IMG/VR virus record: IMGVR_UViG_3300033064_000964
Location: 1-64,000 of that record
Reading direction: 5' to 3' (one strand)
DNA length: 64,000 nucleotides
Source: a virus
Program-made: the position numbers and the translations under genes
Notes under the pieces: model-generated
What the model was told of the DNA's origin: nothing
Seen by the model: the letters and a program-made list of their open reading frames with translations, nothing else
Databases searched by the model: none
Shown: one piece after another, positions 1 to 64,000 of the stretch
Layout: the number at the start of each line of letters is the position of its first letter
How positions within the stretch are numbered: position 1 is the first letter of the stretch

Positions 1-1722
1 AAGCAGGACAAGCGCCCGAAGCGGGCGTCCTTGCCGATCCCGTTCTTCCACTACCCCACGGGGGAGTGGGGGCAGGTCATCGAGGTGTCCCCGTGCGGGT
101 TCATCCACTTCGAGCTGGGCGATGACATCCAGGACGTGGCGGACTTCGACACCTTTTTCGATGAGACCGTCATCAACGAGGACCGGCTGGACGAGCTGTT
201 CGACCACATGGATGAGGTCTTCGAGTTCGCTGGCGACGACGATGCCAGCGAGGATGGTGATGAGGATTCGGTCTTCGACTCGTGGATGACCGGCGGGCAG
301 CCCAAGGTGGCCTACGCGGGCATCCGGGTGAAGCGGCGGCCTGACAAGAGGCGACGCAAGCAGCGGGGTGGGGACAAGCTCAAGGCGAAGCAGCGGTATC
401 GCAAGAACCGCATGAAGTCGAAGTTGCAGTCCAAGAAGCGGTACAAGGTCCTGAAGAAGAACCCCGCCTTCAAGAAGCAGCAGCAGGTCCGCCGCAAGCA
501 CCCCGAGCGGTTCAAGATGCGGCACGGCGAGGTGTTGACCGCCCCTGAGATCGCCTTTGCGCTGGATGTAGGGCCGGACGGCGAGTTCCGGCGGACGTTC
601 GGGGACGACGACAATCTGACGCTGGGCTACCTGCGGAACATCAGCGGGATGACGGGGCTGGTTCACTTCTACCTGGCACAGCCTGGTCAGCGGATGCTTC
701 GCTCGATGCCGGTGCGGGACTTCCTGGTCGCCGTGGCGTTCCTGTCACCCGAGGACATGGAGGCGGCCTACGACCTCATCGACGCCGAGGTCGGCATCGA
801 GGCATACGGCGAGGAGTTCAGCGACTACACCGACCTCAACTCGGAGCTGGTGAACCTCTACATCGTCGAGTCGGACTTCATGCACGACGACGACGATGAG
901 CGGAACGACGAGATGGATGCCCAGCTCATCGATCCGTCCGATGACGACTTCTACTACGGGGCCGTGAACAAGCTGGCCAGCGAGGTCATCAGCACGTTCC
1001 TCTACGAGAAGCGTCCGCCGATCATGGACACGGACACGGTGTACGACCGTGCGGACGACCATGAGGACCGGACGCGACGTGACCGGAAGCCCGGCGACGT
1101 GCTGTTCGGTCCCTTCGACGATTCGGTCGAGGACTCGAACCCCGGCAGCAGGGTGCTGCCAGGCGGCAAGGATCACGTCGAGAAGACGGCCGCCCTCATC
1201 CGGGAGATCCGGGAGGGCTGTGGTCCTGACCTGGTGGCCCGGTCCGAGGGGCTGAAGTTCAAGCTCTCCAGAGCTGACCAGAAGAACGCGATCTGGTCGT
1301 TCACCGTGCAGGGCTCCAAGGGCTCCCACCGCGTCAGGCTCAAGGCCATCCGAAAGGGGAACATCAGGGACATCCAGAAGACCCACGTTCGGGTATCCTG
1401 CTCCTGTCCTTTCTGGCAGTGGCAGGGGCCGGAGTTCCACGCGAAGCAGGGCGACTACCTCTACGGGAAGCCCCGTGGCCTGGCGACGAAGCCGGACATC
1501 AAGGACCCCTCTGGCAAGCACATGGCCTGCAAGCACGTCCTGGCGGTGCTGGCTCACGTCACCACGAAGCAGTGGTCGGTGCCGCAGCAGAAGCGAATGG
1601 CCCACTATCTGGCCGATACTTTGCGCCTTGGTGAGATGGTCGCGGAGTTCCCAGAGTTCGAGTCCCGCAGACGAAGCGTGGCTGCCCGGTATCTTGCATC
1701 CCTGGAGGTGCGAGATGCCTGA
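1..1722 (+). CDS. SWIM zinc-finger phage protein (5' partial)
   Basis: The reading frame is open from base 1, so the true start lies upstream of the window. Three parts are visible. There is a very acidic N-terminal third, a strongly basic Lys/Arg block (about bases 330-530) and a C-terminal zinc motif. The motif is CSC (about 1400-1408) followed about 40 residues later by CKH (about 1528-1536), which fits the SWIM pattern CxC...CxH. SWIM domains bind DNA or protein partners. The opposite charges of the two N-terminal halves suggest a nucleic-acid-associated or scaffold-like role, but I do not recognise the family. The gene overlaps the next by 8 bp, so they are co-transcribed. Confidence 0.8.
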   Translation, partial: KQDKRPKRASLPIPFFHYPTGEWGQVIEVSPCGFIHFELGDDIQDVADFDTFFDETVINEDRLDELFDHMDEVFEFAGDDDASEDGDEDSVFDSWMTGGQPKVAYAGIRVKRRPDKRRRKQRGGDKLKAKQRYRKNRMKSKLQSKKRYKVLKKNPAFKKQQQVRRKHPERFKMRHGEVLTAPEIAFALDVGPDGEFRRTFGDDDNLTLGYLRNISGMTGLVHFYLAQPGQRMLRSMPVRDFLVAVAFLSPEDMEAAYDLIDAEVGIEAYGEEFSDYTDLNSELVNLYIVESDFMHDDDDERNDEMDAQLIDPSDDDFYYGAVNKLASEVISTFLYEKRPPIMDTDTVYDRADDHEDRTRRDRKPGDVLFGPFDDSVEDSNPGSRVLPGGKDHVEKTAALIREIREGCGPDLVARSEGLKFKLSRADQKNAIWSFTVQGSKGSHRVRLKAIRKGNIRDIQKTHVRVSCSCPFWQWQGPEFHAKQGDYLYGKPRGLATKPDIKDPSGKHMACKHVLAVLAHVTTKQWSVPQQKRMAHYLADTLRLGEMVAEFPEFESRRRSVAARYLASLEVRDA

Positions 1723-2116
1723 GTACGTCTTCAAGTGCAGCGACGACGAGTGCGGGGCCGGGTTCTTCAAGACCCTGGCCATCGTGAACCGGAACGCCCC
1801 GCAAGACTGTCCCACCTGCGGAGCTGACGCGGACAAGCAGATCGCCTCTGGCGTCGGTGGTGTCCTCCGGGGCGACGTGTGGCCCGGCAAGAACATCCAG
1901 GTCAAGCAGCAGATGGCCGCCCGGCGGGCCAAGGTCGGCGAGCGAGAGCACGTCCTGAAGATGGACGGCCCGCAGTTCGAGCTGGCTCCGAACGTCAACG
2001 GCGAGCGGGTGGACTCGTGGTCGGACGCATCGAAGCTGGCGGCCAGCGAGGGCAAGGACACCCGCGAGTACGACAAGCGTGCTCGCAAGGCCAAGATGCG
2101 GGGTAGCAGGGTATGA
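1715..2116 (+). CDS. FmdB-type zinc-ribbon protein
   Basis: 133 residues starting at an ATG with a strong GGAGGTG ribosome site upstream (1704-1710). The N-terminus reads MPEYVFKC and then has a C-x4-C and a CPTCG pair, the layout of the small FmdB/zinc-ribbon regulatory family. The C-terminal half is charged and ends in a Lys/Arg-rich helix. The stop overlaps the next start (ATGA). A second protein of the same type lies at 34566-34994. The role is unknown; such proteins are common beside phage virion genes. Confidence 0.8.
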   Translation: MPEYVFKCSDDECGAGFFKTLAIVNRNAPQDCPTCGADADKQIASGVGGVLRGDVWPGKNIQVKQQMAARRAKVGEREHVLKMDGPQFELAPNVNGERVDSWSDASKLAASEGKDTREYDKRARKAKMRGSRV

Positions 2117-3324
2117 GCAGCCCCTTCCACACCTATGCGGGCCTGCTGGAGCGTTCCGCGCAGCTCATCCACGTCTACCTGCGTGACCGGGCTGGGCTGG
2201 TGGGCTACGGCTTCTGGGGCGCGAACACGGTGGACAACGCCTATGGCAACCCGCTGGACAGCGGTGTCGTCGGGACAGGGGCGACGACCCTGTTCGCGGT
2301 GCCTCGCGGCCAGTCCTTCCGCTCCCCCACCCTGCGACGGAAGAAGCTCGGCCTCATCGAGGAGAGTCGGCGTGGGATGACGCACGCGCTCTTCGACCTG
2401 ACCGACTACATCACGCCGGGGACGGCCATCCCGCCAGACCAGCAGTGGTTGTTCTTGCGGGTGCAGGAAGCCACGCCTGCTGGTGGGTCACTCTTCTTCC
2501 TGGATGTTCCAGAGGCCCGGGTCACCCTCGCAGCGGTAGGGGTCGGCGACCGGCTGGTCATCAAGGGCGTGGTCTTCGACTTCCAGGCGGGGGCCAACAA
2601 CCTCGCGGGCAAGGCAGGGACAGCAGGCGATCCTTTTCTCGTGGGCCTTGGGGCGGGTGACAACGACGCGGCTGCGAACCTCGACATCGCTCTCAACGAT
2701 GCTGTCGATGTCGGCCCGGCAATGGACCTCATCGCTCCGCTCCTGGCCCACACGGTCAGCGCGAACCCCGGAGCCCCTTCGCCACTCGTGTTCATCCAGC
2801 CGGAGAACGGCACTCCCGTCCGCATCCCCGGCGACATCGCTGCCTTCACCATCAGCACGCCGGACGCCCCTCGCATCGCCATCGACGCGACTGCACTGGC
2901 GGCTGGTCGCCTGGTGGCTTCGTTCGACGCGACCAATCCGGTGCTGGGGCCGATCTACTGCATCCCGCCGGTCGCCTACTTCGGCACACGGGAGCCGACC
3001 TTCACCTTGCAGGCCACGGCCCCCTCTGGCTCAACCAGTGCGGCGGGTGGCTTGCCCGACCTGAGTGAGGATCTGACGCTGGCCCGTCCACGGGCGATGC
3101 ACCTGGTCTTCCCGAAGCCGTTGACGGCCCTCTCCATTCGGAATCTGTCGGGAGTGAACCTGCTGGTGTCGTTCGGGCCGGAACAGGCGATGCGGAACGT
3201 CCCGGCGGGTGGCGAGCTGCCCCTGTACTCCGGCACCACCAAGGAAGTGCTCCTGGCGTGCCCTGATGGCGTCGCTGGAGCTGCCTTCACCCTGCATGGC
3301 GTGACCTCCGGTGAGAGCCCCTGA
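2113..3324 (+). CDS. Virion-type protein, long tandem paralogue
   Basis: 403 residues. The first ~120 and the last ~120 residues are clearly related to the next gene: both start MSSPFHTYAG and share RSPTLRRK, RRGMTHALFDL and GPIYC. A segment of about 135 residues (roughly 123-258) is present only here. It begins with a GDRLVIKGVVF motif that resembles the beta-rich repeats of the protein at 4178-6265. The two genes look like a tandem duplication followed by gain or loss of a domain. Position in front of other virion genes suggests a capsid or tail surface component. Start and stop overlap the neighbours (ATGA at both ends). Confidence 0.75.
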   Translation: MSSPFHTYAGLLERSAQLIHVYLRDRAGLVGYGFWGANTVDNAYGNPLDSGVVGTGATTLFAVPRGQSFRSPTLRRKKLGLIEESRRGMTHALFDLTDYITPGTAIPPDQQWLFLRVQEATPAGGSLFFLDVPEARVTLAAVGVGDRLVIKGVVFDFQAGANNLAGKAGTAGDPFLVGLGAGDNDAAANLDIALNDAVDVGPAMDLIAPLLAHTVSANPGAPSPLVFIQPENGTPVRIPGDIAAFTISTPDAPRIAIDATALAAGRLVASFDATNPVLGPIYCIPPVAYFGTREPTFTLQATAPSGSTSAAGGLPDLSEDLTLARPRAMHLVFPKPLTALSIRNLSGVNLLVSFGPEQAMRNVPAGGELPLYSGTTKEVLLACPDGVAGAAFTLHGVTSGESP

Positions 3325-4109
3325 TGAGTAGCCCCTTCCACACCTACGCGGGGATGCTGGAGCGTTCGACGCACCTCATCCACACGTACTTGCCGAACGA
3401 TTCGGCGGTTGTGGGCTACCAGTTCTGGGGTGCGGATACGGTCAACAACGCCTACGGGAACCCGGCAGCCAGTGGTGTCGGCGGCTCCGGCGTCGTGGCG
3501 ATGTTCACGACCCCGTTCAACCAGACGTTCCGTTCCCCCACCCTCCGGCGGAAGGGCCTCGGCCTGGTGCCGGAGAACCGCCGGGGGATGACACACGCTC
3601 TGTTCGACCTGGACGACTACATCGCGGTCGGGACGGCCATCCCGCCGGATGACCAGTGGCTCTACCTGCGGGTGCAGGAGAATCGCCGGACGGTGGGCTT
3701 GCTCGATCTGGCTGGTGCCCCGGCTGATCCGGTGCTGGGACCGATCTACTGCGTGCCTCCGGTCAAGAGCTTGGGGCTCTCGCAGCCGACCTTCACCTTG
3801 CAGGGAATCGCCCCCTCTGCCACGACGAGTACCGCAGGTGTTTTGCCGGTTTTCAGCGAGGATCTGACATCGGCGATTCCGCGTCCGCTTTTCCTGGTGC
3901 TGCCGTACCCGTTGTCGGAGTTCACCCTCGCAAATCTCGACGGGGCGAAGACCTTGCTCGTTTCTTTCGGTCCCGAACAGGCGATGCAGTCCATCGCTCC
4001 AGGGGGCGAGGTCCAGTTGTACTCCGGGTCTACAAAGGCCCTCGTGCTAGCGACTGCCGCCGCTGGTGGGTGTCCCTTCTCTCTTCACGGAGTCCTGGGA
4101 CGATCTTGA
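3324..4109 (+). CDS. Virion-type protein, short tandem paralogue
   Basis: 261 residues, about two thirds the length of its upstream neighbour and lacking that gene's central insert. The conserved ends (MSSPFHTYAG start, RSPTLRRK, RRGMTHALFDL, GPIYC, LLVSFGPEQAMQ) match at high identity. The start ATG overlaps the preceding stop. This gene ends the first operon: a promoter-like motif follows at 4113. Function is inferred only from the virion-gene context. Confidence 0.75.
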   Translation: MSSPFHTYAGMLERSTHLIHTYLPNDSAVVGYQFWGADTVNNAYGNPAASGVGGSGVVAMFTTPFNQTFRSPTLRRKGLGLVPENRRGMTHALFDLDDYIAVGTAIPPDDQWLYLRVQENRRTVGLLDLAGAPADPVLGPIYCVPPVKSLGLSQPTFTLQGIAPSATTSTAGVLPVFSEDLTSAIPRPLFLVLPYPLSEFTLANLDGAKTLLVSFGPEQAMQSIAPGGEVQLYSGSTKALVLATAAAGGCPFSLHGVLGRS

Positions 4110-4112
4110 ATA

Positions 4113-4124
4113 GTTCATCTATAC
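4113..4124 (+). promoter_or_regulatory. Late-type promoter motif
   Basis: GTTCATCTATAC lies in the 68-bp gap before the three-gene virion block, 54 bp upstream of the start at 4178. It matches GTTNNNCTATAC, which recurs at 8269, 14701, 32295 and 35001, with looser copies at 26637 and 48491. No clear -35 box is visible. Confidence 0.5.
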
Positions 4125-4177
4125 GGAGAGACAAGTAGGCGAGGGTGACCTGCCTGCGAGCCTCACGGAGAGACAAC

Positions 4178-6265
4178 ATGCCGTTCATCTGCCTGGCCAA
4201 TGCGAACGTCCCGAACGGGACCGTCCAGATCACGGACCTGTGGCCGAACGAGTCGCAGCGCAACCAGTCCATCGATCCCCCCGGCCAGAACCGCTACTTG
4301 AGCCGTCCTGGAGGCGACCTGGTGGCCCTCGCGGGCGTCGGGCCGATCACGCTGCTCCCGGCTCCGGCGATCAGTGACCAGTTCGTGATCGAGGGCCTCG
4401 AAGCCTACATCGCGGATCGGGTCGATCCGGGTGGGTCGGAAGCCGCGACGGGCACCATCACGATGACGGGTGCCCTCGTAGGCGACATCATCACGTACAC
4501 CGGCCCCGGCGGCATCCTGACCCAGGCGTACACGGCGGTCGAGAGCACGGCGTCGGGCTCCATCGTGGTCGGTGACCCCACGGCTGCCGTGGGTCGTCTC
4601 ACCGTAGGCCTCTCGGCTCTCTCCTGCGTGGAAGATGGCTCGACGGGCGTGGGCCTCACCCCCGCGACGGTCCTCGTGGGTGATGCGGTCACCATCGCGG
4701 GCGTGCTCTTCACGGCGGCGGCCGTGGCCGACATCCCCAACCAGGTCTTCGACCAGTCGGGTACGGACCAGGCGGACTCGAACTCGCTGGTGCTGGCGAT
4801 CAACCACGCCAACGCCCAGGCGCTCCTGACGGCGGCTCTCGATGCCCTGGTCGCGGTGCCCACTGGCGGTACGCTCGTGGCCTCCAACGCGGGTGGTGCG
4901 GCAGTTGCCATCACCCTGACGCCCAGCGTCCTGGGTGTCTGGGGCGACGCAGCCATCATCCAGACGGTCGGTGGTGCGACCCTGACCCCGGTGTCGCTGA
5001 CCCACACGGCTCCGAACCCGGCGGCAGTCCCCTCGGAGTTCGGTTCGGCGGCCTACTACGAAGGCACCAACGCCGACGTGTCGATCCCGGTGGCGACCTC
5101 CATCGTCGCGGCGATCAACGACGCGGCCAACCAGGCGCTCATCAACGGCAACTACGCTGGGCCGCCCCCGGCGGCCCTCGACGGCACGTTGACGGCGAGC
5201 AACGCTGGTGGTGCATCGGCCACCGTGAACCTGGTGGCCTCCCTGCCCGGCTTCTCGGGTCGCCTCGACATGAGCACCACAGAGGCGGGTCAGCTCGTCC
5301 TCTCGGCTGCCACGCTGATCAACACCCAGGCGAACCCGGCAGCGTTCGAGTTCGACTCGCTGATCAACTCGACGCTCGGCACGGACATCACCTCGGCGAA
5401 CTCGCTGGTGTCGGCCCTGATCAACGCCGCGTCCGACGTGGCGCTCGGGACGACCATCGGCGGGTCCACGGTGACGGCGAGCAACGTCGGTGGCACCTCC
5501 GCTGTCGTGACCTCGCTGGCCGACACCGTGGGATCGGTCGGTGCGATGGGCATCGTCGGTTCGGCTCCGGCCCGAACGGTCGTGTCTGCCGGTGCGATGG
5601 CGAAGACGATGGTGACCTGGACGGCCGCCCTCATCAACGCTTCCGCAGCAGCGGTCCAGGCCCTCGTGGACGCGGGAACCGCCTGCACGGTGGCCGCCGT
5701 GAACGGTGCCATGAACGCCATCGGCGGTGTGTCCGGCATCTCCGTGGCGACGGGCACCTCCTCGCTGGCCGACATCCTCTCGATCCTCGCGGGTCGGGTC
5801 TACCGGGTCACGGTCCCGGTGGTGAAGGACCCCACGGGGGCCAACTGGAGCACGGTGGCAACCGGGTCCTTCACGGGTCCGAACACGGTCTTCGACTCCC
5901 AGATGTACGGCGGCGAGTGGGGTCCCGACACCTCCACCTCCGGCCTGACCATCGACGGGGTGGCCATCCCCGACCGGACCCTCAAGTACGGCAGGGAGAA
6001 GGACACCACGGTCGTCGGCGGCGAGGTCGTGAACAACGAGCTGGCGGGCGTGCGGTCCACCTACGACAGCACGCACTTCCAGGCATCGGTGAACGCCGGG
6101 CAGCTCTTCCGGCTCTCGGCGGGCGTCACCCTGTTCCCCGATCCCGAAGTCCAGGCGTGGTCGGCCCGCTCGGCACTCAGCCCGGTCGCTCTCCAGCGTC
6201 AGGCAACCCTCGTGAACCAGCGGATCGTCACCGTCCTCGACGACGACGGCTCCCTTCTCGTCTGA
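4178..6265 (+). CDS. Large virion-type protein with internal repeats
   Basis: 695 residues from the ATG at 4178, chosen over an upstream GTG because GGAGAG sits 6 bases before it. The N-terminus carries QITDLWPN, a motif shared with the next two genes (QVLDLKPN and LTDLKPN). The C-terminal half carries DILSILAG-RVYRV, also shared. Between them lie three imperfect repeats of about 95-105 residues, each with a TASNxGG or VASNAGG core (about residues 234, 341 and 435) and a conserved AIN segment. The protein is rich in Ala, Gly, Thr and Val, typical of beta-structured capsid decoration or fibre proteins. It is likely abundant in the virion; the exact role is unknown. Confidence 0.75.
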   Translation: MPFICLANANVPNGTVQITDLWPNESQRNQSIDPPGQNRYLSRPGGDLVALAGVGPITLLPAPAISDQFVIEGLEAYIADRVDPGGSEAATGTITMTGALVGDIITYTGPGGILTQAYTAVESTASGSIVVGDPTAAVGRLTVGLSALSCVEDGSTGVGLTPATVLVGDAVTIAGVLFTAAAVADIPNQVFDQSGTDQADSNSLVLAINHANAQALLTAALDALVAVPTGGTLVASNAGGAAVAITLTPSVLGVWGDAAIIQTVGGATLTPVSLTHTAPNPAAVPSEFGSAAYYEGTNADVSIPVATSIVAAINDAANQALINGNYAGPPPAALDGTLTASNAGGASATVNLVASLPGFSGRLDMSTTEAGQLVLSAATLINTQANPAAFEFDSLINSTLGTDITSANSLVSALINAASDVALGTTIGGSTVTASNVGGTSAVVTSLADTVGSVGAMGIVGSAPARTVVSAGAMAKTMVTWTAALINASAAAVQALVDAGTACTVAAVNGAMNAIGGVSGISVATGTSSLADILSILAGRVYRVTVPVVKDPTGANWSTVATGSFTGPNTVFDSQMYGGEWGPDTSTSGLTIDGVAIPDRTLKYGREKDTTVVGGEVVNNELAGVRSTYDSTHFQASVNAGQLFRLSAGVTLFPDPEVQAWSARSALSPVALQRQATLVNQRIVTVLDDDGSLLV

Positions 6266-6280
6266 TCAAGGAGACCTCTG

Positions 6281-7213
6281 ATGACCCGCGCATACATCGT
6301 GCTCGCACGGAATGACCTGGAAGACTCGCTCCTCCAGGTGCTCGACCTGAAGCCGAACGCGACACCCTCCAAGGGTCTCCGCGTCTACGAAGGTGTGGCC
6401 CAGGGTGGTTACCAGAGCCACTACCTGCTCGACGGTGTGAACAACACCGTAGGCGCACTGGCCCTGCCCAACGGCCCCGCCGCGATCACCTACGGTCTGT
6501 CGGGCTACTTCCTCGATACCGTCGAGGTGGCGGGCACGAACCGTGCGATCACGGCGGTCATGGCGAACTTCATGGCGGGCGACATCGAGACGCAGGTGGC
6601 GGCTGGTGGCGTGCTCACGGCAGCCTGGGTCAACGCCCGGCTGGTGGTCCGCTGCGGAGCGGCCACGGCTCTCTCCGAGGGCAACGGCACGGCGGCGCTG
6701 GAGGAGATCCTCCGCATCCTCGCGGGCGAGCGGTACCGCGTGCCCGCCAACGCCGTCCTCGAAGATGGTGTCCCGGTCTTCATCGGTGCCCGCCGTGGTG
6801 CCTTCGTGACGGCTCCGGTCATCGAGATGGACGACTCGGTTCGCACGACGTACACCTGGCGAGAGGGTGCGGTCGTCACCACGGACACGGCAGCTCCGGT
6901 GCGTGGTCGCAAGTCCACGTCCCCCATGACCCACATCCGCCCTGGCGAGCCCCGGGTCGCTCCGGTGCAGACCGGCGTGCGGGACACGAACTTCCAGGAC
7001 GTGCGGCGGACCGTGGAGACGGGTGACCTGCACCTGTCGGCCACAGACGGCGTGCTCGCGGAGTTGCTGTCCGCGACCTTCACGTTCTTGAACCCGGCAT
7101 TCACCTACGCTGGTGGGGTCACCCCGGCTCAGACCATCGGTGCTGTCAACATCCCCGCCACGGGCATTGCCCGAGCCGTCGTCGTGTACGACGTGCTCGG
7201 CAACGTCATCTGA
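6281..7213 (+). CDS. Virion-type protein, second member of three-gene family
   Basis: 310 residues with an AAGGAG site upstream. It has the family marks QVLDLKPN near residue 20, EILRILAG-ERYRVP near residue 141 and a C-terminus ending VVYDVLGNVI, close to GVYDDLGNAL in the next gene. It lacks the repeated insert of the 695-residue paralogue. The three genes are separated by only 15 bp each and share a promoter, so they are probably made together. A structural role in the capsid or tail is inferred from context and composition. Confidence 0.75.
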   Translation: MTRAYIVLARNDLEDSLLQVLDLKPNATPSKGLRVYEGVAQGGYQSHYLLDGVNNTVGALALPNGPAAITYGLSGYFLDTVEVAGTNRAITAVMANFMAGDIETQVAAGGVLTAAWVNARLVVRCGAATALSEGNGTAALEEILRILAGERYRVPANAVLEDGVPVFIGARRGAFVTAPVIEMDDSVRTTYTWREGAVVTTDTAAPVRGRKSTSPMTHIRPGEPRVAPVQTGVRDTNFQDVRRTVETGDLHLSATDGVLAELLSATFTFLNPAFTYAGGVTPAQTIGAVNIPATGIARAVVVYDVLGNVI

Positions 7214-7228
7214 TTCAGGAGAACCACA

Positions 7229-8173
7229 ATGGCCAATCGCGTCTTCATTCTGCCGCTGCGTAGCGACCTGGCTGGTGTGGGCCTCAACCTCACCGACCTG
7301 AAGCCGAACGCAGGTCAGAAGAACTCGGTGTACGACGGTACGCCGCAGAACAACTACATCGCCGAGATGCACGACGCCGAAGGCGTCACGGTCGTCAGCG
7401 GGATCGCCTACGTCAGCGGGTCGCTCAACACGACTCTGCTGGCGGCCCACAACGACATCGCTGACGACACCACGGGTGGCGGCAACGACGTGACGGCGAC
7501 GCAGCAGACCTGCTTCGGTCTGGCGGCCTACCTGTTCGACCGCGTGCAGACCGGCGGTGGCGTCGGTGCCGCTCCGATCACCATCGCGCAGGCCAACACC
7601 TGTGCGGGGCTCATCGAGGCGGCAGCCCTGGCGGGCAACGCGCTGACTGAGGCGGCCATCAACATCATCCTCGCCGCGAACATCGCGGGTGCGACGACGT
7701 TGCGGGCCGCTGCTGGTGCCTCCCTGTCCTTCGGGACGGTCGGGGACATCCTGCGAATCCTCACGGGTGAGATCTACCGGACCCCGCTCCTGACGATCCT
7801 CGGCACACAGGCCAACGTCTTCCTGGCTCTCGCCGGTCGGCAGGCCCTCGTGACGGCTCAGACCCCGGCGTTCATCACGGCCCAGGGTCAGTTCTACGCC
7901 TCCGGTGGCTTCCTGGCCGCCACCGACACCGGCTACCGGGCTCGCCCGACGCTGGTGCCGACCGGGGCGTTCAACATCAGCAACGCCGAGGGCGTCATCG
8001 ACGGCTACAAGGCGGCTCCGGGCATCACGGTGCTCAACCGCAACTTCGCGTACACGGCAGCCACCGTGACGGCGATCCGGCCCCGTGCCCGGCTCATCGG
8101 TGGCGGCAACGTCGCGGCGACCGGCATCGGAGTCGCCATCGGCGTCTACGACGACCTCGGGAACGCGCTCTGA
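7229..8173 (+). CDS. Virion-type protein, third member of three-gene family
   Basis: 314 residues, ribosome site CAGGAG 9 bases upstream. Family marks are LTDLKPN near residue 24, DILRILTG-EIYRTP near residue 173 and the C-terminus GVYDDLGNAL. This is the last gene before a strong hairpin at 8219, which fits the end of a highly expressed unit. Structural role inferred. Confidence 0.75.
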   Translation: MANRVFILPLRSDLAGVGLNLTDLKPNAGQKNSVYDGTPQNNYIAEMHDAEGVTVVSGIAYVSGSLNTTLLAAHNDIADDTTGGGNDVTATQQTCFGLAAYLFDRVQTGGGVGAAPITIAQANTCAGLIEAAALAGNALTEAAINIILAANIAGATTLRAAAGASLSFGTVGDILRILTGEIYRTPLLTILGTQANVFLALAGRQALVTAQTPAFITAQGQFYASGGFLAATDTGYRARPTLVPTGAFNISNAEGVIDGYKAAPGITVLNRNFAYTAATVTAIRPRARLIGGGNVAATGIGVAIGVYDDLGNAL

Positions 8174-8218
8174 TCGACTGCTGACCGGGTCAGCCATGCC
8201 CGTCAGTCTCCTTGCTGG

Positions 8219-8246
8219 TGCCCGTGGACCTTGCCGTCCACGGGCA
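8219..8246 (+). terminator. Hairpin terminator after virion block
   Basis: Perfect 11-bp inverted repeat (TGCCCGTGGAC / GTCCACGGGCA) with a 6-base loop, 45 bp after the stop of the third virion-type gene. No long U tract follows, so a strict intrinsic terminator is not certain. It could also be an RNA-stabilising 3' hairpin. Confidence 0.6.
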
Positions 8247-8268
8247 TCGGTGTTTCTGGCGTCCGTTC

Positions 8269-8280
8269 GTTTCCCTATAG
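8269..8280 (+). promoter_or_regulatory. Late-type promoter motif
   Basis: GTTTCCCTATAG lies just after the hairpin at 8219-8246 and 60 bp before the start at 8341. It fits the GTTNNNCTATAC class and would restart transcription after the terminator. Confidence 0.45.
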
Positions 8281-8305
8281 CTCCGCAGGGGTAGAGCTTG
8301 AACTA

Positions 8306-8324
8306 CCTCTCCTGCGGGAGATGG
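8306..8324 (+). promoter_or_regulatory. Recurrent leader hairpin (copy A)
   Basis: TCTCC-TGCG-GGAGA forms a 5-bp stem with a tetraloop and is followed by TGG. Nearly the same element occurs at 49564-49589 and a variant at 35058-35086, always in untranslated leaders of structural operons. The 3' arm contains an SD-like GGAG, so the hairpin may control ribosome or nuclease access. Confidence 0.45.
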
Positions 8325-8340
8325 ATCATGGAGCAGAACG

Positions 8341-8592
8341 ATGGGCACGAACGCTGGACCAGACGGTCAGTACAAGACAGCCGACCTCTACTACGCCGCG
8401 TACCTCAAGACGGCAGCCGTGGAGTTCTTGGGCACGGAACGGGAAGGCGACCGGACGGTGTTCGTGTTCGTGAAGCCCGACAACATCCGTGACCTCAAGA
8501 ATCAGTATTTCACCCGCAAGGCCAAGGTCCCGGCCCTGACCTACGGTGACGAGATCAAGGTGCTCAAGACGTTGACGCACATGGAGGACTGA
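8341..8592 (+). CDS. DUF5659-type small phage protein
   Basis: 83 residues. The pattern YKTADLYYAAYL, then a central ER-x-G-DRTVFVF segment and a C-terminal YGDEIKVLKTL segment matches the DUF5659 family of small phage proteins as I remember it. The start ATG has GGAG 7 bases upstream. Another ATG at 8328 is out of frame. Function unknown; the family often sits among virion genes. Confidence 0.7.
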   Translation: MGTNAGPDGQYKTADLYYAAYLKTAAVEFLGTEREGDRTVFVFVKPDNIRDLKNQYFTRKAKVPALTYGDEIKVLKTLTHMED

Positions 8593-8595
8593 CTC

Positions 8596-8961
8596 GTGGC
8601 TGAACAGGCGGTCATCGGCAACCCGTACATCTTCCAGGCCCGATTCCTGGACGCTACGAACGCGCCCTTCGACCCCACCGTGGGGCCGACGATCACCATC
8701 TTCAGCTTCAGCACCGCTGGGGCGAAGAACGTCCTGGTCGCGGCAGCCGCGATGGTCGCCGTGACTCCTGCCGAGGTGGGCCGCTTCGTCTACGTCTACA
8801 CCGTCCCCGGAACCTTCACGGACGGGGACATGCTCTACGCCGAGATCGATGCCCAGGACGCCCTGGCGAACGACTTGGTGGAGAGCGTCCAGGTGGACCT
8901 CATCGCGGCCACCAGGTCCGGGGTCTTCACGACCGGGCTCATCATCGAGTTCGTCCCGTGA
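8596..8961 (+). CDS. Small virion-region beta-rich protein
   Basis: 121 residues from a GTG start 3 bp after the previous stop. The sequence is beta-rich (GPTITIFSFS, VGRFVYVYTVPG, DGDMLYAEIDA). It resembles in layout the N-terminal ~110 residues of the protein at 9230 (the same strand order ending in a TGTYR/GTFTDGD-like turn). Probably an immunoglobulin-like accessory domain protein of the virion. Its stop overlaps the next start (TGATG). Confidence 0.6.
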   Translation: MAEQAVIGNPYIFQARFLDATNAPFDPTVGPTITIFSFSTAGAKNVLVAAAAMVAVTPAEVGRFVYVYTVPGTFTDGDMLYAEIDAQDALANDLVESVQVDLIAATRSGVFTTGLIIEFVP

Positions 8962-9230
8962 TGGATCGACGCATCCAGTGTCCGGTGGATGATGCTGCCC
9001 CGGTGGTCACGTCCAAGGAGATCAACGCCTTCCGCATCCTGCCGGAGACGGGCAGGGCGTTCTTCCTCGACTTCATCCACTACTCGCCTGCCAGCCAGAA
9101 GGCAGAGGTGGTGAGCCGGATGCGCGTCCACGAGGATGCTTTGCAAGCCATCCGGGAGCGTCTGTCGAGTGACATCAAGGATGCTCCGTCCTCGGGGATC
9201 ACGATCATCTGGCCGGAAGGGATGAGCTGA
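8961..9230 (+). CDS. Hypothetical phage protein
   Basis: 89 residues, ATG overlapping the previous stop; a GTG three bases upstream is an alternative start. Mixed alpha/beta composition with no recognised motif. Its stop overlaps the next start, placing it in the same structural operon. Confidence 0.6.
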   Translation: MDRRIQCPVDDAAPVVTSKEINAFRILPETGRAFFLDFIHYSPASQKAEVVSRMRVHEDALQAIRERLSSDIKDAPSSGITIIWPEGMS

Positions 9231-10195
9231 TGGCTGTCGCATTCTTCCCAGGGCAGGAGGTGGTCCGGGGCGACCTCGACATCTTCATCAAGGACAGCTC
9301 CAGCACACCGACGACTCCGGTGTCGATCACCTACGCGCTGTACTACGTGGACCCGGGGCCGCCGGAGAGCGAAGTGCTCATCGGGGCAGACCCGGCTCGT
9401 GTGCCGGTGAACCCAGCCGTGGGCGAATACTACGCCTCGCTGTTGATCCCGGCGGGAGCCACCGTGGGCACCTACCGCATCCGCTGGACCATCCAGGAGG
9501 CTGTGGGCACCCCGTTCATGCAGGTGGTCCAGGAGTTCGCTGTCGTGGTGAGCGGGACTGTCGTGGCGAGTCCCTACAGCACGGTCGAGCAGGAGATGAT
9601 CGACTGCCTGCGGGTGATGCTTCGGGACAACAACCCCGACCGCAACTACCACTTCCGACCGCCTGAGCACGAGGCGGACATCGGGGCCTACAACCGGGTC
9701 TTCGGCTACGTCTGGGAGGAGGCTGAGCTGTACCAGTACCTCCTGCGAGCTGTGGACTGGTGGGACATGTTCCCGCCCCGCACCTACGTCGGCACCATCG
9801 CCAAGCTCGTCAACGAGAATCCTTCCTGGCGGACGGCCATCTACTACGGTGGGATGCAGTTCGCCTTGATGGCCCTGGCGATCAACTGGGTTCACGAGGA
9901 GTTCGACTACTCCATCGGCGGGGTCAGCCTCTCCATCGAGAAGTCCTCGAAGTACGAGAGCCTCAAGAGCAACGCCGAGGGCCAGTTCGACAAGGCCGTC
10001 GAGGCGAAGCAACGGACGGTGAAGTTCATCCGAGGACTCCAGCAGCCGAAGTACGGCATCGGCATCCGCTCTGCCTTCGGCCCCCAGGTCGGTCGGGGCA
10101 TCCTGAGCCCGAGGAACTTCTTGGTATTGCCCTGGGCTGTGATGTGCGGTAGCGTCCTGGCATATGCCGAGCAGGTGTCCTCATTGTTCGTGTGA
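9230..10195 (+). CDS. Virion neck/connector-type structural protein
   Basis: 321 residues in two parts. Residues 1-110 form a beta-rich module (YALYYVDPGPP, GTYRIRWTI). The rest is a helical domain with DNNPDRNYHFRPP, ALAINWVHEEFDYSIGG, SLSIEKSSKYESLK and GIGIRSAFGP-GRGILSPRNF. I recognise this C-terminal domain as one conserved among large-phage virion proteins, without a firm name. The last ~22 residues after SPRNF have AT-richer codons and overlap the endonuclease gene by 32 bp, so the natural 3' end may have been replaced. Confidence 0.65.
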   Translation: MAVAFFPGQEVVRGDLDIFIKDSSSTPTTPVSITYALYYVDPGPPESEVLIGADPARVPVNPAVGEYYASLLIPAGATVGTYRIRWTIQEAVGTPFMQVVQEFAVVVSGTVVASPYSTVEQEMIDCLRVMLRDNNPDRNYHFRPPEHEADIGAYNRVFGYVWEEAELYQYLLRAVDWWDMFPPRTYVGTIAKLVNENPSWRTAIYYGGMQFALMALAINWVHEEFDYSIGGVSLSIEKSSKYESLKSNAEGQFDKAVEAKQRTVKFIRGLQQPKYGIGIRSAFGPQVGRGILSPRNFLVLPWAVMCGSVLAYAEQVSSLFV

Positions 10196-11486
10196 TTTCC
10201 CAGGTGACCGGCTAAATGCCCGCCACTTGTCGATCTGCAATCCTTCCAGTCGCCCTTCCGTTCCGCCCTGCCTCTGTGGGCACGAGAGCACCAGCCTCAC
10301 GCAGATGAAGCGGCATCGCCGTTCCTGCGACATTTGGAAGGGCCGGGACAAGCAGGCCGTTCAGCAGGCCCGTACCGAGTCCACCTTCGAGGACAGGTAC
10401 GGCGAGGGTGTCACCAACGCCCGGCACGTCCCGGAGGCTGAGAAGCGCCGCAAAGCGACGGTGCTGGAGCGGTACGGGGCCGAGAACGTCTTTTGCAAGG
10501 ACTCGGCGGTGTTCGACCAGGTGCAGGAGTCACTGGAGGGCAAGAGGCCGGTGCTCAAGGGGGCCGACAATCCGTTTGCCAAGCCCGAGGTCCAGGAGAG
10601 GATTCGACAGCACTGGCAGCGAGAGCACGGGGTTGATGGCCCTCAGCAGGTCCCGGAGATCAGAGCCCGCACGAGGGAGACGAACATCGAGCGGTACGGG
10701 GGTGAGCTACTGGCATCCTCTGAGCTGGCGGCCAAGGCAAGGGAGACGAACCTGGAGAGGTACGGTGACGAGTTCCCGCAACGGGCGGAAGAGGTGAAGG
10801 CTAGGACGCAGGAGACAAACGATGAGCGGTACGGAGTGCCGTGGACCTCGATGGACCCGGAGGTACGAGCGAAGCAGCTCGCCACGATGGAGGCCCGGTA
10901 CGGGTCGCACTTCCTCGCGTCAGATGAGGGCAAAGGCATCGTCCGGGCCGCGATGCTGGAGAGGCACGGGGTCGAGTTCCCTGGTGAGATGGATGGGCAC
11001 TGGGAGAAGGCTGTCACGGCCTTCCGCGAGAGGTACGGGGTAGACCACCCACTCCAGGACCCAGAGATTCTTGCCCGTGCTCGTCAAACGTGCATCGACA
11101 GGTATGGAACACCGTTCCCCGGGCTGATGGCAGAAGGACCAAACAGGCTCGAACAGCGGGTGTGGGACATGGCTCCGCAGTTGATGTTCACAGGGGGTGG
11201 GTCGTTCTGGCGTCGGCTCCCCATGCTCAACGCCTACAAGAACCCGGACTTCATCCGGCCCGGCCCGGACCTAGAGCACCCATTCAGAGGGGCTACGAAG
11301 ATTGTCGAGGTGTTCGGGGACTACTGGCACGGGCGAATGAAGACAGGTCAGGCTGGGTTCGAGCACGAGCAGGAGTTGATCGATGGCTTCGCGGACATCG
11401 GGTTCGAGTGCCTGGTGGTATGGGAGCATCAGGTGAAGGCTGATCCTGATGATGTCAAGCACCGGATTAGTGCTTTCCTCGTGTAG
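10164..11486 (+). CDS. Vsr-like homing endonuclease with ERYG repeats
   Basis: 440 residues. The N-terminus has a CPHC zinc motif and a CLCGHES-x-H finger-like segment. The middle carries at least five copies of a T-x(3)-ERYG repeat spaced about 25-30 residues apart, a DNA-contacting repeat typical of phage homing endonucleases. The C-terminus has KNPDFIRPG, KIVEVFGDYWHG and ECLVVWEHQV, the very-short-patch-repair (Vsr/EDxHD) nuclease core. It begins inside the 3' end of the preceding structural gene (32-bp overlap). Its presumed role is self-spread by cutting the allele that lacks it. Confidence 0.85.
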   Translation: MPSRCPHCSCDFPGDRLNARHLSICNPSSRPSVPPCLCGHESTSLTQMKRHRRSCDIWKGRDKQAVQQARTESTFEDRYGEGVTNARHVPEAEKRRKATVLERYGAENVFCKDSAVFDQVQESLEGKRPVLKGADNPFAKPEVQERIRQHWQREHGVDGPQQVPEIRARTRETNIERYGGELLASSELAAKARETNLERYGDEFPQRAEEVKARTQETNDERYGVPWTSMDPEVRAKQLATMEARYGSHFLASDEGKGIVRAAMLERHGVEFPGEMDGHWEKAVTAFRERYGVDHPLQDPEILARARQTCIDRYGTPFPGLMAEGPNRLEQRVWDMAPQLMFTGGGSFWRRLPMLNAYKNPDFIRPGPDLEHPFRGATKIVEVFGDYWHGRMKTGQAGFEHEQELIDGFADIGFECLVVWEHQVKADPDDVKHRISAFLV

Positions 11487-11498
11487 AGTGCGCGGCCC

Positions 11499-11513
11499 GC
11501 ACCGATCCGGTGC
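11499..11513 (+). terminator. Small hairpin after endonuclease gene
   Basis: GCACCG-ATC-CGGTGC, a 6-bp stem 12 bp after the endonuclease stop and 17 bp before the lipoprotein start. It could be a weak terminator; there is no U tract. Confidence 0.3.
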
Positions 11514-11530
11514 TTGCCAAGGAGGCTTCT

Positions 11531-11776
11531 ATGCCCCGTTCGCTCAAGTTCGCACTGACCGCCCTGTCCATCCTGCTGCTCGGCACCCTGGTTGCCGTGA
11601 GCTGCACGGACGACGGTGACGACGATGACTCCGCTGTGACCGATGACGACGACTCCGCAGTCGTGGCCGACGACGACGACTCGGCGGGCGACGACGACTC
11701 GGCGGGCGACGACGACTCGGCCCCCAAGGGTGACGATGACGACTCCGGCGGTGATGACGACGACTCAGCCAGGTAG
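11531..11776 (+). CDS. Predicted lipoprotein with Asp-Ser-Ala tracts
   Basis: 81 residues from the ATG at 11531, with AAGGAG 7 bases upstream. It has a Lys/Arg start, a hydrophobic core and a cysteine in VAVSC, which fits a lipoprotein signal although the -3 residue is not typical. The mature part is almost entirely repeats of the form GDDDDSA, GDDDSA and VADDDDSA, with no globular domain. Such tracts are familiar as linkers in deltaproteobacterial/Myxococcota lipoproteins, so it may have been acquired from the host. It would sit on the inner face of the outer membrane or be exposed at the surface. Confidence 0.75.
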   Translation: MPRSLKFALTALSILLLGTLVAVSCTDDGDDDDSAVTDDDDSAVVADDDDSAGDDDSAGDDDSAPKGDDDDSGGDDDDSAR

Positions 11777-11780
11777 TCAG

Positions 11781-12155
11781 ATGGTGGTCATCGGCCTCGA
11801 CATCGACTCGACGGTGGTGACCCACGCCTACCCCGCGATGGGGGAGGACATCGGAGCCGTCCCCTGGCTCAAGATGGCCCTGGAGAAGTACCCGGTCCTC
11901 CGCATCATGCTCTGCACCATGCGCAGCGGGGACACGCTGGAGCTGGCGAAGCTCTGGCTGGAGGAGCGGGGAATCCCGGTGTGGGCTCTGAACGCCCACC
12001 CGGAGCAGGGGGAGTGGACGGAGTCCCCGAAGCCCTACGCCCACTACTACCTGGATGACCGGGCAGTAGGGGTGCCCCTCCGGCCTGACCGCTGCATCGA
12101 CTGGGAGAAGTACGGCCCGATGTTGATGGCCGACCTCGAACGGGACCTTGGGTAA
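11781..12155 (+). CDS. HAD-fold phosphatase-like protein
   Basis: 124 residues. Motif I is GLDIDSTV (DxDxT), motif II is the Thr of LCTMRSG, and YYLDDRAVG supplies the acidic motif near the C-terminus. The order and spacing match small HAD hydrolases related to deoxynucleotidase or sugar-phosphatase types. Substrate cannot be told. The start ATG follows the lipoprotein stop by 4 bp with a weak ribosome site. Nucleotide recycling is a plausible role in a phage. Confidence 0.7.
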   Translation: MVVIGLDIDSTVVTHAYPAMGEDIGAVPWLKMALEKYPVLRIMLCTMRSGDTLELAKLWLEERGIPVWALNAHPEQGEWTESPKPYAHYYLDDRAVGVPLRPDRCIDWEKYGPMLMADLERDLG

Positions 12156-12164
12156 GGTGGCTCC

Positions 12165-12476
12165 ATGAACCGCCGCAACGCCCTCAAGTCCATCGCCGCC
12201 GCTGCCGGAGGGCTCGCCCTCATCGGCATCCCCTCTGCCGCTGCTGCCCAGCAGCTCCGCAAGGTCGAGACCCTCGTGTCCGGCGGGTGGGGCGACATCC
12301 CGTGGGAGCAGCTCAAGAAGGGCGACATCTTCCGCCTGGTGAACCCGGACGGGACCATCGCGGACGCGGGCACCGTGCGGGAGGTCAGCATCGTCCGGCA
12401 GAAGCCTGAGCGGGTGAGCGTGGCGAGAGGTACGTGGTTGGTCGTCTGTGACAGCATGACCATCCCCTTGCCCTAG
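12165..12476 (+). CDS. Small exported protein with Tat-like signal
   Basis: 103 residues. The N-terminus MNRRNALK is followed by a long Ala/Gly-rich weakly hydrophobic stretch ending in SAAAAQ. That is a twin-arginine (Tat) type signal with an AxA cleavage site near residue 28. The mature ~75 residues (GWGDIPWEQLKKGDIF, NPDGTIADAGT) are compact and unrecognised. Export of a folded phage protein to the periplasm is unusual. An ordinary Sec signal is possible. Confidence 0.6.
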   Translation: MNRRNALKSIAAAAGGLALIGIPSAAAAQQLRKVETLVSGGWGDIPWEQLKKGDIFRLVNPDGTIADAGTVREVSIVRQKPERVSVARGTWLVVCDSMTIPLP

Positions 12477-12521
12477 CGTTTCTCGTTTGATTCTGGCACC
12501 TTGAAGGGCTGGAGGTGCCAA

Positions 12522-12749
12522 ATGGCCCACACGACGAGCATCCTGGACACGTATCGAGCCGAAGACCTGTTCCCCACTGTCGGCACGCTGGCGGGTTTCC
12601 AGCACCGGCAGAAGATGGCGAACGACCCGAAGTACCGGGCTGTGCAGCAGCGCAAGGACCGCGTTCCGACGACGCTGCTGGCGAGCCTCGGCAGGCATCC
12701 GGCCCCGACGATGAGGGAAGTGCTGGGGATCGCCATCGGCGGCCACTGA
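12522..12749 (+). CDS. Hypothetical phage protein
   Basis: 75 residues from an ATG with GGAGGTG 5 bases upstream. It is a charged, helical protein with no recognised motif (MAHTTSILDTYRAEDLF start). An upstream in-frame TTG at 12501 is less likely because it precedes the ribosome site. Confidence 0.55.
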   Translation: MAHTTSILDTYRAEDLFPTVGTLAGFQHRQKMANDPKYRAVQQRKDRVPTTLLASLGRHPAPTMREVLGIAIGGH

Positions 12750-13072
12750 CCTTCCTGCGGCGGGTCCTCGACTGGGCTGACCAGGGCCGGGAGCACGGCA
12801 TCCCCACCTGTTGCGGTCTTCGCTTCGGCCTCGGCATGGAGCGGCCCAAAGTCGGCTGGGTCCTCCCACACCCGATTCTTCGCCCCTGGGTTCGCCTGCA
12901 TTCGCTGGCGTTGACCCCACGACACGCTTTCGCCACCCTCGACCAGCAAGGCTACGTCCCCTGTGAGTACCACCTCGCTCGCTGGGTCCTGACCGGCAAG
13001 CGCCCGGACATCCGGCAGGACGAGTTCCATGAGAAGTGGGACTTCACCAGGCCGGACATCAGCCAGGACTAG
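12746..13072 (+). CDS. Small phage protein with non-ATG start
   Basis: About 108 residues. In this frame the reading is convincing only after base ~12746. There is no ATG, GTG or TTG before the ATG at 12836, so translation may begin at CTG 12746, overlapping the previous stop (CTGA), or arise by a -1 shift from the preceding gene. The segment HGIPTCCGLRFGLG is like short phage proteins that share a GIPxCC-x-LRF motif. Function unknown. The upstream part of the same open frame (12515-12745) is a shadow of the preceding gene. Confidence 0.5.
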   Translation: MTFLRRVLDWADQGREHGIPTCCGLRFGLGMERPKVGWVLPHPILRPWVRLHSLALTPRHAFATLDQQGYVPCEYHLARWVLTGKRPDIRQDEFHEKWDFTRPDISQD

Positions 13073-13080
13073 CCCTTCAT

Positions 13081-13109
13081 TTGACACCCCCCGACTTTCG
13101 GGGGATACA
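13081..13109 (+). promoter_or_regulatory. Sigma70-like promoter with inverted repeat in spacer
   Basis: TTGACA (13081-13086), a 17-base spacer, then GATACA (13104-13109). The spacer holds a perfect 7-bp inverted repeat CCCCCGA-CTT-TCGGGGG (13088-13104). The site lies between the stop at 13072 and the start at 13154. The repeat may act as a terminator for the upstream gene, as an operator, or both. Confidence 0.5.
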
Positions 13110-13153
13110 CTCTCACCGTCCCGCGAGTAGTCGGGCCGATGGAGGTGTTGTCG

Positions 13154-13693
13154 ATGGAGAAGTACGACCGTGGGATGCAACTCATTGACGCTGGAAGCTC
13201 AAACGCTGATGTCGTCACAGCCCTGAAGGCCGAATACGGCTCCGGCGTGGGCTCGTCGATCATGGCGCAGTGGCGGGCGACCTCTGAGGACCGCATCGCT
13301 GAAGGCATCCGGGCTGCCCGGAAGGCTACCGAGGATGCCGTGCGGGCATCGAAGTGGGCACTCGTCAAGCAGATGCTCTCCGAGGGGCACTCCGGGTACG
13401 CCGCACAGCAGGCGTGCCTGACCCGCTTCCAGTCCGGCGTCGGCAACGAGACCATCGCAGCTCTGAAGGCAGAGCTGGCAGCAGAGCAAGCGGAACCGCC
13501 CGTAGCAGCGCCAGAGCCGCCCGTGGGGGCGTCGCAGGCCATCGTGCCTGTCGAGCTGCCCCGGAGATGCTGGAGTCCGTGGAGGAGCCCTCGACGGCCC
13601 CCGAAGTCGTGGAGCCCGAGGTGCCGTTCGGCACCTTCATCAGCATCAAGGCCATCCAGTCCTGGATGGCCGACATCAACGCCGAGCACCTGA
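13154..13693 (+). CDS. Phage protein, probably frameshifted near 13556
   Basis: Start ATG 13154 has GGAGGTG 7 bases upstream, inside an alternative start at 13139. Residues 1-~133 read well, with helical repeats of an AEYGSGVGSSI/LTRFQSGVGNETI type and a Pro/Glu-rich linker. After PVEL the frame turns into Pro/Ser/Arg-rich nonsense. The linker clearly continues in the -1 frame (APEMLESVEEPSTAPEVVEPE). One extra base near 13555 would fuse both parts. The annotated C-terminus (~44 residues) is therefore doubtful. Confidence 0.5.
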   Translation: MEKYDRGMQLIDAGSSNADVVTALKAEYGSGVGSSIMAQWRATSEDRIAEGIRAARKATEDAVRASKWALVKQMLSEGHSGYAAQQACLTRFQSGVGNETIAALKAELAAEQAEPPVAAPEPPVGASQAIVPVELPRRCWSPWRSPRRPPKSWSPRCRSAPSSASRPSSPGWPTSTPST

Positions 13694-13761
13694 CGCTGAC
13701 CAGCGACGGGAAGCTCTCTGTCCTGGTCCGCCACGGGTACGACCTTGGAGGTACCGAATGA
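13567..13761 (+). CDS. Continuation of frameshifted gene, or separate small ORF
   Basis: 64 residues from ATG 13567 to the stop overlapping the next start. It opens with a Glu/Pro/Val-rich linker matching that of the upstream frame, then a compact domain (GTFISIKAIQSWMADINAEHL, LSVLVRHGYDLGG). There is no proper ribosome site: GGAG abuts the ATG. A natural frameshift, a sequencing error or a split gene all fit. Confidence 0.45.
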   Translation: MLESVEEPSTAPEVVEPEVPFGTFISIKAIQSWMADINAEHLTLTSDGKLSVLVRHGYDLGGTE

Positions 13762-14159
13762 GCGGCCCCAACCTGAAGAACCTGGACCTCACCAACCTGC
13801 GCCTCAAGGCGGTGGTCATGTGCTCCTTCACCCGGAGCGAGGCCACGAACCTCAACCTGTTCCGGGAGATGAGCCACTACCCCGGTGACCTCAAGAAGGG
13901 CGAGGCGTTCTTGTTCCTCGCACGGGGCGGGAACCAGGTGGTCTTCGTCTTCCGTGACCCGACCATCGAGTTCGAGGGCCAGCGGGTGGCCCGCAGGGTC
14001 ATTGACTCCCGGCGGCTCCGGCTGGATGGGGGGACGTGGAACCCCTACATGCTCCAGAACTACGCCAACGAGATCGGGCTACACCTGGTCGGCATCAAGC
14101 GGTTCGAGCAGGTCCACGACGAGATGATGGCCGCGAAGCGGAAGAAGCGGACGACCTGA
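13758..14159 (+). CDS. Hypothetical phage protein
   Basis: 133 residues, GGAGG 8 bases upstream, start overlapping the previous stop. Alpha/beta composition with a FLFLARGGNQVVFVFRDP strand pair and a basic C-terminus (AAKRKKRTT). No family recognised. Stop overlaps the next start. Confidence 0.6.
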   Translation: MSGPNLKNLDLTNLRLKAVVMCSFTRSEATNLNLFREMSHYPGDLKKGEAFLFLARGGNQVVFVFRDPTIEFEGQRVARRVIDSRRLRLDGGTWNPYMLQNYANEIGLHLVGIKRFEQVHDEMMAAKRKKRTT

Positions 14160-14449
14160 TGCACTGCCCCCGATGCGGTGAGCCGCTCCAGCAGATCGAC
14201 CGGACAGAGGACATCGCCCGGCAGCGGAGGAACCTGACCCTCTGGGAGACACACGAGAAGGGCGATGCCCCTCGGGTGGACGAGTCGGAGCACTGGGCCT
14301 GCTTCAATGCTGTGATGGCCTGTGCCTTCGGCAACGGGGCGGGCAGGACCGTCAAGGACCCCCATCTGGTCAAGCTCTTCGTCCACCACCCGTACCGAGG
14401 TACGAACAGTGCCCCCGGCGACTCGTTCTCGATCTCGTGGATCAAGTAG
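14159..14449 (+). CDS. Small protein with N-terminal zinc knuckle
   Basis: 96 residues starting MHCPRCGEPL, a CxxC knuckle; further Cys residues are at ACFNAVMAC. Otherwise unrecognised. It overlaps the previous gene by one base and abuts the next. Confidence 0.55.
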   Translation: MHCPRCGEPLQQIDRTEDIARQRRNLTLWETHEKGDAPRVDESEHWACFNAVMACAFGNGAGRTVKDPHLVKLFVHHPYRGTNSAPGDSFSISWIK

Positions 14450-14701
14450 ATGACCGACCCATGGAATGGCCCTCACATGGAGTTCATCCTCCCTCAAAGC
14501 CGCCTGTTCGGACGGAAGGGGGATGTGGTGCCCATCGTGGTTCTCACCCTCCCTCTCAAGCGGCGGCTTCGGTTCCTGCTGGACGGGAAGATCGTGTTCC
14601 TGGCTGAGATCGTGGAGGCGGGGTACGACACGAGAATCAGGTTCGGACAGTTCAGGGTGCGGAACGCCGTGGGCCACATCTGGCGACGCCTGCGAGGGTA
14701 G
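14450..14701 (+). CDS. Hypothetical phage protein
   Basis: 83 residues. The ATG directly follows the previous TAG. Basic C-terminus (RNAVGHIWRRLRG) and a hydrophobic central strand (VVPIVVLTLPL), possibly membrane-associated but too short and charged to be sure. The last base is the first base of a promoter-like motif. Confidence 0.5.
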   Translation: MTDPWNGPHMEFILPQSRLFGRKGDVVPIVVLTLPLKRRLRFLLDGKIVFLAEIVEAGYDTRIRFGQFRVRNAVGHIWRRLRG

Positions 14702-14712
14702 TTGTCCTATAC
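14701..14712 (+). promoter_or_regulatory. Late-type promoter motif
   Basis: GTTGTCCTATAC matches GTTNNNCTATAC exactly and sits 67 bp upstream of the start at 14780. Downstream, AAAGGAG (14726-14732) would serve an ATG at 14743, but that frame closes after 35 codons. Confidence 0.45.
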
Positions 14713-14779
14713 GTCGTCTCTGACAAAGGAGACGTTCCCCCCATGAGCTACAAGCCCCCCTGCTGGTCGCCTTCATCAC

Positions 14780-15262
14780 ATGCGGAAGGTCGCCTTCATC
14801 ACGCACATCGCCGAGGGCCAGGAGGAACTCGTCGAGGAGGCGAAGTCTGAGCTGGCTGAGACGGTTCGGCTCCCCAAGTTCGGGAGGGGGAAGGCCCAGG
14901 TCCCCGGAGCTGGTGCCCTAGTCCTGAACAGCTCCGCAGGGCAGCGGTCCACCGACTACCCCACGGTGGTCGAGCGGACGATCTTCGTGCAGGGCATCTC
15001 CATCAAGGTGGACGCCCCGGATGCTTCTGGGGAGTTCACGGTGCTGGTGGACATCAACGGTGGCCACGGCCCCCCGGACGCCGTTGGCAGCTTGCTGGCG
15101 GGAGATTCCGAGTCGTTCAGCATCACGGCGGACTTCGAGCTGGCCAAGGGTGATGGCCTCACGGTGAGGATGATGCGGAAGGATGGTCCCGTCCAGGCAT
15201 CGGCCTTCAAGGAGATCGAAGTGCTGCTGGTCCTGGGTCCGGCGAGGAACCCCGGTCCCTAG
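14780..15262 (+). CDS. Hypothetical phage protein, beta-rich C-terminus
   Basis: 160 residues. The N-terminal 40 are helical (EGQEELVEEAKSELAET); the rest is beta-rich with GEFTVLVDINGGHG and EIEVLLVLGP. No good ribosome site precedes ATG 14780. The good site nearby belongs to an ATG at 14743 in another frame, and a 15-bp sequence GGTCGCCTTCATCAC is repeated at 14765 and 14788, so the 5' end may have been rearranged. Sits directly before the VWA gene. Confidence 0.55.
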   Translation: MRKVAFITHIAEGQEELVEEAKSELAETVRLPKFGRGKAQVPGAGALVLNSSAGQRSTDYPTVVERTIFVQGISIKVDAPDASGEFTVLVDINGGHGPPDAVGSLLAGDSESFSITADFELAKGDGLTVRMMRKDGPVQASAFKEIEVLLVLGPARNPGP

Positions 15263-15329
15263 CACTAGGGGGTACGTTTCAATCTCCAGTGGGTAGTCGA
15301 GTCAGATTCACCCCTGGAGATGCTCCCCC

Positions 15330-17804
15330 ATGAAGTTCGCTCTGCACAACTACGCCGGAAAGCCGGTCCGTTTCTTCACCGTGACGCCCCAGGAGGCCAC
15401 GCCGGACAAGGCGGCTGCCGCCTTGTCCCCGAGCCATCACATCGCCATCCTCGACGTGAGCGGCTCGATGTGGGGTGACCTCGATGCGGTGAAGAACATC
15501 ATCGAGAAGGTCTTCACCGCTGAGGAGTTCAACGACCCCTCCATGAAGATCAGCCTGCTGACGTACTCGTCCCACGGCGACGTGCGGGTCCACTTCCAGC
15601 GGGTGACCGTCGAGGACGTGCTGGCTCCGAACAGCCCCCACCTCGCTGAGATCCGCAACCTGCGGACGCGGGGCCTGACCTGCATCTCCCAGGCGCTCGT
15701 CGCCGCAGAGAAGCTGATCGACGACTCCGAGGTCACCTGCATCAGCCTCCACACGGACGGCTACGCCAACGACCGCAGCCCCTACACCGAGGCCCAGGTC
15801 ATCGTGCAGGCCGTCGAGGCCCTGGAGAAGCACCCCAACGCCTTCTGCAACACGGTTGGCTACCGGAGCTGGTGCGACTTCGCCCTGCTGTCGGCCATCG
15901 CCAACCGGCTCTCCGGCAAGTCGATGCAGGCCAGCAACGCCCGCGAGGTCTACATGGCCCTGCACGACACGCAGACCCTCCTGGCGGGCAGCATGTCCCC
16001 CGTCATCGACGCCCCCCTCAACGGCTTCGACTTCATCACCTTCGTCAGCAAGAAGGCTCGCAAGGTGCTCGGCAGCACCCAGGGCCTCACCGTCCGGGGC
16101 CTCTCCGGCGGGGACGACGCCATGATCTACCGCTACAAGGAGGTGGACGAGGCGACCTACAACGCCGACAGCGGTGGGGTCTGTGGTGGGGCCGAGGGTC
16201 TCGATGCGCTCTACGCCTACTGCCGTGCTCAGATCGCGCTGGGGAACCTGAACGCCGCGAAGTACGCGATGGTCAGCACCCGGGTCACGAACCTCATCAA
16301 CACCCACGCCCGCGCTCTGGTCGCTGCCGAGGTCGCCGCGATGGCCACCCGCGTCGAGCAGTTCCTCTTCGAGCCGACCACCATCATCCAGTCCGGCGAG
16401 TACGGACTGGGCGAGACCGGCCCCTCGCTGTTGTCGCTGCTCCAGGTGCTCGACGAGTACAAGAGCAGCCTGCGGGTCAACGTCCGGGACATCCAGGCGA
16501 GCTACAAGCGGCGGGGCCTCAAGCGGGTGCCCGGCACCCGTGACGACCAGGGCAACATCGTGCCGCCGACGCACAAGCTCCAGACGCCCCGCGAGAACAC
16601 GGCGGTCCAGGTGGCCTCCATCGACATCAACCGCGACACGGCGACGGTGAACATCAAGGTCATCGAGGACGGGAAGCTGATGGAGACGGCCACGGGCAAC
16701 CCCGTGGAGGAGATCGCGGGCATCCCCCTCGACCTCAAGAGCTTCCGCAACTACACCCTGGTCGGCGACGGTCAGGTCAACGTGTCGGTCCTGCCCATCA
16801 AGACCAACGACAAGCGGTGCTTCGCGGCCCTCAAGGAGCTGGGTGTCATCACGGCGGACAGCTTCTTCCCGTCCGAGCAGCACGACATCGACATCAGCCA
16901 GATGCCGCTGGTGGACTACGACCAGGACTTCGCCGGGACCCCCGTGGACACCTTCGACTTCCTGGCCAAGCTCACAGTGCTCCAGAAGCTCCTCGCGGGG
17001 CTGACGGCGGGTGAGTCGGAGTCGCTGACTGCCGAGCAGATCGATGCGCTCAAGGGCTGCTACATCACCCCGGCCCTGTACTTCTCGCCCCCGACGACGA
17101 CGCCCTACACGGACCTCGCGGAGGCCCAGGCCAAGGGCGAGGTGGACACCTACCTGTCCTACAAGGTGAAGCTGGGCACCCCCGAGATCACGAACCTCGG
17201 CAAGCTCAAGAGCGGCAACGCCTACCTCCAGCGGCGGTTCACCCTCACGGACGCGAACGGCGACGAGGTGAAGAAGCCGACCCTCAAGGACTGGTGGGAG
17301 GACGGCAGCAAGTGGGCGGTCAAGGCCCTGTCCGCCAAGACGAAGCTCGACGCCGTGGACGACCTGACGTTCCCCATCTACGAGGACTTCTTCGGCTTCG
17401 GTGGTGGTGCTGCCCTCGCCGAGGTGCTGGGCATGGCCCAGGCCGACACGGATGCGTTCCACGATGCCATCAGCGGCGGACTGGACCGCGACGAGGCGGT
17501 GACGGTGTTCAAGGAGGCGTTGGGGGACGTGAACGCCAGCATCGACCGGACCTACGCCGAGAACATCTGCCCGCTGGCCTTCTACGTCGGTGCCACCGGA
17601 CTCGTGCCGGACACCCTCGGGGCGACCGCGATGACCCCGGACCAGCTCGTCGCCAAGTTCCCGACGACCAAGCTGGCCAAGGCCGAGCAGGAGGGCACGT
17701 TCTACGAGGTCTCCGGCGGTCTGCTGCTGGGCGTCTTCGTGAAGGGCGAGCACTTCTCGACTGAGAGCGGGGTCAAGGCCGCGTCCGCCCTCTCCGCGAA
17801 CTGA
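15330..17804 (+). CDS. Von Willebrand factor A domain protein
   Basis: 824 residues. The VWA domain covers roughly residues 35-220 with the metal-ion (MIDAS) motif DVSGSM at residues 43-48, a Thr in the RTRGLTCI loop and the acidic LHTDGYAND segment. A complete MIDAS implies metal-dependent protein binding. The remaining ~600 residues are unrecognised and include a conserved-looking YEDFFGFGGGAALAEVLG segment. There is no signal peptide or membrane span, so it is a cytoplasmic or virion protein. VWA proteins are often paired with MoxR-type ATPases, but none is visible here. Stop overlaps the next start. Confidence 0.85.
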   Translation: MKFALHNYAGKPVRFFTVTPQEATPDKAAAALSPSHHIAILDVSGSMWGDLDAVKNIIEKVFTAEEFNDPSMKISLLTYSSHGDVRVHFQRVTVEDVLAPNSPHLAEIRNLRTRGLTCISQALVAAEKLIDDSEVTCISLHTDGYANDRSPYTEAQVIVQAVEALEKHPNAFCNTVGYRSWCDFALLSAIANRLSGKSMQASNAREVYMALHDTQTLLAGSMSPVIDAPLNGFDFITFVSKKARKVLGSTQGLTVRGLSGGDDAMIYRYKEVDEATYNADSGGVCGGAEGLDALYAYCRAQIALGNLNAAKYAMVSTRVTNLINTHARALVAAEVAAMATRVEQFLFEPTTIIQSGEYGLGETGPSLLSLLQVLDEYKSSLRVNVRDIQASYKRRGLKRVPGTRDDQGNIVPPTHKLQTPRENTAVQVASIDINRDTATVNIKVIEDGKLMETATGNPVEEIAGIPLDLKSFRNYTLVGDGQVNVSVLPIKTNDKRCFAALKELGVITADSFFPSEQHDIDISQMPLVDYDQDFAGTPVDTFDFLAKLTVLQKLLAGLTAGESESLTAEQIDALKGCYITPALYFSPPTTTPYTDLAEAQAKGEVDTYLSYKVKLGTPEITNLGKLKSGNAYLQRRFTLTDANGDEVKKPTLKDWWEDGSKWAVKALSAKTKLDAVDDLTFPIYEDFFGFGGGAALAEVLGMAQADTDAFHDAISGGLDRDEAVTVFKEALGDVNASIDRTYAENICPLAFYVGATGLVPDTLGATAMTPDQLVAKFPTTKLAKAEQEGTFYEVSGGLLLGVFVKGEHFSTESGVKAASALSAN

Positions 17805-18064
17805 TGCAACGGGTAGCGTGTCTGGGGAGCCGAACCGTCATCGCTGGGGCCTCCCTTGACGAGCTGGATGCAGCCGCCGAGGAGGTCACCTTGATGATCC
17901 ACACCATCCGGGTTCGCCAGTCCCTCAAGTGGTGGGGGGCGACCGAGGATGAACGTGAAGAGCTGACACTGGACCTGCTCGCAACGGTCATCCTGGCCTT
18001 GCAGGCGGGCGAGGACATAGAGGCAGCCGCCTTGGCGACTGTTCAGATGAGGGGGTGGGTGTGA
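17804..18064 (+). CDS. Hypothetical phage protein
   Basis: 86 residues. ATG overlaps the VWA stop and the gene ends in a GTGA overlap with the next. Helical and acidic (ATEDEREELTLDLLATVILAL). No family recognised. Confidence 0.55.
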   Translation: MQRVACLGSRTVIAGASLDELDAAAEEVTLMIHTIRVRQSLKWWGATEDEREELTLDLLATVILALQAGEDIEAAALATVQMRGWV

Positions 18065-18594
18065 CTGGATACTGGCTTCTTGTGTGCCACCGGGTCGGGG
18101 ACTACGTCCTTCAGTCCGATTGGATGGCCAGTGAGAAGACGAAGGGGTGGCGGCCCGCAGTAGCCCACGCCACGGTCTACACCTTGCCGTTCATGCTGCT
18201 GTTCGGATTCCAGTGGGAGCCGCTGCTCCTCATTGGTGGGACGCACCTCATCATCGACCACTACCGGCTGGCCCGGTACATCTGCTGGGCGAAGAACATC
18301 ATCTCCCCGAAGCGGACGGTGACCTTCACGCCGGACCCCAATGGGCCGTGGCACGAGAGTCCCGTCGATGGGTGCATGGTGGACGACAAGGGCATCTACA
18401 CCTGTACGCATCACCCTGAAAAGCGGGCGGTGCGGCAGGAGACGAAGTGGCGGCACCCGTGGTCGGAGTGCTCCGGGACCGGGTACCAGGAGGACAAGCC
18501 GCTCTGGCTGACCCTCTGGCTGATGATCATCACGGACAACGCCATGCACCTCGCCATCAACGGCATCGCATGGGAGATGTGGGGCGCAGGATGA
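18061..18594 (+). CDS. DUF3307-type membrane protein
   Basis: 177 residues from GTG 18061 (a GTG at 18055 is possible). It opens HRVGDYVLQSDWMASEK, then a hydrophobic helix (YTLPFMLLFGF), HLIIDHYRLARYICWAKN, PWSECSGTGY and a second hydrophobic helix near the C-terminus. The order HxxxDYxLQxxW...HxxID matches DUF3307 phage proteins as I remember them. It should be an inner-membrane protein with several spans; function unknown. Confidence 0.75.
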   Translation: MTGYWLLVCHRVGDYVLQSDWMASEKTKGWRPAVAHATVYTLPFMLLFGFQWEPLLLIGGTHLIIDHYRLARYICWAKNIISPKRTVTFTPDPNGPWHESPVDGCMVDDKGIYTCTHHPEKRAVRQETKWRHPWSECSGTGYQEDKPLWLTLWLMIITDNAMHLAINGIAWEMWGAG

Positions 18595-18893
18595 GTCGAT
18601 TCAACGTGGCTGCGGACAAGGCCGGAGAGGTCTGTGAACGCTTCGGCTGGGACCGTGGCTGGTCGGCCGCTGGGTGCTACCTGCACCTGGAGGTCAGCGA
18701 GTTCATCGAGGCCCTGCGGGGCAAGGGTGACTCGACCCCTCTGGCAGAGGCAGCCGACGTGCTGTTCGTGCTGCTCTCCACGTGCAAGGCCAACGGCCTC
18801 GACGTGGGTGATGTGGTCGCAGCCCTGGACGCCCGCTGCGCTCGGCTCCTGTCCGGGGCCGAGGACGACAAGTACCGCAAGGCCCCGGAATGA
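18591..18893 (+). CDS. MazG-like nucleotide pyrophosphohydrolase
   Basis: 100 residues. A helix with E-x2-E (LHLEVSEFIEALRG) is followed by E-x2-D (LAEAADVLFVLLST), the paired metal-binding motifs of the all-alpha MazG/dUTPase-type NTP pyrophosphohydrolases. The family hydrolyses (d)NTPs to the monophosphate and pyrophosphate. It overlaps both neighbours and directly precedes dCTP deaminase, fitting a phage nucleotide-pool module. Confidence 0.75.
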   Translation: MSRFNVAADKAGEVCERFGWDRGWSAAGCYLHLEVSEFIEALRGKGDSTPLAEAADVLFVLLSTCKANGLDVGDVVAALDARCARLLSGAEDDKYRKAPE

Positions 18894-19591
18894 TCTCGCG
18901 GGCAGCCATCAAGCACCTGATGAAGGTGGGGCTCATCAAGGTGACGCCCGACCCCGTGAAGATCGGGCCGAACTCCATTGACCTGCGGCTCGGGGACACC
19001 CTCCGCATCTACCACAGCACCGAGAACAGGGTCCCCATCACGGACCCCTACCGCGAGGTGCGCTACTGGGCCATCGACCCGAAGAATCCCCCACCCCTGC
19101 TCGACGTGCCGCTGCGGAAGGACGGTCGGTGGCTGCTCATCCCCGGCCAGTTCTACTTGGGCTGCACCGTGGAAGAGACCTACTGCCGTGGGGTCGTCCC
19201 GCACCTTGATGGTCGCTCGACCTGCGGGCGGCTCTCCATCGAGGCCCACAAGACCGCAGGGGTCGGGGACAACGGCTTCCGGGGCCGGTGGACGTTGGAG
19301 ATCGAGGTGACAGAGCCGGTGCTGGTGACGCCGGGTGACCGGCTGTTCCAGATCTACTTCACCCCCGCGTGGGGTGAGGGGCTGGCCTACCTCATCCAGT
19401 CGAGGTTCGACGGCACCGCTGCGTGGTTGAACAAGGACGACCCGAACTACGTGGACATCGGCCCGATGATGCCGGATGGGGAACCCACCGGGACGGCCCC
19501 GCTGCTGGAGCTGGACGACCTCTACGGGGACGACAGCGGGCACCACTACCAGGGCTCCGAGGTCATCCGGGGGCCATCTCCGCTCGACTAG
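18890..19591 (+). CDS. dcd: dCTP deaminase family enzyme
   Basis: 233 residues, somewhat longer than the usual ~190. The core HLDGRSTCGRLSIEAHKTAG and the strand RGRWTLEIEV match the dCTP deaminase/dUTPase fold, with the catalytic Glu in TLEIEV. The usual DPGF turn reads DNGF. The N-terminus IGPNSIDLRLGD is the family signature. Such enzymes deaminate dCTP to dUTP, feeding thymidylate synthesis (ThyX at 25054). The gene is convergent with the viperin-like gene; only 2 bp separate the stops. The Asp-rich C-terminal ~40 residues are extra. Confidence 0.85.
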   Translation: MISRAAIKHLMKVGLIKVTPDPVKIGPNSIDLRLGDTLRIYHSTENRVPITDPYREVRYWAIDPKNPPPLLDVPLRKDGRWLLIPGQFYLGCTVEETYCRGVVPHLDGRSTCGRLSIEAHKTAGVGDNGFRGRWTLEIEVTEPVLVTPGDRLFQIYFTPAWGEGLAYLIQSRFDGTAAWLNKDDPNYVDIGPMMPDGEPTGTAPLLELDDLYGDDSGHHYQGSEVIRGPSPLD

Positions 19592-19593
19592 GG

Positions 19594-20424
19594 CTACCAG
19601 TCGTACTTGCCGCCCCGGCGGTCGAATCGCTCCTGTCGGAAGTCCACCGACGCCCAGGCCTCCTCGACGCCGACATCAAGGATGGACGGGCCGTAGACGT
19701 GCCCTGCTGGCCCACCGGAGTAGAAGCGGCCCAGCGGGTCGATGAGGGCATAGGAGTAGGACATCAGCTCGTTGGTCTCTGCGACCGGGGCGAGGCCGAT
19801 GGAGGCCAGGTCCGTGTGCCGTGCGACCCACGATGCGAACTGCTCGTCGGTGATGAGCAGATCGTCAATGCCGTCGTTCTGCCCGGCGACCGGGAGCACC
19901 TGGAACGCCTTCCAGCGGTCAGGGCGGAACACCCGGATGAAGTCGCTGAAGTCCTCCTGCCAGTTGAAGGCCGTGATGACGCTGTTGAGCTTCACCTTGA
20001 CCCCGGCCTTGCGGCACTTGGCAGCCAGCTTGACCATGCGTTCGACGTGGCCCCACTCGCCTCGACCCAGGCGGACTTCGACCTGTTCGTTGAGCGAGTC
20101 CAGTGAGAGGCCGACCCAGTCGAGCTGGTCAGCGCAGGCGTCGAGCAGGGGTTGGAGCCGGGCTCCGTTCGTGACGATGGTGGTGACCATGCCCAGCTCG
20201 TGGGAGAGCTGGACCAGATCCTTGATGTTCGGGTGGAGGGTGGGCTCCCCGCCGACGAAGGTGATCTTCTCGACCCCGGCGTCCGCAAGCTGGGCGACTA
20301 CCTGCTCGGTCTGGTCGTTGGAGAGTCGCCCGTCCACGTCCTTGAACGTGGAGTAGCAGAAGCGGCACCGGAGGTTGCACTCCTTCAACAGGAAGAAGTT
20401 CACGGCTGGCGGGAGGGTGCTCAC
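19594..20424 (-). CDS. Viperin-like radical SAM enzyme
   Basis: 276 residues, GTG start overlapping the upstream stop. The radical SAM cluster motif CNLRCRFC is at residues 16-23 and GGEP at 58-61. Beyond the general fold it carries marks I know from viperin (RSAD2 and prokaryotic pVips). These are LNSVITAFNWQED (147-158), RPDRWKAFQVL (167-177), ITDEQFASWVARH, SILDVGVEEA (247-256) and a C-terminus ending RGGKYDW. Viperins convert CTP, GTP or UTP to 3'-deoxy-3',4'-didehydro nucleotides that terminate RNA chains. Last gene of a five-gene overlapping operon driven by the GGGCTCAGA-type promoter at 21549. Another radical SAM specificity is possible but the C-terminal marks argue for viperin. Confidence 0.85.
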   Translation of the reverse strand: MSTLPPAVNFFLLKECNLRCRFCYSTFKDVDGRLSNDQTEQVVAQLADAGVEKITFVGGEPTLHPNIKDLVQLSHELGMVTTIVTNGARLQPLLDACADQLDWVGLSLDSLNEQVEVRLGRGEWGHVERMVKLAAKCRKAGVKVKLNSVITAFNWQEDFSDFIRVFRPDRWKAFQVLPVAGQNDGIDDLLITDEQFASWVARHTDLASIGLAPVAETNELMSYSYALIDPLGRFYSGGPAGHVYGPSILDVGVEEAWASVDFRQERFDRRGGKYDW

Positions 20425-20660
20425 TTCGCGGTCACCTTGACCAGCGGGGTTCCGGGGTTGAGTGCCGTGTCCTCCTCGTCACCTAGGATGCAGTGGGTGG
20501 CGTCCACGCTGATGTCCCAGAAGTCGGTGCTCTTGTAGACCTTGCCCCGACCGATCCTGACCTGACCCTCGTTGGCGGCCAGGATGCTCATGTCGTGCTT
20601 CTCGCACAGGGCCATCAGGTCCCGGGCGAACGCTTCATAGTCGGTCAGGACGCGGGCCAT
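20421..20660 (-). CDS. Small phage protein upstream of viperin-like gene
   Basis: 79 residues. The start ATG 20660 overlaps the upstream stop, with GGAG 8 bases before it. Its stop overlaps the GTG of the viperin-like gene, so the two are translationally coupled. Sequence MARVLTDYEAFARDLMALC... with a beta-rich C-terminus; no family recognised. Confidence 0.6.
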   Translation of the reverse strand: MARVLTDYEAFARDLMALCEKHDMSILAANEGQVRIGRGKVYKSTDFWDISVDATHCILGDEEDTALNPGTPLVKVTAK

Positions 20661-20932
20661 CAGGAGCACTCCGTCAGGGACTCAGGGTGGACAAGCCACC
20701 ACTCGCCGTGGCGGTCGAGGCAGCAGGCGTAGCCATGGGTCTTGGTGAAGCCGAACAGGACCATGCGGACGGTGGCACCACGGGGGAACGCCGACTCGAT
20801 GCCGCCGTTCGTGCCGTTGACCACCATGCCGGGGGTCAGGTCGCAGCCGGTCGCCGCGTCCACGAGGACGTGGGGACAGTTCTCAGCCTTGCGGCGGGCG
20901 TCGAAGCCGAAGTCCATGGGCAGGTTGATCAT
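20660..20932 (-). CDS. Small phage protein, viperin operon
   Basis: 90 residues. Begins MINLPMDFGFDARRKAENCPHV and has GTNGGIESAFPRGATVRMVLFG and YACCLDRHGEWWLVHPESL segments, suggesting a small beta-barrel. Overlaps both neighbours by ATGA junctions. Function unknown. Confidence 0.6.
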   Translation of the reverse strand: MINLPMDFGFDARRKAENCPHVLVDAATGCDLTPGMVVNGTNGGIESAFPRGATVRMVLFGFTKTHGYACCLDRHGEWWLVHPESLTECS

Positions 20933-21123
20933 CGGGCCTTCCAGAAGTAGGTGCGGCGGGTCAGACCAGCGGGCCAGCCGTCGCCGTCGTGCAGCTTGTT
21001 GCCGGTCATGCTCGCCCAGTCGAACCCCCGGTGGTAGTCCTCGGGCTTGCCACCCTCGTAGGCGGCTCTGGCCTGGGCGGCTTCGTCACCGGGGCCGATG
21101 AGGATGGGGCCTTCCGAGATCAG
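20929..21123 (-). CDS. Small phage protein with probable CTG start
   Basis: About 64 residues, reading LISEGPILIGPGDEAAQ then YHRGFDWASMTGNKLHDGDGW and ending TYFWKAR. The frame has no ATG or GTG before an internal Met. GGGGAGG lies 8 bases before the CTG at 21123, which is 5 bases after the upstream stop, so CTG is the likely start. Its stop overlaps the next start. Recognisable coding composition but no known family. Confidence 0.55.
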   Translation of the reverse strand: MISEGPILIGPGDEAAQARAAYEGGKPEDYHRGFDWASMTGNKLHDGDGWPAGLTRRTYFWKAR

Positions 21124-21127
21124 GGGA

Positions 21128-21535
21128 TCAGCCTCCCCACATCAGGAGCAGGCGGGCACCGGGCACCGGCTTGGGGAGGGGGGCCACGTCGCAGGAGGTG
21201 AAGGGCACCGGCTTCATGGGCTCCCAGCCCTCGGGCAGCACGGTCGCCAGCACGCGGTCGATGACGTACTGCGGCTGGTTGCTGATGGCGAAGTCCCGCT
21301 GACCCTGCTCGACGTGCCACTTCATTCGGCGAAGTCGGGCCTCGACTGCCGCCTTGACCACTTCGGAGGTGTCGTCCATCAGAACGACCACGCTCGTCGG
21401 CAGGTTCGTGGGCCAGTGGGCGGACCAGTCCGCGTTGGCAGCGAGGGCCGCAGCAGCCTTGGTCAGCATTTCGTCGAGGTTGATGAAGGCCCACTCGGGG
21501 ATGGCCTTGATCTGCTTCTGTTCGGCTTCGTGCAT
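21128..21535 (-). CDS. Hypothetical protein, first gene of viperin operon
   Basis: 135 residues. The ATG lies 13 bases downstream of the promoter motif at 21549-21578, with CCGGAG as ribosome site, so the 5' untranslated leader is very short. Helical N-terminal half (EAEQKQIKAIPEW, LTKAAAALAANADW), then VVVLMDDTSEVVKAAVEARL. No family recognised. First of five overlapping genes ending with the viperin-like enzyme. Confidence 0.6.
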   Translation of the reverse strand: MHEAEQKQIKAIPEWAFINLDEMLTKAAAALAANADWSAHWPTNLPTSVVVLMDDTSEVVKAAVEARLRRMKWHVEQGQRDFAISNQPQYVIDRVLATVLPEGWEPMKPVPFTSCDVAPLPKPVPGARLLLMWGG

Positions 21536-21548
21536 GGTGTCTCCGGGG

Positions 21549-21578
21549 CTACTACGGGGTGGGTCGGGAGTCTGAGCC
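21549..21578 (-). promoter_or_regulatory. GGCTCAGA-N14-CGTAGTA promoter (viperin operon)
   Basis: On the minus strand GGCTCAGA (21578-21571), 14 bases, then CGTAGTAG (21556-21549). Six copies of this two-block motif with fixed spacing occur in the window, each before an accessory transcription unit. It is not a sigma70 consensus. Squeezed into the 44-bp gap between two minus-strand genes. Confidence 0.65.
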
Positions 21579-21579
21579 G

Positions 21580-22161
21580 CTACCAGCGACGGTAGCTGCT
21601 GCGGTTCCCGCTGTAGCCGCCCCGGCTGGGCCGCTGGTAGCTCTGGTTGCTGCGGGTCAGATCGTCTGTCGTCTTCCAGCAGAGGTCGGCACAGACATCG
21701 TTGCCGCCGGTCTTGATGCCCGTGTGCTTGTTGGTGCGGACCTTGCTCACGAACTTCGGGGCTCCGCAGTGGCAGACCGGGACGCCCTTCACGGTCGCCC
21801 AGCAGTCCCGCATCCGCAGGATGACCCGCTCGGTGATGGCGTCGATGATGCCCGTGCGGTTGACCCGCTTCTCAGCGGAGGCGATGCCTCGCTCACGACC
21901 ATCGCGGGCGGCGTAGACCGCGCAGACCCGGATGGCGTCCTTGGCGACCGCTCGGGTCATGTCGCCTTCGATGGTCGAGTAGACCAGCACCCGGATCTTG
22001 CCGTCCGTGTTCGGGACCTCTCGGGCGAACACCCGTTCCTTGGTCCCCTCGATGCGGACTTCCAGGAAGAGCGCCCTTGCGAACAGGGCCAGCAGTTCGG
22101 TCGCCAGCGTGCGACGGTGGTCTCGGTCGCGGGGGTCGTACTTGCTCGTCGGGTTGGTCAT
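21580..22161 (-). CDS. Conserved-looking zinc-ribbon phage protein
   Basis: 193 residues from ATG 22161, chosen because GGGAG lies 8 bases upstream; the longer frame to 22329 crosses the divergent promoter. The first ~110 residues are alpha/beta (RRTLATELLALFARALFLEV, REVPNTDGKIRVLVYST). The C-terminus has CHCG...VCADLC, a four-Cys zinc ribbon, then a Ser/Arg/Gly/Tyr-rich tail (RGGYSGNRSSYRRW) like nucleic-acid binding tails. Possibly a DNA- or RNA-binding protein. Confidence 0.65.
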   Translation of the reverse strand: MTNPTSKYDPRDRDHRRTLATELLALFARALFLEVRIEGTKERVFAREVPNTDGKIRVLVYSTIEGDMTRAVAKDAIRVCAVYAARDGRERGIASAEKRVNRTGIIDAITERVILRMRDCWATVKGVPVCHCGAPKFVSKVRTNKHTGIKTGGNDVCADLCWKTTDDLTRSNQSYQRPSRGGYSGNRSSYRRW

Positions 22162-22190
22162 CGTCTTGCTCCCTGTCGTTCGTCCACCTC

Positions 22191-22220
22191 CACTACTGAC
22201 GGGGTTATGTTTCTGAGCCC
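22191..22220 (-). promoter_or_regulatory. GGGCTCAGA-N14-AGTAGT promoter, minus copy of divergent pair
   Basis: GGGCTCAGA (22220-22212), 14 bases, AGTAGTG (22197-22191) on the minus strand, 30 bp before the start at 22161. Together with the plus-strand copy at 22250 it forms a near-palindromic divergent promoter region of about 90 bp. Confidence 0.65.
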
Positions 22221-22249
22221 CAAATCGCAGATAGTTTCCACGAAAATGA

Positions 22250-22279
22250 GGGCTCAGAACGCAGGGCACGTCAGTAGTA
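22250..22279 (+). promoter_or_regulatory. GGGCTCAGA-N14-AGTAGTA promoter, plus copy of divergent pair
   Basis: GGGCTCAGA (22250-22258), 14 bases, AGTAGTA (22273-22279), 20 bp before the start at 22299. The only plus-strand member of the six-site class, and the mirror image of the site at 22191. Confidence 0.65.
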
Positions 22280-22298
22280 GGGGTGGACGGAGAACACG

Positions 22299-22493
22299 AT
22301 GGACTGCCGAACACGAATCCAGATCCCACGCACCCGTGAGGAGACCCTTCAGCTCTTCCTCGACGCGGACGAGATGCGGGATGAGGCCAACGACTGGCAC
22401 CCGGACGTGGACGGCCTCCACGACGACGCGGACACCTTGACGGCGATGGCCCACACGGTCATGGCGGCGAACAAGTGGGAGTACCCGGCCTGA
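22299..22493 (+). CDS. Small acidic phage protein
   Basis: 64 residues, CGGAG 7 bases upstream. Acidic and helical (FLDADEMRDEAND, DVDGLHDDADTL). First gene after the divergent promoter; its stop overlaps the next ATG, so it is co-translated with the PP-loop gene. Confidence 0.6.
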   Translation: MDCRTRIQIPRTREETLQLFLDADEMRDEANDWHPDVDGLHDDADTLTAMAHTVMAANKWEYPA

Positions 22494-23881
22494 TGGCACG
22501 ACGACCCCGAACGCTGGTGATCTTGAGCTACGGCCTTGGCTGGGACAGCACCGCCATCCTGGTCCGCTGGCTGCTCGATCCATCCAGCCGAGACTTCGAC
22601 CTCCGCGATCTCATCGTCGTCACGGCGATGACCGGGGACGAGTTCAAGTCGATGGGCGTCCTGGTCGAGAAGTACATCCTCCCCCTGATGCGAGCCCACG
22701 GAGTCCGCTTCGTTCAGGTAGCTCGCGGCGGGGCCAGCACCCACGACGGCGTGACCATCCTCGACGACTCCCGCTCCCCCACGAAGGTTCACCTCGACGG
22801 GGTCTACAAGCTCTCCGACGAGATGCTTGAGTCCGCCACCGTCCCGCAGTTCGGTGGTGCCCGGCTCTGCTCGCAGAAGCAGAAAGGCGTCCCCCTCGAC
22901 TTCATCATCGACAAGCTGACGCAGGGCCGACCGTTCCGACACGTCATGGGCTTCAACGCCGACGAGTTGAACCGGGTCGCCCGCGACGCCAGCTACTCCA
23001 CCGTCACCCGCAAGTCCGAGTACCCGCTGGTCACCTGGGGCTGGGGTCGGGCGAAGCTCTCTGAGTACGTCCGGGACTCCCTCGGGGTCGAGTGGGAGAA
23101 GAGCTGCTGCACCTTCTGTCCGTTCGCTGGCTCCTGCAAGGCAGAGAAGATGGAGGCCCTGACCTCTCGGTACACCGCCGAGCCCGAAGCCGCCGTGCTG
23201 GCCCTGACCATCGAGCGTCGGTCCCTGGCGATGAACGTCCGGCAGCCCCTCTTCGCCAAGACATCCCTGTTCGACGTGCTGGAGCAGACCGACCCCGCGC
23301 TGGTCGCCCTGTTCGAGGCCGACTGGAACTCCGCTCCCGACTGGAGCCTCTACCGTGTCCGCCGCAGCTTCCGTGGAGTCGGGCAGGCCGTTCGCAGCCT
23401 GGAGTGCATCAAGTGGGGGTCGAAGGCCCGGATGCTGGCGGAACTGGCGACCCACGGCGAAGTCGAGTGGACCCACGGTTCGCCACGGGTGCTCGTCCAG
23501 CGCAAGGTCGAGGACGTGTTCCCGGTCAACGAGGACATGTACGTCGTCGCCCCGGCTGGTGTGACCCCGAAGACCAACGCGATGTTCGACGCCTACTGGG
23601 TCCGCACCGGAGAGGTCGAGGCAGCCCGAGCCGCAGGGGCCGATGAGCCTTGCCCGAAGGCACGGGCGATGGGCTTCGTGCTCCGGTACGTCGTGACCCA
23701 CGCGGCCAACACCTTCACCAAGGGCGATGTCCAGCGAGCCGCAGGAGCCTCCGGGGTCTTCACGGCAGAGGCAGGGGACGCCTTCAATGAGCTGAAGGCC
23801 GAGGGCCGGTTCGGCAAGGTCGGCAAGCGCATGACTCTGGCCCCCGCCGCCTGGGGCTCAGTCACCTCCCCATCCCCGTAG
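22493..23881 (+). CDS. PP-loop ATPase of the PAPS reductase family
   Basis: 462 residues. The pyrophosphate-binding loop reads SYGLGWDSTA (about residues 10-19). A cluster CCTFCPFAGSC (about 203-213) supplies metal-binding cysteines, as in the DndC/CysH-like branch of adenine nucleotide alpha hydrolases. The C-terminal ~70 residues (FVLRYVVTHAANTFTKGDVQRA, LKAEGRFGKVG) resemble a fused winged helix. Roles known in the family include sulfate activation, tRNA or DNA thiolation and base modification; which one applies is not visible. Co-transcribed with the small gene upstream. Confidence 0.8.
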   Translation: MARRPRTLVILSYGLGWDSTAILVRWLLDPSSRDFDLRDLIVVTAMTGDEFKSMGVLVEKYILPLMRAHGVRFVQVARGGASTHDGVTILDDSRSPTKVHLDGVYKLSDEMLESATVPQFGGARLCSQKQKGVPLDFIIDKLTQGRPFRHVMGFNADELNRVARDASYSTVTRKSEYPLVTWGWGRAKLSEYVRDSLGVEWEKSCCTFCPFAGSCKAEKMEALTSRYTAEPEAAVLALTIERRSLAMNVRQPLFAKTSLFDVLEQTDPALVALFEADWNSAPDWSLYRVRRSFRGVGQAVRSLECIKWGSKARMLAELATHGEVEWTHGSPRVLVQRKVEDVFPVNEDMYVVAPAGVTPKTNAMFDAYWVRTGEVEAARAAGADEPCPKARAMGFVLRYVVTHAANTFTKGDVQRAAGASGVFTAEAGDAFNELKAEGRFGKVGKRMTLAPAAWGSVTSPSP

Positions 23882-23892
23882 TCAGGAGCAAG

Positions 23893-24114
23893 ATGCCCAA
23901 GCCCACCGCAGAGCAGATGGAACGAATGACCCGTTGGGCAGCTCGGTGGTGGGCTCAGTGCTTCAACGAAGTCCCGCCCCGCCATCCCCTGCGCGAGCTG
24001 CACGCTCGCGCCTACGGCTTCTGGATGGACCGCACTGACCCGCTGCTGGCTCTGGACCTCGACGCGCTGTACGCGAACACCGAAGCGGTCCTGGCCAAGC
24101 ACGAGTCGGCCTAG
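23893..24114 (+). CDS. Hypothetical phage protein
   Basis: 73 residues, AGGAG 6 bases upstream, 11 bp after the PP-loop gene. Helical, Trp/Arg-rich (RMTRWAARWWAQCF). The stop overlaps the stop of the convergent minus-strand gene by 4 bp. No family recognised. Confidence 0.55.
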   Translation: MPKPTAEQMERMTRWAARWWAQCFNEVPPRHPLRELHARAYGFWMDRTDPLLALDLDALYANTEAVLAKHESA

Positions 24115-24500
24115 TCCTCCATGCCCGGTGGGGGCGTGTGCTCCCGCCCGCTAGGCATCCGCAGAGGGCCGGGAGGGTGAACCGGGCCTAGCTCCGTCTC
24201 CCACCAGGTATTCACGTCCTCCAGGTCGAGCATGGCGTACAGGTCGTCGGGGAGGCTCCCTAGGCCCGGTTCGATGAACCACTCGCCCTCGTACTCCCCC
24301 TGCGACCGGAAGGCGTGCAGGGCGTCGTGGACCCGCTTCTCGCGGGTGCCTTGATTCTTGACCACCAGAATGATCTTGAGCTTGAACGGGGAGCCCACCT
24401 GAAGGTCACGGAGTCGTCGCTCAGGGTTTGACGACCGCCCGACCTTGAAGGCTCCCGTGCAGAAGGACTGGATCAGGTAGAGGTGCTCGCCGCCGATCAT
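24111..24500 (-). CDS. T5orf172/MUG113-type (GIY-YIG-like) protein
   Basis: 129 residues from ATG 24500, which overlaps the upstream stop (ATGA). The sequence YLIQSFCTGAFKVGRSSNPERRLRDLQVGSP, split by a loop, and the later GEWF motif match the T5orf172/MUG113 branch of GIY-YIG nucleases. The first Tyr-Leu-Ile and Lys-Val-Gly strands stand for GIY and YIG. It may be a DNA nuclease or a degenerate relative; the tail is Pro/Gly-rich. Confidence 0.7.
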   Translation of the reverse strand: MIGGEHLYLIQSFCTGAFKVGRSSNPERRLRDLQVGSPFKLKIILVVKNQGTREKRVHDALHAFRSQGEYEGEWFIEPGLGSLPDDLYAMLDLEDVNTWWETELGPVHPPGPLRMPSGREHTPPPGMED

Positions 24501-24874
24501 CCCTTGAGGCTCTTGTCGTCGTTCAAGACCTTCCACATGCCGATCTGCCAGTCGAGGCCGCGCACACGAGCATCAAAGTCGTGCCGTTCATCCTCCGTCA
24601 GGTTGCCCGTGTCGGCGATGGTGTCGGTCTGAGTGAGGATGGCCTCCTGTTCCTCATCCCACCCGTCGAAGTCGTCCGCCTGGTGCCGCCCCCAAGATCG
24701 ACGGAGCAACTTGACCATGAGGGCCAGGCGTTCACGGGCAGGAGGGCTCAGCTCGATGGCAAGGAGTCGGGCCAGCTCAGGCTCTCGACGCGCCTGTTCC
24801 GCCGGGTTGCGAGACCACCGTAGAGCCATGACCTCCCGTGCGAGGTCATCGTAGTCCTGCCTGCTGTCGGTCAT
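24497..24874 (-). CDS. Hypothetical helical phage protein
   Basis: 125 residues, rich in Arg, Glu, Asp and Leu; wholly helical (DDLAREVMALRW, ARERLALMVKLLRRSW). No family recognised. The start at 24874 follows the stop of the short gene at 24878-25054 by three bases. Part of the minus-strand ThyX operon. Confidence 0.55.
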   Translation of the reverse strand: MTDSRQDYDDLAREVMALRWSRNPAEQARREPELARLLAIELSPPARERLALMVKLLRRSWGRHQADDFDGWDEEQEAILTQTDTIADTGNLTEDERHDFDARVRGLDWQIGMWKVLNDDKSLKG

Positions 24875-24877
24875 CAG

Positions 24878-25054
24878 CTACTCCCTGGAGACGTGTGGCT
24901 CCGGGAGGGGCTTCCCCGTCTCGTCGATCTGCCCCCAGCCGTAGGCCACGGCCAGGATGTTCGGGTGGGTGTGGCCCCGGGCCGTCCAGTAGGAGGGGTT
25001 CTTCGGGTCGGCCTCGGCCTGGGCCTCCTTGCGCTTCTTCCACCAGCCGAACAT
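24878..25054 (-). CDS. Very small phage protein downstream of ThyX
   Basis: 58 residues beginning MFGWWKKRKEAQAEADPKN and containing YGWGQIDETGKPLPEP. The ATG overlaps the ThyX stop (ATGA) and GGGAGAG lies upstream. Coding is supported by the overlap on the 5' side and the tight spacing on the 3' side. Function unknown. Confidence 0.6.
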   Translation of the reverse strand: MFGWWKKRKEAQAEADPKNPSYWTARGHTHPNILAVAYGWGQIDETGKPLPEPHVSRE

Positions 25055-25953
25055 CACCTCTCCCCCAGGAGGCGTTCGAGCTTCGCCAGCAGCTCTGCCT
25101 TCTCCCGGCCCTTGCCGAGGCCGGACGCTTCGACGGCCTCTTCCTTCCAGTCCGCGAGGACATCCTCGATGGAGGGTCCGTTCGATGCCACCTGTCCCGC
25201 TCCGTAGCTGATGAGCTTGCGGAGGGCATCCACGTCGAACCGGGACAGGTACATGCCGTTGAGCCGGTAGTCCTCGAACGCCTCCCAGGCCCACGGCACC
25301 CAGACCTTCACGATCTCGGCGATGGCGATGGCGTAGGAGCGGATCTCCAACTGCGCGTGCGGGTCGAGCCGGAGGGAGAGGAAGTGGAAGAGGTTGTGGA
25401 GATCCTGGGCCCACACCTTCTTGGTGTAGATGTTCACGGGCAGGGCACAGCGGGCGATCTCTCGGGCCACTCCCGCGTCCAGGGATGCCTCGTAGCTCTT
25501 GTAGGCCGATGTGCAGGTGTCCCGCAGGCGGTTGCGGTACGCCTCGACCGCCTGCTCTTCCATCAAGTCCTCCCGTCCTTGCTTGTTGGTGGCCGACTGA
25601 GCGCGAACGTCATCGGGGGCTGGGATGTAGAACTCCGAGGGGAGGATGCTGTACCGGGCCGACATCTCGTTCAGCGACGCCATGCGATGACGGACCCACT
25701 GTCGTTCCACGAAGATGGGCAGCTTGACCTCCAGACGGATGCGGCACTGCTCGAACGGAGATGTGTGACGGCAACGCAGGAGGTACCGAAGCAGGTGCCT
25801 GTCCCCACTTGTGCGACGGGTACCCTCGGCATAGCTGACGCGGGCGGACTGGACGATGGTGTCGTCATCCCCCATCACGTCCAGCAACATGATGTAGCCG
25901 TGGTCGAGCAGTTTGATGGGCTCCGCGAAGCGTTCAAGATGAGCTGGGATCAT
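25054..25953 (-). CDS. thyX: FAD-dependent thymidylate synthase
   Basis: 299 residues from ATG 25953. The ThyX signature RHRxxSxxxxS appears as RHRMASLNEMS near residues 88-98, followed by ARYS. ThyX makes dTMP from dUMP using methylenetetrahydrofolate and NAD(P)H with FAD. With the dCTP deaminase at 18890 it completes a route from dCTP to dTMP. The gene start is overlapped by 20 bp by the 3' end of a GIY-YIG endonuclease gene. Start chosen for the AAGG site; a longer start inside the endonuclease frame is possible. Confidence 0.9.
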   Translation of the reverse strand: MIPAHLERFAEPIKLLDHGYIMLLDVMGDDDTIVQSARVSYAEGTRRTSGDRHLLRYLLRCRHTSPFEQCRIRLEVKLPIFVERQWVRHRMASLNEMSARYSILPSEFYIPAPDDVRAQSATNKQGREDLMEEQAVEAYRNRLRDTCTSAYKSYEASLDAGVAREIARCALPVNIYTKKVWAQDLHNLFHFLSLRLDPHAQLEIRSYAIAIAEIVKVWVPWAWEAFEDYRLNGMYLSRFDVDALRKLISYGAGQVASNGPSIEDVLADWKEEAVEASGLGKGREKAELLAKLERLLGER

Positions 25954-26578
25954 TCTCTGCCTTCTCTTCCGCGCGTCTTCGCTGTTGTCCTTCACGTAGA
26001 CGCTGTCGATGTTCTTCGGTGATTGCGGGTGGCTTCTTTCGGGTGGGGTGCTTCCGCCCGATCATCGCCTGCCGCAGCTTTTCCCTGGTGGCGTCACTAC
26101 AGGCCTTACCCATCTTCTTGTAAGAAGGGTGCCCCTTGATGGCCTTACTGATGTTCGCGTTGTGCTCTGGGGTGTTCTTCCGCCCCTTGTGGGCATCGGA
26201 CATTCTCTGCCGAGTCTCTGCCGATGCCTTCCGGCCCAGACCGGCTTTCCGCAGCTTCTCCCGAGTCTCATCCGAGACAGGCAGATGCCAGACACCATCC
26301 CCGCCGAGGGTCAGGTTGTAGCCCCCTTGTGATACGTGCGTCTGGTGTTCTCGAATGGCTGCCATCTCCCCAGCCTTGAGCAGGTCGATGTCAGTGATCT
26401 CGATGAGCACCTGGACATCGAATGAAGGCCACCCGTACTTTCGGATGGCCTTGTGGATCAGGAACGGGCTGCCATTCCGGGCCAGACTACGATGCTCCTT
26501 GAGCCGTTTCGGCAGGCTCATCGTGATCCCGATGTACGCCTTCCCGTGGGGGGCGACCAGCTTGTAGATGCAGCCCAT
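25934..26578 (-). CDS. GIY-YIG homing endonuclease with NUMOD3 repeats
   Basis: 214 residues from ATG 26578 (a GTG at 26593 is possible). N-terminal GCIYKLV...GKAYIGIT is the GIY-YIG core, with the family Arg in LPKRLKEHR and a catalytic Glu in KAGEMAAI. The C-terminal half has NUMOD3-type DNA-binding repeats (SDETREKLRKAGLGRKAS, SDATREKLRQAMIGRKHP). It sits directly upstream of and overlaps thyX. Thymidylate synthase genes are classic homing targets, as with I-TevI in T4 td. Confidence 0.85.
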   Translation of the reverse strand: MGCIYKLVAPHGKAYIGITMSLPKRLKEHRSLARNGSPFLIHKAIRKYGWPSFDVQVLIEITDIDLLKAGEMAAIREHQTHVSQGGYNLTLGGDGVWHLPVSDETREKLRKAGLGRKASAETRQRMSDAHKGRKNTPEHNANISKAIKGHPSYKKMGKACSDATREKLRQAMIGRKHPTRKKPPAITEEHRQRLREGQQRRRAEEKAENDPSSS

Positions 26579-26636
26579 ACCGGCAAGGTACACCCGACCC
26601 GTCTATCTTCCAATGGCTCTCCGAATGCGGGGTGGT

Positions 26637-26649
26637 GTTCTGTCTATAC
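26637..26649 (+). promoter_or_regulatory. Late-type promoter motif (loose)
   Basis: GTTCTGTCTATAC, one base longer between GTT and CTATAC than the other copies, 45 bp before the start at 26694. The 115-bp region 26579-26693 between divergent genes holds no other clear element apart from a second GTCTATC at 26601. Confidence 0.4.
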
Positions 26650-26693
26650 CCGCAGGACTTGTAGAACCACTCGCCCTGCGTTGGAGGACGAAG

Positions 26694-26966
26694 ATGAACC
26701 CCAAGTTGATGGACCTCGCCTTCAAGGTGCTGTCGATCCTGGTGATCCCGCTGCTCCTGTGGGGCGTCAAGCTGGAAGTCGGCAACGCTGTCCAGAACGA
26801 GAAGATCACGGTGCTGGAGAACGAGGTGGCCGCTGCCAAGGCCATCAAGGATGGCGTCATCGCCAACACGAACACCCTCGGCAGGGTGGAGGAGAAGCTC
26901 GATGCGACCAACAGGCGGCTGGACGACATTCGCTCTGATCTGCGTCGGGGTCTGCCTCCTCAGTAG
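26694..26966 (+). CDS. Membrane-anchored coiled-coil protein, possible inner spanin
   Basis: 90 residues from the ATG with TTGGAGG upstream. An N-terminal hydrophobic helix (VLSILVIPLLLWGVKL) is followed by a heptad-rich coiled coil (ENEVAAAKAI, RVEEKLDATNRRLDDI). A short N-in membrane anchor with a periplasmic coiled coil is the layout of inner spanins (Rz type). It also fits some holins. The next gene, a lipoprotein, starts inside this one in the +1 frame, as in Rz/Rz1. No lysozyme gene is next to it. Confidence 0.6.
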   Translation: MNPKLMDLAFKVLSILVIPLLLWGVKLEVGNAVQNEKITVLENEVAAAKAIKDGVIANTNTLGRVEEKLDATNRRLDDIRSDLRRGLPPQ

Positions 26967-27522
26967 TTGCGGAGGCAGTGACTCGCTGCCGGAGCCGATG
27001 GTGGAGAACGTGGAAGATGACGGCTATGCCCTCATGGACACGGCGGACTCCTACGTCGAGTCGTCGGGGATGATGACCGTCACCACCATCCCTGGTGACG
27101 ACGACTCAGCCGGTGGCGATGACGACGACTCAGCTCTCCCGCTGCTGGTCACGAACGTCGAGGACGTGGCTGCGGCCTGGGGCGTGGAGCTTGCGGTCAT
27201 CAAGGCGAAGTCAGAGCCCATGGTGTCGCTTCAGGTGGCAGAGGGGGCCATGCGGAAGCAGCAGGTCCAGGTGGAACGTACCGGCGTGAAGATGACGGGT
27301 CTGGATGAGGGTGTCGAAGACCTCGGAGCCCTGATCAGGGCCAGCCGCTTCGCTCGTCTGGACACCTACGCACAGAAGTACCACTGGAAGACGGAGGCCC
27401 CGAGCCAGTGGCTCACGGAACACCCCGAGAAGCTGGAGTGGTGGAAGGAGTGGGTGGACCTGAAGCCGGAGGCCGATGCTCTTGCACTCACTCGTGCTGC
27501 TGGTGAGGTGCCTGGTGACTGA
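26902..27522 (+). CDS. Lipoprotein, possible outer spanin, with Asp-Ser-Ala tracts
   Basis: 206 residues from ATG 26902, inside the preceding gene in another frame. Signal MRPTGGWTTFALICVGVC ends in the lipobox LLSSC. After ~40 residues comes a GDDDSAGGDDDDSA tract. A globular Ala/Glu/Val-rich domain follows (WGVELAVIKAK, FARLDTYAQKYHWKTEAP). Overlap with a membrane-coiled-coil gene and the lipobox suggest an outer spanin, though it is far longer than Rz1. A surface protein unrelated to lysis is the alternative. Confidence 0.6.
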   Translation: MRPTGGWTTFALICVGVCLLSSCGGSDSLPEPMVENVEDDGYALMDTADSYVESSGMMTVTTIPGDDDSAGGDDDDSALPLLVTNVEDVAAAWGVELAVIKAKSEPMVSLQVAEGAMRKQQVQVERTGVKMTGLDEGVEDLGALIRASRFARLDTYAQKYHWKTEAPSQWLTEHPEKLEWWKEWVDLKPEADALALTRAAGEVPGD

Positions 27523-27745
27523 GCCGACCAAGCGCGAGATCCAGGCGGCTTTCGGGCAACGGGTCTACGAGTATCACGACGATGAGGGCACGGTGTACTA
27601 CTCGTTCACCCAGGCCCCGAACATCATCTCGCCTCCGAAACGGCTCAAGATGCAGGACCGGATCGGCGTCCATCTGAACAACTTCCTGACGCGGCTTCGG
27701 CGATTGAGCGAGTCAATGCAGATGTCGGAAGGGGACGACGGGTAG
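27515..27745 (+). CDS. Small phage protein
   Basis: 76 residues from GTG 27515, overlapping the lipoprotein stop; GAGG lies 7 bases upstream. An in-frame ATG at 27476 would add a hydrophobic leader (MLLHSLVLLVRCLV). The core reads YEYHDDEGTVYYSFTQAPNIISPPKRL. No family recognised. Confidence 0.5.
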   Translation: MTEPTKREIQAAFGQRVYEYHDDEGTVYYSFTQAPNIISPPKRLKMQDRIGVHLNNFLTRLRRLSESMQMSEGDDG

Positions 27746-27786
27746 GGTGCTCCGCGTTTAGCGAACCCCTCTCCCGGAAGAACACC

Positions 27787-28137
27787 ATGAGCGACAACGG
27801 CACCCCCCAGCAGCCCCCGCAGCCCCACATCTTCGGTGAGGTCGAGCCCGATGAGCTTCAGCGCCTTGGTGGTCTGAAGCAGCAGGCGGACGGCATCATC
27901 CACCAGCTCGGCATCAACCGGGTCAACGAGCACCGGCTCATCATGCAGCTCAGCCAGTGCGAGCAGGCGACCAACGCCATCGTGAAGGTCGCGGGCGACC
28001 GCATGGGCATCCCCGATGGCACCGCCTGGTCGGTGACCAGCGACGGCAAGGCTGTCTCGGTCGGTCCGCAGCCGCGCCCCACCCTTGCCGCCGTCCCGAC
28101 GCAGGACGCGGAAGAGAACAGCCCGCCGGAGGCGTGA
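27787..28137 (+). CDS. Hypothetical helical phage protein
   Basis: 116 residues. The middle is a coiled-coil-like helix (DELQRLGGLKQQADGII, RVNEHRLIMQLSQCEQA); both ends are Pro/Gln-rich and probably disordered. Begins the plus-strand neck-type operon; small, conserved-looking, function unknown. Confidence 0.55.
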   Translation: MSDNGTPQQPPQPHIFGEVEPDELQRLGGLKQQADGIIHQLGINRVNEHRLIMQLSQCEQATNAIVKVAGDRMGIPDGTAWSVTSDGKAVSVGPQPRPTLAAVPTQDAEENSPPEA

Positions 28138-28151
28138 AGGGCAGGGAGTAG

Positions 28152-29549
28152 ATGACGACCAACCAGTGGGAGAGTGCCGGGCCAGTCCCGTTGCCCCCCA
28201 AGAACACTCAGGTCGTCAGCCCGTTCATCATCGGGATGCTCGACTTGCGGTGGGAGGACCCTGCGGTCCTCGCCCGCAATGCCGGGTTCACCCTCGTCGG
28301 TGTGAACATCTACCGCTCAGAGGCGTCTGACAGAGGCCCCTTCCGTCGCATCAACGAGTTCCCCATCGGGGGCACGTTCTACCGCGACCGCACCGACTAC
28401 GCCCGTATCGAGCGGGAGCCGGTGCGGTGGAACTCGGACTGGATGTACAAGGGCGATGCCCCCAACGACCGGCGGTGGGTCTTCTGCACTCGCAACGTCA
28501 TCTCCAAGCGGTTCAATTCAGCCCCCAACCACGACGCCGACGACGCTGACTCACCGACCGACGTGCAGCTCTTCATCAACGGTGAAGAGGTCCCCGTAGC
28601 CGATGTGTTCGGCTCCAGCCGACAGGTCACGCTCGCCAACGCCCCCGGCTTCGACGTGGCCACGGATACCATCGAGGACCCGGTGATCCCCACGGCCACT
28701 GACACGGTGGAGATCAGCTACTACACGCCGAAGAACCACGTGAAGTCCGGGCTGGACATCAACATCTGGTACCGCTTCACGTCGGTCGCCATCGACGCAT
28801 CCACCCCCAGCGGCTACGTCGAGACCCCTCTGGACTGGTGCGAGCCCCGCAGCGTGGTCGAGGTCGAGTCCCTCGACTGGATCTGGCGGGAAGCCATGCG
28901 GCGGAACGCCTGGATTCTTCAGCAGGGTGGCGAGCGGGTGAAGATCTTCATTCGCAAGACCTCTGGCGTTCCCTGTGACTGCCAGATCGAGGACAGGACC
29001 AGGGAGTACGCCAAGCAGCCCTCGCAGCGATGCCTGGAGTGCTTCGGCTCCGGGTTCCTCGGCGGCTACGAAGGTCCCTACGAGGGCATCATCGTCCCCG
29101 ACGACGCCGAACGACGGATCTCGCAGGCGGTCGGTGGTCGTCGCAAGGAGCACACCTACGAGGTCTGGACAGGCCCCAGCCCGCTGTTGACGCAGCGGGA
29201 CTTCATGGTCAAGCAGACCAACGAGCGGTACAGCATCGGGCCGGTACGGCGGCCCAGCCATCGGGGCAACCTGATGCAGCAGCACTTCACCATCGCCTAC
29301 TTCGACCAGGGCGACATCCGCTACAAGGTGCCCATCTACGGCACGACCGAGCTGGCCTGGCCGCAGACCAGAGGCCAGCAGACGCCTCGCGTCTTCTCTC
29401 CCCGACCCGTGGACCAGGCCCTTGAGGGTCTGCCGCAGTGGCCGGAAGGCCCGGACGGCGACAATCCGCAGATGACTGAGAAGTCGAACATCCCGGATGC
29501 ACGGGAGCGGAGAGGCCGTTCCCGCGTCTGGGAGAACACCGAATACTGA
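28152..29549 (+). CDS. Virion structural protein (neck/connector region)
   Basis: 465 residues. Begins with a beta module (GFTLVGVNIYRSEASDRGPF), then a domain with VQLFINGEEVPVADVFG. A four-Cys zinc-like cluster CDC...CLEC lies at about residues 277-297, followed by GSGFLGGYEGPYEG. The C-terminus is Pro/Arg-rich. I recognise the general type from large-phage virion modules but cannot name it. Its stop overlaps the next ATG. Confidence 0.6.
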   Translation: MTTNQWESAGPVPLPPKNTQVVSPFIIGMLDLRWEDPAVLARNAGFTLVGVNIYRSEASDRGPFRRINEFPIGGTFYRDRTDYARIEREPVRWNSDWMYKGDAPNDRRWVFCTRNVISKRFNSAPNHDADDADSPTDVQLFINGEEVPVADVFGSSRQVTLANAPGFDVATDTIEDPVIPTATDTVEISYYTPKNHVKSGLDINIWYRFTSVAIDASTPSGYVETPLDWCEPRSVVEVESLDWIWREAMRRNAWILQQGGERVKIFIRKTSGVPCDCQIEDRTREYAKQPSQRCLECFGSGFLGGYEGPYEGIIVPDDAERRISQAVGGRRKEHTYEVWTGPSPLLTQRDFMVKQTNERYSIGPVRRPSHRGNLMQQHFTIAYFDQGDIRYKVPIYGTTELAWPQTRGQQTPRVFSPRPVDQALEGLPQWPEGPDGDNPQMTEKSNIPDARERRGRSRVWENTEY

Positions 29550-30172
29550 TGGCCAAAGCCGGGCGAGTGAAGGGCATCTACGCAGGCCCGGTCGCCAAGG
29601 TGCTGGACATCCCAGTCACCAAGGATCTGCTGAATGCACTCGGCAAGTGCATGGTCGATGCCTACGTCAAGGAGGCCAAGAAGGACTTCGCCAAGCGCGG
29701 ATGGTCCGGCGAGGCCCGTGACGGTTCGGCCCCCATCTGGGAGTCGTTCTCGTACCGCATCAGGGGCGACCGGACCATCGAGGTGCTCAGCACCTTCCCC
29801 GACATCGAGATCCTGACCACCCAGGACATCCCCTCGCGGCGGATGACCTGGCTGACGCAGGAGGGCAAGAACATGAAGCCCTCATCGTACCCGCTCACCG
29901 ACCGGGAGAAGACGCTGGGGATGAAGGTGGGTGGCCGTGTCTCGCAGAACAAGCGGATGCCCCTCGTGGTGCCCATGAAGGACAAGAGCGGCACGGTCGT
30001 CTTCCGCACAGCCCCCTTGAAGATGCAGGACGCCTGGGTCCATCCGGGCATCGCCCGGTTCACGTTCATGGAGCGTGCGGTACGCACCGGCAAGGCCGGG
30101 TGTGTGAAGATTCTTGCCGGTGAAGTCATGAAGGCGCTGGGGCTGGAACTGACGAAGCGGATGCAGGGATGA
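29549..30172 (+). CDS. Virion structural or assembly protein
   Basis: 207 residues. Basic, with RGWSGEARDGSAPIWESFSYRI and HPGIARFTFMERAV segments; size and layout recall neck or tail-completion proteins (HK97 gp10-like), on weak evidence. Overlaps both neighbours. Confidence 0.5.
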   Translation: MAKAGRVKGIYAGPVAKVLDIPVTKDLLNALGKCMVDAYVKEAKKDFAKRGWSGEARDGSAPIWESFSYRIRGDRTIEVLSTFPDIEILTTQDIPSRRMTWLTQEGKNMKPSSYPLTDREKTLGMKVGGRVSQNKRMPLVVPMKDKSGTVVFRTAPLKMQDAWVHPGIARFTFMERAVRTGKAGCVKILAGEVMKALGLELTKRMQG

Positions 30173-30744
30173 TTGAAGCGGAGGTCACCTGTCAGTGCGT
30201 TCAGATCGCCCTGCCCGACCTGCGGTTGTCCATGGTGAACGGGCAGGTCGTCTACTTGGATGAAGCCGATGCCAAGGCGTCGGTGGACCTTCAACGGGCG
30301 TGGAGGGCAAAGGCCGTCATCGTCAAGTACATCCAGCGATTCAGAGAGCGGAGAGCCGCTCGGCTGGCCCTTCCCGCAGCCCCGGCTGCCTCGATGGTGG
30401 GATTCCTGCCGGAGATGGGCCAACCGGAGCAGACCGTGGTGGTCGATGTCGATGCGATTGCGGCACGGGTCGCAGAGCTGCTGGAGCCCCGCCTTGTCGC
30501 CAGCATCACGGCCTCTGTGGTGGCCGCTCTGCGCTCCGAAGGCCCCGTGGTGACCGTTGGTGCGCCTGTAGCGTCCGCCCCTCCACAGACGGCCTGGGCG
30601 GATGCTCCGGTGTTCATCCCGTCGAGGATCGGCAACGAGCTGGAGGCTAACCTTGAACTCCAGGCGACCACGGCCACTGAGGGGGTAGTGTCTGACGCGG
30701 CTGCTGCCTTGCGGGCGGCCCGGAAGAAGCAGGAGCCGACATGA
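30169..30744 (+). CDS. Hypothetical phage protein, structural cluster
   Basis: 191 residues. N-terminal ~50 residues are compact (LPDLRLSMVNGQVVYLDEADAKAS). The rest is Ala/Pro/Val-rich with a helical segment VDAIAARVAELLEPRLVASI and a basic C-terminus, probably largely extended. Overlaps the next ATG. Function unknown. Confidence 0.5.
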   Translation: MIEAEVTCQCVQIALPDLRLSMVNGQVVYLDEADAKASVDLQRAWRAKAVIVKYIQRFRERRAARLALPAAPAASMVGFLPEMGQPEQTVVVDVDAIAARVAELLEPRLVASITASVVAALRSEGPVVTVGAPVASAPPQTAWADAPVFIPSRIGNELEANLELQATTATEGVVSDAAAALRAARKKQEPT

Positions 30745-31745
30745 GCAAGAAAAAGACCCTCGGGGTCGGGCTGGACATCGGGACGATGAACATCGTCTCC
30801 GCTCGCAGCGTCGGTGGCAGCATCGAGACGAAGCGGATGCGGGACGCCTTCATGTCCATGCCCCCGAACAAGACCCGGATGCTCAAGCTCTCGCAGACCA
30901 GCTTCGTCGAGCGTGAACATGACGTGCTCCTCCTGGGCGACGCAGCGATGGAGATGGCCAACGTATTCGGCGGCAACCCCCGCCGTCCCCTGGCCGGTGG
31001 GCTCATCGCTGCCGGGGAGTCCGATGCCCTGAGCGTGTTGAAGCTCCTGATCAAGAACGTGCTCGGGGAGCCGCAGATCGAGAACGAGGTCTGCTACTTC
31101 AGCGTCCCGGCCCCACCCCTCGACCAGCCCGGCAAGGACATCATCTACCACCGTGGGGTCTTCGAGCGCATCGTCGAGGAGTGCGGGTTCGACCCCTTCC
31201 CCGCCAACGAGGCGATGGCCATCATCTTCTCCGAGTGCGCTGCCGAGGGCTTCAGCGGTCTGTCCTTCAGCTTCGGCTCCGGGATGACCAACGTCGCGCT
31301 CGCGCTGAACACGACCGAGGTGCTGTCCTTCTCCGTCCAGCGAGGCGGTGACTGGATCGATGAGCACGCAGCTCAGGCGGTGGGGATGACCCAGGCTCAG
31401 ATGTGCGCCCTCAAGGAGGGTGGCATCGACCTGATGACCCACGCGACGCAGCCGGAGGAGGCGGTCGCCCTGTACTACAAGGCGATGATCGACTTCGCCC
31501 TGGACCAGGTGGCGGCCCACTTCGTCGCGCAGTCCGGCCAGTTCACCTTCCCCAAGCCCATCCCCATCATCGTGTCCGGTGGGACGAGCATGGCGGGCGG
31601 GTTCCTCGATTTCTTCAACAACGTCTGGCGCAAGAAGAAGCGGAAGTTCCCCATCGAGGTCAGCGAGATCCGCTCGGCCAAGGACCCGCTCAACGCGGTG
31701 GCGTTCGGGATGCTCATCCAGGCGATGCAGGAGTACGAGGAGTGA
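30741..31745 (+). CDS. Actin/Hsp70-fold ATPase
   Basis: 334 residues. Phosphate-1 loop GLDIGTMNI (about residues 9-17), phosphate-2 loop FSFGSGMTNVAL (about 177-188) and adenosine motif IIVSGGTSMAGGF (about 275-287) define the actin/Hsp70/ParM/MreB superfamily. Length is near that of MreB/ParM. It lies inside a virion-gene operon rather than beside a centromere-like repeat. Roles could be DNA or capsid positioning, plasmid-like segregation, or chaperone-like assembly. Starts and ends in 4-base overlaps. Confidence 0.85.
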   Translation: MSKKKTLGVGLDIGTMNIVSARSVGGSIETKRMRDAFMSMPPNKTRMLKLSQTSFVEREHDVLLLGDAAMEMANVFGGNPRRPLAGGLIAAGESDALSVLKLLIKNVLGEPQIENEVCYFSVPAPPLDQPGKDIIYHRGVFERIVEECGFDPFPANEAMAIIFSECAAEGFSGLSFSFGSGMTNVALALNTTEVLSFSVQRGGDWIDEHAAQAVGMTQAQMCALKEGGIDLMTHATQPEEAVALYYKAMIDFALDQVAAHFVAQSGQFTFPKPIPIIVSGGTSMAGGFLDFFNNVWRKKKRKFPIEVSEIRSAKDPLNAVAFGMLIQAMQEYEE

Positions 31746-32236
31746 CCGATTTCACCCAGGTCCACCACCTGCTCTGCGACCCGGAGCGGCCCGTGCCGAA
31801 GGACGGGGTGGACTACAGGTTCACCTGTGCATCGAAGTGCGACAACGAACTGACGTGGGCCTGTACGGGCTCAGAACACCGTGCCGGGCTGGAGATCATC
31901 TGCACCTGCCCGTGCCACCAGGAGATTCCATCCGTGACCACCATCAAGAGCTTCGACGCAGCGTATGTGACCCCGGACGGGAAGATGAACGTGGAGGGGT
32001 TGGTGCTCAACCCCTCCACGGCGACGACGAAGGCCCGTGTCCGTGTCACCGTCGAGATCCTCGACTGCCCGGAGGTCGGTGACACCAGCTACTCGTTCAC
32101 CCTCGACGAGGCGGTCATCTCGAACAGCCGCGAGGTGAAGCAGGTCGAGCTGCCGGACGGTGGGTACGAGCTGGTGTCCAGCCCGGATGTCACCTGGTCG
32201 ATCACGGGCACGGAGCTGGACGTTCCGAGCCACTGA
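31742..32236 (+). CDS. Hypothetical protein, partner of actin-like gene
   Basis: 164 residues from GTG 31742, overlapping the actin-like stop (GTGA). The N-terminal half has several Cys (TCASKCDNELTWAC, ICTCPCHQE), probably a zinc site. The C-terminal ~100 residues are beta-rich (KARVRVTVEILDCP, YSFTLDEAVI) like an immunoglobulin-fold module. Translational coupling hints at joint function with the ATPase. Confidence 0.55.
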   Translation: MTDFTQVHHLLCDPERPVPKDGVDYRFTCASKCDNELTWACTGSEHRAGLEIICTCPCHQEIPSVTTIKSFDAAYVTPDGKMNVEGLVLNPSTATTKARVRVTVEILDCPEVGDTSYSFTLDEAVISNSREVKQVELPDGGYELVSSPDVTWSITGTELDVPSH

Positions 32237-32261
32237 TCCGCCTATCAGCGGCGGGAGGTAG

Positions 32262-32282
32262 ATGTACTTCCAGCTAACCGAG
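32262..32282 (+). other. Detached original start of the 33137 gene
   Basis: GGGAGGTAG then ATG and codons for YFQLTE at 32262-32282. The same peptide YFQLTE is encoded again, with synonymous changes, at 33128-33145 just before the structural gene continues. The endonuclease gene lies between the two copies. Either an insertion that carried a recoded copy, or a splicing unit. Confidence 0.6.
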
Positions 32283-32294
32283 TTCCGGCCGGTA

Positions 32295-32306
32295 GTTCTC
32301 CTATCA
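32295..32306 (+). promoter_or_regulatory. Late-type promoter motif
   Basis: GTTCTCCTATCA, 31 bp before the endonuclease start at 32337. A hairpin ACCTTC-GTCAGTT-GAAGGT follows at once (32306-32324). A related CTATCA lies at 32242, 20 bp before the detached start. Confidence 0.35.
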
Positions 32307-32336
32307 CCTTCGTCAGTTGAAGGTACGGAGACCCAC

Positions 32337-33140
32337 ATGCCATCTCGCAAGCACCACCTCATCGACAAGAGCCTCCTCACCAGACTCTATTTTGATGAGG
32401 AACGGTCACTTCGAGCCATCGTGGTGGCAACTGGGACGAACTACCGCCTGGTCAGGGACTCTTTCAAAGCACATGGGTTGTCCTGGCGGTCGAAGTCGGA
32501 GGCTCGTGCTGGTCGGCCTTGGGACGATGTCACCAGGGCCAAAATCGCTTCCACAAGGTCAGGACAGAAAGATGCTCCTGAGGTAGCCGCCCGAAAGCGG
32601 AGGCAACTGTCCACTGCGGGCGGGCGCGGGTGGAACAAGGGGTTGACAGCGGCAACGGACGAGAGGGTCGCACGGCAGCGAGATGCTTCCGTTGTGGTTA
32701 TGCATACTCCAGAGTTCCGTGCTCGTGCATCGCAAGCTAAGGCGGCACAAATCGAAGCCGGAGGCTACTGGGACCGGGGCTACGTCGAGACCCAGAAGTC
32801 CGGGCGCTTGTACTTCATGTCCTCGTGGGAGAGGAGGCGTTGGCTTGAGCTGGATGCTGATCCCGATGTCGTGCAGTTCACTCGTCATCCGTGCCGTATC
32901 CCCTACCAGTGGGAGGGTAACCAGCATTTGTATCTGCCAGACGTGCTGATTGGGTACACCGATGGCAGCAAGGTGTTGGAGGAGATCAAGCCCCGAGCAC
33001 TGCTAGATCGTCCGCACAAGGGGCAGAGTCGTCTGCTCGCCAAGGTGCAAGCTGGAGTTGACCATGCAGCCTCTCAAGGCTGGGGTTGGCGGATCTTCTC
33101 GTATGACGGAGAAGGGGGTGCGTCATTTATTTCCAGTTGA
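32337..33140 (+). CDS. Homing-type endonuclease, NUMOD3 plus TnsA-like nuclease
   Basis: 267 residues from ATG 32337 with ACGGAG upstream; the same frame stays open back to 32262. N-terminal helix-turn-helix-like region (EERSLRAIVVATGTNYRLVRD). A NUMOD3 motif GWNKGLT lies in the middle. The C-terminal nuclease-like core is YFMSSWERRRWLELDADPDV, YLPDVLIGYTDG and VLEEIKPRALL, i.e. E...D...ExK of the TnsA/PD-(D/E)xK type. It splits the start of a virion gene, as expected for a homing element. Confidence 0.75.
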   Translation: MPSRKHHLIDKSLLTRLYFDEERSLRAIVVATGTNYRLVRDSFKAHGLSWRSKSEARAGRPWDDVTRAKIASTRSGQKDAPEVAARKRRQLSTAGGRGWNKGLTAATDERVARQRDASVVVMHTPEFRARASQAKAAQIEAGGYWDRGYVETQKSGRLYFMSSWERRRWLELDADPDVVQFTRHPCRIPYQWEGNQHLYLPDVLIGYTDGSKVLEEIKPRALLDRPHKGQSRLLAKVQAGVDHAASQGWGWRIFSYDGEGGASFISS

Positions 33141-34318
33141 CCGAGGCGTTGAAGAGACGGTTCATCGAGGAGCTGCGACGCTACTGGTCGCAGCACCCGA
33201 AGTACCGTGACGACCTCGTGCAGAACATCCAGGGGAAGTTCAGCTTCAAGGAGAGGCCCCAGCACGGGATCATCATCAAGACCGGCTCGGGCAACCGGGT
33301 AGACCTCTCAGCCGACAACTACATCGGCGTGATCGAGTCCTACTGCCTGATGACCCGGGTGAAGAACAAGCCCGGCCTCTCGGTCGAGTGGGTCCGCGAG
33401 GACTCCGTCGCCATCCAGAACAACAACGGCTACTTCCCCTCGCCTCCCGGCCTCTACTACCTCGACGTGCAGGATGAGGACGGGAAGCTCGTCTTCTACG
33501 TGGACCCGCTCGTCGAGGTCTTCCACGAGCCCGTGAGCCTCATCACCCCGACGAGTGGCCAGCTCCAGCAGACCCCGGTGATCGGCAGCCTCCGGCTCTT
33601 CGAGCAGCCGTCCCGCTTCCAGCTCGTAGAGGGCGTGAACTACGACCTCGACGCCACAGGGGGCATCACCCTGACCAGCCCGTTGACGGGTGGCCGGTGG
33701 TTGCAGGCGGACTACCGCTACCCCACAGCATCAACGGGGCCGTACACCATCCACGAGATGCACGCGAACAACGTGGCCGTCCCCGGAGTGGTCATCGCCT
33801 TCGGTCGGCGAGCACAGGCGGGCGACCAGATTGCCATCATGGTCCACGACATCCGGCGGCCCGCCTACATGGAGTACGGCGGGAAGTGGGAGCTGACCCT
33901 CGACTGCGACGTGATGAGCCGGGATGTCCACGCCCAGCAGGAGATCGTGGACCAGACGGTCATCTACCTCTGGGGCGTGCTCCGGTCGCACCTCTCGCAC
34001 AAGGGCATCGAAATCACGGATGTCTCGATGGGCGGTGAGTCAGAGGAGGTCTACGACGAGAACGGTGACGACTACTTCTACAACGCCAACTTCACCATCA
34101 CCTGCCAGACCGACTGGTCCATCCATGTCCCCATCGACGGCTGGATGCGGCAGGCAGCTCCCCTGACTCGCGCTCAGGCTGCCCAGATTGCTGCCCTCTC
34201 CGACGATGAACTTCGGGGGGAGGACGGTAACATCGTGGGTCTGGAGGCCCTTGGCGTCGAAGCGATCCAGGACCCCTTCTGGTCCGGCCGCCGAGGAACC
34301 TTCGAGATGGTGAAGTAG
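33137..34318 (+). CDS. Virion structural protein with displaced start
   Basis: About 393 residues. The N-terminus TEALKRRFIEELRRYW, then QNIQGKFSFKERPQHGIIIKTGSGNRVDLSADNY, split by loops, is a pattern I know from large-phage virion proteins that begin M-(Y/F)-FQ-x-TEA. Here the codons before TTG 33137 read IYFQ, with ATT at 33125 in place of ATG and GGGGG five bases before it. Translation may start at ATT 33125 or TTG 33137, or the original ATG at 32262 may be joined by splicing. The endonuclease stop overlaps. The middle is beta-rich; a neck or tail role is inferred. Confidence 0.6.
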   Translation: MTEALKRRFIEELRRYWSQHPKYRDDLVQNIQGKFSFKERPQHGIIIKTGSGNRVDLSADNYIGVIESYCLMTRVKNKPGLSVEWVREDSVAIQNNNGYFPSPPGLYYLDVQDEDGKLVFYVDPLVEVFHEPVSLITPTSGQLQQTPVIGSLRLFEQPSRFQLVEGVNYDLDATGGITLTSPLTGGRWLQADYRYPTASTGPYTIHEMHANNVAVPGVVIAFGRRAQAGDQIAIMVHDIRRPAYMEYGGKWELTLDCDVMSRDVHAQQEIVDQTVIYLWGVLRSHLSHKGIEITDVSMGGESEEVYDENGDDYFYNANFTITCQTDWSIHVPIDGWMRQAAPLTRAQAAQIAALSDDELRGEDGNIVGLEALGVEAIQDPFWSGRRGTFEMVK

Positions 34319-34326
34319 GAGCGAGC

Positions 34327-34566
34327 ATGGAAGAGGTCCGCCACAAGACGGCGAAGGCGTGGGTCGAGGCCATCGACAAGAGTCACGAGCTGGAGCCCGG
34401 CGACGACGCCCGGCGGCGATGCCTCGGGTTCTTCGACCACACGGACGAGAAGCACCACATCCTGAGCATCACCCTGGCGAAAGCCACCGGCAAGGCGCTG
34501 GGTGATCAGAGGGAACTCCTGAAGACCCCGGAGGGCCGCGCGAAGCTCATCGAGGGCCGTGCCTGA
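34327..34566 (+). CDS. Hypothetical small phage protein
   Basis: 79 residues, TAGGAG 7 bases upstream. Charged and helical (KAWVEAIDKSHELEPGDDARRRC, split by turns). Stop overlaps the next ATG. No family recognised. Confidence 0.55.
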   Translation: MEEVRHKTAKAWVEAIDKSHELEPGDDARRRCLGFFDHTDEKHHILSITLAKATGKALGDQRELLKTPEGRAKLIEGRA

Positions 34567-34994
34567 TGCCCCTCTACACCTTCCAGTGCGAGTGCGGCGT
34601 CCAGTTCGATGCCCGTGCAGCCATCGCCGACCGGGAGCAGACGAAGCCCTGCCCCGCCTGCCCGGAGCAGGGCAGGCCCATCCCCCCGTCCGGTGTTCAC
34701 GGTCACTTCAAGAAGGAGGTGACCGGCCCCGTGCCGCAGAACACGGGCATCCACGACCTCGACACGAAGATCGACCGCGTGATCGGGCAGTCCAGCCACC
34801 AGGGCTGGGAGGTGGCCGAGGGGCGGAAGCGGATGAAGGAGGAAGTCATGCACCGTGAAGGCGTCACGGGCCACGACCTCTCCAAGAATCTCGACGGCTC
34901 CTACCGGGTGCTCAAGCCCGAAGAACGGGGTCTGCATGAACGCAGTCAGGCGATCCACCAGGCTGCGGGCGAGCGCAACAAGCCCAAGGGGTAG
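34566..34994 (+). CDS. FmdB-type zinc-ribbon protein (second copy)
   Basis: 142 residues. MPLYTFQCECG and CPACPEQG give a CxC...CxxC zinc ribbon of the FmdB type, as in the gene at 1715. The C-terminal 90 residues are charged and helical (EGRKRMKEEVMHREGV). Last gene before a 230-bp leader. Function unknown. Confidence 0.75.
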   Translation: MPLYTFQCECGVQFDARAAIADREQTKPCPACPEQGRPIPPSGVHGHFKKEVTGPVPQNTGIHDLDTKIDRVIGQSSHQGWEVAEGRKRMKEEVMHREGVTGHDLSKNLDGSYRVLKPEERGLHERSQAIHQAAGERNKPKG

Positions 34995-35224
34995 TCGGTA
35001 GTTTGACTATCCCGCACGCTTATCAGCGAAGGGCAAGTTCGTAGAACGCGCCTCGGCACCTCCTCTCCGCACCGGAGATGGCTAGACGGATCAACGACGG
35101 AATGAGCCACAGCTTGTGCTTCCCCTGATGGGGACCTGCCTCCCGCGCTTCGGCGGGGATGGACACGATGAAGCCACACGGACTGACGCTCGAACCCTGT
35201 TGACCCTTCTCGTGAGGTGCCCTG
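34995..35224 (+). promoter_or_regulatory. 230-bp leader of the tail sheath gene
   Basis: No convincing gene. It holds a late-type motif GTTTGACTATCC (35001-35012), the recurrent hairpin copy C (35058-35086) and small stems TCCCC-TGAT-GGGGA (35126-35139) and CCCGC-GCTTCG-GCGGG. A GAGG ribosome site lies 9 bases before the sheath ATG. A short ORF of 16 codons starts at 35078 inside the conserved element. The length suggests a long structured 5' untranslated region. Confidence 0.5.
35058..35086 (+). promoter_or_regulatory. Recurrent leader hairpin (copy C)
   Basis: CCTCCTCTCCG-CAC-CGGAGATGGCTAGA: a TCTCCG/CGGAGA stem with the flanks CCTCC and TGGCT-GA shared with copy B at 49564. Downstream ACGACGGAA and GCTTGT are also shared with copy B, which argues for a conserved RNA rather than chance. 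Confidence 0.45.
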
Positions 35225-38200
35225 ATGGCTTTCCCCGGTCTGAACTACGCCCCGCCCAACGTCTACACCCGTACCGAGTACGAGAACCCTCTCCAGGGGG
35301 CCATCGAGTCTTTGAAGATCCCGATCTTCATCGGTGAGGGCAACGAGTACCTGTCCCAGGTGGACCTGGAGTGCGTGCGCGGCTCGTCCGCGACCATCGA
35401 CCAGCGCATCGTCGGCGAAGACATGACGGGCCGTGCGGTCGTCAGCGTCTCTGCCACGGGCGTCGTGACGCGGGGTGCCTTCAACGGCGTGCTCAACCGG
35501 GTGCAGGTCCAGAACCTCCCCGTCGTGGACGGCTCCGGTCGGGGCACGACCAGCAACAGCCGCAGCGACGTGACGGTGACCCTGAACGGGCTCCCGGTGG
35601 TCGTGACGGCCCTGGACGGTGCGGCAGGCATCCTGACCCTCGCGCAGTCCCCGGCTCTGGGCGACCTCCTGCGGGTGAGCTACTACTTCAACCGTGAGGA
35701 CACGCTCGTCACGGACGACCTCTCGGAGCAGGTGACCACCCTGGCGGCCCTCATCGAGGCGTCCGTGGGCATCAAGGACGTGAACGCCCCGACGCCGGGC
35801 ACCACGACCATCGACCTGCACGCTGACGTGCTCGGGCCGAGTGGTCAGGTCATCGTCCCGGCGAACAACGTGCTGAACCTGGTCGTGGACGGAACGACGG
35901 TCGCGCTGACGCTGACCCCGAAGACCGACTACACGATGCAGCAGATCTCCAACGTGATCTCGGCTGCGGGCTTCGGGACGTTGACGGGTGCCACCTTCGT
36001 CAACAACCACGGCGAGAGCACTCTCTCGCTGAACGCCGACCACGACCTGACGGTCCTGGAGGGGACGGCGAACGCCCTGCTGGGGCTGGTCACGGGCTCC
36101 GTGAGCATCCGCCGGAAGACCTTCTACACGTTCAACGGCCCCATCGTGGACGGCACCAACGGCGGCGTTACGACGACCGACCCGAGCCACGTCGTCGTCA
36201 AGGTGGACGGCGTGCAGGTCATCCCGACCACCGTGGACGGGGCGACCCGGGCCATCACCCTCGCGCAGGCTCCCGAGGCCGGTTCGACGGTGACGGCGAC
36301 CTACTGGTTCAACACCTGGCAGGACACCTACGACCACCTGGCCCACGTGAACGTCACGAGCGTCGAGCGGGTCGGTGATGTCCCCGGCGGCAGCCAGTAC
36401 ACGCAGGAAGCGGACTTCATCCTCCAGAACGACCGGGTGATGTGGGGCACGGCAGCCTCGGTCGTCAGCGGCATCACGACCACGGGGTCGGAGCTGCTCG
36501 ACGACACGCAGGTCACCCCGACGCTGGTGGACAACCGGACCTTCATGTCCCTCTGCACGCCGGTCACGTCCGCACAGGGCACGGTCAGCACGAGCGACTT
36601 CCAGCTCCCCCTGAGCCCGACGCTGGGCAACGGGCGTTCGACGAGCCTCGGTCAGAGCCTCTTCCAGAGCATCAGCAACAACCGCATCGGCGTCCCGGTG
36701 AACCGGCCCGACGTGGTGGATGTCTACTGGGGCTTCTCGGTGGAAGACGCGCTGGTGCGCGGGCAGGTCGAGGTCATCAAGGTCGAGGGCAGTGTCATCA
36801 CCCTGCCGGTGAACGTCCCGGTCGGGGCCAGCGTCTTCGCCAGCTTCTATCACAACATGATCGTGGACATGGAGTACACGCTGGCCGTGGTCCTGCCCGG
36901 CATCAGCGGCGTGGGCACCTACACCATCGCCGACTCCGCAGGCTCCAGCGTCTTCACGCCGACCTTCGACAACAGCACGAAGTCGGCGGGCCTGACGGGC
37001 ATCGAGATCGTCTTCCCGAGCGGCTCCGAGTTGACCCCGGACCTCCACTTCGAGGGAGGTGCCGGGACCGGCTTCACCGGCCCCATCGAAGAGGTCGTCA
37101 CGGTCACCCTCGCGGCGACCCAGGACACCCCGGCGAAGTTCACGGTCTCCGGCCCCTCGCCCTACGTCTTCGTCCCCGGTGAGTCCGACCTCATCGCCAT
37201 GACGATCAACGGGGACCTGGTCCTCCCGGTCGCGGGCACCGACATGGACGTGCTCTCCGGCGGTGGTCTGGGCGTCATGGCCCACTTCGTCGGCAACGAG
37301 GTGGTCTACCCGGACGGCATCGACTTCGACGCGGCTGACTTCGTGAACGGCAACGAGCAGGTCATCCTCACCCTCGACGCGGTGGAGGTCACGGCGACCG
37401 TCGAGGCCGCTGCGAACGTGACCGTGGACGGTTGGGTCGCGGCCATCAACGAGGCGGCTGACGGCCACCAGGGCGTCGCAGGCGCGGGTGCCCCGGCTAC
37501 CACGACCTTCGAGCTGGCAGCGGGCAGCCGTTCCGCCGTGGACAACTACTACGCCGGGTGGCGGGTGGTCGTCGGCAGCGGTGCCTTCGCCATCACGGCG
37601 GGTTCCATCGGTACGGTCGCCAGCTACGTCGGAGCCACGGGCATCATCACCCTGACGGCGGCCATCGCCGGGGCCGCCATCTTCACGGTGGGCGATCCCT
37701 ACCGCATCTACAACCCCGACACGATGGCCGAGGTCAAGGGAGCCACGCGCTTCAACGGTCCCATCGACCTGTCGGGTGGTGCGGGCTTCGACACCCTGAC
37801 CCTGCGGTTCAACTGTCTCGCCACGGGGGGTGCGGTGAACATCAGTGCCGGTGTGGCGGCCCTGCACGCATCGGTCACCGCTCTGGCGACGGCCCTCAAC
37901 ACGGCCTTCCGTGGGGCCTCCGGCAGCGACATCCTGGTCACCCCGGCGGTCGGCTCCCCCATCGCCCTCGCCATCGTCGGTGATGTCCTCCTCTCGGGTC
38001 TGGACTTCATCTTCACGGCGGACGGCGAGGGTCGCCTGACGGTGGTGGTTCAGCTCCCGGGCCTCTCGGCGGCGGGCTTCCTGGAGTTCGTGGCACAGGG
38101 CGCAGCGGTCGATGACCTGGGAATCCTCGCGGGCTTCGACGTGGGCACGGCTGGCAGCGGCCAGATGAAGCTGAACATCGGCGAGGTGGCGAAGAGCTAC

Positions 38201-40534
38201 CGGCTGACTCAGGGCGGCGTGAACGTCCACGACCGGCTCATCCTCCGCAACCGCATCCACCCCGGCGGCTTCTCCATGAGCGCCCTGGATGCGGTCGGTC
38301 AGTGCCAGCTCCTCGTGGGCGCGGGCTCCGGCAACGCCAAGGCGGGTCTGACGAACGCGGACTACGGCGAGGCGGCCCACGGTGCCACGGTCCACGGGGC
38401 CACGATGGTCGGTCGGGTCGGCTTCGCTGGTGGCACGAACACGGCGGGCGAGCCGCAGGTGACCTTCTACGACGGTACGGGGGCACAGCCCGCGAACAAC
38501 GTCCTGGCCTTCACCCTCGACGGTGTGCCCTTCAGCGTGACGTTCACCTCGTCCGCCACGGGCACGGTGAACATCCTCGGCATCGCGGCGGTCGCGGGCA
38601 ACCGGATCATCCTCCAGATCCAGACGGCCATGGCTGCTCTGCCGGGCGCTCCGTTCGGCAATCTGGCAACCATCCAGGGCGCGAACATCATCCGCCCCGA
38701 GGGTGCGGGCATCCGCATCACCAGCACGGAGATGCACGAGAGCGGCGTCATCGTCATGGGTGGCGGCTCGGCCAACTCGGTACTCGGCTTCACCGAGGGC
38801 ATGGTCGCGGCCCGGCAGCTCGTCACGGCGGGGATGCTGGCGTCGGCCCTGAACTCGCACCGGGAGAACAACATCCCGGACTTCCTGCACGACTTCTCGG
38901 CCATCAACAGCGCGGCTGCTGAGTTCGCTGCACAGGCCATCGCCAAGGTGGTCGAGGACACGGCTTCACGGAAGTTCCTGCACATCGCCTCGGCGGGTCC
39001 GGCCACCAGCGACTACGGCACCGGCTCCACCATCGCCCTGCTGGCGGCCACGACTCGTTCCTGGCTGTTCGTGGGCACGGGCATCGACGAGCTGAGCAAC
39101 GCCGGTTCGGCGGGCGAGGCGGCCCTCAACGGATTCTTCGTCACGTCCTCGGACGGGGTGAACGGGTCGGGTTCGACTGACACCTCGGTCCTCAACGCGG
39201 GCACCGGACAGGATGGGACCATCGGCCAGACGTACCGCGACGCGGTGACGGGCCTGACGTTCACCATCCTGCCTCGCGGCTGGCACGACAACCCGGCGGG
39301 TCCGTGGAACGCCTACCCGGCGGCGGCGACGTTCCGGTTCGCGGTCAGCTCGACGGTCACGACCGACGCGAACATCCCGGTTCGGTCCATCCCCGGTCTG
39401 GAGATGAAGGTCGCCAACACGGCCGGTGTGGGTGCGGGTGACACGGCCATCGTGCAGACGTTCCCGCGAGGGGGCGAAGAGCCCGCCATCGGGGACATCT
39501 ACTACGCGAGCTACGTCTACCAGAAGCAGGATTTCACCACGGCATTCTTCACGAAGATGTCGTCCATCATCGCGGCCTACGGTGCCATCCACCCGGAGAA
39601 CCCGGTGTCGCTGGCGGCCTACCTGGCGATGATCAACGGGGCCGTCCTCGTCGGCGTGAAGCAGGTGCCCCGTGCGACCGGGACCAACTTCGCCAGCATC
39701 ACGACCTACGTGGCGGCGGTCACGGAGCTGGAAGGTGTCCTGCCCGGTCACATCGAGCCGGACCTGATCACTCCCCTGCTCGGGACCTCGACGCAGCTCT
39801 TCCAGTTGCTCGCCCGCAGCAACGACATCCAGAGCAGCATCCGCTACCGCAGCGAGCGCACCAGCGTCATCGGGATGGCGGCGGGCTCGACCGAGGCGCA
39901 GGCGAAGACCCTGGCTGGTGTCCTGTCCAACGACCGGATGCGGGTGGTCTACCCGGACATGGCCCTCATCGACATCGAGGAGGACGACGGGACCAGCAAG
40001 GAGCACCTCATCGACGGCCCGATGCTGGCCGCGATGCTGACCGGCTCCGTGGTCAGCCCGAACTACGACGTGGCCTCCCCCTGGACGCGACGGAAGCTCA
40101 TCGGGCCGAGCCAGCTCGGTCGGACGCTCGACGCCGTGCAGCAGAACCAGCTCGCCCAGGCGGGCATCACGGTGCTGGACGACAAGCCCCCCTTCATCCG
40201 GGTGCGTCACGGTCTGACGACCGACATGACCAGCATCCTGACGAAGACGCCGACCGTCCGGCTCATCGCCGACCACGTGCAGCAGCAGAGCCGGTCCACG
40301 CTGGACCAGTTCATCGGGCTGAAGTTCCTGCCCGGCATCCTCTCGCAGGTCGAGGGGCGGCTGGCCAAGATGTTCCAGACGCTCGTGAAGCAGCAGATCA
40401 TCGCCATCTACACCGGCCTCAAGGCTCAGGTGGATGCCGAGGACCCGACGACGGCCAACGTCGAGGCGTACTACCAGCCGGTCTTCCCGCTGCTCTACAT
40501 CGTCCTGACGTTCCATTTGAGGGCCTCCCTCTAG
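35225..40534 (+). CDS. Giant contractile tail sheath protein
   Basis: 1769 residues, more than twice the ~660 of T4 gp18. The N-terminus (YENPLQGAIESLKIPIF) and the C-terminal ~490 residues are typical of sheath proteins: NDIQSSIRYRSERTSVIGMA, VVYPDM, PPFIRVRHGLTTDM, LIADHVQQQSRSTLDQFIG, ending LRASL. The extra length lies between. It includes repeated beta units with a DGAxxxxTLAQxPxxG...YYFN pattern (about residues 115-165 and 320-375) and further Ala/Gly/Val-rich domains to about residue 1200. These inserted domains probably decorate the tail surface. The sheath assembles around the tube protein at 48553 and drives contraction. Confidence 0.9.
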   Translation: MAFPGLNYAPPNVYTRTEYENPLQGAIESLKIPIFIGEGNEYLSQVDLECVRGSSATIDQRIVGEDMTGRAVVSVSATGVVTRGAFNGVLNRVQVQNLPVVDGSGRGTTSNSRSDVTVTLNGLPVVVTALDGAAGILTLAQSPALGDLLRVSYYFNREDTLVTDDLSEQVTTLAALIEASVGIKDVNAPTPGTTTIDLHADVLGPSGQVIVPANNVLNLVVDGTTVALTLTPKTDYTMQQISNVISAAGFGTLTGATFVNNHGESTLSLNADHDLTVLEGTANALLGLVTGSVSIRRKTFYTFNGPIVDGTNGGVTTTDPSHVVVKVDGVQVIPTTVDGATRAITLAQAPEAGSTVTATYWFNTWQDTYDHLAHVNVTSVERVGDVPGGSQYTQEADFILQNDRVMWGTAASVVSGITTTGSELLDDTQVTPTLVDNRTFMSLCTPVTSAQGTVSTSDFQLPLSPTLGNGRSTSLGQSLFQSISNNRIGVPVNRPDVVDVYWGFSVEDALVRGQVEVIKVEGSVITLPVNVPVGASVFASFYHNMIVDMEYTLAVVLPGISGVGTYTIADSAGSSVFTPTFDNSTKSAGLTGIEIVFPSGSELTPDLHFEGGAGTGFTGPIEEVVTVTLAATQDTPAKFTVSGPSPYVFVPGESDLIAMTINGDLVLPVAGTDMDVLSGGGLGVMAHFVGNEVVYPDGIDFDAADFVNGNEQVILTLDAVEVTATVEAAANVTVDGWVAAINEAADGHQGVAGAGAPATTTFELAAGSRSAVDNYYAGWRVVVGSGAFAITAGSIGTVASYVGATGIITLTAAIAGAAIFTVGDPYRIYNPDTMAEVKGATRFNGPIDLSGGAGFDTLTLRFNCLATGGAVNISAGVAALHASVTALATALNTAFRGASGSDILVTPAVGSPIALAIVGDVLLSGLDFIFTADGEGRLTVVVQLPGLSAAGFLEFVAQGAAVDDLGILAGFDVGTAGSGQMKLNIGEVAKSYRLTQGGVNVHDRLILRNRIHPGGFSMSALDAVGQCQLLVGAGSGNAKAGLTNADYGEAAHGATVHGATMVGRVGFAGGTNTAGEPQVTFYDGTGAQPANNVLAFTLDGVPFSVTFTSSATGTVNILGIAAVAGNRIILQIQTAMAALPGAPFGNLATIQGANIIRPEGAGIRITSTEMHESGVIVMGGGSANSVLGFTEGMVAARQLVTAGMLASALNSHRENNIPDFLHDFSAINSAAAEFAAQAIAKVVEDTASRKFLHIASAGPATSDYGTGSTIALLAATTRSWLFVGTGIDELSNAGSAGEAALNGFFVTSSDGVNGSGSTDTSVLNAGTGQDGTIGQTYRDAVTGLTFTILPRGWHDNPAGPWNAYPAAATFRFAVSSTVTTDANIPVRSIPGLEMKVANTAGVGAGDTAIVQTFPRGGEEPAIGDIYYASYVYQKQDFTTAFFTKMSSIIAAYGAIHPENPVSLAAYLAMINGAVLVGVKQVPRATGTNFASITTYVAAVTELEGVLPGHIEPDLITPLLGTSTQLFQLLARSNDIQSSIRYRSERTSVIGMAAGSTEAQAKTLAGVLSNDRMRVVYPDMALIDIEEDDGTSKEHLIDGPMLAAMLTGSVVSPNYDVASPWTRRKLIGPSQLGRTLDAVQQNQLAQAGITVLDDKPPFIRVRHGLTTDMTSILTKTPTVRLIADHVQQQSRSTLDQFIGLKFLPGILSQVEGRLAKMFQTLVKQQIIAIYTGLKAQVDAEDPTTANVEAYYQPVFPLLYIVLTFHLRASL

Positions 40535-40544
40535 TTCAATGATT

Positions 40545-40582
40545 TCAACCACTTAGGTCCCTTCATCGGGCCGGGTGGTTGA
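40545..40582 (+). terminator. Terminator-like hairpin after tail sheath
   Basis: TCAACCAC (40545-40552) pairs with GTGGTTGA (40575-40582), and an inner GGTCCC/GGGCC stem closes the loop. It sits 11 bp after the sheath stop. No strong U tract. Confidence 0.5.
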
Positions 40583-40588
40583 TAGTCG

Positions 40589-40616
40589 TTGACTAAGTAT
40601 CGGGCAGTCCGTATCT
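40589..40616 (+). promoter_or_regulatory. Sigma70-like promoter of endonuclease gene
   Basis: TTGACT (40589-40594), 16-base spacer, GTATCT (40611-40616), 9 bp before the ATG at 40625. Gives the homing gene its own host-type promoter separate from the sheath unit. Confidence 0.35.
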
Positions 40617-40624
40617 TCCGGGGT

Positions 40625-41965
40625 ATGGACTGCCCGATCTGCCCCACGACTGTCGTTGACGCCCGAGGGCTCGCGACCCACTTCCGCCATCAGGATGCGA
40701 CCCACCCCGTCTACAAGACGTGGCAGGAGGAGCAGCGGTGGGCCGGGAAGGTCGAGGGGGAGGACTACATCGTCTGCCTGGAGTGCGGGCATCGAGCGGG
40801 GACGCTGGCCCGGCATCTGAAGGCGGTTCACGGGATCACGGCTGACCAGTACCGGGTGAAGCACGGGGACGTGCTCATCCGGGCCACCAGCGTCACGGAG
40901 AGGCGTCGGGAGGCCATCCAGAGTGCGCGGACTACCTCGACTGCTTACGACGGCTTCAAGAGCGTCGTGTGCCCTTCCTGCGGGGAGGGGCACGAGGTCC
41001 ACAAACTGTCTGGCGTGGTGCCTTGCCCTGAGTGCAAGGAGCGAGCGGTGGCAGCCCACTGGGAGGGGAAGTCGGAGCCGGACGACTTCGTCGTCTGCCT
41101 GGAGTGTGGGTACCGGGCTGAGAACCTGACGAGCCACATCCAGAACGCTCATCCTGGGTACCGGGAGAGGCATCCCGATGCCTACATGGTGGCGTTGGGG
41201 TCTGCCGTCAGGGACAAGTCCGCGTTGAAGGGCCGCAGGCGGTCACCCGAGTTCAAGCAGGCCATCCGGGAGGCGAAGACCATCGGGCTGACCCAGGGGG
41301 ACTTCGAGCCCTACCTGGAGGCTGACGGCACGGTGGACCATCGACGTGCGATGGAGGGCTTGATGGTCGCGTGGCCGACGCTCAAGCGGTACATGGACGA
41401 CCTGGGGTTGAGCCCCACCGACAAGTACATCCGGCAGCGACAGGCCGAGCGGGTGGTGACCCTCACGGTGGAGGGTCTGGAGGCATTCAAGCTGAAGAAC
41501 GGGAAGGTGAGCGTGGGCCAGGCCGCGAGGGACATGGGCTACTGCTTCAGGACGGTCAAACGGGAGTGCGACCGTCTTGGGCTGCCGACGTTCCATCGCC
41601 GAATCCGTCAGACGCTCTGCCTGGACGCCGTGTCAGAAGCCCTCGGTGGTCTGGACTACGCCGAGGAGTGGAAGTCCTGGCGGTTCACGAACCCTCCCAC
41701 GGGTCATCGGTTCCGGTTCGACGGCTACTTCCCGGACGTGGGGTTGGTTGTCGAGTTCCAGGGGCACCAGCACTACACGTTCCCGAACGCCTTCATGGTG
41801 GACGAGTCATACCGGGGGGAGTGGGAGGCCATGGTGGAGCGGGACCGGATCAAGCGGGAGCTGATCGAGGCGGCTCCCGATCTGCTCTACCTGGAGATCC
41901 GGGAGGACGAGCCGTTCACGGACGAGATGTACCTACGGGGTCGTCTCGCTGGGCTGGGTCAGTAG
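40625..41965 (+). CDS. Homing endonuclease with MucR/Ros-like zinc fingers
   Basis: 446 residues from ATG 40625. The N-terminus has CPIC. Two modules, VCLECGHRAGTLARHLKAVHG with ADQYRVKHG and VCLECGYRAENLTSHIQNAHPG, look like the Ros/MucR zinc finger (CxxC...HxxxxH). A CPSCG...CPEC ribbon lies between them. The middle is helical DNA-binding. The C-terminal nuclease core RFRFDGYFPDVGLVVEFQGHQHY with RDRIKREL is of the Vsr/PD-(D/E)xK type. It lies right after the sheath gene, a likely homing target. Confidence 0.8.
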   Translation: MDCPICPTTVVDARGLATHFRHQDATHPVYKTWQEEQRWAGKVEGEDYIVCLECGHRAGTLARHLKAVHGITADQYRVKHGDVLIRATSVTERRREAIQSARTTSTAYDGFKSVVCPSCGEGHEVHKLSGVVPCPECKERAVAAHWEGKSEPDDFVVCLECGYRAENLTSHIQNAHPGYRERHPDAYMVALGSAVRDKSALKGRRRSPEFKQAIREAKTIGLTQGDFEPYLEADGTVDHRRAMEGLMVAWPTLKRYMDDLGLSPTDKYIRQRQAERVVTLTVEGLEAFKLKNGKVSVGQAARDMGYCFRTVKRECDRLGLPTFHRRIRQTLCLDAVSEALGGLDYAEEWKSWRFTNPPTGHRFRFDGYFPDVGLVVEFQGHQHYTFPNAFMVDESYRGEWEAMVERDRIKRELIEAAPDLLYLEIREDEPFTDEMYLRGRLAGLGQ

Positions 41966-42261
41966 CCCGAATCGTCATCGTCTGCGTAGCCGGTGCCACA
42001 TTCCTGAACACACTCATTCGACAGGTAGACCTGGTCGAAGTACCTGGTGCATGAGCCCCTGGAGACGCAGCGCAGGAGGCAGTCGTTGACTCGTGCCTCG
42101 TCCTGGTTGAGACCGTCCGACACGTCCTCACAGACTGCCGTTGCGCTGGCGACGGTCCAGCCATCCCCCAGGTCTTCACATTCGTCAGCCTTCTCGTAGA
42201 ACTGGCGACAGGGGGTACAGCCCGCGAGGAGGGCCAGGGCGAGCAGAAGAACACGGTTCAT
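41959..42261 (-). CDS. Cys-rich lipoprotein
   Basis: 100 residues. MNRVLLLALALLAGC is a textbook lipoprotein signal with lipobox LAGC. The mature part has about nine more Cys in a regular layout (CRQFYEKADEC, VCEDV, NDCLLRCVSRGSC, NECVQEC), suggesting a disulfide-bonded periplasmic or surface domain. The C-terminus is DDDDSGY, like the other two lipoproteins here. It follows the secreted protein gene by 23 bp on the same transcript. Confidence 0.75.
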   Translation of the reverse strand: MNRVLLLALALLAGCTPCRQFYEKADECEDLGDGWTVASATAVCEDVSDGLNQDEARVNDCLLRCVSRGSCTRYFDQVYLSNECVQECGTGYADDDDSGY

Positions 42262-42284
42262 GTGGCTCCGGTGTGATCGAGCGG

Positions 42285-42983
42285 TTAGCGGGGAGGGCTT
42301 CTGTAGTGGCCTCGGACGTAGGTGCCATCGGCTCTGTAGTAGCCCTGCACCTGGACGGTCTTGGCTGCTCCGGTGTAGCCACTGGTGTCTCCGTAGCATG
42401 AACCGTTTTCAGCACAGCCAGGGGCGTAGGACACCGTCCTTGTCGAGCTTGATGACGGGTATGTGTACCTCGGTGTCGGCTCGATCCTGGGCAGGTTCGT
42501 GTAGATGTCTGTCGCCTTGTAAACGGGCGAGGGTGCTGCGGGGGCAGGGTCGAAGTAGTTGGAGCAGATCCTCTCGGAGAGGTGGCCCTTGTCACACAGG
42601 GCTACCAGCGTCCGTTCGGAATCGGTGAGGTTTGCAGCGGCGACTGGTGTCGCTGCCATGGGAACCACAGTCGCCTGTCGCACCTGAGCCGTTCGGCCTA
42701 GCCAGGAGGGGCACTGGACCTGACCAATCTGCTCATTGCTCTGGAAGTAGCAGGCGGACCCGGACTTGAAGATCCGCCCTTTCAGGCCTGTGCTCAGGTG
42801 CAGAGCACAGAGGCTTCCAGCAGCAGTGAACACCACATCGTTCGGGTGCTCTGCACAGGTGAAGTACGCTGAGCACGAACCGCTATCTGGGTAGGTGGCC
42901 ACGGTGCAGGGGTCGGCTTGTGCCACACCCACGTTGAACATGAGTCCAAGCAGGAATGCGAGAAGGCTGAGTCGAGTCATCAT
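42285..42983 (-). CDS. Secreted Cys-containing protein
   Basis: 232 residues. Two adjacent Met codons at 42983 and 42980 follow GGGAG. The Sec signal MTRLSLLAFLLGLMFNVGVAQA probably ends after AQA. Mature domain 1 (~90 residues, many Cys) resembles a small disulfide-rich fold; the middle is Ser/Thr/Pro-rich. The C-terminus GYYRADGTYVRGHYRS is a motif I know from exported proteins of Gram-negative bacteria. Promoter motif at 43003-43033. Likely acts in the envelope, perhaps in superinfection exclusion; this is a guess. Confidence 0.65.
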   Translation of the reverse strand: MMTRLSLLAFLLGLMFNVGVAQADPCTVATYPDSGSCSAYFTCAEHPNDVVFTAAGSLCALHLSTGLKGRIFKSGSACYFQSNEQIGQVQCPSWLGRTAQVRQATVVPMAATPVAAANLTDSERTLVALCDKGHLSERICSNYFDPAPAAPSPVYKATDIYTNLPRIEPTPRYTYPSSSSTRTVSYAPGCAENGSCYGDTSGYTGAAKTVQVQGYYRADGTYVRGHYRSPPR

Positions 42984-43002
42984 GGTCTCCCGTCGTCTGA
43001 CC

Positions 43003-43033
43003 CTACTACGGGCCACATCGACGTTCTGAGCCC
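43003..43033 (-). promoter_or_regulatory. GGGCTCAGA-N14-CGTAGTA promoter
   Basis: GGGCTCAGA (43033-43025), 14 bases, CGTAGTAG (43010-43003) on the minus strand, 20 bp before the secreted-protein start. It lies back to back with a sigma70-like promoter on the plus strand (43047). Confidence 0.65.
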
Positions 43034-43046
43034 CTTTCTGCACAGG

Positions 43047-43076
43047 TTGACACACCTGCTGGGGCTGCCTTACGCT
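43047..43076 (+). promoter_or_regulatory. Sigma70-like promoter
   Basis: TTGACA (43047-43052), 18-base spacer, TACGCT (43071-43076). It faces the plus-strand gene at 43234 and is immediately followed by an inverted repeat, so it looks like a regulated promoter. The 130 bp from 43101 to the gene hold nothing else I recognise. Confidence 0.45.
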
Positions 43077-43078
43077 GT

Positions 43079-43100
43079 GTTCAGCGCGACTACGCTGAAC
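43079..43100. promoter_or_regulatory. Operator-like inverted repeat
   Basis: GTTCAGCG-CGACTA-CGCTGAAC: a perfect 8-bp inverted repeat with a 6-base centre, beginning 3 bases after the -10 box. Size and position fit a repressor operator at the transcription start. A leader hairpin is the alternative. Confidence 0.45.
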
Positions 43101-43233
43101 CTCATGGGCTCTCCCGCCTGAGACCCTCCAGGGGCAAACCGGACTCAGTCCGAGGTCGATCAACCACGGTTGAACTCAGCACGGCTCATCGAAGAAGGCG
43201 GACTTCGCAGAGTGGTGCGTGGAGTTCCCGATC

Positions 43234-43929
43234 ATGAGCGACAACAAGAAGCTGAAGACCGCCACCCGCGAGCGCATGGCTCGCACGGGTGAGAAGTACA
43301 CCACGGCCAGGATGCACCTGCTGGGTCAGCAGGGCGTGAGCCGCGAGGAGAGGATCAGGAGACTGGTCGCCCCCTCACCCACTGGGATCTTCACCGACCT
43401 GGCCACCTGGGTCATCTGCAAGGACGGGGAGGAGCCGGAGGGCTTCTTCCGTCTCCCGCACAGGGGCATCATGGGGCTGCGAGCCCTCGTAGAGCCGAAG
43501 CACTACAGCACCCTCGGCCCGAAGATGCGGAGCTACGGGGAGCCGCCCGCCGTCTACTTCGAGGGGCGGGTGGAGGCGTGGGTGGAGTGGGGTGCCGAGC
43601 AGGGGATCGCTCTGCTCAACGTCACGGACATCGCAGGCGACAGGGATGCCATCGAAGAGTTCCTGGGCCGTCTCGGTGTGCCTGCTCCGGGTCAGGCCCC
43701 GGAGGGGCACCTGTTCCCTCGTGGGGATGTCTGTTGTCGGGCCAGGGGAGACGAGTGGGCTGAGTTGCCCGTCCCCCTGACCTCGGTGTCCAGCCGCAGC
43801 GTGATCCGAAGGCCCACCACCGGCTCCGCACTCGGTACCACCAGTCCGTACTCATCCGGCCCCGGAGAGGCCATGCCTCTCCCACGATGTCGAGTAGCTC
43901 GGCCCCACGGAGCTTCCACATCCACGTGA
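43234..43929 (+). CDS. Hypothetical protein with doubtful C-terminus
   Basis: 231 residues from ATG 43234 (GTG 43219 also possible). Residues 1-~160 have normal composition (basic N-terminus MSDNKKLKTATRERMARTG, then WVICKDGEEPEGFFRLPHRG). After about base 43720 the sequence becomes Ser/Arg/Pro-rich and lies antisense to a plausible minus-strand gene. The true end may therefore be nearer 43720, with a frame error in one of the two genes. Function unknown. Confidence 0.5.
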   Translation: MSDNKKLKTATRERMARTGEKYTTARMHLLGQQGVSREERIRRLVAPSPTGIFTDLATWVICKDGEEPEGFFRLPHRGIMGLRALVEPKHYSTLGPKMRSYGEPPAVYFEGRVEAWVEWGAEQGIALLNVTDIAGDRDAIEEFLGRLGVPAPGQAPEGHLFPRGDVCCRARGDEWAELPVPLTSVSSRSVIRRPTTGSALGTTSPYSSGPGEAMPLPRCRVARPHGASTST

Positions 43930-44029
43930 TGACGGCTCCGTGGGCCATGGCTTCCGGCCAGACGGCCCGGATCGCTGCGTCGGCCTCAGCCCAGGATGAG
44001 GCGCGTAGCTTCGGCCCGGCGAGCCCCAT
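43622..44029 (-). CDS. Small minus-strand gene, probably frameshifted
   Basis: The start ATG 44029 is well supported by TTGGAGGTG 6 bases upstream. Residues 1-~52 (MGLAGPKLRASSWAEADAAIR...LRGAELLDIVGEA) read well, then this frame becomes Trp/Arg/Pro-rich. Good coding resumes in another frame as GPDEYGLVVPSAEPVVGLRITLRLDTEV and stops at 43692. A single-base shift near 43875 would join them. Alternatively a separate gene starts at ATG 43874 (GGGAGAGGC before it). 44030-44118 holds no gene. Confidence 0.4.
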   Translation of the reverse strand: MGLAGPKLRASSWAEADAAIRAVWPEAMAHGAVITWMWKLRGAELLDIVGEAWPLRGRMSTDWWYRVRSRWWAFGSRCGWTPRSGGRATQPTRLPWPDNRHPHEGTGAPPGPDPEQAHRDGPGTLRWHPCRLRCP

Positions 44030-44118
44030 GGGGTCACCTCCAAGCTGCCCTCGTCGGAGGATGACCGCGCGAGCCTGTAGGCCCGAGGCGGGGTCCGGGG
44101 ATGAGCCTCTGACCTCGC

Positions 44119-44436
44119 CTAGCGGATGCTCACGGTCGTCTTGGTCTCGACGGTGAGCTTCGCAGCGACCTTCAGCACCGCGAAGACGGGCGGCTTGTGC
44201 CCGTAGGAGTGCTTCGGCACCTCCGATAGTTCGTCCACCTTCGCCTGGAGGATGGCCTTGTCGGTGGTGACCCAGTGCTCGAAGGTGTCGGTGGTGACGG
44301 TGTGGGCGGGGTAGCCGTGCCCAGGAGCGGTACGGCTCCGCTCGTCACCTTCAACGTAGGTTGAGTCGGTCTTGTAGACGTGGACTGCGAAGTGCGGTCC
44401 TTCGGGGATGTCAGCGGGGGTCTTGACCCTGTTCAT
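44119..44436 (-). CDS. Hypothetical phage protein
   Basis: 105 residues from ATG 44436 with CAGGAG 8 bases upstream. Beta-rich with HFAVHVYKTDSTYVEGDE, TTDTFEHWVTTDKAILQAKVDEL and a Thr/Val-rich C-terminus. It lies 20 bp after the coiled-coil gene, in the same operon. Confidence 0.55.
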   Translation of the reverse strand: MNRVKTPADIPEGPHFAVHVYKTDSTYVEGDERSRTAPGHGYPAHTVTTDTFEHWVTTDKAILQAKVDELSEVPKHSYGHKPPVFAVLKVAAKLTVETKTTVSIR

Positions 44437-44456
44437 TTCGGTGCTCCTGTTCGTGT

Positions 44457-45392
44457 TCACACTCGGTCCAGGACCGACCCACCAGCGGCGGGCAGCAGGT
44501 CGAGGACGCGCTCCTCTGCATCGCGGAGCCGTTCCGTCAGTTGCTTGATCTCAGCAGCCTGATTCTCGATCTGCCGCTCAAGCGCACCTTTGGTCTGACG
44601 CATATCTGTGTCGGCGGCGTTCTGCCTGTCCATCGCCTCATGCCACCGCTGCTCTGCGGCTTCGGTCGCCTTGTTGGCAGCCTTGACCTCCAGCTTCATC
44701 GAGTCGTAGTCCACCATTCCAGCCCGGTGCTTATTGGCCTGCTTGCCAGCGAGCTTCACGTCGATACGGGCCTTCCCCTTGGGGAAGTAGTGGCCCCACA
44801 CCCCATGGCTGGAGATGATCTTGGCGACATCGGAAGAGCAGAGGGTCAGCCGGGTCTTCTGACCCTCCGATCTCCATTCGTTGTACCAGACCTCAGTGTC
44901 AGGCCCCAGGTAGCTCAAGTTGGGGAACAGGAAGCGAAGCTCCGGCGGCTTGAATACTCCTTCCAGCTTGACGGGCTCCGTCATGTAGGGCCGAACCGAG
45001 CAGGAGTCGCTGTCCCCACACCACCAGTGCCCGCCGTTGTCCTGACGCACACTGGTCAGACTGCCCGGCGAGAGGTGTCCATCAACCGAGTCCTTCGTGC
45101 GTCGGGAGTTCTGCGGGAGTCCGATCTTCGGCAGGTCGAACATCCGGGGGGGCGGCGGCGTGAACTCTCGGGCCTCCCGGAAGTGCTGCTTCTGGGCAGC
45201 CGTGAGCCACAGCTCCTCGACATCGCCCGTGTGGCAGTTGAACAGGGGGTAGCTGACGTAGACATTCAGATCCGCCGACGTGATGTACGTCACCCCTTCC
45301 AGGGTGACCCGCGACACCACCTTGGCGTAGTGGTGCGTCACCCGAAACATCGAGTCGCCTTGGAAGACGAATGCGCGGGTCTCCTTGTCCAT
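44457..45392 (-). CDS. Hypothetical protein with C-terminal coiled coil
   Basis: 311 residues if started at ATG 45392. The first ~200 residues are mixed and unrecognised (YNEWRSEGQKTRLTLC, YFPKGKARIDVKL). The last ~110 form a long coiled coil (ANKATEAAEQRWHEAMDRQ, LERQIENQAAEIKQLTERLRD). The promoter block CGTAGTA ends only 4 bases before this ATG, so the mRNA would be leaderless, or translation begins at the in-frame ATG at 45350, which has AAGG upstream. Confidence 0.55.
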   Translation of the reverse strand: MDKETRAFVFQGDSMFRVTHHYAKVVSRVTLEGVTYITSADLNVYVSYPLFNCHTGDVEELWLTAAQKQHFREAREFTPPPPRMFDLPKIGLPQNSRRTKDSVDGHLSPGSLTSVRQDNGGHWWCGDSDSCSVRPYMTEPVKLEGVFKPPELRFLFPNLSYLGPDTEVWYNEWRSEGQKTRLTLCSSDVAKIISSHGVWGHYFPKGKARIDVKLAGKQANKHRAGMVDYDSMKLEVKAANKATEAAEQRWHEAMDRQNAADTDMRQTKGALERQIENQAAEIKQLTERLRDAEERVLDLLPAAGGSVLDRV

Positions 45393-45396
45393 GGGG

Positions 45397-45427
45397 CTAC
45401 TACGCTCCTGGTCGATGGTCTGAGCCC
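45397..45427 (-). promoter_or_regulatory. GGGCTCAGA-N14-CGTAGTA promoter
   Basis: GGGCTCAGA (45427-45419), 14 bases, CGTAGTAG (45404-45397) on the minus strand. It starts in the stop codon of the upstream minus gene and ends 4 bases before the next ATG. Confidence 0.65.
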
Positions 45428-45675
45428 TACACGTTGAGGGCTTCCAGAGCCCTCCTGACGAGCTTCCAGACGGGGTAGCTGAGCCGTGGGTAGTCGAGTA
45501 CCTCGGCGGTCTTAGAGACCGTCTTGGGGCTCCCCTTGCGCATCAGCCGGATGGCGTAGTCCCCCCGCTTCGCACCCTTGCCGGTCCAGCTCGTGTTGTG
45601 GATGAGCATCCGACCGATCTCTTTCGCCTTGCTCTCCCGGCCACCGGGCCACATCTCGATCTTGATGACGAGCAT
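45427..45675 (-). CDS. Conserved small phage protein
   Basis: 82 residues from ATG 45675, overlapping the upstream stop. MLVIKIEMWPGGRESKAKEIGRM followed by GDYAIRLMRKGSPK, with a break between, is a pattern I recall from many unrelated phages (a short KIE-x-WPGG-x-ESK...IG start). No function is known to me. Confidence 0.65.
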   Translation of the reverse strand: MLVIKIEMWPGGRESKAKEIGRMLIHNTSWTGKGAKRGDYAIRLMRKGSPKTVSKTAEVLDYPRLSYPVWKLVRRALEALNV

Positions 45676-46358
45676 CAGCCAGCCGGTCCCTCGATGAGCC
45701 ACGACTTCGCTGCGTCCTGCCAGCCGGGGCGGTTGTCATCCAGCCACTTCCGGGCCTCTGCCTCTGCCGCGCACTGCACGTCGCGGTTCGCCCTGTCCAT
45801 CCCTTGCCGGACCTCGACGGGCATGTCGTCGGGGAACGTCAGGTAGTAGACGGAGTAGTGCTCGTAGTGGTTGATGTCGTCGCGGGAGTGCGGATAGGCC
45901 ACCGGGAAGGACTTGATGGCCCCACCCCTGTCGAGCACCTGGACAATGCCGTGCTCCGGCCCGGTCTCCAGCAGCCTCACCTTGTAGCGAGGGATGACGG
46001 AGCCGCTGACCGGCTCCCACCCGTGGATGTGCCACCGCATCCGCTGATGCCCATCAGCATCGAACAGGCCATTGTGCCCGCCGCCGCCGTGACCTTTCGC
46101 CACCCACCCTTCGGGGAGCCGCACCTTGAGGGTGCTCTCTGACCCGATCAGCTTGAGGATCTTGCCTTCCCCGATGATCTCGATGCCCCAGGCTTCGATG
46201 GCCTCACGGAAACCACGACAGTCCCGGCCTTCCGGGATGGACCCTTCGGCCTCCTTGCGGGACATGGCGACGGCTGTGTCCAGCCCTCCCTGGCAGTCAC
46301 CACCCATCGAGATGCCGATGGCTGCGAGGAAGAACGGGTTGTCGGTCTGTCCTGCCAT
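45675..46358 (-). CDS. Hypothetical phage protein
   Basis: 227 residues from ATG 46358 with AAGGAAC upstream. A central segment VKDLIG-like beta region (EIIGEGKILKLIGSESTLKVRLPEGW) and HYEHYSVYYLTFPDDMPVEVRQGM are recognisable as folded protein but not as a family. First gene after the promoter at 46378. Confidence 0.55.
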   Translation of the reverse strand: MAGQTDNPFFLAAIGISMGGDCQGGLDTAVAMSRKEAEGSIPEGRDCRGFREAIEAWGIEIIGEGKILKLIGSESTLKVRLPEGWVAKGHGGGGHNGLFDADGHQRMRWHIHGWEPVSGSVIPRYKVRLLETGPEHGIVQVLDRGGAIKSFPVAYPHSRDDINHYEHYSVYYLTFPDDMPVEVRQGMDRANRDVQCAAEAEARKWLDDNRPGWQDAAKSWLIEGPAG

Positions 46359-46377
46359 AGTGGTTGTTCCTTCCTCG

Positions 46378-46408
46378 CAACTACGCCTGGCCCCCGTCGT
46401 CTGAGCCC
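46378..46408 (-). promoter_or_regulatory. GGGCTCAGA-N14-CGTAGTT promoter
   Basis: GGGCTCAGA (46408-46400), 14 bases, CGTAGTTG (46385-46378) on the minus strand, 20 bp before the start at 46358. The divergent plus gene at 46456 is preceded by GTTGATAGTC (46418-46427) but no clear promoter. Confidence 0.65.
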
Positions 46409-46455
46409 GGTTTCTAGTTGATAGTCGGGGGGAGGTAGAACCCTGGAGGCTTCCG

Positions 46456-46857
46456 ATGACGACCCCCCTCAATGATGACCGCGAGGTGCCCGAGCGCATT
46501 GCTCGCGTGATCGACCGTCTGGCTGATGCCTACATCAGGATCACTCGTCAGGCGGCGGCCGTCATCGTCGGCGACATCTTCGAGGCGACCTGGGGCCACG
46601 AGCAGACCAACGTGGACTTCTATCAGGTGACGGCCACCACGCCGAAGATGGTGAAGATCCGCAAGATCAAGTCGAAGGTCAGCCGCAAGGGCGGGGACAT
46701 GGACTACTGGGTCATGCCGGTCGCCAACACCTTCGACGGGCCGGAGCTACGCAAGAAGCTCGACGAGTACCGGGGCACCCCGTTGGTGAAGATCACCAGC
46801 TACGCCCTCGCCTACAAGTGGAACGGCAAGGAGAAGCACGTCACCACCTACGGCTAG
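46456..46857 (+). CDS. Conserved small phage protein
   Basis: 133 residues, TGGAGG 9 bases upstream. IVGDIFEATWGHEQTNVDFYQVTATTPKMVKIRKI, in two parts, matches a widespread phage/plasmid protein type with a GYDQTNVDFYQV core, as I remember it. C-terminal KITSYALAYKWNGKEKHVTTY. Function unknown. Convergent with the next gene (4-bp overlap of stops). Confidence 0.65.
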   Translation: MTTPLNDDREVPERIARVIDRLADAYIRITRQAAAVIVGDIFEATWGHEQTNVDFYQVTATTPKMVKIRKIKSKVSRKGGDMDYWVMPVANTFDGPELRKKLDEYRGTPLVKITSYALAYKWNGKEKHVTTYG

Positions 46858-47954
46858 CTCGCCTTGCGGTTCATCTCCGCGATCATCTCCTGGTGCTTGC
46901 TGATGTCCTGGCCGCCGGGAGCGTCGGGGTCGTTGAACAGGGCGATCCGCAGCTTCCGCTCGTGCTCCTGGTTGAGCGCACCGAAGTACCCACTCAGCGT
47001 CATCCCACAGGCCCTCGCCCGAGCGATGTGGCTCACCCGAACGGCCTCGGTGACGCTCTCCCAGTCGTAGGGGCCGGGGACCTTCTCGCCCTCGGGCTCC
47101 TCCGCTTCGGTGGGCTCATCCTCCACCTCCGGGAGGGTGTTGATGGTGAACCCGAAGGGGTCGTCGGGCTCCTTCTCGTCGTCCTGGAGGATCTGGCCGA
47201 GATGGAGCGGGAGCAGGTCGTCCTCATCCGGCAGGGCCGGGGGAGCCTTGCCACTGGTCGCCCACCCGTCGTCGTCATCGTCGATGTCCGCGAGGGCGTC
47301 CGCGACCAGAATGTCCCTTGGGGCGGGCGAGCCCTTGTCCGGCAGGCTCTCGTCCAGCAGGCTCTCGGAGCACTCCTCGCACAGGCTCTCGTCGTTGAGA
47401 TCGTCGGTGGCACCGCCGCAGCCCTCACACTGGTCGGGCTCGTCGTCCACTTCGATGCCGCAGGCGGCGTAGGTCGGCGTCCGGCTGCTGCGGTCCTCGA
47501 CCACCGTGCCTGCCTCGACCAGATCGGACAGACCGCGACGGGCTGAGTCCAGGGAGATGTTGGAGATCGCGGCCACCTCGCGGGGGTTCGCCGGTCCCTG
47601 ACCGAGCCGGAGCCGCTGCTGGAGCACGGCGAGGGACACCAGCTCCTTGTAGTTGTCGATGAACTTGTCCGAACAGGCGTCGAGCCCGTCCAGCAGATCG
47701 GCCATCTGCGACCCCTTCGGCGTGAACAGGTACTCGCCGTCCTCCAAGGTCAGCAACCCCTCCCCCGTCGTCATGCGCTGGAGGATCTGATCCAGAGCAC
47801 CGGGGGCGATGTACGCCCGGCTGTAGCTGCCCGGAGCGTCCTTCCGCCGGGCCATGATGAACGCCGAGATGTGTTCGGCCTTCGTCTCGTGGTCGGCGAC
47901 AGCTCGCTCACGGATGATGTAGAGGACCTGGAAGGTGCGGGCGTTGATGGCCAT
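46854..47954 (-). CDS. Winged-helix regulator-like protein with zinc ribbon
   Basis: 366 residues from ATG 47954 with CAGGAG 10 bases upstream. Two helical DNA-binding-like segments lie in the first ~160 residues (RTFQVLYIIRERAVADHETKAEHI; ANPREVAAISNISLDSARRGLSDLVEAG, a winged helix). A four-Cys ribbon CEGC...CEEC follows near 185-205, then a long acidic linker (DDDDDGWATSG, EVEDEPTEAEEPEGE) and a helical tail. Possibly a transcription factor of the phage. Confidence 0.6.
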   Translation of the reverse strand: MAINARTFQVLYIIRERAVADHETKAEHISAFIMARRKDAPGSYSRAYIAPGALDQILQRMTTGEGLLTLEDGEYLFTPKGSQMADLLDGLDACSDKFIDNYKELVSLAVLQQRLRLGQGPANPREVAAISNISLDSARRGLSDLVEAGTVVEDRSSRTPTYAACGIEVDDEPDQCEGCGGATDDLNDESLCEECSESLLDESLPDKGSPAPRDILVADALADIDDDDDGWATSGKAPPALPDEDDLLPLHLGQILQDDEKEPDDPFGFTINTLPEVEDEPTEAEEPEGEKVPGPYDWESVTEAVRVSHIARARACGMTLSGYFGALNQEHERKLRIALFNDPDAPGGQDISKHQEMIAEMNRKAS

Positions 47955-48069
47955 GTCGGTGTCTCCTGAAGGCATCTGGGTCATCTACCCCTGGCCCCAC
48001 CTGATGGACCCCCTCCCGGTGGCGACCTTCCATGCTGAGTTCGAGCGACTCTGGAAGCTCAACGCCTAG
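47953..48069 (+). CDS. Possible very small ORF
   Basis: 38 codons from ATG 47953, reading MSVSPEGIWVIYPWPHLMD and ending FERLWKLNA. The composition looks protein-like and it fills the gap between two minus-strand genes, overlapping both. There is no ribosome site before the ATG. Low confidence. Confidence 0.2.
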   Translation: MSVSPEGIWVIYPWPHLMDPLPVATFHAEFERLWKLNA

Positions 48070-48476
48070 TCTTCCCACACCTTCTTGCGACGCGGCTTCT
48101 CTACTTCCGGTCGTGGGATGTGGCTCCAGGTCTTCCCTCTTCCGATGTCCGCGATGGCCTGGCGGGTCACTCCGTAGTCCAGGGCCACGTCCTTCGGCTT
48201 CTCCCGGCCCCTGAGCCGGAGGAGGATGACCGGGATGTCTGTGGGCCTCAGCTTGCAGCCCCGGAGGGTCACATCCGGCGGGTCAGGTCGGTCGAGGTCG
48301 GGCCACGACTTCCCCTTCACCAGGTTCGATACGGCACCTGCCGTGATCTTGAACTCAGCAGCCAGATTCTTCTGTGACTCACCTTCGGCCACCCGGTCGA
48401 TGATGCTCTGAGCCTGGTCCTCTGTGAGGCGCTTGTTCACGCGGACAGCGTACTCCGAGCCCAAAATCAAGTCCAT
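48066..48476 (-). CDS. HTH DNA-binding protein with two HTH units
   Basis: 136 residues from ATG 48476 (GTG 48440 is an alternative). Two similar helix-turn-helix units: SQKNLAAEFKITAGAVSNLVKGKSW and PKDVALDYGVTRQAIADIGRGKTW, each closing with a K-S/T-W. The basic C-terminus is RKKVW. Probably a small regulator, or a DNA-binding remnant of a homing endonuclease, since such units also occur there. Confidence 0.65.
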   Translation of the reverse strand: MDLILGSEYAVRVNKRLTEDQAQSIIDRVAEGESQKNLAAEFKITAGAVSNLVKGKSWPDLDRPDPPDVTLRGCKLRPTDIPVILLRLRGREKPKDVALDYGVTRQAIADIGRGKTWSHIPRPEVEKPRRKKVWED

Positions 48477-48490
48477 TTTGATTCTCGCTA

Positions 48491-48502
48491 GGGCTTCTAT
48501 AC
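48491..48502 (+). promoter_or_regulatory. Late-type promoter motif (loose)
   Basis: GGGCTTCTATAC, 50 bp before the tail tube start. The CTATAC core is exact; GTT is replaced by GGC. GGTAG follows 7 bases after the core, as after several other copies. Confidence 0.45.
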
Positions 48503-48552
48503 GCCACGGGTAGTGAGCGACAGGCGAAGCCCCCGCCCTACGGAGAACGATC

Positions 48553-49419
48553 ATGCCGAACATGGACAATGGCCCCGCGAACGGACTGGGAGGTTCCTCG
48601 TACCTCTACGATTTCGGGACCTCTCCGAACACGCGGACGGCGGTGAGCCAGAAGGTGCGCCTGCTGACGCCGCACTACGGGTCGAGCGCAGCGATGCACC
48701 AGATGGGTGTCGTCTCCAGCTTCAACCCCTCGCAGAGCCGGACGGTCGAGCCCGTGCGTGGCGTGGGCTTCGGCGACCAGATCGCTGAGCTGGTGCCGAG
48801 CGTGACGGAGCCCACCACGGGTTCCTTCGAGCGTGCGCTCCTGTACCTCTGCAACCTGTGGCAGGCCACGGGCTACGCCTCGGGTGTGGACGGGCCGGTG
48901 CGGTCGCTGGCCCACCACAAGTGGCCGTTCGACATCGAGCAGCAGCTCGTCTTCTCGACGCTGGCGGACATCGACCTCGGGGCAGCGAACAGCGGGCACG
49001 CGGGCGGCACGGGCTCCTTCGACGGTGGTGTCAAGCAGACGGTCTACCCGGCGGTGACCCCGGACTTCGGCACGGCTGGAGGCCCGAGCGGACACGGCTC
49101 CGGTGGTCCTGCCACGGCTCCGGGAGCAGCCCGTGGTCACTCGGCCATCATCACCATCTACGAGGCCTGCTGGTTCACCTCCTGGTCCGCCACGTTCGCC
49201 AAGGACAGCGGCATGATCATGGAGTCCGGCGACGTGACCGTCTCCGACGTTCACGACTTCGCCTCGATGTACGGCGAGTTCCTGGCGACGGGCAACGATC
49301 CGACCATCGGGCAGCTCGGTTCCATCCGCTTCGGTGAGAGCGACTCCGGCTTCCAGATCGCGCAGGTCGGTGGCGACCTGACGGGTGGTTCGCCGCAGTC
49401 GCCCTTCATCAACACGTAG
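48553..49419 (+). CDS. Tail tube protein
   Basis: 288 residues, GGAG 8 bases upstream. PVRGVGFGDQIAELVP, ALLYLCNLWQATGYASGVDG, VRSLAHHKWPFDIEQQLVF and SAIITIYEACW are the pattern of the inner tube protein of large myophages. A Gly-rich insert (GGTGSFDGG, GGPSGHGSGG) lies near residues 150-195. It stacks inside the sheath (35225) and is the expected abundant tail protein. Next genes are the chaperones and tape measure, the standard order. Confidence 0.85.
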   Translation: MPNMDNGPANGLGGSSYLYDFGTSPNTRTAVSQKVRLLTPHYGSSAAMHQMGVVSSFNPSQSRTVEPVRGVGFGDQIAELVPSVTEPTTGSFERALLYLCNLWQATGYASGVDGPVRSLAHHKWPFDIEQQLVFSTLADIDLGAANSGHAGGTGSFDGGVKQTVYPAVTPDFGTAGGPSGHGSGGPATAPGAARGHSAIITIYEACWFTSWSATFAKDSGMIMESGDVTVSDVHDFASMYGEFLATGNDPTIGQLGSIRFGESDSGFQIAQVGGDLTGGSPQSPFINT

Positions 49420-49465
49420 CCGTCCGGGACAAGTAGCCGGGCTGGGTAAGATGTAGACGACCACC

Positions 49466-49481
49466 TCCCCCATCAGGGGGG
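49466..49481 (+). terminator. Hairpin after tail tube gene
   Basis: CCCCC-ATCA-GGGGG stem with a tetraloop 47 bp after the stop. It would reduce read-through or protect the tube mRNA, giving more tube than downstream proteins. Confidence 0.45.
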
Positions 49482-49563
49482 ATGGTTCATGTGACCACGG
49501 AAACAGCCGGTGGCCCCTCAACGGACCAAACGGACAAATGTGACGACCCCCGCTTGCTCTGTA

Positions 49564-49589
49564 CTCCTCTCCTGCGGGAGATGGCTGGA
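49564..49589 (+). promoter_or_regulatory. Recurrent leader hairpin (copy B)
   Basis: CTCC-TCTCC-TGCG-GGAGATGGCTGGA. The core is identical to copy A at 8306 (CTCTCCTGCGGGAGATGG), and the 3' flank TGGCT-GA is shared with copy C at 35058. Confidence 0.5.
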
Positions 49590-49680
49590 TGTGCTGACGA
49601 CGGAAACGGCCTGATCACGACCGCTTGTTCTGTCCAGAGCCCCCGCTGCTGTTCCCGACAACAACCTGGGGAACGTGCAG

Positions 49681-50874
49681 ATGCAGATCGACTTCAAAGC
49701 TCTGGAGCAGGCTCTTGCTCCCATCGAGGAGATCGGCCAGGGCGAAGTGACCTTCGAGGCCGCCTCGACCACCATCACCTTGCGCGTTCTACGGCCCGCC
49801 GAAGAGGTGGAGGCACAGAGGTACGCCGCTTCGGTGTTGAAGGACGATGTCGAGGGCGACCACTCTGCGGTGGACTACCTCGACCGCTTCCGTATCGCCT
49901 GCCTGTCCCACTCCGTCGTCGCCATCGGTGACCTGGACTTCCGGGGCCTGGAGTACGTCGAGACCGGCGACAAGCTCCCCAACGGGAGCCCCATCAAGGT
50001 CACCAAGTCGAAGGCGATGCGGACGCTCCTGGCTCGTTGGACTCGGGCCACGCTGACGGTGGTGTACTCGAAGTTCAGTGACCTGACCACCTCGTCGGAG
50101 GTGGAGGCAGAACGCCTCATCGAGTACACGCCTTCGGACCTGTCTGCCGAACTCGACCGGCTCAACAAGCGGGTGGCCGAGATCACGGCGAAGATGGAAC
50201 AGGAGAAGATGATCGAGAAGGCGAAGTTCAGCGACCAGGTGGAATCGATCTCCAAGGTCACCACCGACGCCATGAACCGGCCTCCCGCCACACCGGCCAT
50301 CGCCGCACCCGAGCCGGAACCGGAGGTGGACCCGGAACAGGCGTTGCCAGCCGCATCCCGCCGCACCGGCCCCATCAGTCCAACCACTGCCCCGCCCCCG
50401 GCCGCCAGGGAGCCCCGTGCTGCCCAGCCTGCTCCGGCACAGCAGCCGCTCCACCGGACGCCCCCGCCGCGTGCGGACTCGTCGTTCATCAACCCCGATG
50501 ATGACGACGGGATGAACGCTGCTCTCGACGCAGAGCACAACCGCATCCTTGCCATGCGTCGGCAGGCGGCAGCAGGCCAGCCCACTGTGGATGATGCGTC
50601 AGCTCTGGAGCAGATCCACCCGCAGACGGCCCACCGCCGGACGCCACCGCATCTGGAGGCCAAGGAGGCAGAGGATGATGTGGGGGTGCTGGACGCGGCG
50701 GCACAGGCGGCCAAGGAGGTAGGCGAGATCGATGGCAAGCCGGTGTTCGCTCTCCCCGCACAGGACTTGGGGGTGAAGGCCCCTCCCGCTCCGGCTGATG
50801 CACGGGCAGCCATCAACCCCCCGCAGGCATCTGGGTCCGAGAACCCTCGGTTCCAGCGTCGCAAGCAGCCCTGA
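49681..50874 (+). CDS. Tail assembly chaperone, first protein
   Basis: 397 residues from ATG 49681 (GTG 49675 also possible). It lies between tail tube and tape measure, the normal chaperone position. The N-terminal ~180 residues are folded (VTFEAASTTITLRVLRPAEEVEAQRY, RTLLARWTRATLTVVYSKF), followed by a short coiled coil (LSAELDRLNKRVAEITAKMEQEK). The C-terminal ~200 residues are Pro/Ala/Gln-rich and disordered. Ten bases separate it from the next gene, and no slippery site is obvious at the junction. Confidence 0.65.
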   Translation: MQIDFKALEQALAPIEEIGQGEVTFEAASTTITLRVLRPAEEVEAQRYAASVLKDDVEGDHSAVDYLDRFRIACLSHSVVAIGDLDFRGLEYVETGDKLPNGSPIKVTKSKAMRTLLARWTRATLTVVYSKFSDLTTSSEVEAERLIEYTPSDLSAELDRLNKRVAEITAKMEQEKMIEKAKFSDQVESISKVTTDAMNRPPATPAIAAPEPEPEVDPEQALPAASRRTGPISPTTAPPPAAREPRAAQPAPAQQPLHRTPPPRADSSFINPDDDDGMNAALDAEHNRILAMRRQAAAGQPTVDDASALEQIHPQTAHRRTPPHLEAKEAEDDVGVLDAAAQAAKEVGEIDGKPVFALPAQDLGVKAPPAPADARAAINPPQASGSENPRFQRRKQP

Positions 50875-50883
50875 TCGAGACGG

Positions 50884-52089
50884 ATGCTCCCGAAGACCAC
50901 ACCAGAGCAGCGCAGCCGCTTCTACACCGACATCGAAGGACTCCTCTCCCCGGGATTCTTGACGCATTCGGTCGTGGTCAACGGTGTGCGTCTGCATCTG
51001 CGGTCCTTGGGGGCAGGCGACCTCTTCATGCTGAAGGCCCGCACCGAGGGGGCTTCGGGTCGTGAGTGGCGAGTGTGGTCGGTCGCTACGGCCATCTGGA
51101 TGATCGAGGGGCGTTCCGTCCTGGGTCACGACGACGTGATCCCCTTCCTGGCCCGGTTCATCCGGGGGCTGCCGAAGGTCACCCTGGAGATCCTGTTCTC
51201 GCTCCTGCTAGGGCTGTGGATGCGGGTGGGGGTTGCCGTGAACTCCACGGAGGTCTTCTGCTTCGAGACGGCTTCCCGCTACAAGTGGAAGACCGTGGGT
51301 GCCAGCGGTCTGATGAACACGGGAGTCCCCGGAGCGAATCGACTCGGGTTCAACGCGGTTCAGCGCATCTGGGTGGCCTTCAACGAGATGGAGGACTCCC
51401 GCCGGGATGATGAGACGGCGTGGGAGGGCTTCAAGCTGGTCGCCAGCTCCAACGCCCCCAAGGCCGTCAAGAAGCTGGACGACAAGGACACGCAGCGGCG
51501 GACGGAGACGACGGAGACGCGGCAGAGGCAGCTCGACCTGCACTACTACCAGCGGCTCGGTGTGGTGGACGCCAAGGGTGCTGTCCAGGGCACGGACGGC
51601 TCGATGCACCGCATCCAGGGTGCCAAGACAGTCGAAGACCTTGAAGAGGAGATGCGTCGGTGGGTCACCGATGATCAGGACCTTCACGACCAGGTGGTCG
51701 CCGACTACAAGGCCCGCATCAAGGCCAACCGCGAGGCCGAGCAGGCAGAGCGGTCTGCTCGTCGGGCAGCCATCGCAAAGAAGCGTGAGCAGATGGGCTG
51801 GGAGGCCGGGGACTTCAAGCCGCAGCCTCTCGTGGCCATGACCACTCAGCAGCTCCAGCACATGCTGGCTACCCGGGGGCCTGGTCGCCCGGATGGTGTC
51901 AGCTTCATCCCGAAGGCCCCGAGCGCGGACAGGCTCTACAGCAAGTACGTGAACGAGGGGGCTGGGGCAGGCCAGTTGGAGGTCGTGGACGGCAAGGTGC
52001 TGGACAGCGGAGCGAACCCGGAGACGGATGAACGGACGCTCAACCAGTTGATCAGGGGTCGCAACCCCGCCTTCGGATCGGGGGAGTAA
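50884..52089 (+). CDS. Tail assembly chaperone, second protein
   Basis: 401 residues. First ~170 residues are folded (FLTHSVVVNGVRLHLRSLGAGD, LEILFSLLLGLWMRVG, AVQRIWVAFNEMED). The rest is a long charged helix (KARIKANREAEQAERSARRAA) with a loop-rich C-terminus. Position directly before the tape measure and presence of an acceptor-type helix fit a second chaperone or tape-measure-binding protein. It ends 3 bp before the tape measure start. Confidence 0.6.
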   Translation: MLPKTTPEQRSRFYTDIEGLLSPGFLTHSVVVNGVRLHLRSLGAGDLFMLKARTEGASGREWRVWSVATAIWMIEGRSVLGHDDVIPFLARFIRGLPKVTLEILFSLLLGLWMRVGVAVNSTEVFCFETASRYKWKTVGASGLMNTGVPGANRLGFNAVQRIWVAFNEMEDSRRDDETAWEGFKLVASSNAPKAVKKLDDKDTQRRTETTETRQRQLDLHYYQRLGVVDAKGAVQGTDGSMHRIQGAKTVEDLEEEMRRWVTDDQDLHDQVVADYKARIKANREAEQAERSARRAAIAKKREQMGWEAGDFKPQPLVAMTTQQLQHMLATRGPGRPDGVSFIPKAPSADRLYSKYVNEGAGAGQLEVVDGKVLDSGANPETDERTLNQLIRGRNPAFGSGE

Positions 52090-52092
52090 GCC

Positions 52093-55000
52093 ATGTCCAT
52101 CAATGAGGTGATGAACTGGACGGTAGACCTCAAGGCCAACACCACCCAGTTCATGAAGGACCTGAACGATGCCGCCAAGGGCATCAACATCGAGTTCGAC
52201 AACAAGGGGTTGGTCAAGAGCTTCGCCGGGGCGCAGGGCGACATCCAGAAGCTCTTGTCGAACACCGTGGCTGCCGGGGCTACAGCGGGGTTCTCCCACG
52301 CGAACGTCAAGGCCCTGAGCAGCAAGATGGAGGTCATCACCGGGGAGATCGAGAAGTCCCTCAAGGACATCTTCAATCTCCAGGTGAAGGGGTCAACGGA
52401 AGCCGCGAAGGTCTGGGGTCAAACCGTCAAGGATGCCCATGCTAAGGCCCTTGAGGGAGAGAAGGCCAAGCTGGAGGGAGCGGAGCGGCGGTTTGCACTG
52501 GAGAAGAAGAACGCCGAGCGGCTCATCAAGCGTCGCCAGTCCGCTCGCCAGGATGCTGACCGTCTGGAGGACCGGAACGCCAGCGAGCGGGCCAAGGACT
52601 GGATGGAGTCCATCGGCGGGTCGGTCGCCAAGCTGAAGAGCGGGGACCTTGCCGGGGTGCTGTCGGGTGCGGGCAAGGGTGCTGCGGCTCGCGGTGTCGG
52701 GATGCAGGACAAGGCGGCTGCGGCGGGCGATGCCGGTGGGATGATGGGCAAGATGGGCGGCCTCATGGCCAAGATCGGCCCCATCATCGCGGGCATCGGT
52801 GCGGTCGTGGCGGGGTTCGCTGCTCTGGCGGCGATAGTGGTGCTGGTGGACGGTGCCGTGAAGGGCCTGAACAAGACCATGATGGATAGCGGGGTGGCTG
52901 GTGCGGACATGGCCAACCAGTTCAACCAGCTCGGCAACACGATGGACAACATCCGAAAGTCGGCCAAGGGGTCGTTCGGGTTCAACCAGATCTGGGGTGT
53001 GTCCGGCAAGGACCACCTGGAGATCCTCGGGGCCTTCAACGCGGCGGGTCAGACCATCCACGAGATGGGCACCGAGATGGACCGGCTGCGGCAGTACACC
53101 CAGGCTGCGCTGACGTACAGCAAGCTCCTGGGGCTGAGCACTACGGATGTCAGCTCCTCGACGGCGGTCTACATGGAGGAGCTGGGGATGACCCTGGAGG
53201 GCGTCTCTGGCCGCTTCTCCAACATCACGGCGGCGGCCAAGGAGAGCGGCTTCGGGGTCAAGCGATTCTTCAACATGGTGCTCCAGGCCACGTCGGGGAT
53301 GTCGATGTACAACGTCCGGCTGGAGGAGGCCGCCGGACTGCTCATCCAGCTTGGGAAGATCCTGGGCGAGAAGATGGGTGGCGACTTCCTTGCGACGTTG
53401 ATGAAGGGCTTCAAGGACGAGGGCACGCAGGACCGCATCAAGAAGACGATCTCGACCGGCGTGGAGATGTCATCCCGCGTCCTCCGCAAGGATGCGGTGG
53501 CCTCTGCCGAGGAGTTCCAGCGGAAGCTGACTGAGCTGTCGGACCAGGACTCTGGCAAGGGAGCGGCTGTTGCCGAGATCCTCAGCCGGTACCAGCTCGA
53601 CCCCACGGATGCGGAGGGGTTCGCCAAGAAGCTGGGCAAGATGGCCCCTCAAGAGCTGGGGATGATCACTCAGGAGTTGGCAGCACAGGGCGGTCAGGGC
53701 GAGGGAATGGCTCGCAGCATGACGGACCTCGCCACGAAGGGTCAGGCCTTCCGGGGCGACCTGGCCGGGGCACAGGCGGCCCTCAGCTCTGCCGGGGGTG
53801 GGGCGACCTTGTTCCTCCAGCTCAATGAAGCCTCGCGGGTGCTCGGCAAGAGCCTGGACCAGATCGATCTCTCGAACATGGAGCAGCGGGCGGCCTTTGA
53901 GAGCATCACCGGCAAGTCCGGTGAGGCGGCAGAGCAGCTCCGGCGTATGGGCATGGGTCTGCGTGGCAAGTTCGACCTCATCCAGAAGGCCAACGAAGGT
54001 GGGACAGCGGGCCGGGAAGCCTACAACAAGAGTGGCCTGGCGAAGTCGTTCGGGGTGTTCCTCGACGAGCAGGGGAAGATGTACCGGCTGGATGCCGAGA
54101 AGAACCGTGTGGACATCGGGGACAGCCTCGAAGACCTGTTCATCGGCATCGGGAAGGAAACCCTGGGCAACGAGACGGCACAGAAGGCCGAAGACATCCT
54201 GCTGGCTCGGGAGATCGCCAAGAACACCACGGACATCGCCAGCATCCTTGAACGGGGGATCGAGTGGCTGCTGTCCGGCATCTACGACTCAGTGCAGCGG
54301 ATTTCGGGGCTCATGGGTGGTCTGAGTGCCGATGAGAAACGGGGGAAGATCGCGGCTCTTGCGACATTGGGCGACGAGAGCACTGCGGCGATGCAGATGG
54401 CCCGAGAAGCAGAGAGTGACATCGCTGATCTCAAGCGGAGTAGGTCGGGTTCCACCCCAGAAAAGCAGGCTGACATCGACATCAAGATCAAGGCACGGGA
54501 GGACGATCTCATCCGTGCGGAGATGCAGTCGAAGTCGTTGCTCCGACAGACCAGGAAGATTGAAAGGAAGCAGGACGACTGGGGCATCAAGGGCACCGGG
54601 ACCAAGGAGTCTCAGTGGTTGGGCTTCGGGAAGGATGACGAATACAAATACATCGAGAAGGACGCCACGGCGCTGATGGGGCAGGAGCGGATGGACGCTG
54701 AGTTCAGAGCCCCCGGAGCCGAACGGGCTCTTGCGAACCCTGACCTCCAGTTCAACCCGAACCACTACGGAGAGGGCATGGCCGCGAAGTTGACGCAGAG
54801 AGCAACGAACAGTCAGGTTGCACTCGACCTCAAGGAGTGGTTGGCAGACCCCGAGGCCACTCGTAGGGCCGATGACCAGCGGGTTCTGAGGCAGACGACG
54901 GCAGAGGAGACCGCGATTTCCACGCAGACCACAGATCTGGTCTCGTCATGGAAGGACTGGCAGAAGGAGATGAGCCTCCAGGAGGTCTCTGCGGTACTGG

Positions 55001-55413
55001 CCGGGGCCGGGATTGAGGGCGACACGGACCAGATGGCCGCGTCGTTGTTGCGGGGGCAAGTCCCCAAGGGCTTGGACCTGGGTGCGAAGACCGCTGGCGG
55101 GATGAGCCTCTACGACAGGTTGTCGGGATCGAACCCCTCGTCTGAAATGGCTCGGGCGTTGTTCAGTGCTGAACAGGGTGGTCCGAGGGCCGAGGACTTC
55201 CTCATGCAGATCGGGACCGGAGGCCGGGTGAAGTTCGCCCAGCGCATCAGTGCCTCCGACACCGTGACCGCTACGGCATCGAAGCCCGGAGGCCCGATCC
55301 AGTCGTCCGGTCGGAAGGGCTCCGGGGGCTCGACCGTCGTGATCAACAGCTTCGGCAACGCTGCCGAGGTCGTGCGTGGCATCCAGGCAGCCGTGGCGGC
55401 GGGGGTCGTGTAA
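52093..55413 (+). CDS. Tape measure protein
   Basis: 1106 residues, mostly helical, located after the tail tube and chaperones. One hydrophobic segment at about residues 228-256 (IIAGIGAVVAGFAALAAIVVL) is typical of tape measures. Coiled-coil stretches flank it (EKAKLEGAERRFALEKKNAER; LAREIAKNTTDIASIL). No muramidase or peptidase motif is visible. It sets tail length and is ejected with the DNA. At ~0.15 nm per residue it would span about 165 nm, if the whole chain measures. Confidence 0.85.
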   Translation: MSINEVMNWTVDLKANTTQFMKDLNDAAKGINIEFDNKGLVKSFAGAQGDIQKLLSNTVAAGATAGFSHANVKALSSKMEVITGEIEKSLKDIFNLQVKGSTEAAKVWGQTVKDAHAKALEGEKAKLEGAERRFALEKKNAERLIKRRQSARQDADRLEDRNASERAKDWMESIGGSVAKLKSGDLAGVLSGAGKGAAARGVGMQDKAAAAGDAGGMMGKMGGLMAKIGPIIAGIGAVVAGFAALAAIVVLVDGAVKGLNKTMMDSGVAGADMANQFNQLGNTMDNIRKSAKGSFGFNQIWGVSGKDHLEILGAFNAAGQTIHEMGTEMDRLRQYTQAALTYSKLLGLSTTDVSSSTAVYMEELGMTLEGVSGRFSNITAAAKESGFGVKRFFNMVLQATSGMSMYNVRLEEAAGLLIQLGKILGEKMGGDFLATLMKGFKDEGTQDRIKKTISTGVEMSSRVLRKDAVASAEEFQRKLTELSDQDSGKGAAVAEILSRYQLDPTDAEGFAKKLGKMAPQELGMITQELAAQGGQGEGMARSMTDLATKGQAFRGDLAGAQAALSSAGGGATLFLQLNEASRVLGKSLDQIDLSNMEQRAAFESITGKSGEAAEQLRRMGMGLRGKFDLIQKANEGGTAGREAYNKSGLAKSFGVFLDEQGKMYRLDAEKNRVDIGDSLEDLFIGIGKETLGNETAQKAEDILLAREIAKNTTDIASILERGIEWLLSGIYDSVQRISGLMGGLSADEKRGKIAALATLGDESTAAMQMAREAESDIADLKRSRSGSTPEKQADIDIKIKAREDDLIRAEMQSKSLLRQTRKIERKQDDWGIKGTGTKESQWLGFGKDDEYKYIEKDATALMGQERMDAEFRAPGAERALANPDLQFNPNHYGEGMAAKLTQRATNSQVALDLKEWLADPEATRRADDQRVLRQTTAEETAISTQTTDLVSSWKDWQKEMSLQEVSAVLAGAGIEGDTDQMAASLLRGQVPKGLDLGAKTAGGMSLYDRLSGSNPSSEMARALFSAEQGGPRAEDFLMQIGTGGRVKFAQRISASDTVTATASKPGGPIQSSGRKGSGGSTVVINSFGNAAEVVRGIQAAVAAGVV

Positions 55414-55416
55414 CCC

Positions 55417-56040
55417 ATGCCACGGGACAACACCCCGGTATTCAAGAGCGCCTTCGTATCTGCTGACGATGAGTTCAGCGGGCTCGGGGTGCGTCCGGTG
55501 GTGTTCGACATCCTCGGCCCGGACCTGGCGACCAGCATTCTTCCGCCGGACCTGCGGATGGTGCTGCACGTCAACCCCTCGTCGATGTCCCCGACGTACA
55601 GCAAGCAGACCGAGCGCATCCAGACCAAGGGCGGCTTCGTCGAGCAGCACTGGGGCGAGGCCGCCAGAGCCATCAGCTTCAACATGGCCACCGGGGGCTT
55701 CAAGCGGCTCTACAGCGGCCTGTCGAACGTCACAGGAGGCGGCCACGACACCGAGGGCACCCGGCGGGAGACCATCGCCTACGACAAGTACCTGGACCTC
55801 CTGGCCCTGTTCCACAACAACGGGAGCATCTACGACGCCTCCGGGCAGATCGCCTTCCAGGGCATCATCAAGGTCACCTTCGACGGGGGCATCTACCTGG
55901 GGTGGTTCGCGTCCTTCGGCGTCACTGAAGATGCCGCGAAGCCCTACCAGTTCGACCTGACCGCTGAGTTCACCGTCGCCCATGAGGTCTTGCGGCTGCG
56001 GACGACCCTCTCCACGGCCAACCCCGGCGTGGGGAGCTGA
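55417..56040 (+). CDS. Baseplate/tail-end protein, short paralogue
   Basis: 207 residues. LHVNPSSMSPTYSKQ, GGFVEQHWGE and LLALFHNNGSIYDASGQ align with LINPQSLSMNYTKI, FQAWGEEQ and FYRHNGYIYD of the next gene, so the two share one ~170-residue domain. Such NPxSxxxxYxK domains occur in baseplate and tail-end proteins of large myophages. It follows the tape measure by 3 bp. Confidence 0.65.
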   Translation: MPRDNTPVFKSAFVSADDEFSGLGVRPVVFDILGPDLATSILPPDLRMVLHVNPSSMSPTYSKQTERIQTKGGFVEQHWGEAARAISFNMATGGFKRLYSGLSNVTGGGHDTEGTRRETIAYDKYLDLLALFHNNGSIYDASGQIAFQGIIKVTFDGGIYLGWFASFGVTEDAAKPYQFDLTAEFTVAHEVLRLRTTLSTANPGVGS

Positions 56041-56042
56041 TC

Positions 56043-57410
56043 ATGGCGAAGCCGATCCTCGGGAGCCTCCAGGTCGGGTCAGCGACCCGTTTCGCCAACA
56101 GCGGGAAGCTCCCAGCCAACAGCGGGTACAGCCCGGATGTCTCGCAGGCGCAGTTGCAGTCGCCTCCGGCTCCTGGGGAGTACGCAGGGCTGAAATCCGG
56201 GCCTGAGTTCGGCATCGAGTACGAGGCCAACCAGACCACCCCCATCGACGGCAGCAAGGATCTGCTCCGGGTCCTCTCGCCCTTCATGATCCAGGTCGAG
56301 CCGCCCCTCATCACAGGCGGTTCCCCGGACGTGCAGGGCGGCAAGAAGGACTACGCAGGCATCTACGGCGGGGGCCACAGCGGAGCCCCTGGAGCGTTCA
56401 ACGCGGCCCGGAATCGGATCATGCAGGACATCCCCGGCGGGGATCAGATGTCCAACGCTGGGTCCGTGGACAACTACGTCGCTGCCGGGCTTCAGCGGCG
56501 GGGTGCAGGGGGTGGTTCGGAGCGGACCATCGACGTGAAGGGCGAGGGGCCGACCCGTTTGGGTGCTCCTGCCATCGCCGACCTCTATACGGCAGTGGAC
56601 ATCACGATGCAGCTCCGGGCGTTGGTGGAGACCCCGCCACTCATCCTGCTCATCAACCCGCAGTCGCTCTCGATGAACTACACGAAGATCCAGCAGTTCA
56701 GCGACCGGACACGCTATGGCTTCGTGTTCCAGGCCTGGGGCGAGGAGCAGCCGAAGCTGACGATCTCAGCGAAGTGCGGTGCCTTCATCACCAGCGGCAA
56801 GGGCGTCCAGTGGGCGAGCCGCCGGGACTCCGCTGCGTGGCAGAACCTTGCGACGGCGTTCCAGTTCTACCGGCACAACGGGTACATCTACGACACCGTG
56901 GGGAAGTCGAACGCCCACCACATGGTCGGGGCGCTCTCCATCCACTACGACGGGTGGGTCTACTACGGGAACATGGAGTCCTTCTCCTACGTCTTCGAGG
57001 AGAGCACTCAGCTCGGCGGCATCGTCTTTGACATGGAGTTCACCGTGAACGCGATGGTGGACACCACCAAGCAGTCGGTCGTCGTCACCCCGATGCGGTC
57101 CCCGATCCCGTCCCGTTCTGATCCGCGCTACCAGGGCTTCGAGAACCGGGCTCTCCCCAGCCCCGGCGACGTGTCTGTCGGGCAGGGGTCGGGCGTTCAC
57201 CTGGGCGGCCACGACTTCTACTCCCTCAACGACCCCGAACGGCTGGCGACCCCGGCCCCTGACGGCACGGCATCAGCCGCCATCACCAGCGGCACCTCTG
57301 GCGGTCAGGCAGCTCCGAAGTCCTCTGGCGGGTTCCAGTCGGCGACGGCTGTGGCGACCGTGGATGCCCCGGTGGCTCGGCCTCCGACACCCTTCGGCGT
57401 GAGGCGGTAG
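56043..57410 (+). CDS. Baseplate/tail-end protein, long paralogue
   Basis: 455 residues. The domain shared with the previous gene covers about residues 180-360. The N-terminal 180 residues are Gly/Pro/Gln-rich, and the C-terminal 90 are Ser/Thr/Ala/Pro-rich, probably flexible. Likely a baseplate component contacting the hub or tube end. Confidence 0.65.
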   Translation: MAKPILGSLQVGSATRFANSGKLPANSGYSPDVSQAQLQSPPAPGEYAGLKSGPEFGIEYEANQTTPIDGSKDLLRVLSPFMIQVEPPLITGGSPDVQGGKKDYAGIYGGGHSGAPGAFNAARNRIMQDIPGGDQMSNAGSVDNYVAAGLQRRGAGGGSERTIDVKGEGPTRLGAPAIADLYTAVDITMQLRALVETPPLILLINPQSLSMNYTKIQQFSDRTRYGFVFQAWGEEQPKLTISAKCGAFITSGKGVQWASRRDSAAWQNLATAFQFYRHNGYIYDTVGKSNAHHMVGALSIHYDGWVYYGNMESFSYVFEESTQLGGIVFDMEFTVNAMVDTTKQSVVVTPMRSPIPSRSDPRYQGFENRALPSPGDVSVGQGSGVHLGGHDFYSLNDPERLATPAPDGTASAAITSGTSGGQAAPKSSGGFQSATAVATVDAPVARPPTPFGVRR

Positions 57411-57413
57411 GCC

Positions 57414-60400
57414 ATGGGTCTCGAATCACGGCCATACGTCGGCACCTGGCGGCTCAACGGGCGGCAGCTCATCCAGCACACGCCCGATGCGCTGGTCTAC
57501 GTCAACGGGGAGACCTCGCTTCCGGGCTGCTCCAAGTGCAGTGGTCGCATCGACATCCAGCGATTCTTGACCGAGGTGTCGGTGGACGCGGGGACGGAGC
57601 CGGGTTCGGCCTCTGCCAGCTTCTCGCTCGCCATCCCGCGACACCACAACGAGTCGTTCGCGCGGGACGCGAAGTTCCTGCTCAGGCCCGGCCTCGAAAT
57701 CCACGTCTACATGCGGGGCTACTTCCCCGTGGCTGGCCTCTACAAGAACCTGGCCGAGGGCAAGGTGAAGAACGAGATCACGTCGCTGGGGGACGTGACA
57801 CCGGCCCAGATCGAAGCAGAGCAGCTCCCTGACCCCACCTCCCCCGGCACCTACGGGGCGGACGACGTGCTCGGTGGGGCGACGGTGGATGCCCCCACGC
57901 GGGCCAACGCCGAGGTCACGGCAGCGATGATGAACACGCTGGAGCCGTACCTCCAGCAGCAGTACCCCGGAGCGAAGCTCTCCGTGAACTCTGGCTACGA
58001 GGCATCGGGTCACTCAGAGGACAGCCAGCACTACCAGGGCAGCGCGGTGGACATCACGGCCACTTCGGACGCAGGCCCGATCTCGTCCACGGACATCTGG
58101 CAGTCGGTCGAGAAGCTCCGTGGGACGGGCCACCTTCCACGGGGAGGCACGGGTGCCTACGTCTCGGGCGGGAGCACCCCGGAGAATCCGCTCTACCGGA
58201 ACTACGTCCACATGGACCACCGGGGCGGGAGAGCCTTCTGGGTCTACGACCAGACCACCCAGGAGAGCGTCGCCAACCCCAACGCATACCTGCGGGTGCT
58301 CAAGGCCGGGGTTGGAGGTCTCGTAGAGCCGGACAGCACCGTGCGGGCCTACGACGCTGCGGTAGTCCCTCCGGCCCTTGCTCCACCCGCGACGACAGCG
58401 GGAATCCAGGAGCCGGTGACTCTGGCGACCACAGCTCAGGTGGGGCCTTCCCTGCTGGAAGAGCAGGGGCTCGCCGGGCTGGGCATCGAGGACACGCTGG
58501 CCTATCCGTACTACCACGTGTTCCACGGGGTCGTTACGGAGGTGAGCCACAGTGCTTCGGGTGGGGTGGGCACCATCTCGGTGAGCTGCTCGTCGATGCT
58601 CCACTTCTGGCAGTACCAGAACATGAGCACCAACGCCTCGCTGTTCGGGGCGAGGCCCACGAACTCGAAGCTCAAAATGAGCCTCGTCGGCCACAACTTC
58701 ACGGGGATGCACCCCTACCAGATCATGTACACGCTGCATCACGACATGGTGGGGGCAGCGGGCGGGGTCGGCTGGGCACTCGCCAACAGGACCCACCAGA
58801 CGGCCGTGAGCGAGGTGGGCGGCGAGTCCCTGTACTCGCTCAACATCCGGTACTGGCAGAAGCGGTTCTCCGGCAGGACCATCCGGCTGCGGATGCACGG
58901 GGCCACGGGCGACCTGTTCAGCACGATGGCTGCCGCCTGGCTGGGCCGCACGTCGTCGTCGAGCATCATGTCCTTGATGCGGAAGCGGTACAGCACGTCG
59001 AAGCCTAGTGCGGTCAAGGGTGTGCTGGAGCGGGTCGGGCTCTACAACAGGAACAAGCGGGCAGCTCTGGATGCTCTGGAGGCCCTGGAGTTCGCAGACC
59101 AGAGCCACGGGGGGAATGCCGCGAACAAGCCCGACTTCGGGATCAACATCGTCGAGATGCAGGCGTTCGTGTCGAACATCGGCAACTGGGGCCAGGTCAA
59201 CCTCTTCGAGTCGTCCTACGAGAGCAAGCTGGACGTGGCCCAGAAGGTCATGGAGATCACCGGCTTCGAGTTCTATCAGGACGTGGACGGTGACTTCGTA
59301 TTCAAGCCGCCGATGTGGAACCTCGACACGAGCGGGAGCCGCGTCTACCGCATCGAAGACATCGACATCATCAACATTGGCTACTCGGAGAAGGAGCCAC
59401 AGGTCACCTACATGACCTGCAAGGGCAGCCAGTTCAAGAACATCCAGGGCACGGGGGCTGAGAACGAGTGGGGCGTCCGGGGGCAGTACATCGACTACCG
59501 GCTGGTCGCGCAGTTCGGCTGGCGTCCGGGCAGCTACGAGACGGCCTACTTCAACGACTCCAAGAGCATGTTCTTCAGTGCGGTCAACCGCATGGACGTG
59601 ATGAACATCGGCATCAACTCGGCCAACGTGACCATCCCGGTGCGGCCGGAGATCCGCCCCGGCTTCCCCGTCTACGTCGTCTACATGGACGCCTTCTACT
59701 ACTGCAACAGCTTCGCCCACAGCCACGCAGTCGGCGGGCAATGCACCACAAGCCTCCAGCTCGTCGGCAAGCGGGCGAAGTTCTATCCACCGGGTCGCCC
59801 TGGCTCCGGGGGCTCCGGGTTCCTGGCCGACGTGGACCTGGGCAACACCATCCTGCCGCAGCGACCCATCCAGGTGCTCTCCCCTGACGGGACTCCGAGA
59901 CTCTCCGGGTTCCCGAACGTGGTCATGGCCCTCGACCCCACGGCCATCAACCCGTTGTTCTTCGTCGTCGGCAACGACATGGCGGACATCAGCGACGTGC
60001 GGGTCATCAAGTACCTGCTGAAGTTCGGGGTGGGGTCGGGCGTACTCAGTGAGCCAGAGGCACTGGAGAATGGTGGCCAGGTCTACACGATGACCACGGG
60101 CTCGAAGACCGGGGCGGGTGAGGACACTCAGCCCATCACCGTCCGCTTCTACTTCCAGGAGGACGACTTCGAGGGCACGGCCTCGGTGCCCAGCAGCGGT
60201 CCTGACGATGCGGAGAAGCCGTTCAACATCATCGCGGAGGCCATCAACTACGAGCGGCTGGTAGCCGAGGCCACGGCCGCGCAGGAGAACGACCAGGAGG
60301 CGGTAGACCGCATCAAGTACGACATCATCAGCAAGCAGTCGGAGATGGCCAACCTGCAACAGTCGGCGGACAGCAACACCCCTGCCGTGCAGGTCAAGAT

Positions 60401-62570
60401 CGAGGCGCTGTCGGCTGAAGTGGCGACGTTGGAGCAGAAGCTCCGGGACAAGGTTGCTCAGTTCAATCAGGCGAAAGACGCCCTTCAGGAGAGCTGGAAG
60501 GACCCCAGCAACGCCAAGGGTCGTGGCGTCGCGTTCCTGTTGGAGATGCTCGACCAGGTGGGTGCCGCCTACCGGACATCCGACAACTTCCAGGGGCGGG
60601 GTGACCTCGGCAGCTCGACCGCCCTGCTCGACATGCTCTCCGACAAGAAGGCCATCTTCTCCAACGGGTCACAGCCGGGCAGCTACCGCTACTACTCGGC
60701 CTCGCACCCGGACAAGGAGCACCAGGGACCGAGCGTCATCGAGTATGACTCGGCGGCGAAGGGCAAGACCAAGGAGTCGAACCCAGCCCCCATCGACGGC
60801 ACCGTGCCCACCATCAAGATGTTCTCGCCCCACCCCACGGCCCCGTTCCCCGGAGCCATCGTCCCGGAAGCGGAGCTGGTGGACGGTCAGCCGGAGGTCG
60901 GCATCAGGGTGCTGGACGGCAGCGGGAAGGAAGGTGGGGCGTCCTACGCCACCAGCGACATCATGGAGCTGATGTTCTCCGTGCAGGTCGTCACGGTGGT
61001 CAAGAGCGTCACCACGAACTTCCGCACCACCAACATCGGCAGCCTCGGCCCGGCGGCTCGTGCTCAGATCGGGGTGAAGCTCGCCCCCACGGCATCCGTA
61101 CTGCCGACGCAGAGCCTCACGGATGTCCTGGGGCCGCAGTGGAGCGATCTGCGAATCCCGATCACGGCAGCCATCGCGGCGATGAAGGTGAAGGCCGATG
61201 CAGGTGGTTGGAAGATCGGGACCTCTGTGGCCCCGGTCTTCCCGTTGTTCATCAACCTCTGGGCGGCTCTTGTGGACACCACGAAGCCTCTGTCGAGCTT
61301 CGCCTACGCCGACAACCCTGATGGGGCAACCAGCCTGGGTCAGGCGGGGCTCAAGGCGACGCAGGACCAGCTCATTACCAAGGCCGCAGGGGCACTCGCG
61401 GGCAAGTTCTATGGGGGTCTGGAGGCCATCCGTCGTGCCGCCGCCACAGCCCTCAAGGAGTCCGGTGCTACGGGGCCGCAGTCGGATGAAGTGATCGGCG
61501 TGTTCAACACCGCTCTCGGGGCGGTCATCGGAACGTCGGTCGCTCCGAGCAACACCCGCAAGGGTCGGGAGACGCAGCGGAAGACAACGACGACCTCCAG
61601 CCCGGTCTTCCCGGTGTCGGACGCCCGTGGCTACGAGGTCATCGGGTCGTACCGCTATGGCCGCGAGGTGAGCATCGAGCCGGAGGGGGTGTTCGATCAG
61701 CTCCACAAGACCGACCTGTTCAGCTTGCTCGACAAGAACCTGGTGGAGCAGATCCTTCGGTCCTACGTCCAGGGGCAGAAGATTGCCACTCCGGCGATGG
61801 AGACGGTTCAGGTCGGGGACAAGACGGTGACCCGCCCCGTAGGCAACGGTGAGATGAAGGTCCAGAGCGGAGCTGCCACCTCCCGCTACCTCAACGATGA
61901 GGTGGTCAGGCAGCTCAGATCGAAGAACCTGACCGACAAGCAGATCCTCGACTACGGCTTCCTCCTGGAGGGCGGGGAGTCGAACCAACTCCAATTCTCG
62001 CTGGCCAACATCTTCGCGGAGCAGAACCTCGACGGCATCCAGAAGATTCCGGTCATCAACGCGGCCTACTCGCTCGCCGACATGAACCTCCAGCAGGCCG
62101 GTCACATCTGCGACTGCAAGGCCGCAGAGGCGGACGTTCACATCCTTGCCTTCGGTCAGGAGCAGTTCCTCTCGTTCACGCAGGAGGGCAGCCCGGCCCA
62201 TGAGGGCCTGGGGATGGACTCGGCGGACGCAGGCACCCGATGGGTGGCCATGACGGCGGCACAGGCGTCCGTGTCGTGGCAGCAGCAGCAGGAGGCCCTG
62301 CGGGGTCAGGTGCTCGACCGGGGCGGGAGCCACATCGTCAAGCAGATCGTGGAGACGTTCGGCATTGACACAGGGCCGAGCGGCAACGATTTCACGGAGT
62401 CCCTCGGCATCGAAGGTCTGGAGCCCGGCATCAGGACGAGCGTGTTCGAGAAGACCAACGCAGAGGCACAGCACAACTTCACGGACGAGGATGGACCTCT
62501 TCAGGAGGCCATCCGGGAGGCAGAGCAGAACGGCCTCAACCTGACGACGCCGCCAGGGGGTGACCAGTGA
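57414..62570 (+). CDS. Baseplate hub with embedded M15-type peptidase domain
   Basis: 1718 residues. Residues 1-~120 and ~360-800 carry hub-like segments (LTEVSVDAGTEPGSASASFSL, HVFHGVVTEVSHSASGGVGTI, VMEITGFEFYQDVDGDFVFKPP). Between them, at about 170-280, is a peptidase M15/DUF882-like domain: SQHYQGSAVD with H206 and D213, and YVHMDHRGGRAFW with H266 as zinc ligands. It should cut peptidoglycan peptides during penetration. A coiled coil lies near residues 945-1020 (NLQQSADSN, SAEVATLEQKLRDKVAQ). The last 600 residues are unassigned. Confidence 0.75.
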   Translation: MGLESRPYVGTWRLNGRQLIQHTPDALVYVNGETSLPGCSKCSGRIDIQRFLTEVSVDAGTEPGSASASFSLAIPRHHNESFARDAKFLLRPGLEIHVYMRGYFPVAGLYKNLAEGKVKNEITSLGDVTPAQIEAEQLPDPTSPGTYGADDVLGGATVDAPTRANAEVTAAMMNTLEPYLQQQYPGAKLSVNSGYEASGHSEDSQHYQGSAVDITATSDAGPISSTDIWQSVEKLRGTGHLPRGGTGAYVSGGSTPENPLYRNYVHMDHRGGRAFWVYDQTTQESVANPNAYLRVLKAGVGGLVEPDSTVRAYDAAVVPPALAPPATTAGIQEPVTLATTAQVGPSLLEEQGLAGLGIEDTLAYPYYHVFHGVVTEVSHSASGGVGTISVSCSSMLHFWQYQNMSTNASLFGARPTNSKLKMSLVGHNFTGMHPYQIMYTLHHDMVGAAGGVGWALANRTHQTAVSEVGGESLYSLNIRYWQKRFSGRTIRLRMHGATGDLFSTMAAAWLGRTSSSSIMSLMRKRYSTSKPSAVKGVLERVGLYNRNKRAALDALEALEFADQSHGGNAANKPDFGINIVEMQAFVSNIGNWGQVNLFESSYESKLDVAQKVMEITGFEFYQDVDGDFVFKPPMWNLDTSGSRVYRIEDIDIINIGYSEKEPQVTYMTCKGSQFKNIQGTGAENEWGVRGQYIDYRLVAQFGWRPGSYETAYFNDSKSMFFSAVNRMDVMNIGINSANVTIPVRPEIRPGFPVYVVYMDAFYYCNSFAHSHAVGGQCTTSLQLVGKRAKFYPPGRPGSGGSGFLADVDLGNTILPQRPIQVLSPDGTPRLSGFPNVVMALDPTAINPLFFVVGNDMADISDVRVIKYLLKFGVGSGVLSEPEALENGGQVYTMTTGSKTGAGEDTQPITVRFYFQEDDFEGTASVPSSGPDDAEKPFNIIAEAINYERLVAEATAAQENDQEAVDRIKYDIISKQSEMANLQQSADSNTPAVQVKIEALSAEVATLEQKLRDKVAQFNQAKDALQESWKDPSNAKGRGVAFLLEMLDQVGAAYRTSDNFQGRGDLGSSTALLDMLSDKKAIFSNGSQPGSYRYYSASHPDKEHQGPSVIEYDSAAKGKTKESNPAPIDGTVPTIKMFSPHPTAPFPGAIVPEAELVDGQPEVGIRVLDGSGKEGGASYATSDIMELMFSVQVVTVVKSVTTNFRTTNIGSLGPAARAQIGVKLAPTASVLPTQSLTDVLGPQWSDLRIPITAAIAAMKVKADAGGWKIGTSVAPVFPLFINLWAALVDTTKPLSSFAYADNPDGATSLGQAGLKATQDQLITKAAGALAGKFYGGLEAIRRAAATALKESGATGPQSDEVIGVFNTALGAVIGTSVAPSNTRKGRETQRKTTTTSSPVFPVSDARGYEVIGSYRYGREVSIEPEGVFDQLHKTDLFSLLDKNLVEQILRSYVQGQKIATPAMETVQVGDKTVTRPVGNGEMKVQSGAATSRYLNDEVVRQLRSKNLTDKQILDYGFLLEGGESNQLQFSLANIFAEQNLDGIQKIPVINAAYSLADMNLQQAGHICDCKAAEADVHILAFGQEQFLSFTQEGSPAHEGLGMDSADAGTRWVAMTAAQASVSWQQQQEALRGQVLDRGGSHIVKQIVETFGIDTGPSGNDFTESLGIEGLEPGIRTSVFEKTNAEAQHNFTDEDGPLQEAIREAEQNGLNLTTPPGGDQ

Positions 62571-64000
62571 CCGACCAGTACGGCAGAGCGTGGAACACCC
62601 TGAGTCAGGTGCATCGCGGGCACCTGACTCAGCAGCCCTTCGCCAAGAAGAAGAAGCTCGACGACATGAACCCCGACAAGGGGGGCAGCCTGGGGCTGGG
62701 CGTCGCCCGTGTGGTGGGCATCGACTACGAGGAGCACTTCGTCACCCTGCGTACCGTCGTCGGCACTGAGCAGGAGTTCGAGCGCGTCCCTGTCCCCCTG
62801 ACGTACCCCGGTGCGGGCTGTCGTCACTTCTTTGGAGCCATGCCGGAGGTCGGCGACTACTGCGTGGTCGGCTGGCTCCCCCAGGAGTCCTCTGAGAAGC
62901 ACGGCGGCAGCAAGACCCCCGTGATCCTCAACTGGATCATCCCGGGCGTCTGGCCCGGCCGTGACTGGCTCGCGCTCTCGAACTTCACGGAGGACGAGCA
63001 CGACTCGGGCACCAGCCGTAACCGGGAGGAGGTCAAGGGGATCTTCGACCAGATCCGGCACAAGCTCCGGCACCTCCAGCCGGGCAACATCCTCGCGTCG
63101 TCATCGCAGGGTGCTGACATGGTGCTGGATGAGAACGTCCACCTGGCCAACCGCCGGGGCAACGAGTTCATCCTCCGCGACTCCGACCAGGCCGTAGTCA
63201 CCCGTGCTCTCCAGCAGTTCACGGCTCTGGCAGGCAGCCGCACCTACGCAGGCATGGTCCAGCGCGACGCCCTCCGGCTCCCGACCACGATGTTCAGCGA
63301 TGGGTTCGTGTGGGACGGGCCGATCCAGGCATACGCGGGAGTCGCCCTGCATGAGGGTGACCTCCCTGTGGATGGGGTCTACCCCGAGGGGTTCCTGACC
63401 CCTGACCCGCAGCTTGCCCGGACGTTCGATGCGGACGGCAAGCTCACCAAGTCGCTGTACCAGTATCCCGCCTTCCTCGACCCCTACGTCTTCCTCCGCA
63501 ACGGTGGCTACATTGACGAGGATGGTGTCGCCGTGGACTCGCGGCACCTCAACGACGCGGTGTACGGCGGCAAGGGCATCTACCGCATCGGCACCGGGTC
63601 ACTCGCCAACACCGTCCTCGACCCCGGCGTCCCGGCCCTGACCGAGCACCGGATCGAGGTGTCCCACACCTCCGATGGCCTCCTCCCGGTCACGGAGCAG
63701 ACGGATGGGTTCGACGCCGAACGGCTCCCGCCCTCTGACCCCGACACGCCCGGCGTCTCCGGCAACCAGCCCTACATCGAGTGGGTCATGGGCTCGGTCA
63801 TCGGCAACGACCCCTTCTCCGGGCAGGGCCGCAAGGAATACGGCCTCCCCCTGGTCACTCGCGTCTTCGATGAAACCGGGGGGCTGAGCCCTCGCATCGA
63901 ACCCGCCCGCGTCGCATCAGCAGGGAAGTCCGGCGGGACCCCGCTCGCCGAGCACGCAGCGACGTTGTTCAAGCTGACCCCGCCCTCGGGTCGCCTGGCT
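62567..64000 (+). CDS. Baseplate spike/OB-fold protein (3' partial)
   Basis: Open from GTG 62567, overlapping the hub stop (GTGA), to the window end: 478 codons without a stop. The N-terminal part has SLGLGVARVVGIDYEEHFVTLRT and VGDYCVVGWLP, an OB-fold layout as in gp5/VgrG-type spikes. GNEFILRDSDQAVVTRA follows, then YAGMVQRDALRLP. Likely the piercing or wedge protein next to the hub. The end lies outside the window. Confidence 0.65.
   Translation, partial: MTDQYGRAWNTLSQVHRGHLTQQPFAKKKKLDDMNPDKGGSLGLGVARVVGIDYEEHFVTLRTVVGTEQEFERVPVPLTYPGAGCRHFFGAMPEVGDYCVVGWLPQESSEKHGGSKTPVILNWIIPGVWPGRDWLALSNFTEDEHDSGTSRNREEVKGIFDQIRHKLRHLQPGNILASSSQGADMVLDENVHLANRRGNEFILRDSDQAVVTRALQQFTALAGSRTYAGMVQRDALRLPTTMFSDGFVWDGPIQAYAGVALHEGDLPVDGVYPEGFLTPDPQLARTFDADGKLTKSLYQYPAFLDPYVFLRNGGYIDEDGVAVDSRHLNDAVYGGKGIYRIGTGSLANTVLDPGVPALTEHRIEVSHTSDGLLPVTEQTDGFDAERLPPSDPDTPGVSGNQPYIEWVMGSVIGNDPFSGQGRKEYGLPLVTRVFDETGGLSPRIEPARVASAGKSGGTPLAEHAATLFKLTPPSGRLA

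What the first reader, a model, noticed from the sequence alone, without database searches (positions are those of the whole stretch)
19594..20424. A viperin-like antiviral enzyme encoded by a phage
The radical SAM protein carries CNLRCRFC, NSVITAFN, RPDRWKAFQVL, SILDVGVEEA and a terminal RGGKYDW. From memory these correspond to CNYxCGFC, NSVINRFN, NPVRWKVFQCL, SILDVGVEEA and RGGKYxW of human viperin. Viperins make ddhNTP chain terminators, and prokaryotic viperins defend bacteria against phages whose RNA polymerase accepts them. A phage carrying one inverts the usual role: it may block competing phages, shut down host transcription, or regulate its own. I am not aware of a characterised phage-borne viperin. 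Seen: motifs. Known: viperin chemistry. Inferred: activity and purpose.
Basis: partly seen in the sequence, partly recalled or inferred. Interest (0 to 1): 0.93.

Follow-up and report, generated by a model that had tools for sequence, protein, structure and literature searches.

The report
Viperin gene carried by a phage
A bacterial virus carries an intact-looking copy of viperin, an enzyme cells normally use against viruses, and several unrelated phages carry one too, so phages have probably taken up this weapon more than once, most likely to use against rival phages.

Summary
Confirmed. The ORF (window 19594-20424, minus strand, GTG start, 276 aa) is a full-length viperin: NCBIfam prokaryotic viperin E 1.2e-79 (267 bits, cut-off 180), PADLOC pVip E 2.5e-78, and an AlphaFold model (pLDDT 95.8) matching CTP- and UTP-bound viperin crystals at TM about 0.9; other radical SAM enzymes trail. 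Cluster cysteines, basic pocket residues and the RGGxYxW tail are all kept.

It lies inside a tailed-phage genome (132.8 kb; sheath, helicase, ThyX, dCTP deaminase) and is no assembly chimera: related phages keep the genes around it, but carry an unrelated ~303-aa gene in its place.

It is not unique. IMG/VR virus contigs hold about 15 more viperins, including a virus-only clade (9 rows, support 100/100; 2 further members found later) from contigs encoding terminase, portal and DNA polymerase. One origin for the phage viperins is rejected (AU p=0.0037). None was found in 50,697 GenBank phages.

Best reading: a working ddhNTP synthase used to exclude competitor phages that bring their own RNA polymerase; no RNA polymerase was found in the carriers where tested. 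Activity, substrate and purpose are untested.

The parts
19594..20424 (-). Viperin (radical SAM ddhNTP synthase), 276 aa, GTG start
   Evidence: NF038283 E 1.2e-79 above cut-off; PADLOC pVip E 2.5e-78; structure TM about 0.91-0.94 to the best viperin crystals
20421..20660 (-). Small ORF, 79 aa, unknown; its end overlaps the viperin start by 4 bases; not found in the related phages
   Evidence: coordinates; no Pfam match above cut-off; no match in phages; not matched in L195-L198
20660..20932 (-). Conserved phage gene upstream of the viperin pair in the same direction; 61% identical in related phage L195, where it precedes the alternative gene
18890..19591 (+). dCTP deaminase-like gene, convergent with the viperin; 58-68% identical in related phages, where its 3' end meets the alternative gene
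   Evidence: Pfam DCD E 3.5e-28; synteny
18591..18893 (+). MazG/PRA-PH-like nucleotide pyrophosphohydrolase
   Evidence: Pfam just above cut-off
21580..22161 (-). Conserved phage gene, 49% identical in L195; outer synteny marker
15330..17804 (+). 824-aa VWA-domain protein, 70-71% identical in three related virus contigs and 48% in a 266 kb one; used to find relatives
   Evidence: Pfam VWA_2 E 2.7e-8
25054..25953 (-). ThyX thymidylate synthase
   Evidence: Pfam Thy1 E 1.1e-50
35225..40534 (+). Contractile tail sheath protein, 1769 aa (phage hallmark)
   Evidence: phrog_2839 E 1.1e-22; 77% identical in G018

Best explanation
The gene encodes a working viperin: a [4Fe-4S] radical SAM enzyme that turns a ribonucleoside triphosphate into a 3'-deoxy-3',4'-didehydro-NTP chain terminator. 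The phage acquired it from a prokaryotic viperin lineage and carries it as exchangeable cargo in a nucleotide-metabolism neighbourhood. During infection the ddhNTP pool would block co-infecting or late-arriving phages that transcribe with their own, less discriminating RNA polymerase, while host RNA polymerase, on which this phage seems to depend, goes on. Shown here: family membership, intact residues, predicted fold, phage context, gene exchange at the locus. Inferred: catalysis, which NTP, and competitor exclusion.
For: Viperin HMMs, PDB sequence hits and fold. Residues invariant across 37-40 viperins are all kept, including C16/C20/C23, GGEP, R121, N147, W171, K172. Phage context: sheath, helicase, endolysin, holin, ThyX, dCTP deaminase; over 40 shared genes with G018, and a relative G021 with terminase, portal and DNA polymerase. 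Locus exchange: same flanks, unrelated ~303-aa gene in relatives. Viperins in other, unrelated phages. No T7-like RNA polymerase in G000, G018, G021 with T7 as positive control, and no multisubunit RNAP beta in any of 19 carrier or relative records. Reviews state that prokaryotic viperins make ddhCTP, ddhGTP and ddhUTP that terminate RNA chains in T7 infection (PMC12926258; PMC11249213). That host RNA polymerase is spared is from memory of Bernheim 2021, which was not held.
Against: No biochemical or infection data. The record is a fragment, so an RNA polymerase or a lysogeny module may lie outside it. No nucleotide kinase homologous to the partner kinases of the nearest cyanobacterial viperins occurs in the record, though only 15% of bacterial viperin genes have one beside them (PMC11249213). 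The substrate cannot be read from sequence. The closest relatives share the locus without the viperin, so it is dispensable.
Confidence: 0.55

Rival explanations
1. Host takeover: the phage uses viperin to slow host transcription or drain host NTPs and SAM, freeing resources for its own replication.
For: It lies among nucleotide-metabolism genes (dCTP deaminase, MazG-like, ThyX).
Against: No phage RNA polymerase was found, so the phage would block itself; prokaryotic viperins are reported (from memory) to spare host RNA polymerase. The neighbouring dCTP deaminase is present in relatives without viperin, so the two are not a fixed pathway.
Confidence: 0.15
2. Recruited enzyme with a new job: a nucleotide analogue for phage DNA or RNA chemistry, or regulation of the phage's own transcription.
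For: Phages carry many nucleotide-modifying enzymes (general knowledge); the virus-only clade has a consistent Asn-to-Ser change at the column of P0001 N9, hinting at some divergence there.
Against: The window's protein keeps N9 and the other conserved residues, and its fold is closest to CTP-bound viperins. Unrelated phages that share only the viperin nearby speak for a self-contained function.
Confidence: 0.12
3. Passenger or captured cargo without function in the phage, or benefiting only the host during a carrier state.
For: Single occurrence at this locus; relatives carry another gene.
Against: The reading frame and all conserved residues are intact on a long branch (0.8 changes per site); repeated capture by unrelated phages (AU p=0.0037 against one origin).
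Confidence: 0.12
4. Not a phage gene: bacterial DNA misassembled into, or misfiled as, a viral contig.
For: No terminase, portal or capsid matched in the record itself; nearest cellular homologue 55% identical.
Against: Flanking genes on both sides are syntenic in independent phage contigs, and the relative G021 has terminase and portal.
Confidence: 0.03

Closest known systems
Prokaryotic viperins (pVip; NCBIfam NF038283, PADLOC PDLC02903/02904)
   Same: Full-length match above cut-off, all conserved residues, up to 55% identity to bacterial members
   Different: Encoded by a phage, not a cell; no adjacent nucleotide kinase, unlike the nearest Nostocales viperins
Animal and fungal viperins (PDB 6q2p, 6q2q, 9dfn, 7n7h)
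   Same: Same catalytic core fold (TM 0.91-0.94) and C-terminal GG-x-Y-x-W
   Different: 33-36% identity; the phage protein starts at the core, as prokaryotic viperins do
Virus-only viperin clade in IMG/VR contigs (L015-L019, L022-L024, L028; also L227, L230)
   Same: Phage-borne viperins; terminase, portal and DNA polymerase found among five of their contigs
   Different: Separate branch (100/100); grouping with the window protein is disfavoured (AU p=0.042); the contigs share no other gene with the window phage at E 1e-6
Phage-borne anti-phage cargo (P2/P4 hotspots, PMC9122126)
   Same: An anti-phage gene carried at an exchangeable place in a phage genome
   Different: That paper's main text mentions viperin only in its reference list
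Other phage radical SAM proteins (for example Campylobacter phage CP220)
   Same: Radical SAM core
   Different: At most about 34% identity, mostly over part of the protein; at most 0.63 TM among the best matches in the viral structure library

Membership tests
Viperin | CxxxCxxC cluster motif and GGEP SAM motif | tested here: met
   C16, C20, C23, G58-G59-E60-P61 invariant across the family and present
Viperin | Score above the curated viperin HMM cut-off, and best among radical SAM families | tested here: met
   267.4 bits against cut-off 180; best non-viperin family MoaA 85 bits, far under its cut-off 284
Viperin | NTP-binding basic residues (mouse K120, R194, K220, R245, K247 from memory; here K53, R121, K145, R170, K172) | tested here: met
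   All present; R121 and K172 invariant over 40 viperins, the others at least 90%. Assignment to the pocket is by homology and memory; no ligand was docked
Viperin | Full-length fold including the C-terminal part with RGGxYxW | tested here: met
   Model pLDDT 95.8; TM 0.91-0.94 to the best viperin crystals; the 30 top PDB hits are all viperins
Viperin | Makes ddhNTP from NTP and SAM | not testable with these tools
   Needs purified enzyme
Viperin | Antiviral activity | not testable with these tools
   Needs plaque assays
Viperin with partner nucleotide kinase | Adjacent thymidylate/deoxynucleoside kinase-like gene | tested here: not met
   phmmer with two Nostocales partner kinases finds none in the record; not defining for viperins as a whole (15% of bacterial ones)
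Tailed phage (host record G000) | Contractile tail genes | tested here: met
   Tail sheath E 1.1e-22
Tailed phage (host record G000) | Terminase, portal or capsid in the record itself | tested here: not met
   No match; terminase and portal found in the relative G021, which shares many structural genes

The most novel reading that the evidence does not exclude
Phages have acquired viperins at least twice and keep a virus-only viperin lineage, using small-molecule chain terminators to fight other phages; viperin chemistry is therefore part of phage-phage warfare and not only of cellular immunity.
Probability: 0.45. Interest if true: 0.82.

Novelty: new member of a known kind. Interest (0 to 1): 0.66.

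Why it matters
Viperin is a textbook antiviral effector shared by animals, archaea and bacteria. A virus that keeps one, at a place where related phages keep another gene, and a virus-only clade in unrelated phages, turn it into a weapon of viruses. It predicts which phages should be sensitive (those with their own RNA polymerase), offers new ddhNTP synthases to assay, and suggests that phages may help move viperins between prokaryotes.

Tried and rejected
A single-sequence scan of virus contigs with the protein found nothing; an alignment query was needed. GenBank phage hits (65 records) are other radical SAM proteins, at most about 34% identity, mostly partial. Pfam terminase families matched only one of 18 records, so phage nature was tested with PHROGs and synteny instead. 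The idea that L014 is a bacterial contig was rejected: it encodes a terminase large subunit. For L020/L021/L029 six large proteins of one contig gave no packaging or structural match, so their viral nature is not settled. L025-L027 lie on short contigs and a distant branch and are not counted as phage-borne. A functional link of viperin with the adjacent dCTP deaminase was dropped, since relatives have the deaminase without viperin. A search for relatives with the deaminase found nothing. Literature: no paper found that describes a phage-borne viperin, but the library lacks most subscription journals; the two key viperin papers were not held.

Full report
OBSERVATION. The window's ORF at 19594-20424 lies on the minus strand, starts with GTG and encodes 276 residues. 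The whole virus record has a single match to the Pfam radical SAM family, this one.

WHAT IT IS. hmmscan gives the NCBIfam prokaryotic viperin model at E 1.2e-79 and 267.4 bits against a curated cut-off of 180; the TIGR viperin model follows at 6.7e-49, and the best non-viperin family (MoaA) reaches 85 bits against its cut-off of 284. PADLOC's pVip models give 2.5e-78 and 1.3e-77. By sequence, nine solved viperin chains match at 1e-43 to 1e-46 over residues 3-276, and the next family drops to 2e-13. In alignments of 37-40 viperins the cysteines 16, 20 and 23, GGEP 58-61, N86, S107, D109, G120-R121, N147, V149, W171-K172, E216, Y225 and R270 never vary and are all kept; K53, K145, R170 and the GG of the tail are kept as well. 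Which of these hold the triphosphate is taken from memory of the mouse viperin work. AlphaFold2 on an alignment of 37 sequences gave mean pLDDT 95.8 and pTM 0.92. The top 30 PDB matches are all viperins; the best ones are bound to CTP or UTP with TM-scores of 0.91-0.94 by query length, while SkfB, SuiB and MoaA come later at 0.64-0.74. In the library of predicted viral structures nothing reaches viperin level: best TM 0.63 at no more than 20% identity among the 50 shown.

IS IT A PHAGE GENE? The record (132,823 bases, 65% GC) encodes a tail sheath (E 1.1e-22) and a DNA helicase, ThyX, a dCTP deaminase and a MazG-like protein, and weaker endolysin and holin matches besides homing endonucleases. 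No terminase, portal or capsid was recognised in it. The VWA-domain protein upstream led to four further virus contigs. G018 shares most genes of the first 76 kb in order, many at 60-87% identity; G021 (266 kb) shares the sheath and many structural genes, mostly at 30-62%, and also encodes terminase, portal, DNA polymerase and a UvsX-like recombinase. The record is therefore best read as part of a large tailed phage.

THE LOCUS IS EXCHANGED. In the window the order is dCTP deaminase (+), then viperin (-), a 79-aa ORF (-) and a conserved gene (-); the last three overlap by 4 and 1 bases. In L195/L196 (71% identical in the VWA protein; the two give the same matches and look like one phage) the deaminase ends in the same GPSPLD sequence and the conserved gene is 61% identical, but between them stands a 304-aa gene, and no viperin occurs anywhere in those records. 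L197 has a 302-aa homologue of that gene (53% identical) in the same place beside its deaminase. That gene has no Pfam family and distant homologues in actinophages. So viperin plus the 79-aa ORF stand where relatives have another gene, which argues for cargo exchange and against misassembly. The direction of the exchange is not known.

OTHER VIRUSES CARRY VIPERINS. No viperin was found in 50,697 GenBank phages. In IMG/VR an alignment query found 16 full-length viperins and one fragment, and a second query two more. Nine of them form a virus-only clade with 100/100 support. Large proteins from five contigs of that group (one of them the fragment's contig), scanned together, gave terminase and portal in at least 3 proteins each, and DNA polymerases and primases; which contig carries which was not told, except that G004's terminase was placed. 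Outside the viperin their neighbourhoods share almost nothing within about 8 kb. L014, 52% identical to the window protein, lies on a contig with a terminase gene. L020/L021/L029 form a further group whose viral nature rests on IMG/VR's label. L025-L027 were set aside.

ORIGIN. Nearest cellular proteins are in a Pseudomonadota MAG (55%), Nostocales (47-50%) and Planctomycetota (48-49%). The window protein sits on a long branch near the first of these, with only moderate support. Holding it with the virus-only clade costs 36 log units (AU p=0.042), and holding all phage viperins together costs 76 (p=0.0037), so at least two acquisitions are likely; grouping with L020/L021 is not rejected (p=0.377).

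HOW IT LIKELY WORKS. By family knowledge the enzyme makes a ddhNTP; prokaryotic viperins make ddhCTP, ddhGTP or ddhUTP that terminate RNA chains in T7 infection (PMC12926258; PMC11249213). I recall that host RNA polymerase is spared (Bernheim 2021, not held). The carriers seem to use host RNA polymerase: no T7-like polymerase in G000, G018 or G021, with T7 as a positive control, none in 19 records in an earlier run without a working control, and no multisubunit RNAP beta in the 19, with controls ringing. Many records are fragments. A phage that depends on the host enzyme can afford ddhNTPs, and a rival with its own polymerase cannot. Hence competitor exclusion is preferred over host takeover. 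The nearest Nostocales viperins have a kinase gene beside them and the phage record has no homologue of it, so it would rely on host NTP supply.

VERDICT. The protein is a member of the viperin family by every test that could be run; whether it works like one in infection is untested. The enzyme looks ordinary; the carrier, the exchange at the locus and the virus-only viperin clade are what is new.

Noticed in passing
L195 13185-14099 (-); L197 14125-15033 (-): An unknown ~303-aa protein (53% identical between the two) stands in the viperin's place in related phages; distant homologues in Bifidobacterium, Streptomyces and Corynebacterium phages. It could be a competing cargo or defence gene.
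   Followed up: partly
L015-L019, L022-L024, L028, L227, L230: Virus-only viperin clade in otherwise unrelated phages; the members aligned all have Ser instead of Asn at the column of P0001 N9.
   Followed up: partly
window 30741-31745 (+): Volactin-type actin homologue (Pfam PF25216, E 3.4e-69), 85% and 59% identical in relatives G018 and G021.
   Followed up: no
window 15330-17804 (+): 824-aa protein with an N-terminal VWA domain, among the best conserved genes of this phage group; role unknown.
   Followed up: no
window 22493-23881 (+): 462-aa protein with no Pfam family above cut-off; two proteins of the record match the phosphoadenosine phosphosulfate reductase PHROG and this may be one of them.
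   Followed up: no
window 2113-4109 and 4178-8173 (+): Neighbouring paralogues: two genes starting MSSPFHTYAG, and three genes that cross-match each other in relatives; possibly variable surface or fibre proteins.
   Followed up: no
G000 65565-76694 (+), beyond the window: A 3709-aa protein; the phage has several proteins above 1000 aa after the sheath gene.
   Followed up: no
window 35225-40534 (+): Tail sheath of 1769 aa, with the sheath match only in the last ~350 residues: unusually long for a sheath.
   Followed up: no

Follow-up and report, generated by a model that had tools for sequence, protein, structure and literature searches.

A predicted viperin gene at the end of a five-gene operon in a large uncultivated tailed phage

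The DNA analysed here (the window) comprises bases 1–64,000 of the 132,823-bp IMG/VR virus record IMGVR_UViG_3300033064_000964 and encodes a tail sheath protein alongside other large ORFs belonging to a sizeable tailed phage; no tRNA was found in it. When two stretches of the window were compared by blastn with the cultured collection, the sole match was one 5% fragment, belonging to an uncultured-phage record. The carrier of the operon described below is a large uncultivated tailed phage.

Five genes follow one another on the minus strand of the window. The first (21535–21128) encodes 135 aa, the second (21123–20929) 64 aa, the third (20932–20660) 90 aa and the fourth (20660–20421) 79 aa; the fifth (20424–19594), which has a GTG start and is joined to the fourth by a GTGA overlap, encodes a 276-aa predicted viperin, i.e., a SAM-dependent nucleotide dehydratase. 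Upstream lies a minus-strand gene for a 193-aa protein (21580–22161), which has its own promoter-like motif at 22219–22190 and is outside the five-gene unit, whereas the neighbour on the viperin side is a convergent plus-strand gene (18890–19591) resembling dCTP deaminases (Pfam DCD, 3.5e-28). The junctions from the first to the fifth gene measure +4, −4, −1 and −4 nt. All the ORFs and junctions described in an earlier, sequence-only reading of this DNA are present, with two amendments: no ATG, GTG or TTG yields a 64-aa product, so that the second gene must start with the CTG at 21123, behind GGGGAGG, and the junction at 20660 is TGATG, with an overlap of 1 nt, not the 4 nt of an ATGA. The codon-position GC of the second gene (0.65/0.55/0.86) supports its being coding. 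From the tight coupling it had further been deduced that the small proteins act together with the viperin, an argument that is weakened since junctions of ≤4 nt are found in 19 of 44 other same-strand gene pairs of this phage (in a gene list trimmed by hand); tight junctions in the viperin operon are no more frequent than in the background of the phage.

Just upstream of the first gene, at 21578–21549 on the minus strand, lies the promoter-like motif GGCTCAGA-N15-GTAGTAG, the whole 30-nt site being GGCTCAGACTCCCGACCCACCCCGTAGTAG. The promoter motif ascribed to the five genes in the sequence-only reading is real, and the motif is longer than first described; CCGTAGTAG alone was discarded as a promoter and the longer motif used instead, three of its five matches in the window being Tyr-Tyr-Gly codons of plus-strand genes. 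GGCTCA-N18-TAGT occurs at 11 sites in the 132.8-kb record, as compared with ~0.05 expected from 20 first-order simulations, and these sites in general shortly precede a start codon; they are found at 22251(+), 23855(+), 46407(−), 45426(−), 43032(−), 22219(−) and 21578(−) in the window and at record positions 123180(−), 123789(−), 123861(+) and 124047(+). With its fixed spacing, the motif precedes non-structural genes of this phage and of its relatives L093 and L097–L099, and it bears no resemblance to a sigma-70 promoter; the promoter-like stretch before the first gene is identical in L097.

As judged by this motif, the operon has a promoter before its first gene and none inside, as expected of a single unit, and a sigma-70 promoter scan of the region found none. 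Transcription of the five genes from one promoter is the simplest reading because the best internal match scores only 10/15, as compared with 15/15 before the first gene, and the upstream gene has its own copy of the motif. The five genes plausibly constitute one transcription unit driven by one phage promoter, and would presumably be early genes.

The product of the last gene scores 267 bits against NCBIfam NF038283 (a curated equivalog having a cut-off of 180) and 261 bits against PADLOC pVip, and solved viperins align along the full 276 aa, to the last residue, with E about 1e-45. The CxxxCxxC sequence, the radical-SAM cluster motif of viperins (PMC9642334), is intact as CNLRCRFC at residues 16–23, and the C-terminal half is conserved, with the terminal RGGKYDW matching the viperin-wide RGGxYxW end. 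Score, motifs and alignment bear out the earlier description of a viperin-like enzyme and, by homology, identify the last gene of the operon as a true viperin. The phage enzyme is like the pVips of NF038283 and PADLOC in its full-length homology, its CxxxCxxC and its RGGxYxW end, the nearest being Myxococcota sequences and the closest bacterial sequences being 50–54% identical to it. Unlike bacterial pVips, on the other hand, it is phage-encoded and belongs to an operon whose promoter motif is specific to the phage, and the bacterial viperin loci are without homologues of its small neighbours. No nucleotide kinase is fused or adjacent to this stand-alone protein, its neighbours having no kinase match, nor was one found among 55 viral viperin neighbours scanned. 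From the missing kinase it had been deduced that substrate supply may rely on the host or on the small proteins; however, only about 15% of bacterial viperins adjoin a nucleotide kinase (PMC11249213), so that its absence, usual also in bacteria where most viperins stand alone, needs no special explanation.

Related phages were located using the VWA-protein and the 135-aa and dCTP-deaminase-like genes as queries. Two of the records obtained, L093 and L094, are 100% identical over 14,839 bp and carry, in this order, a homologue of the 193-aa upstream gene, an 82-aa gene, a homologue of the 90-aa gene, a 304-aa gene and the convergent dCTP-deaminase-like gene; in L095 another member of the 304-aa family (53%) lies beside the dCTP-deaminase-like gene. 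This family corresponds to phrog_15934 and has no match in the record of the window. The DNA similarity between the window and L093 ends at 19591 and resumes at 20675; therefore the exchanged segment consists of the viperin and the 79-aa gene, which, from this comparison, look like an exchangeable cassette occupying a slot that in the relatives holds the unrelated 304-aa gene. No viperin was found in six related records, which may be incomplete, whereas the same search recovers the viperin of the window record.

Other genes of the region are conserved in relatives. The 193-aa gene is 84% identical in L097 and 49% in L093, and the dCTP-deaminase-like gene is 58–68% identical in L093–L095, all of which are without viperin; a functional link between this gene and viperin was ruled out given that the former is conserved without the latter, and sequence conservation marks it as a core neighbour, not a viperin partner. 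In L157 and L158 the dCTP-deaminase-like gene is present, with a different arrangement beside it. A slot with different accessory genes across related phages recalls the defence hotspots of phages and their satellites (Rousset et al. 2022, PMC9122126), the difference being that here the phage is large and uncultivated and the alternative gene has no assigned function; that article names viperin solely among its references.

What remains to be considered is the role of the four small proteins. Pfam, NCBIfam, PHROGs and PADLOC give no meaningful match for any of them, the faint resemblance of the 79-aa protein to TusA and PaaB being put down to chance, and the structure models of the 79-aa and 90-aa products are poor (pLDDT 51 and 56, respectively), with values too low for a fold search. 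No tblastn match (E 0.01) was obtained at 80 bacterial or archaeal and 7 viral viperin loci, nor is any of the four present at the further viral viperin loci L100–L111, some of which are cut close to the gene. The 90-aa gene has a 61% identical homologue at the same place in L093/L094, within a 110,937-bp record having no viperin. The near relative L097 has a version of the 135-aa gene with 87% identity over 98 aa, but its contig stops within this gene; at L097:10255–10312 the sequence passes, at a common GCGACCG, from the 135-aa gene into a stretch resembling the 90-aa gene and then breaks off, a switch that may reflect a genuine fusion or faulty assembly. No confident homologue of the 64-aa or the 79-aa gene was found elsewhere; the latter is absent from L093–L095, and the only match of its product in the viral collection spans 30 aa of an ORF located among phage structural genes.

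That the small proteins are modulators, inhibitors or partners of the viperin, as the sequence-only reading had proposed, could be argued from their sharing an operon and a promoter with it and from the fact that the 79-aa gene, linked to it by the GTGA overlap, is exchanged along with it. Yet tight junctions are common in this phage, none of the four genes is found at the other viperin loci tested and the 90-aa gene is conserved where viperin is missing, this being, for that gene, the finding that had been named beforehand as counting against the proposal. In a dedicated viperin operon the small genes would be expected to accompany viperin and to be lost along with it; this is not what is observed for the set, and a partnership of the small proteins with viperin is distinctly improbable, although the 79-aa protein may yet be a partner and the 135- and 64-aa genes, taken singly, could go either way. 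The 135-, 64- and 90-aa genes are most likely phage accessory genes placed on a common promoter. A better partner candidate than the small genes of the window is a recurrent ORF of ~123 aa, rich in Cys and His, related copies of which follow and overlap the viperin gene in one group of viral viperins, at L010:4572–4943, L012:10831–11202, L102:2620–2997 and L109:483–854.

Viperins over the cut-off were found in 16 further IMG/VR records and partial copies in 3 more; the viperins of L010 and L012 are identical, so the viral records are not all independent. The active-site motif is kept in the viperin of the window and in the other phage viperins. Phage genes near viperin include those for terminase, portal and head protease in L100, terminase in L007, helicase-primase in L008 and DNA polymerase, directly after viperin, in L105. 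In a tree of 64 viperins the window sequence groups with Myxococcota and an unclassified proteobacterium (95/86), L100 with a planctomycete (100/99) and L010/L102 with Poseidoniales and other euryarchaea (100/98), while L108 lies near a Thermoplasmatales archaeon (93/90) on a very long branch, being the least certain entry; 11 sequences form a virus-only clade (100/99) among Bacteroidota. Counting only the entries forced by well-supported branches, the tree requires that viperin entered viruses at least five times. By comparison, no true viperin, only weak or partial radical-SAM matches, was found in 50,697 cultured-phage records, and a comparable search of plasmids yielded 13 records with viperins. 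A single sentence on Schizotequatrovirus vibrio phages mentions two groups of viperins in their accessory genome (PMC12028318), so that there, too, viperin is reported as a phage accessory gene; these may instead be more distant radical-SAM proteins, because no true viperin was found in the cultured-phage records. No account of phage viperins as a phylogenetic group was found in the open-licence literature, and an earlier description elsewhere is possible.

The window viperin sits on a long terminal branch (0.9) of the tree. This, together with the ThyX (thymidylate synthase) and dCTP-deaminase-like genes located in the region, could be taken to mean that the enzyme now catalyses a different radical-SAM reaction, e.g., one in the nucleotide metabolism of the phage, and is linked to viperins solely by ancestry. 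Such a drift is hard to credit, given that residues invariant across viperins have been retained, as has the C-terminus, and that relatives lacking viperin also have the neighbouring nucleotide gene.

Viperin is an antiviral enzyme that is present in humans too. Viperins make ddh-nucleotides that terminate RNA chains, and T7 RNA polymerase can be inhibited by this reaction (PMC9642334); viperins from Asgard archaea shield E. coli against T7 (PMC11291487). Having an intact active site and being located at the end of an accessory operon under a phage-specific promoter, the enzyme of the window would, during infection, turn a host NTP into its 3′-deoxy-3′,4′-didehydro form; this ddh-nucleotide would chain-terminate RNA synthesis, most likely that of competing phages bringing their own RNA polymerase, and would largely spare transcription by the host polymerase. 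A phage relying on the host RNA polymerase could thus use viperin against rivals having a polymerase of their own. No T7-type or multisubunit RNA polymerase was found in the phage group, whose records are incomplete; in the T7-type search no control genome gave a match either. The relative G004 has a sigma-70-like region. The reading in which an accessory viperin, carried in an exchangeable slot, would act through ddh-nucleotides against competing phages is given a probability of roughly 50%; it is supported because of the curated equivalog match, the kept active site, the promoter motif, the slot, the viral captures and the two studies just cited. Against it, a lytic phage would gain little unless co-infection is common.

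The same enzyme could alternatively serve the takeover of the host, if production of ddh-nucleotides or a drain of NTP and SAM were to stop the transcription or metabolism of the host or to divert it. The promoter motif of the operon is common to other non-structural genes of this phage and, at L105:9974–12855, the viperin gene runs into the beginning of the phage gene for DNA polymerase; because of this overlap the two proteins are probably made together during infection, which suggests a use in infection rather than in a resident prophage. The known sensitive target, however, is a T7-type polymerase (PMC9642334), and hosts encode viperins themselves and tolerate them, so that a takeover function appears unlikely. 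Action against competing phages, our preferred reading, has also a wider version, in which viperins would be recurrent viral weapons, captured from hosts at least five times, diversified in a virus-only clade, used for phage-against-phage exclusion and aided in this lineage by the 79-aa protein as a phage-specific helper; this extension is tentative and, taken as a whole, somewhat doubtful.

Viperin is a leading example of immunity common to humans and bacteria. The presence of seemingly intact viperins in at least 17 virus records, with at least five probable captures and a virus-only clade, means that viruses themselves carry an enzyme known to stop viruses; it makes testable whether ddh-nucleotides serve phage competition or host takeover and offers a new natural set for measuring nucleotide preference.

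Two further genes of the window deserve mention. An ORF at 30741–31745 gives a strong match to the actin-like Pfam family Volactin (PF25216, 234 bits) and has a homologous ORF in L096. At 22475–23881 a 468-aa protein is encoded that is weakly related to phosphoadenosine-phosphosulfate-reductase-like phage proteins (phrog_424); its counterpart in L097 is 94% identical, and L004:16961–17611 encodes another phrog_424 protein.
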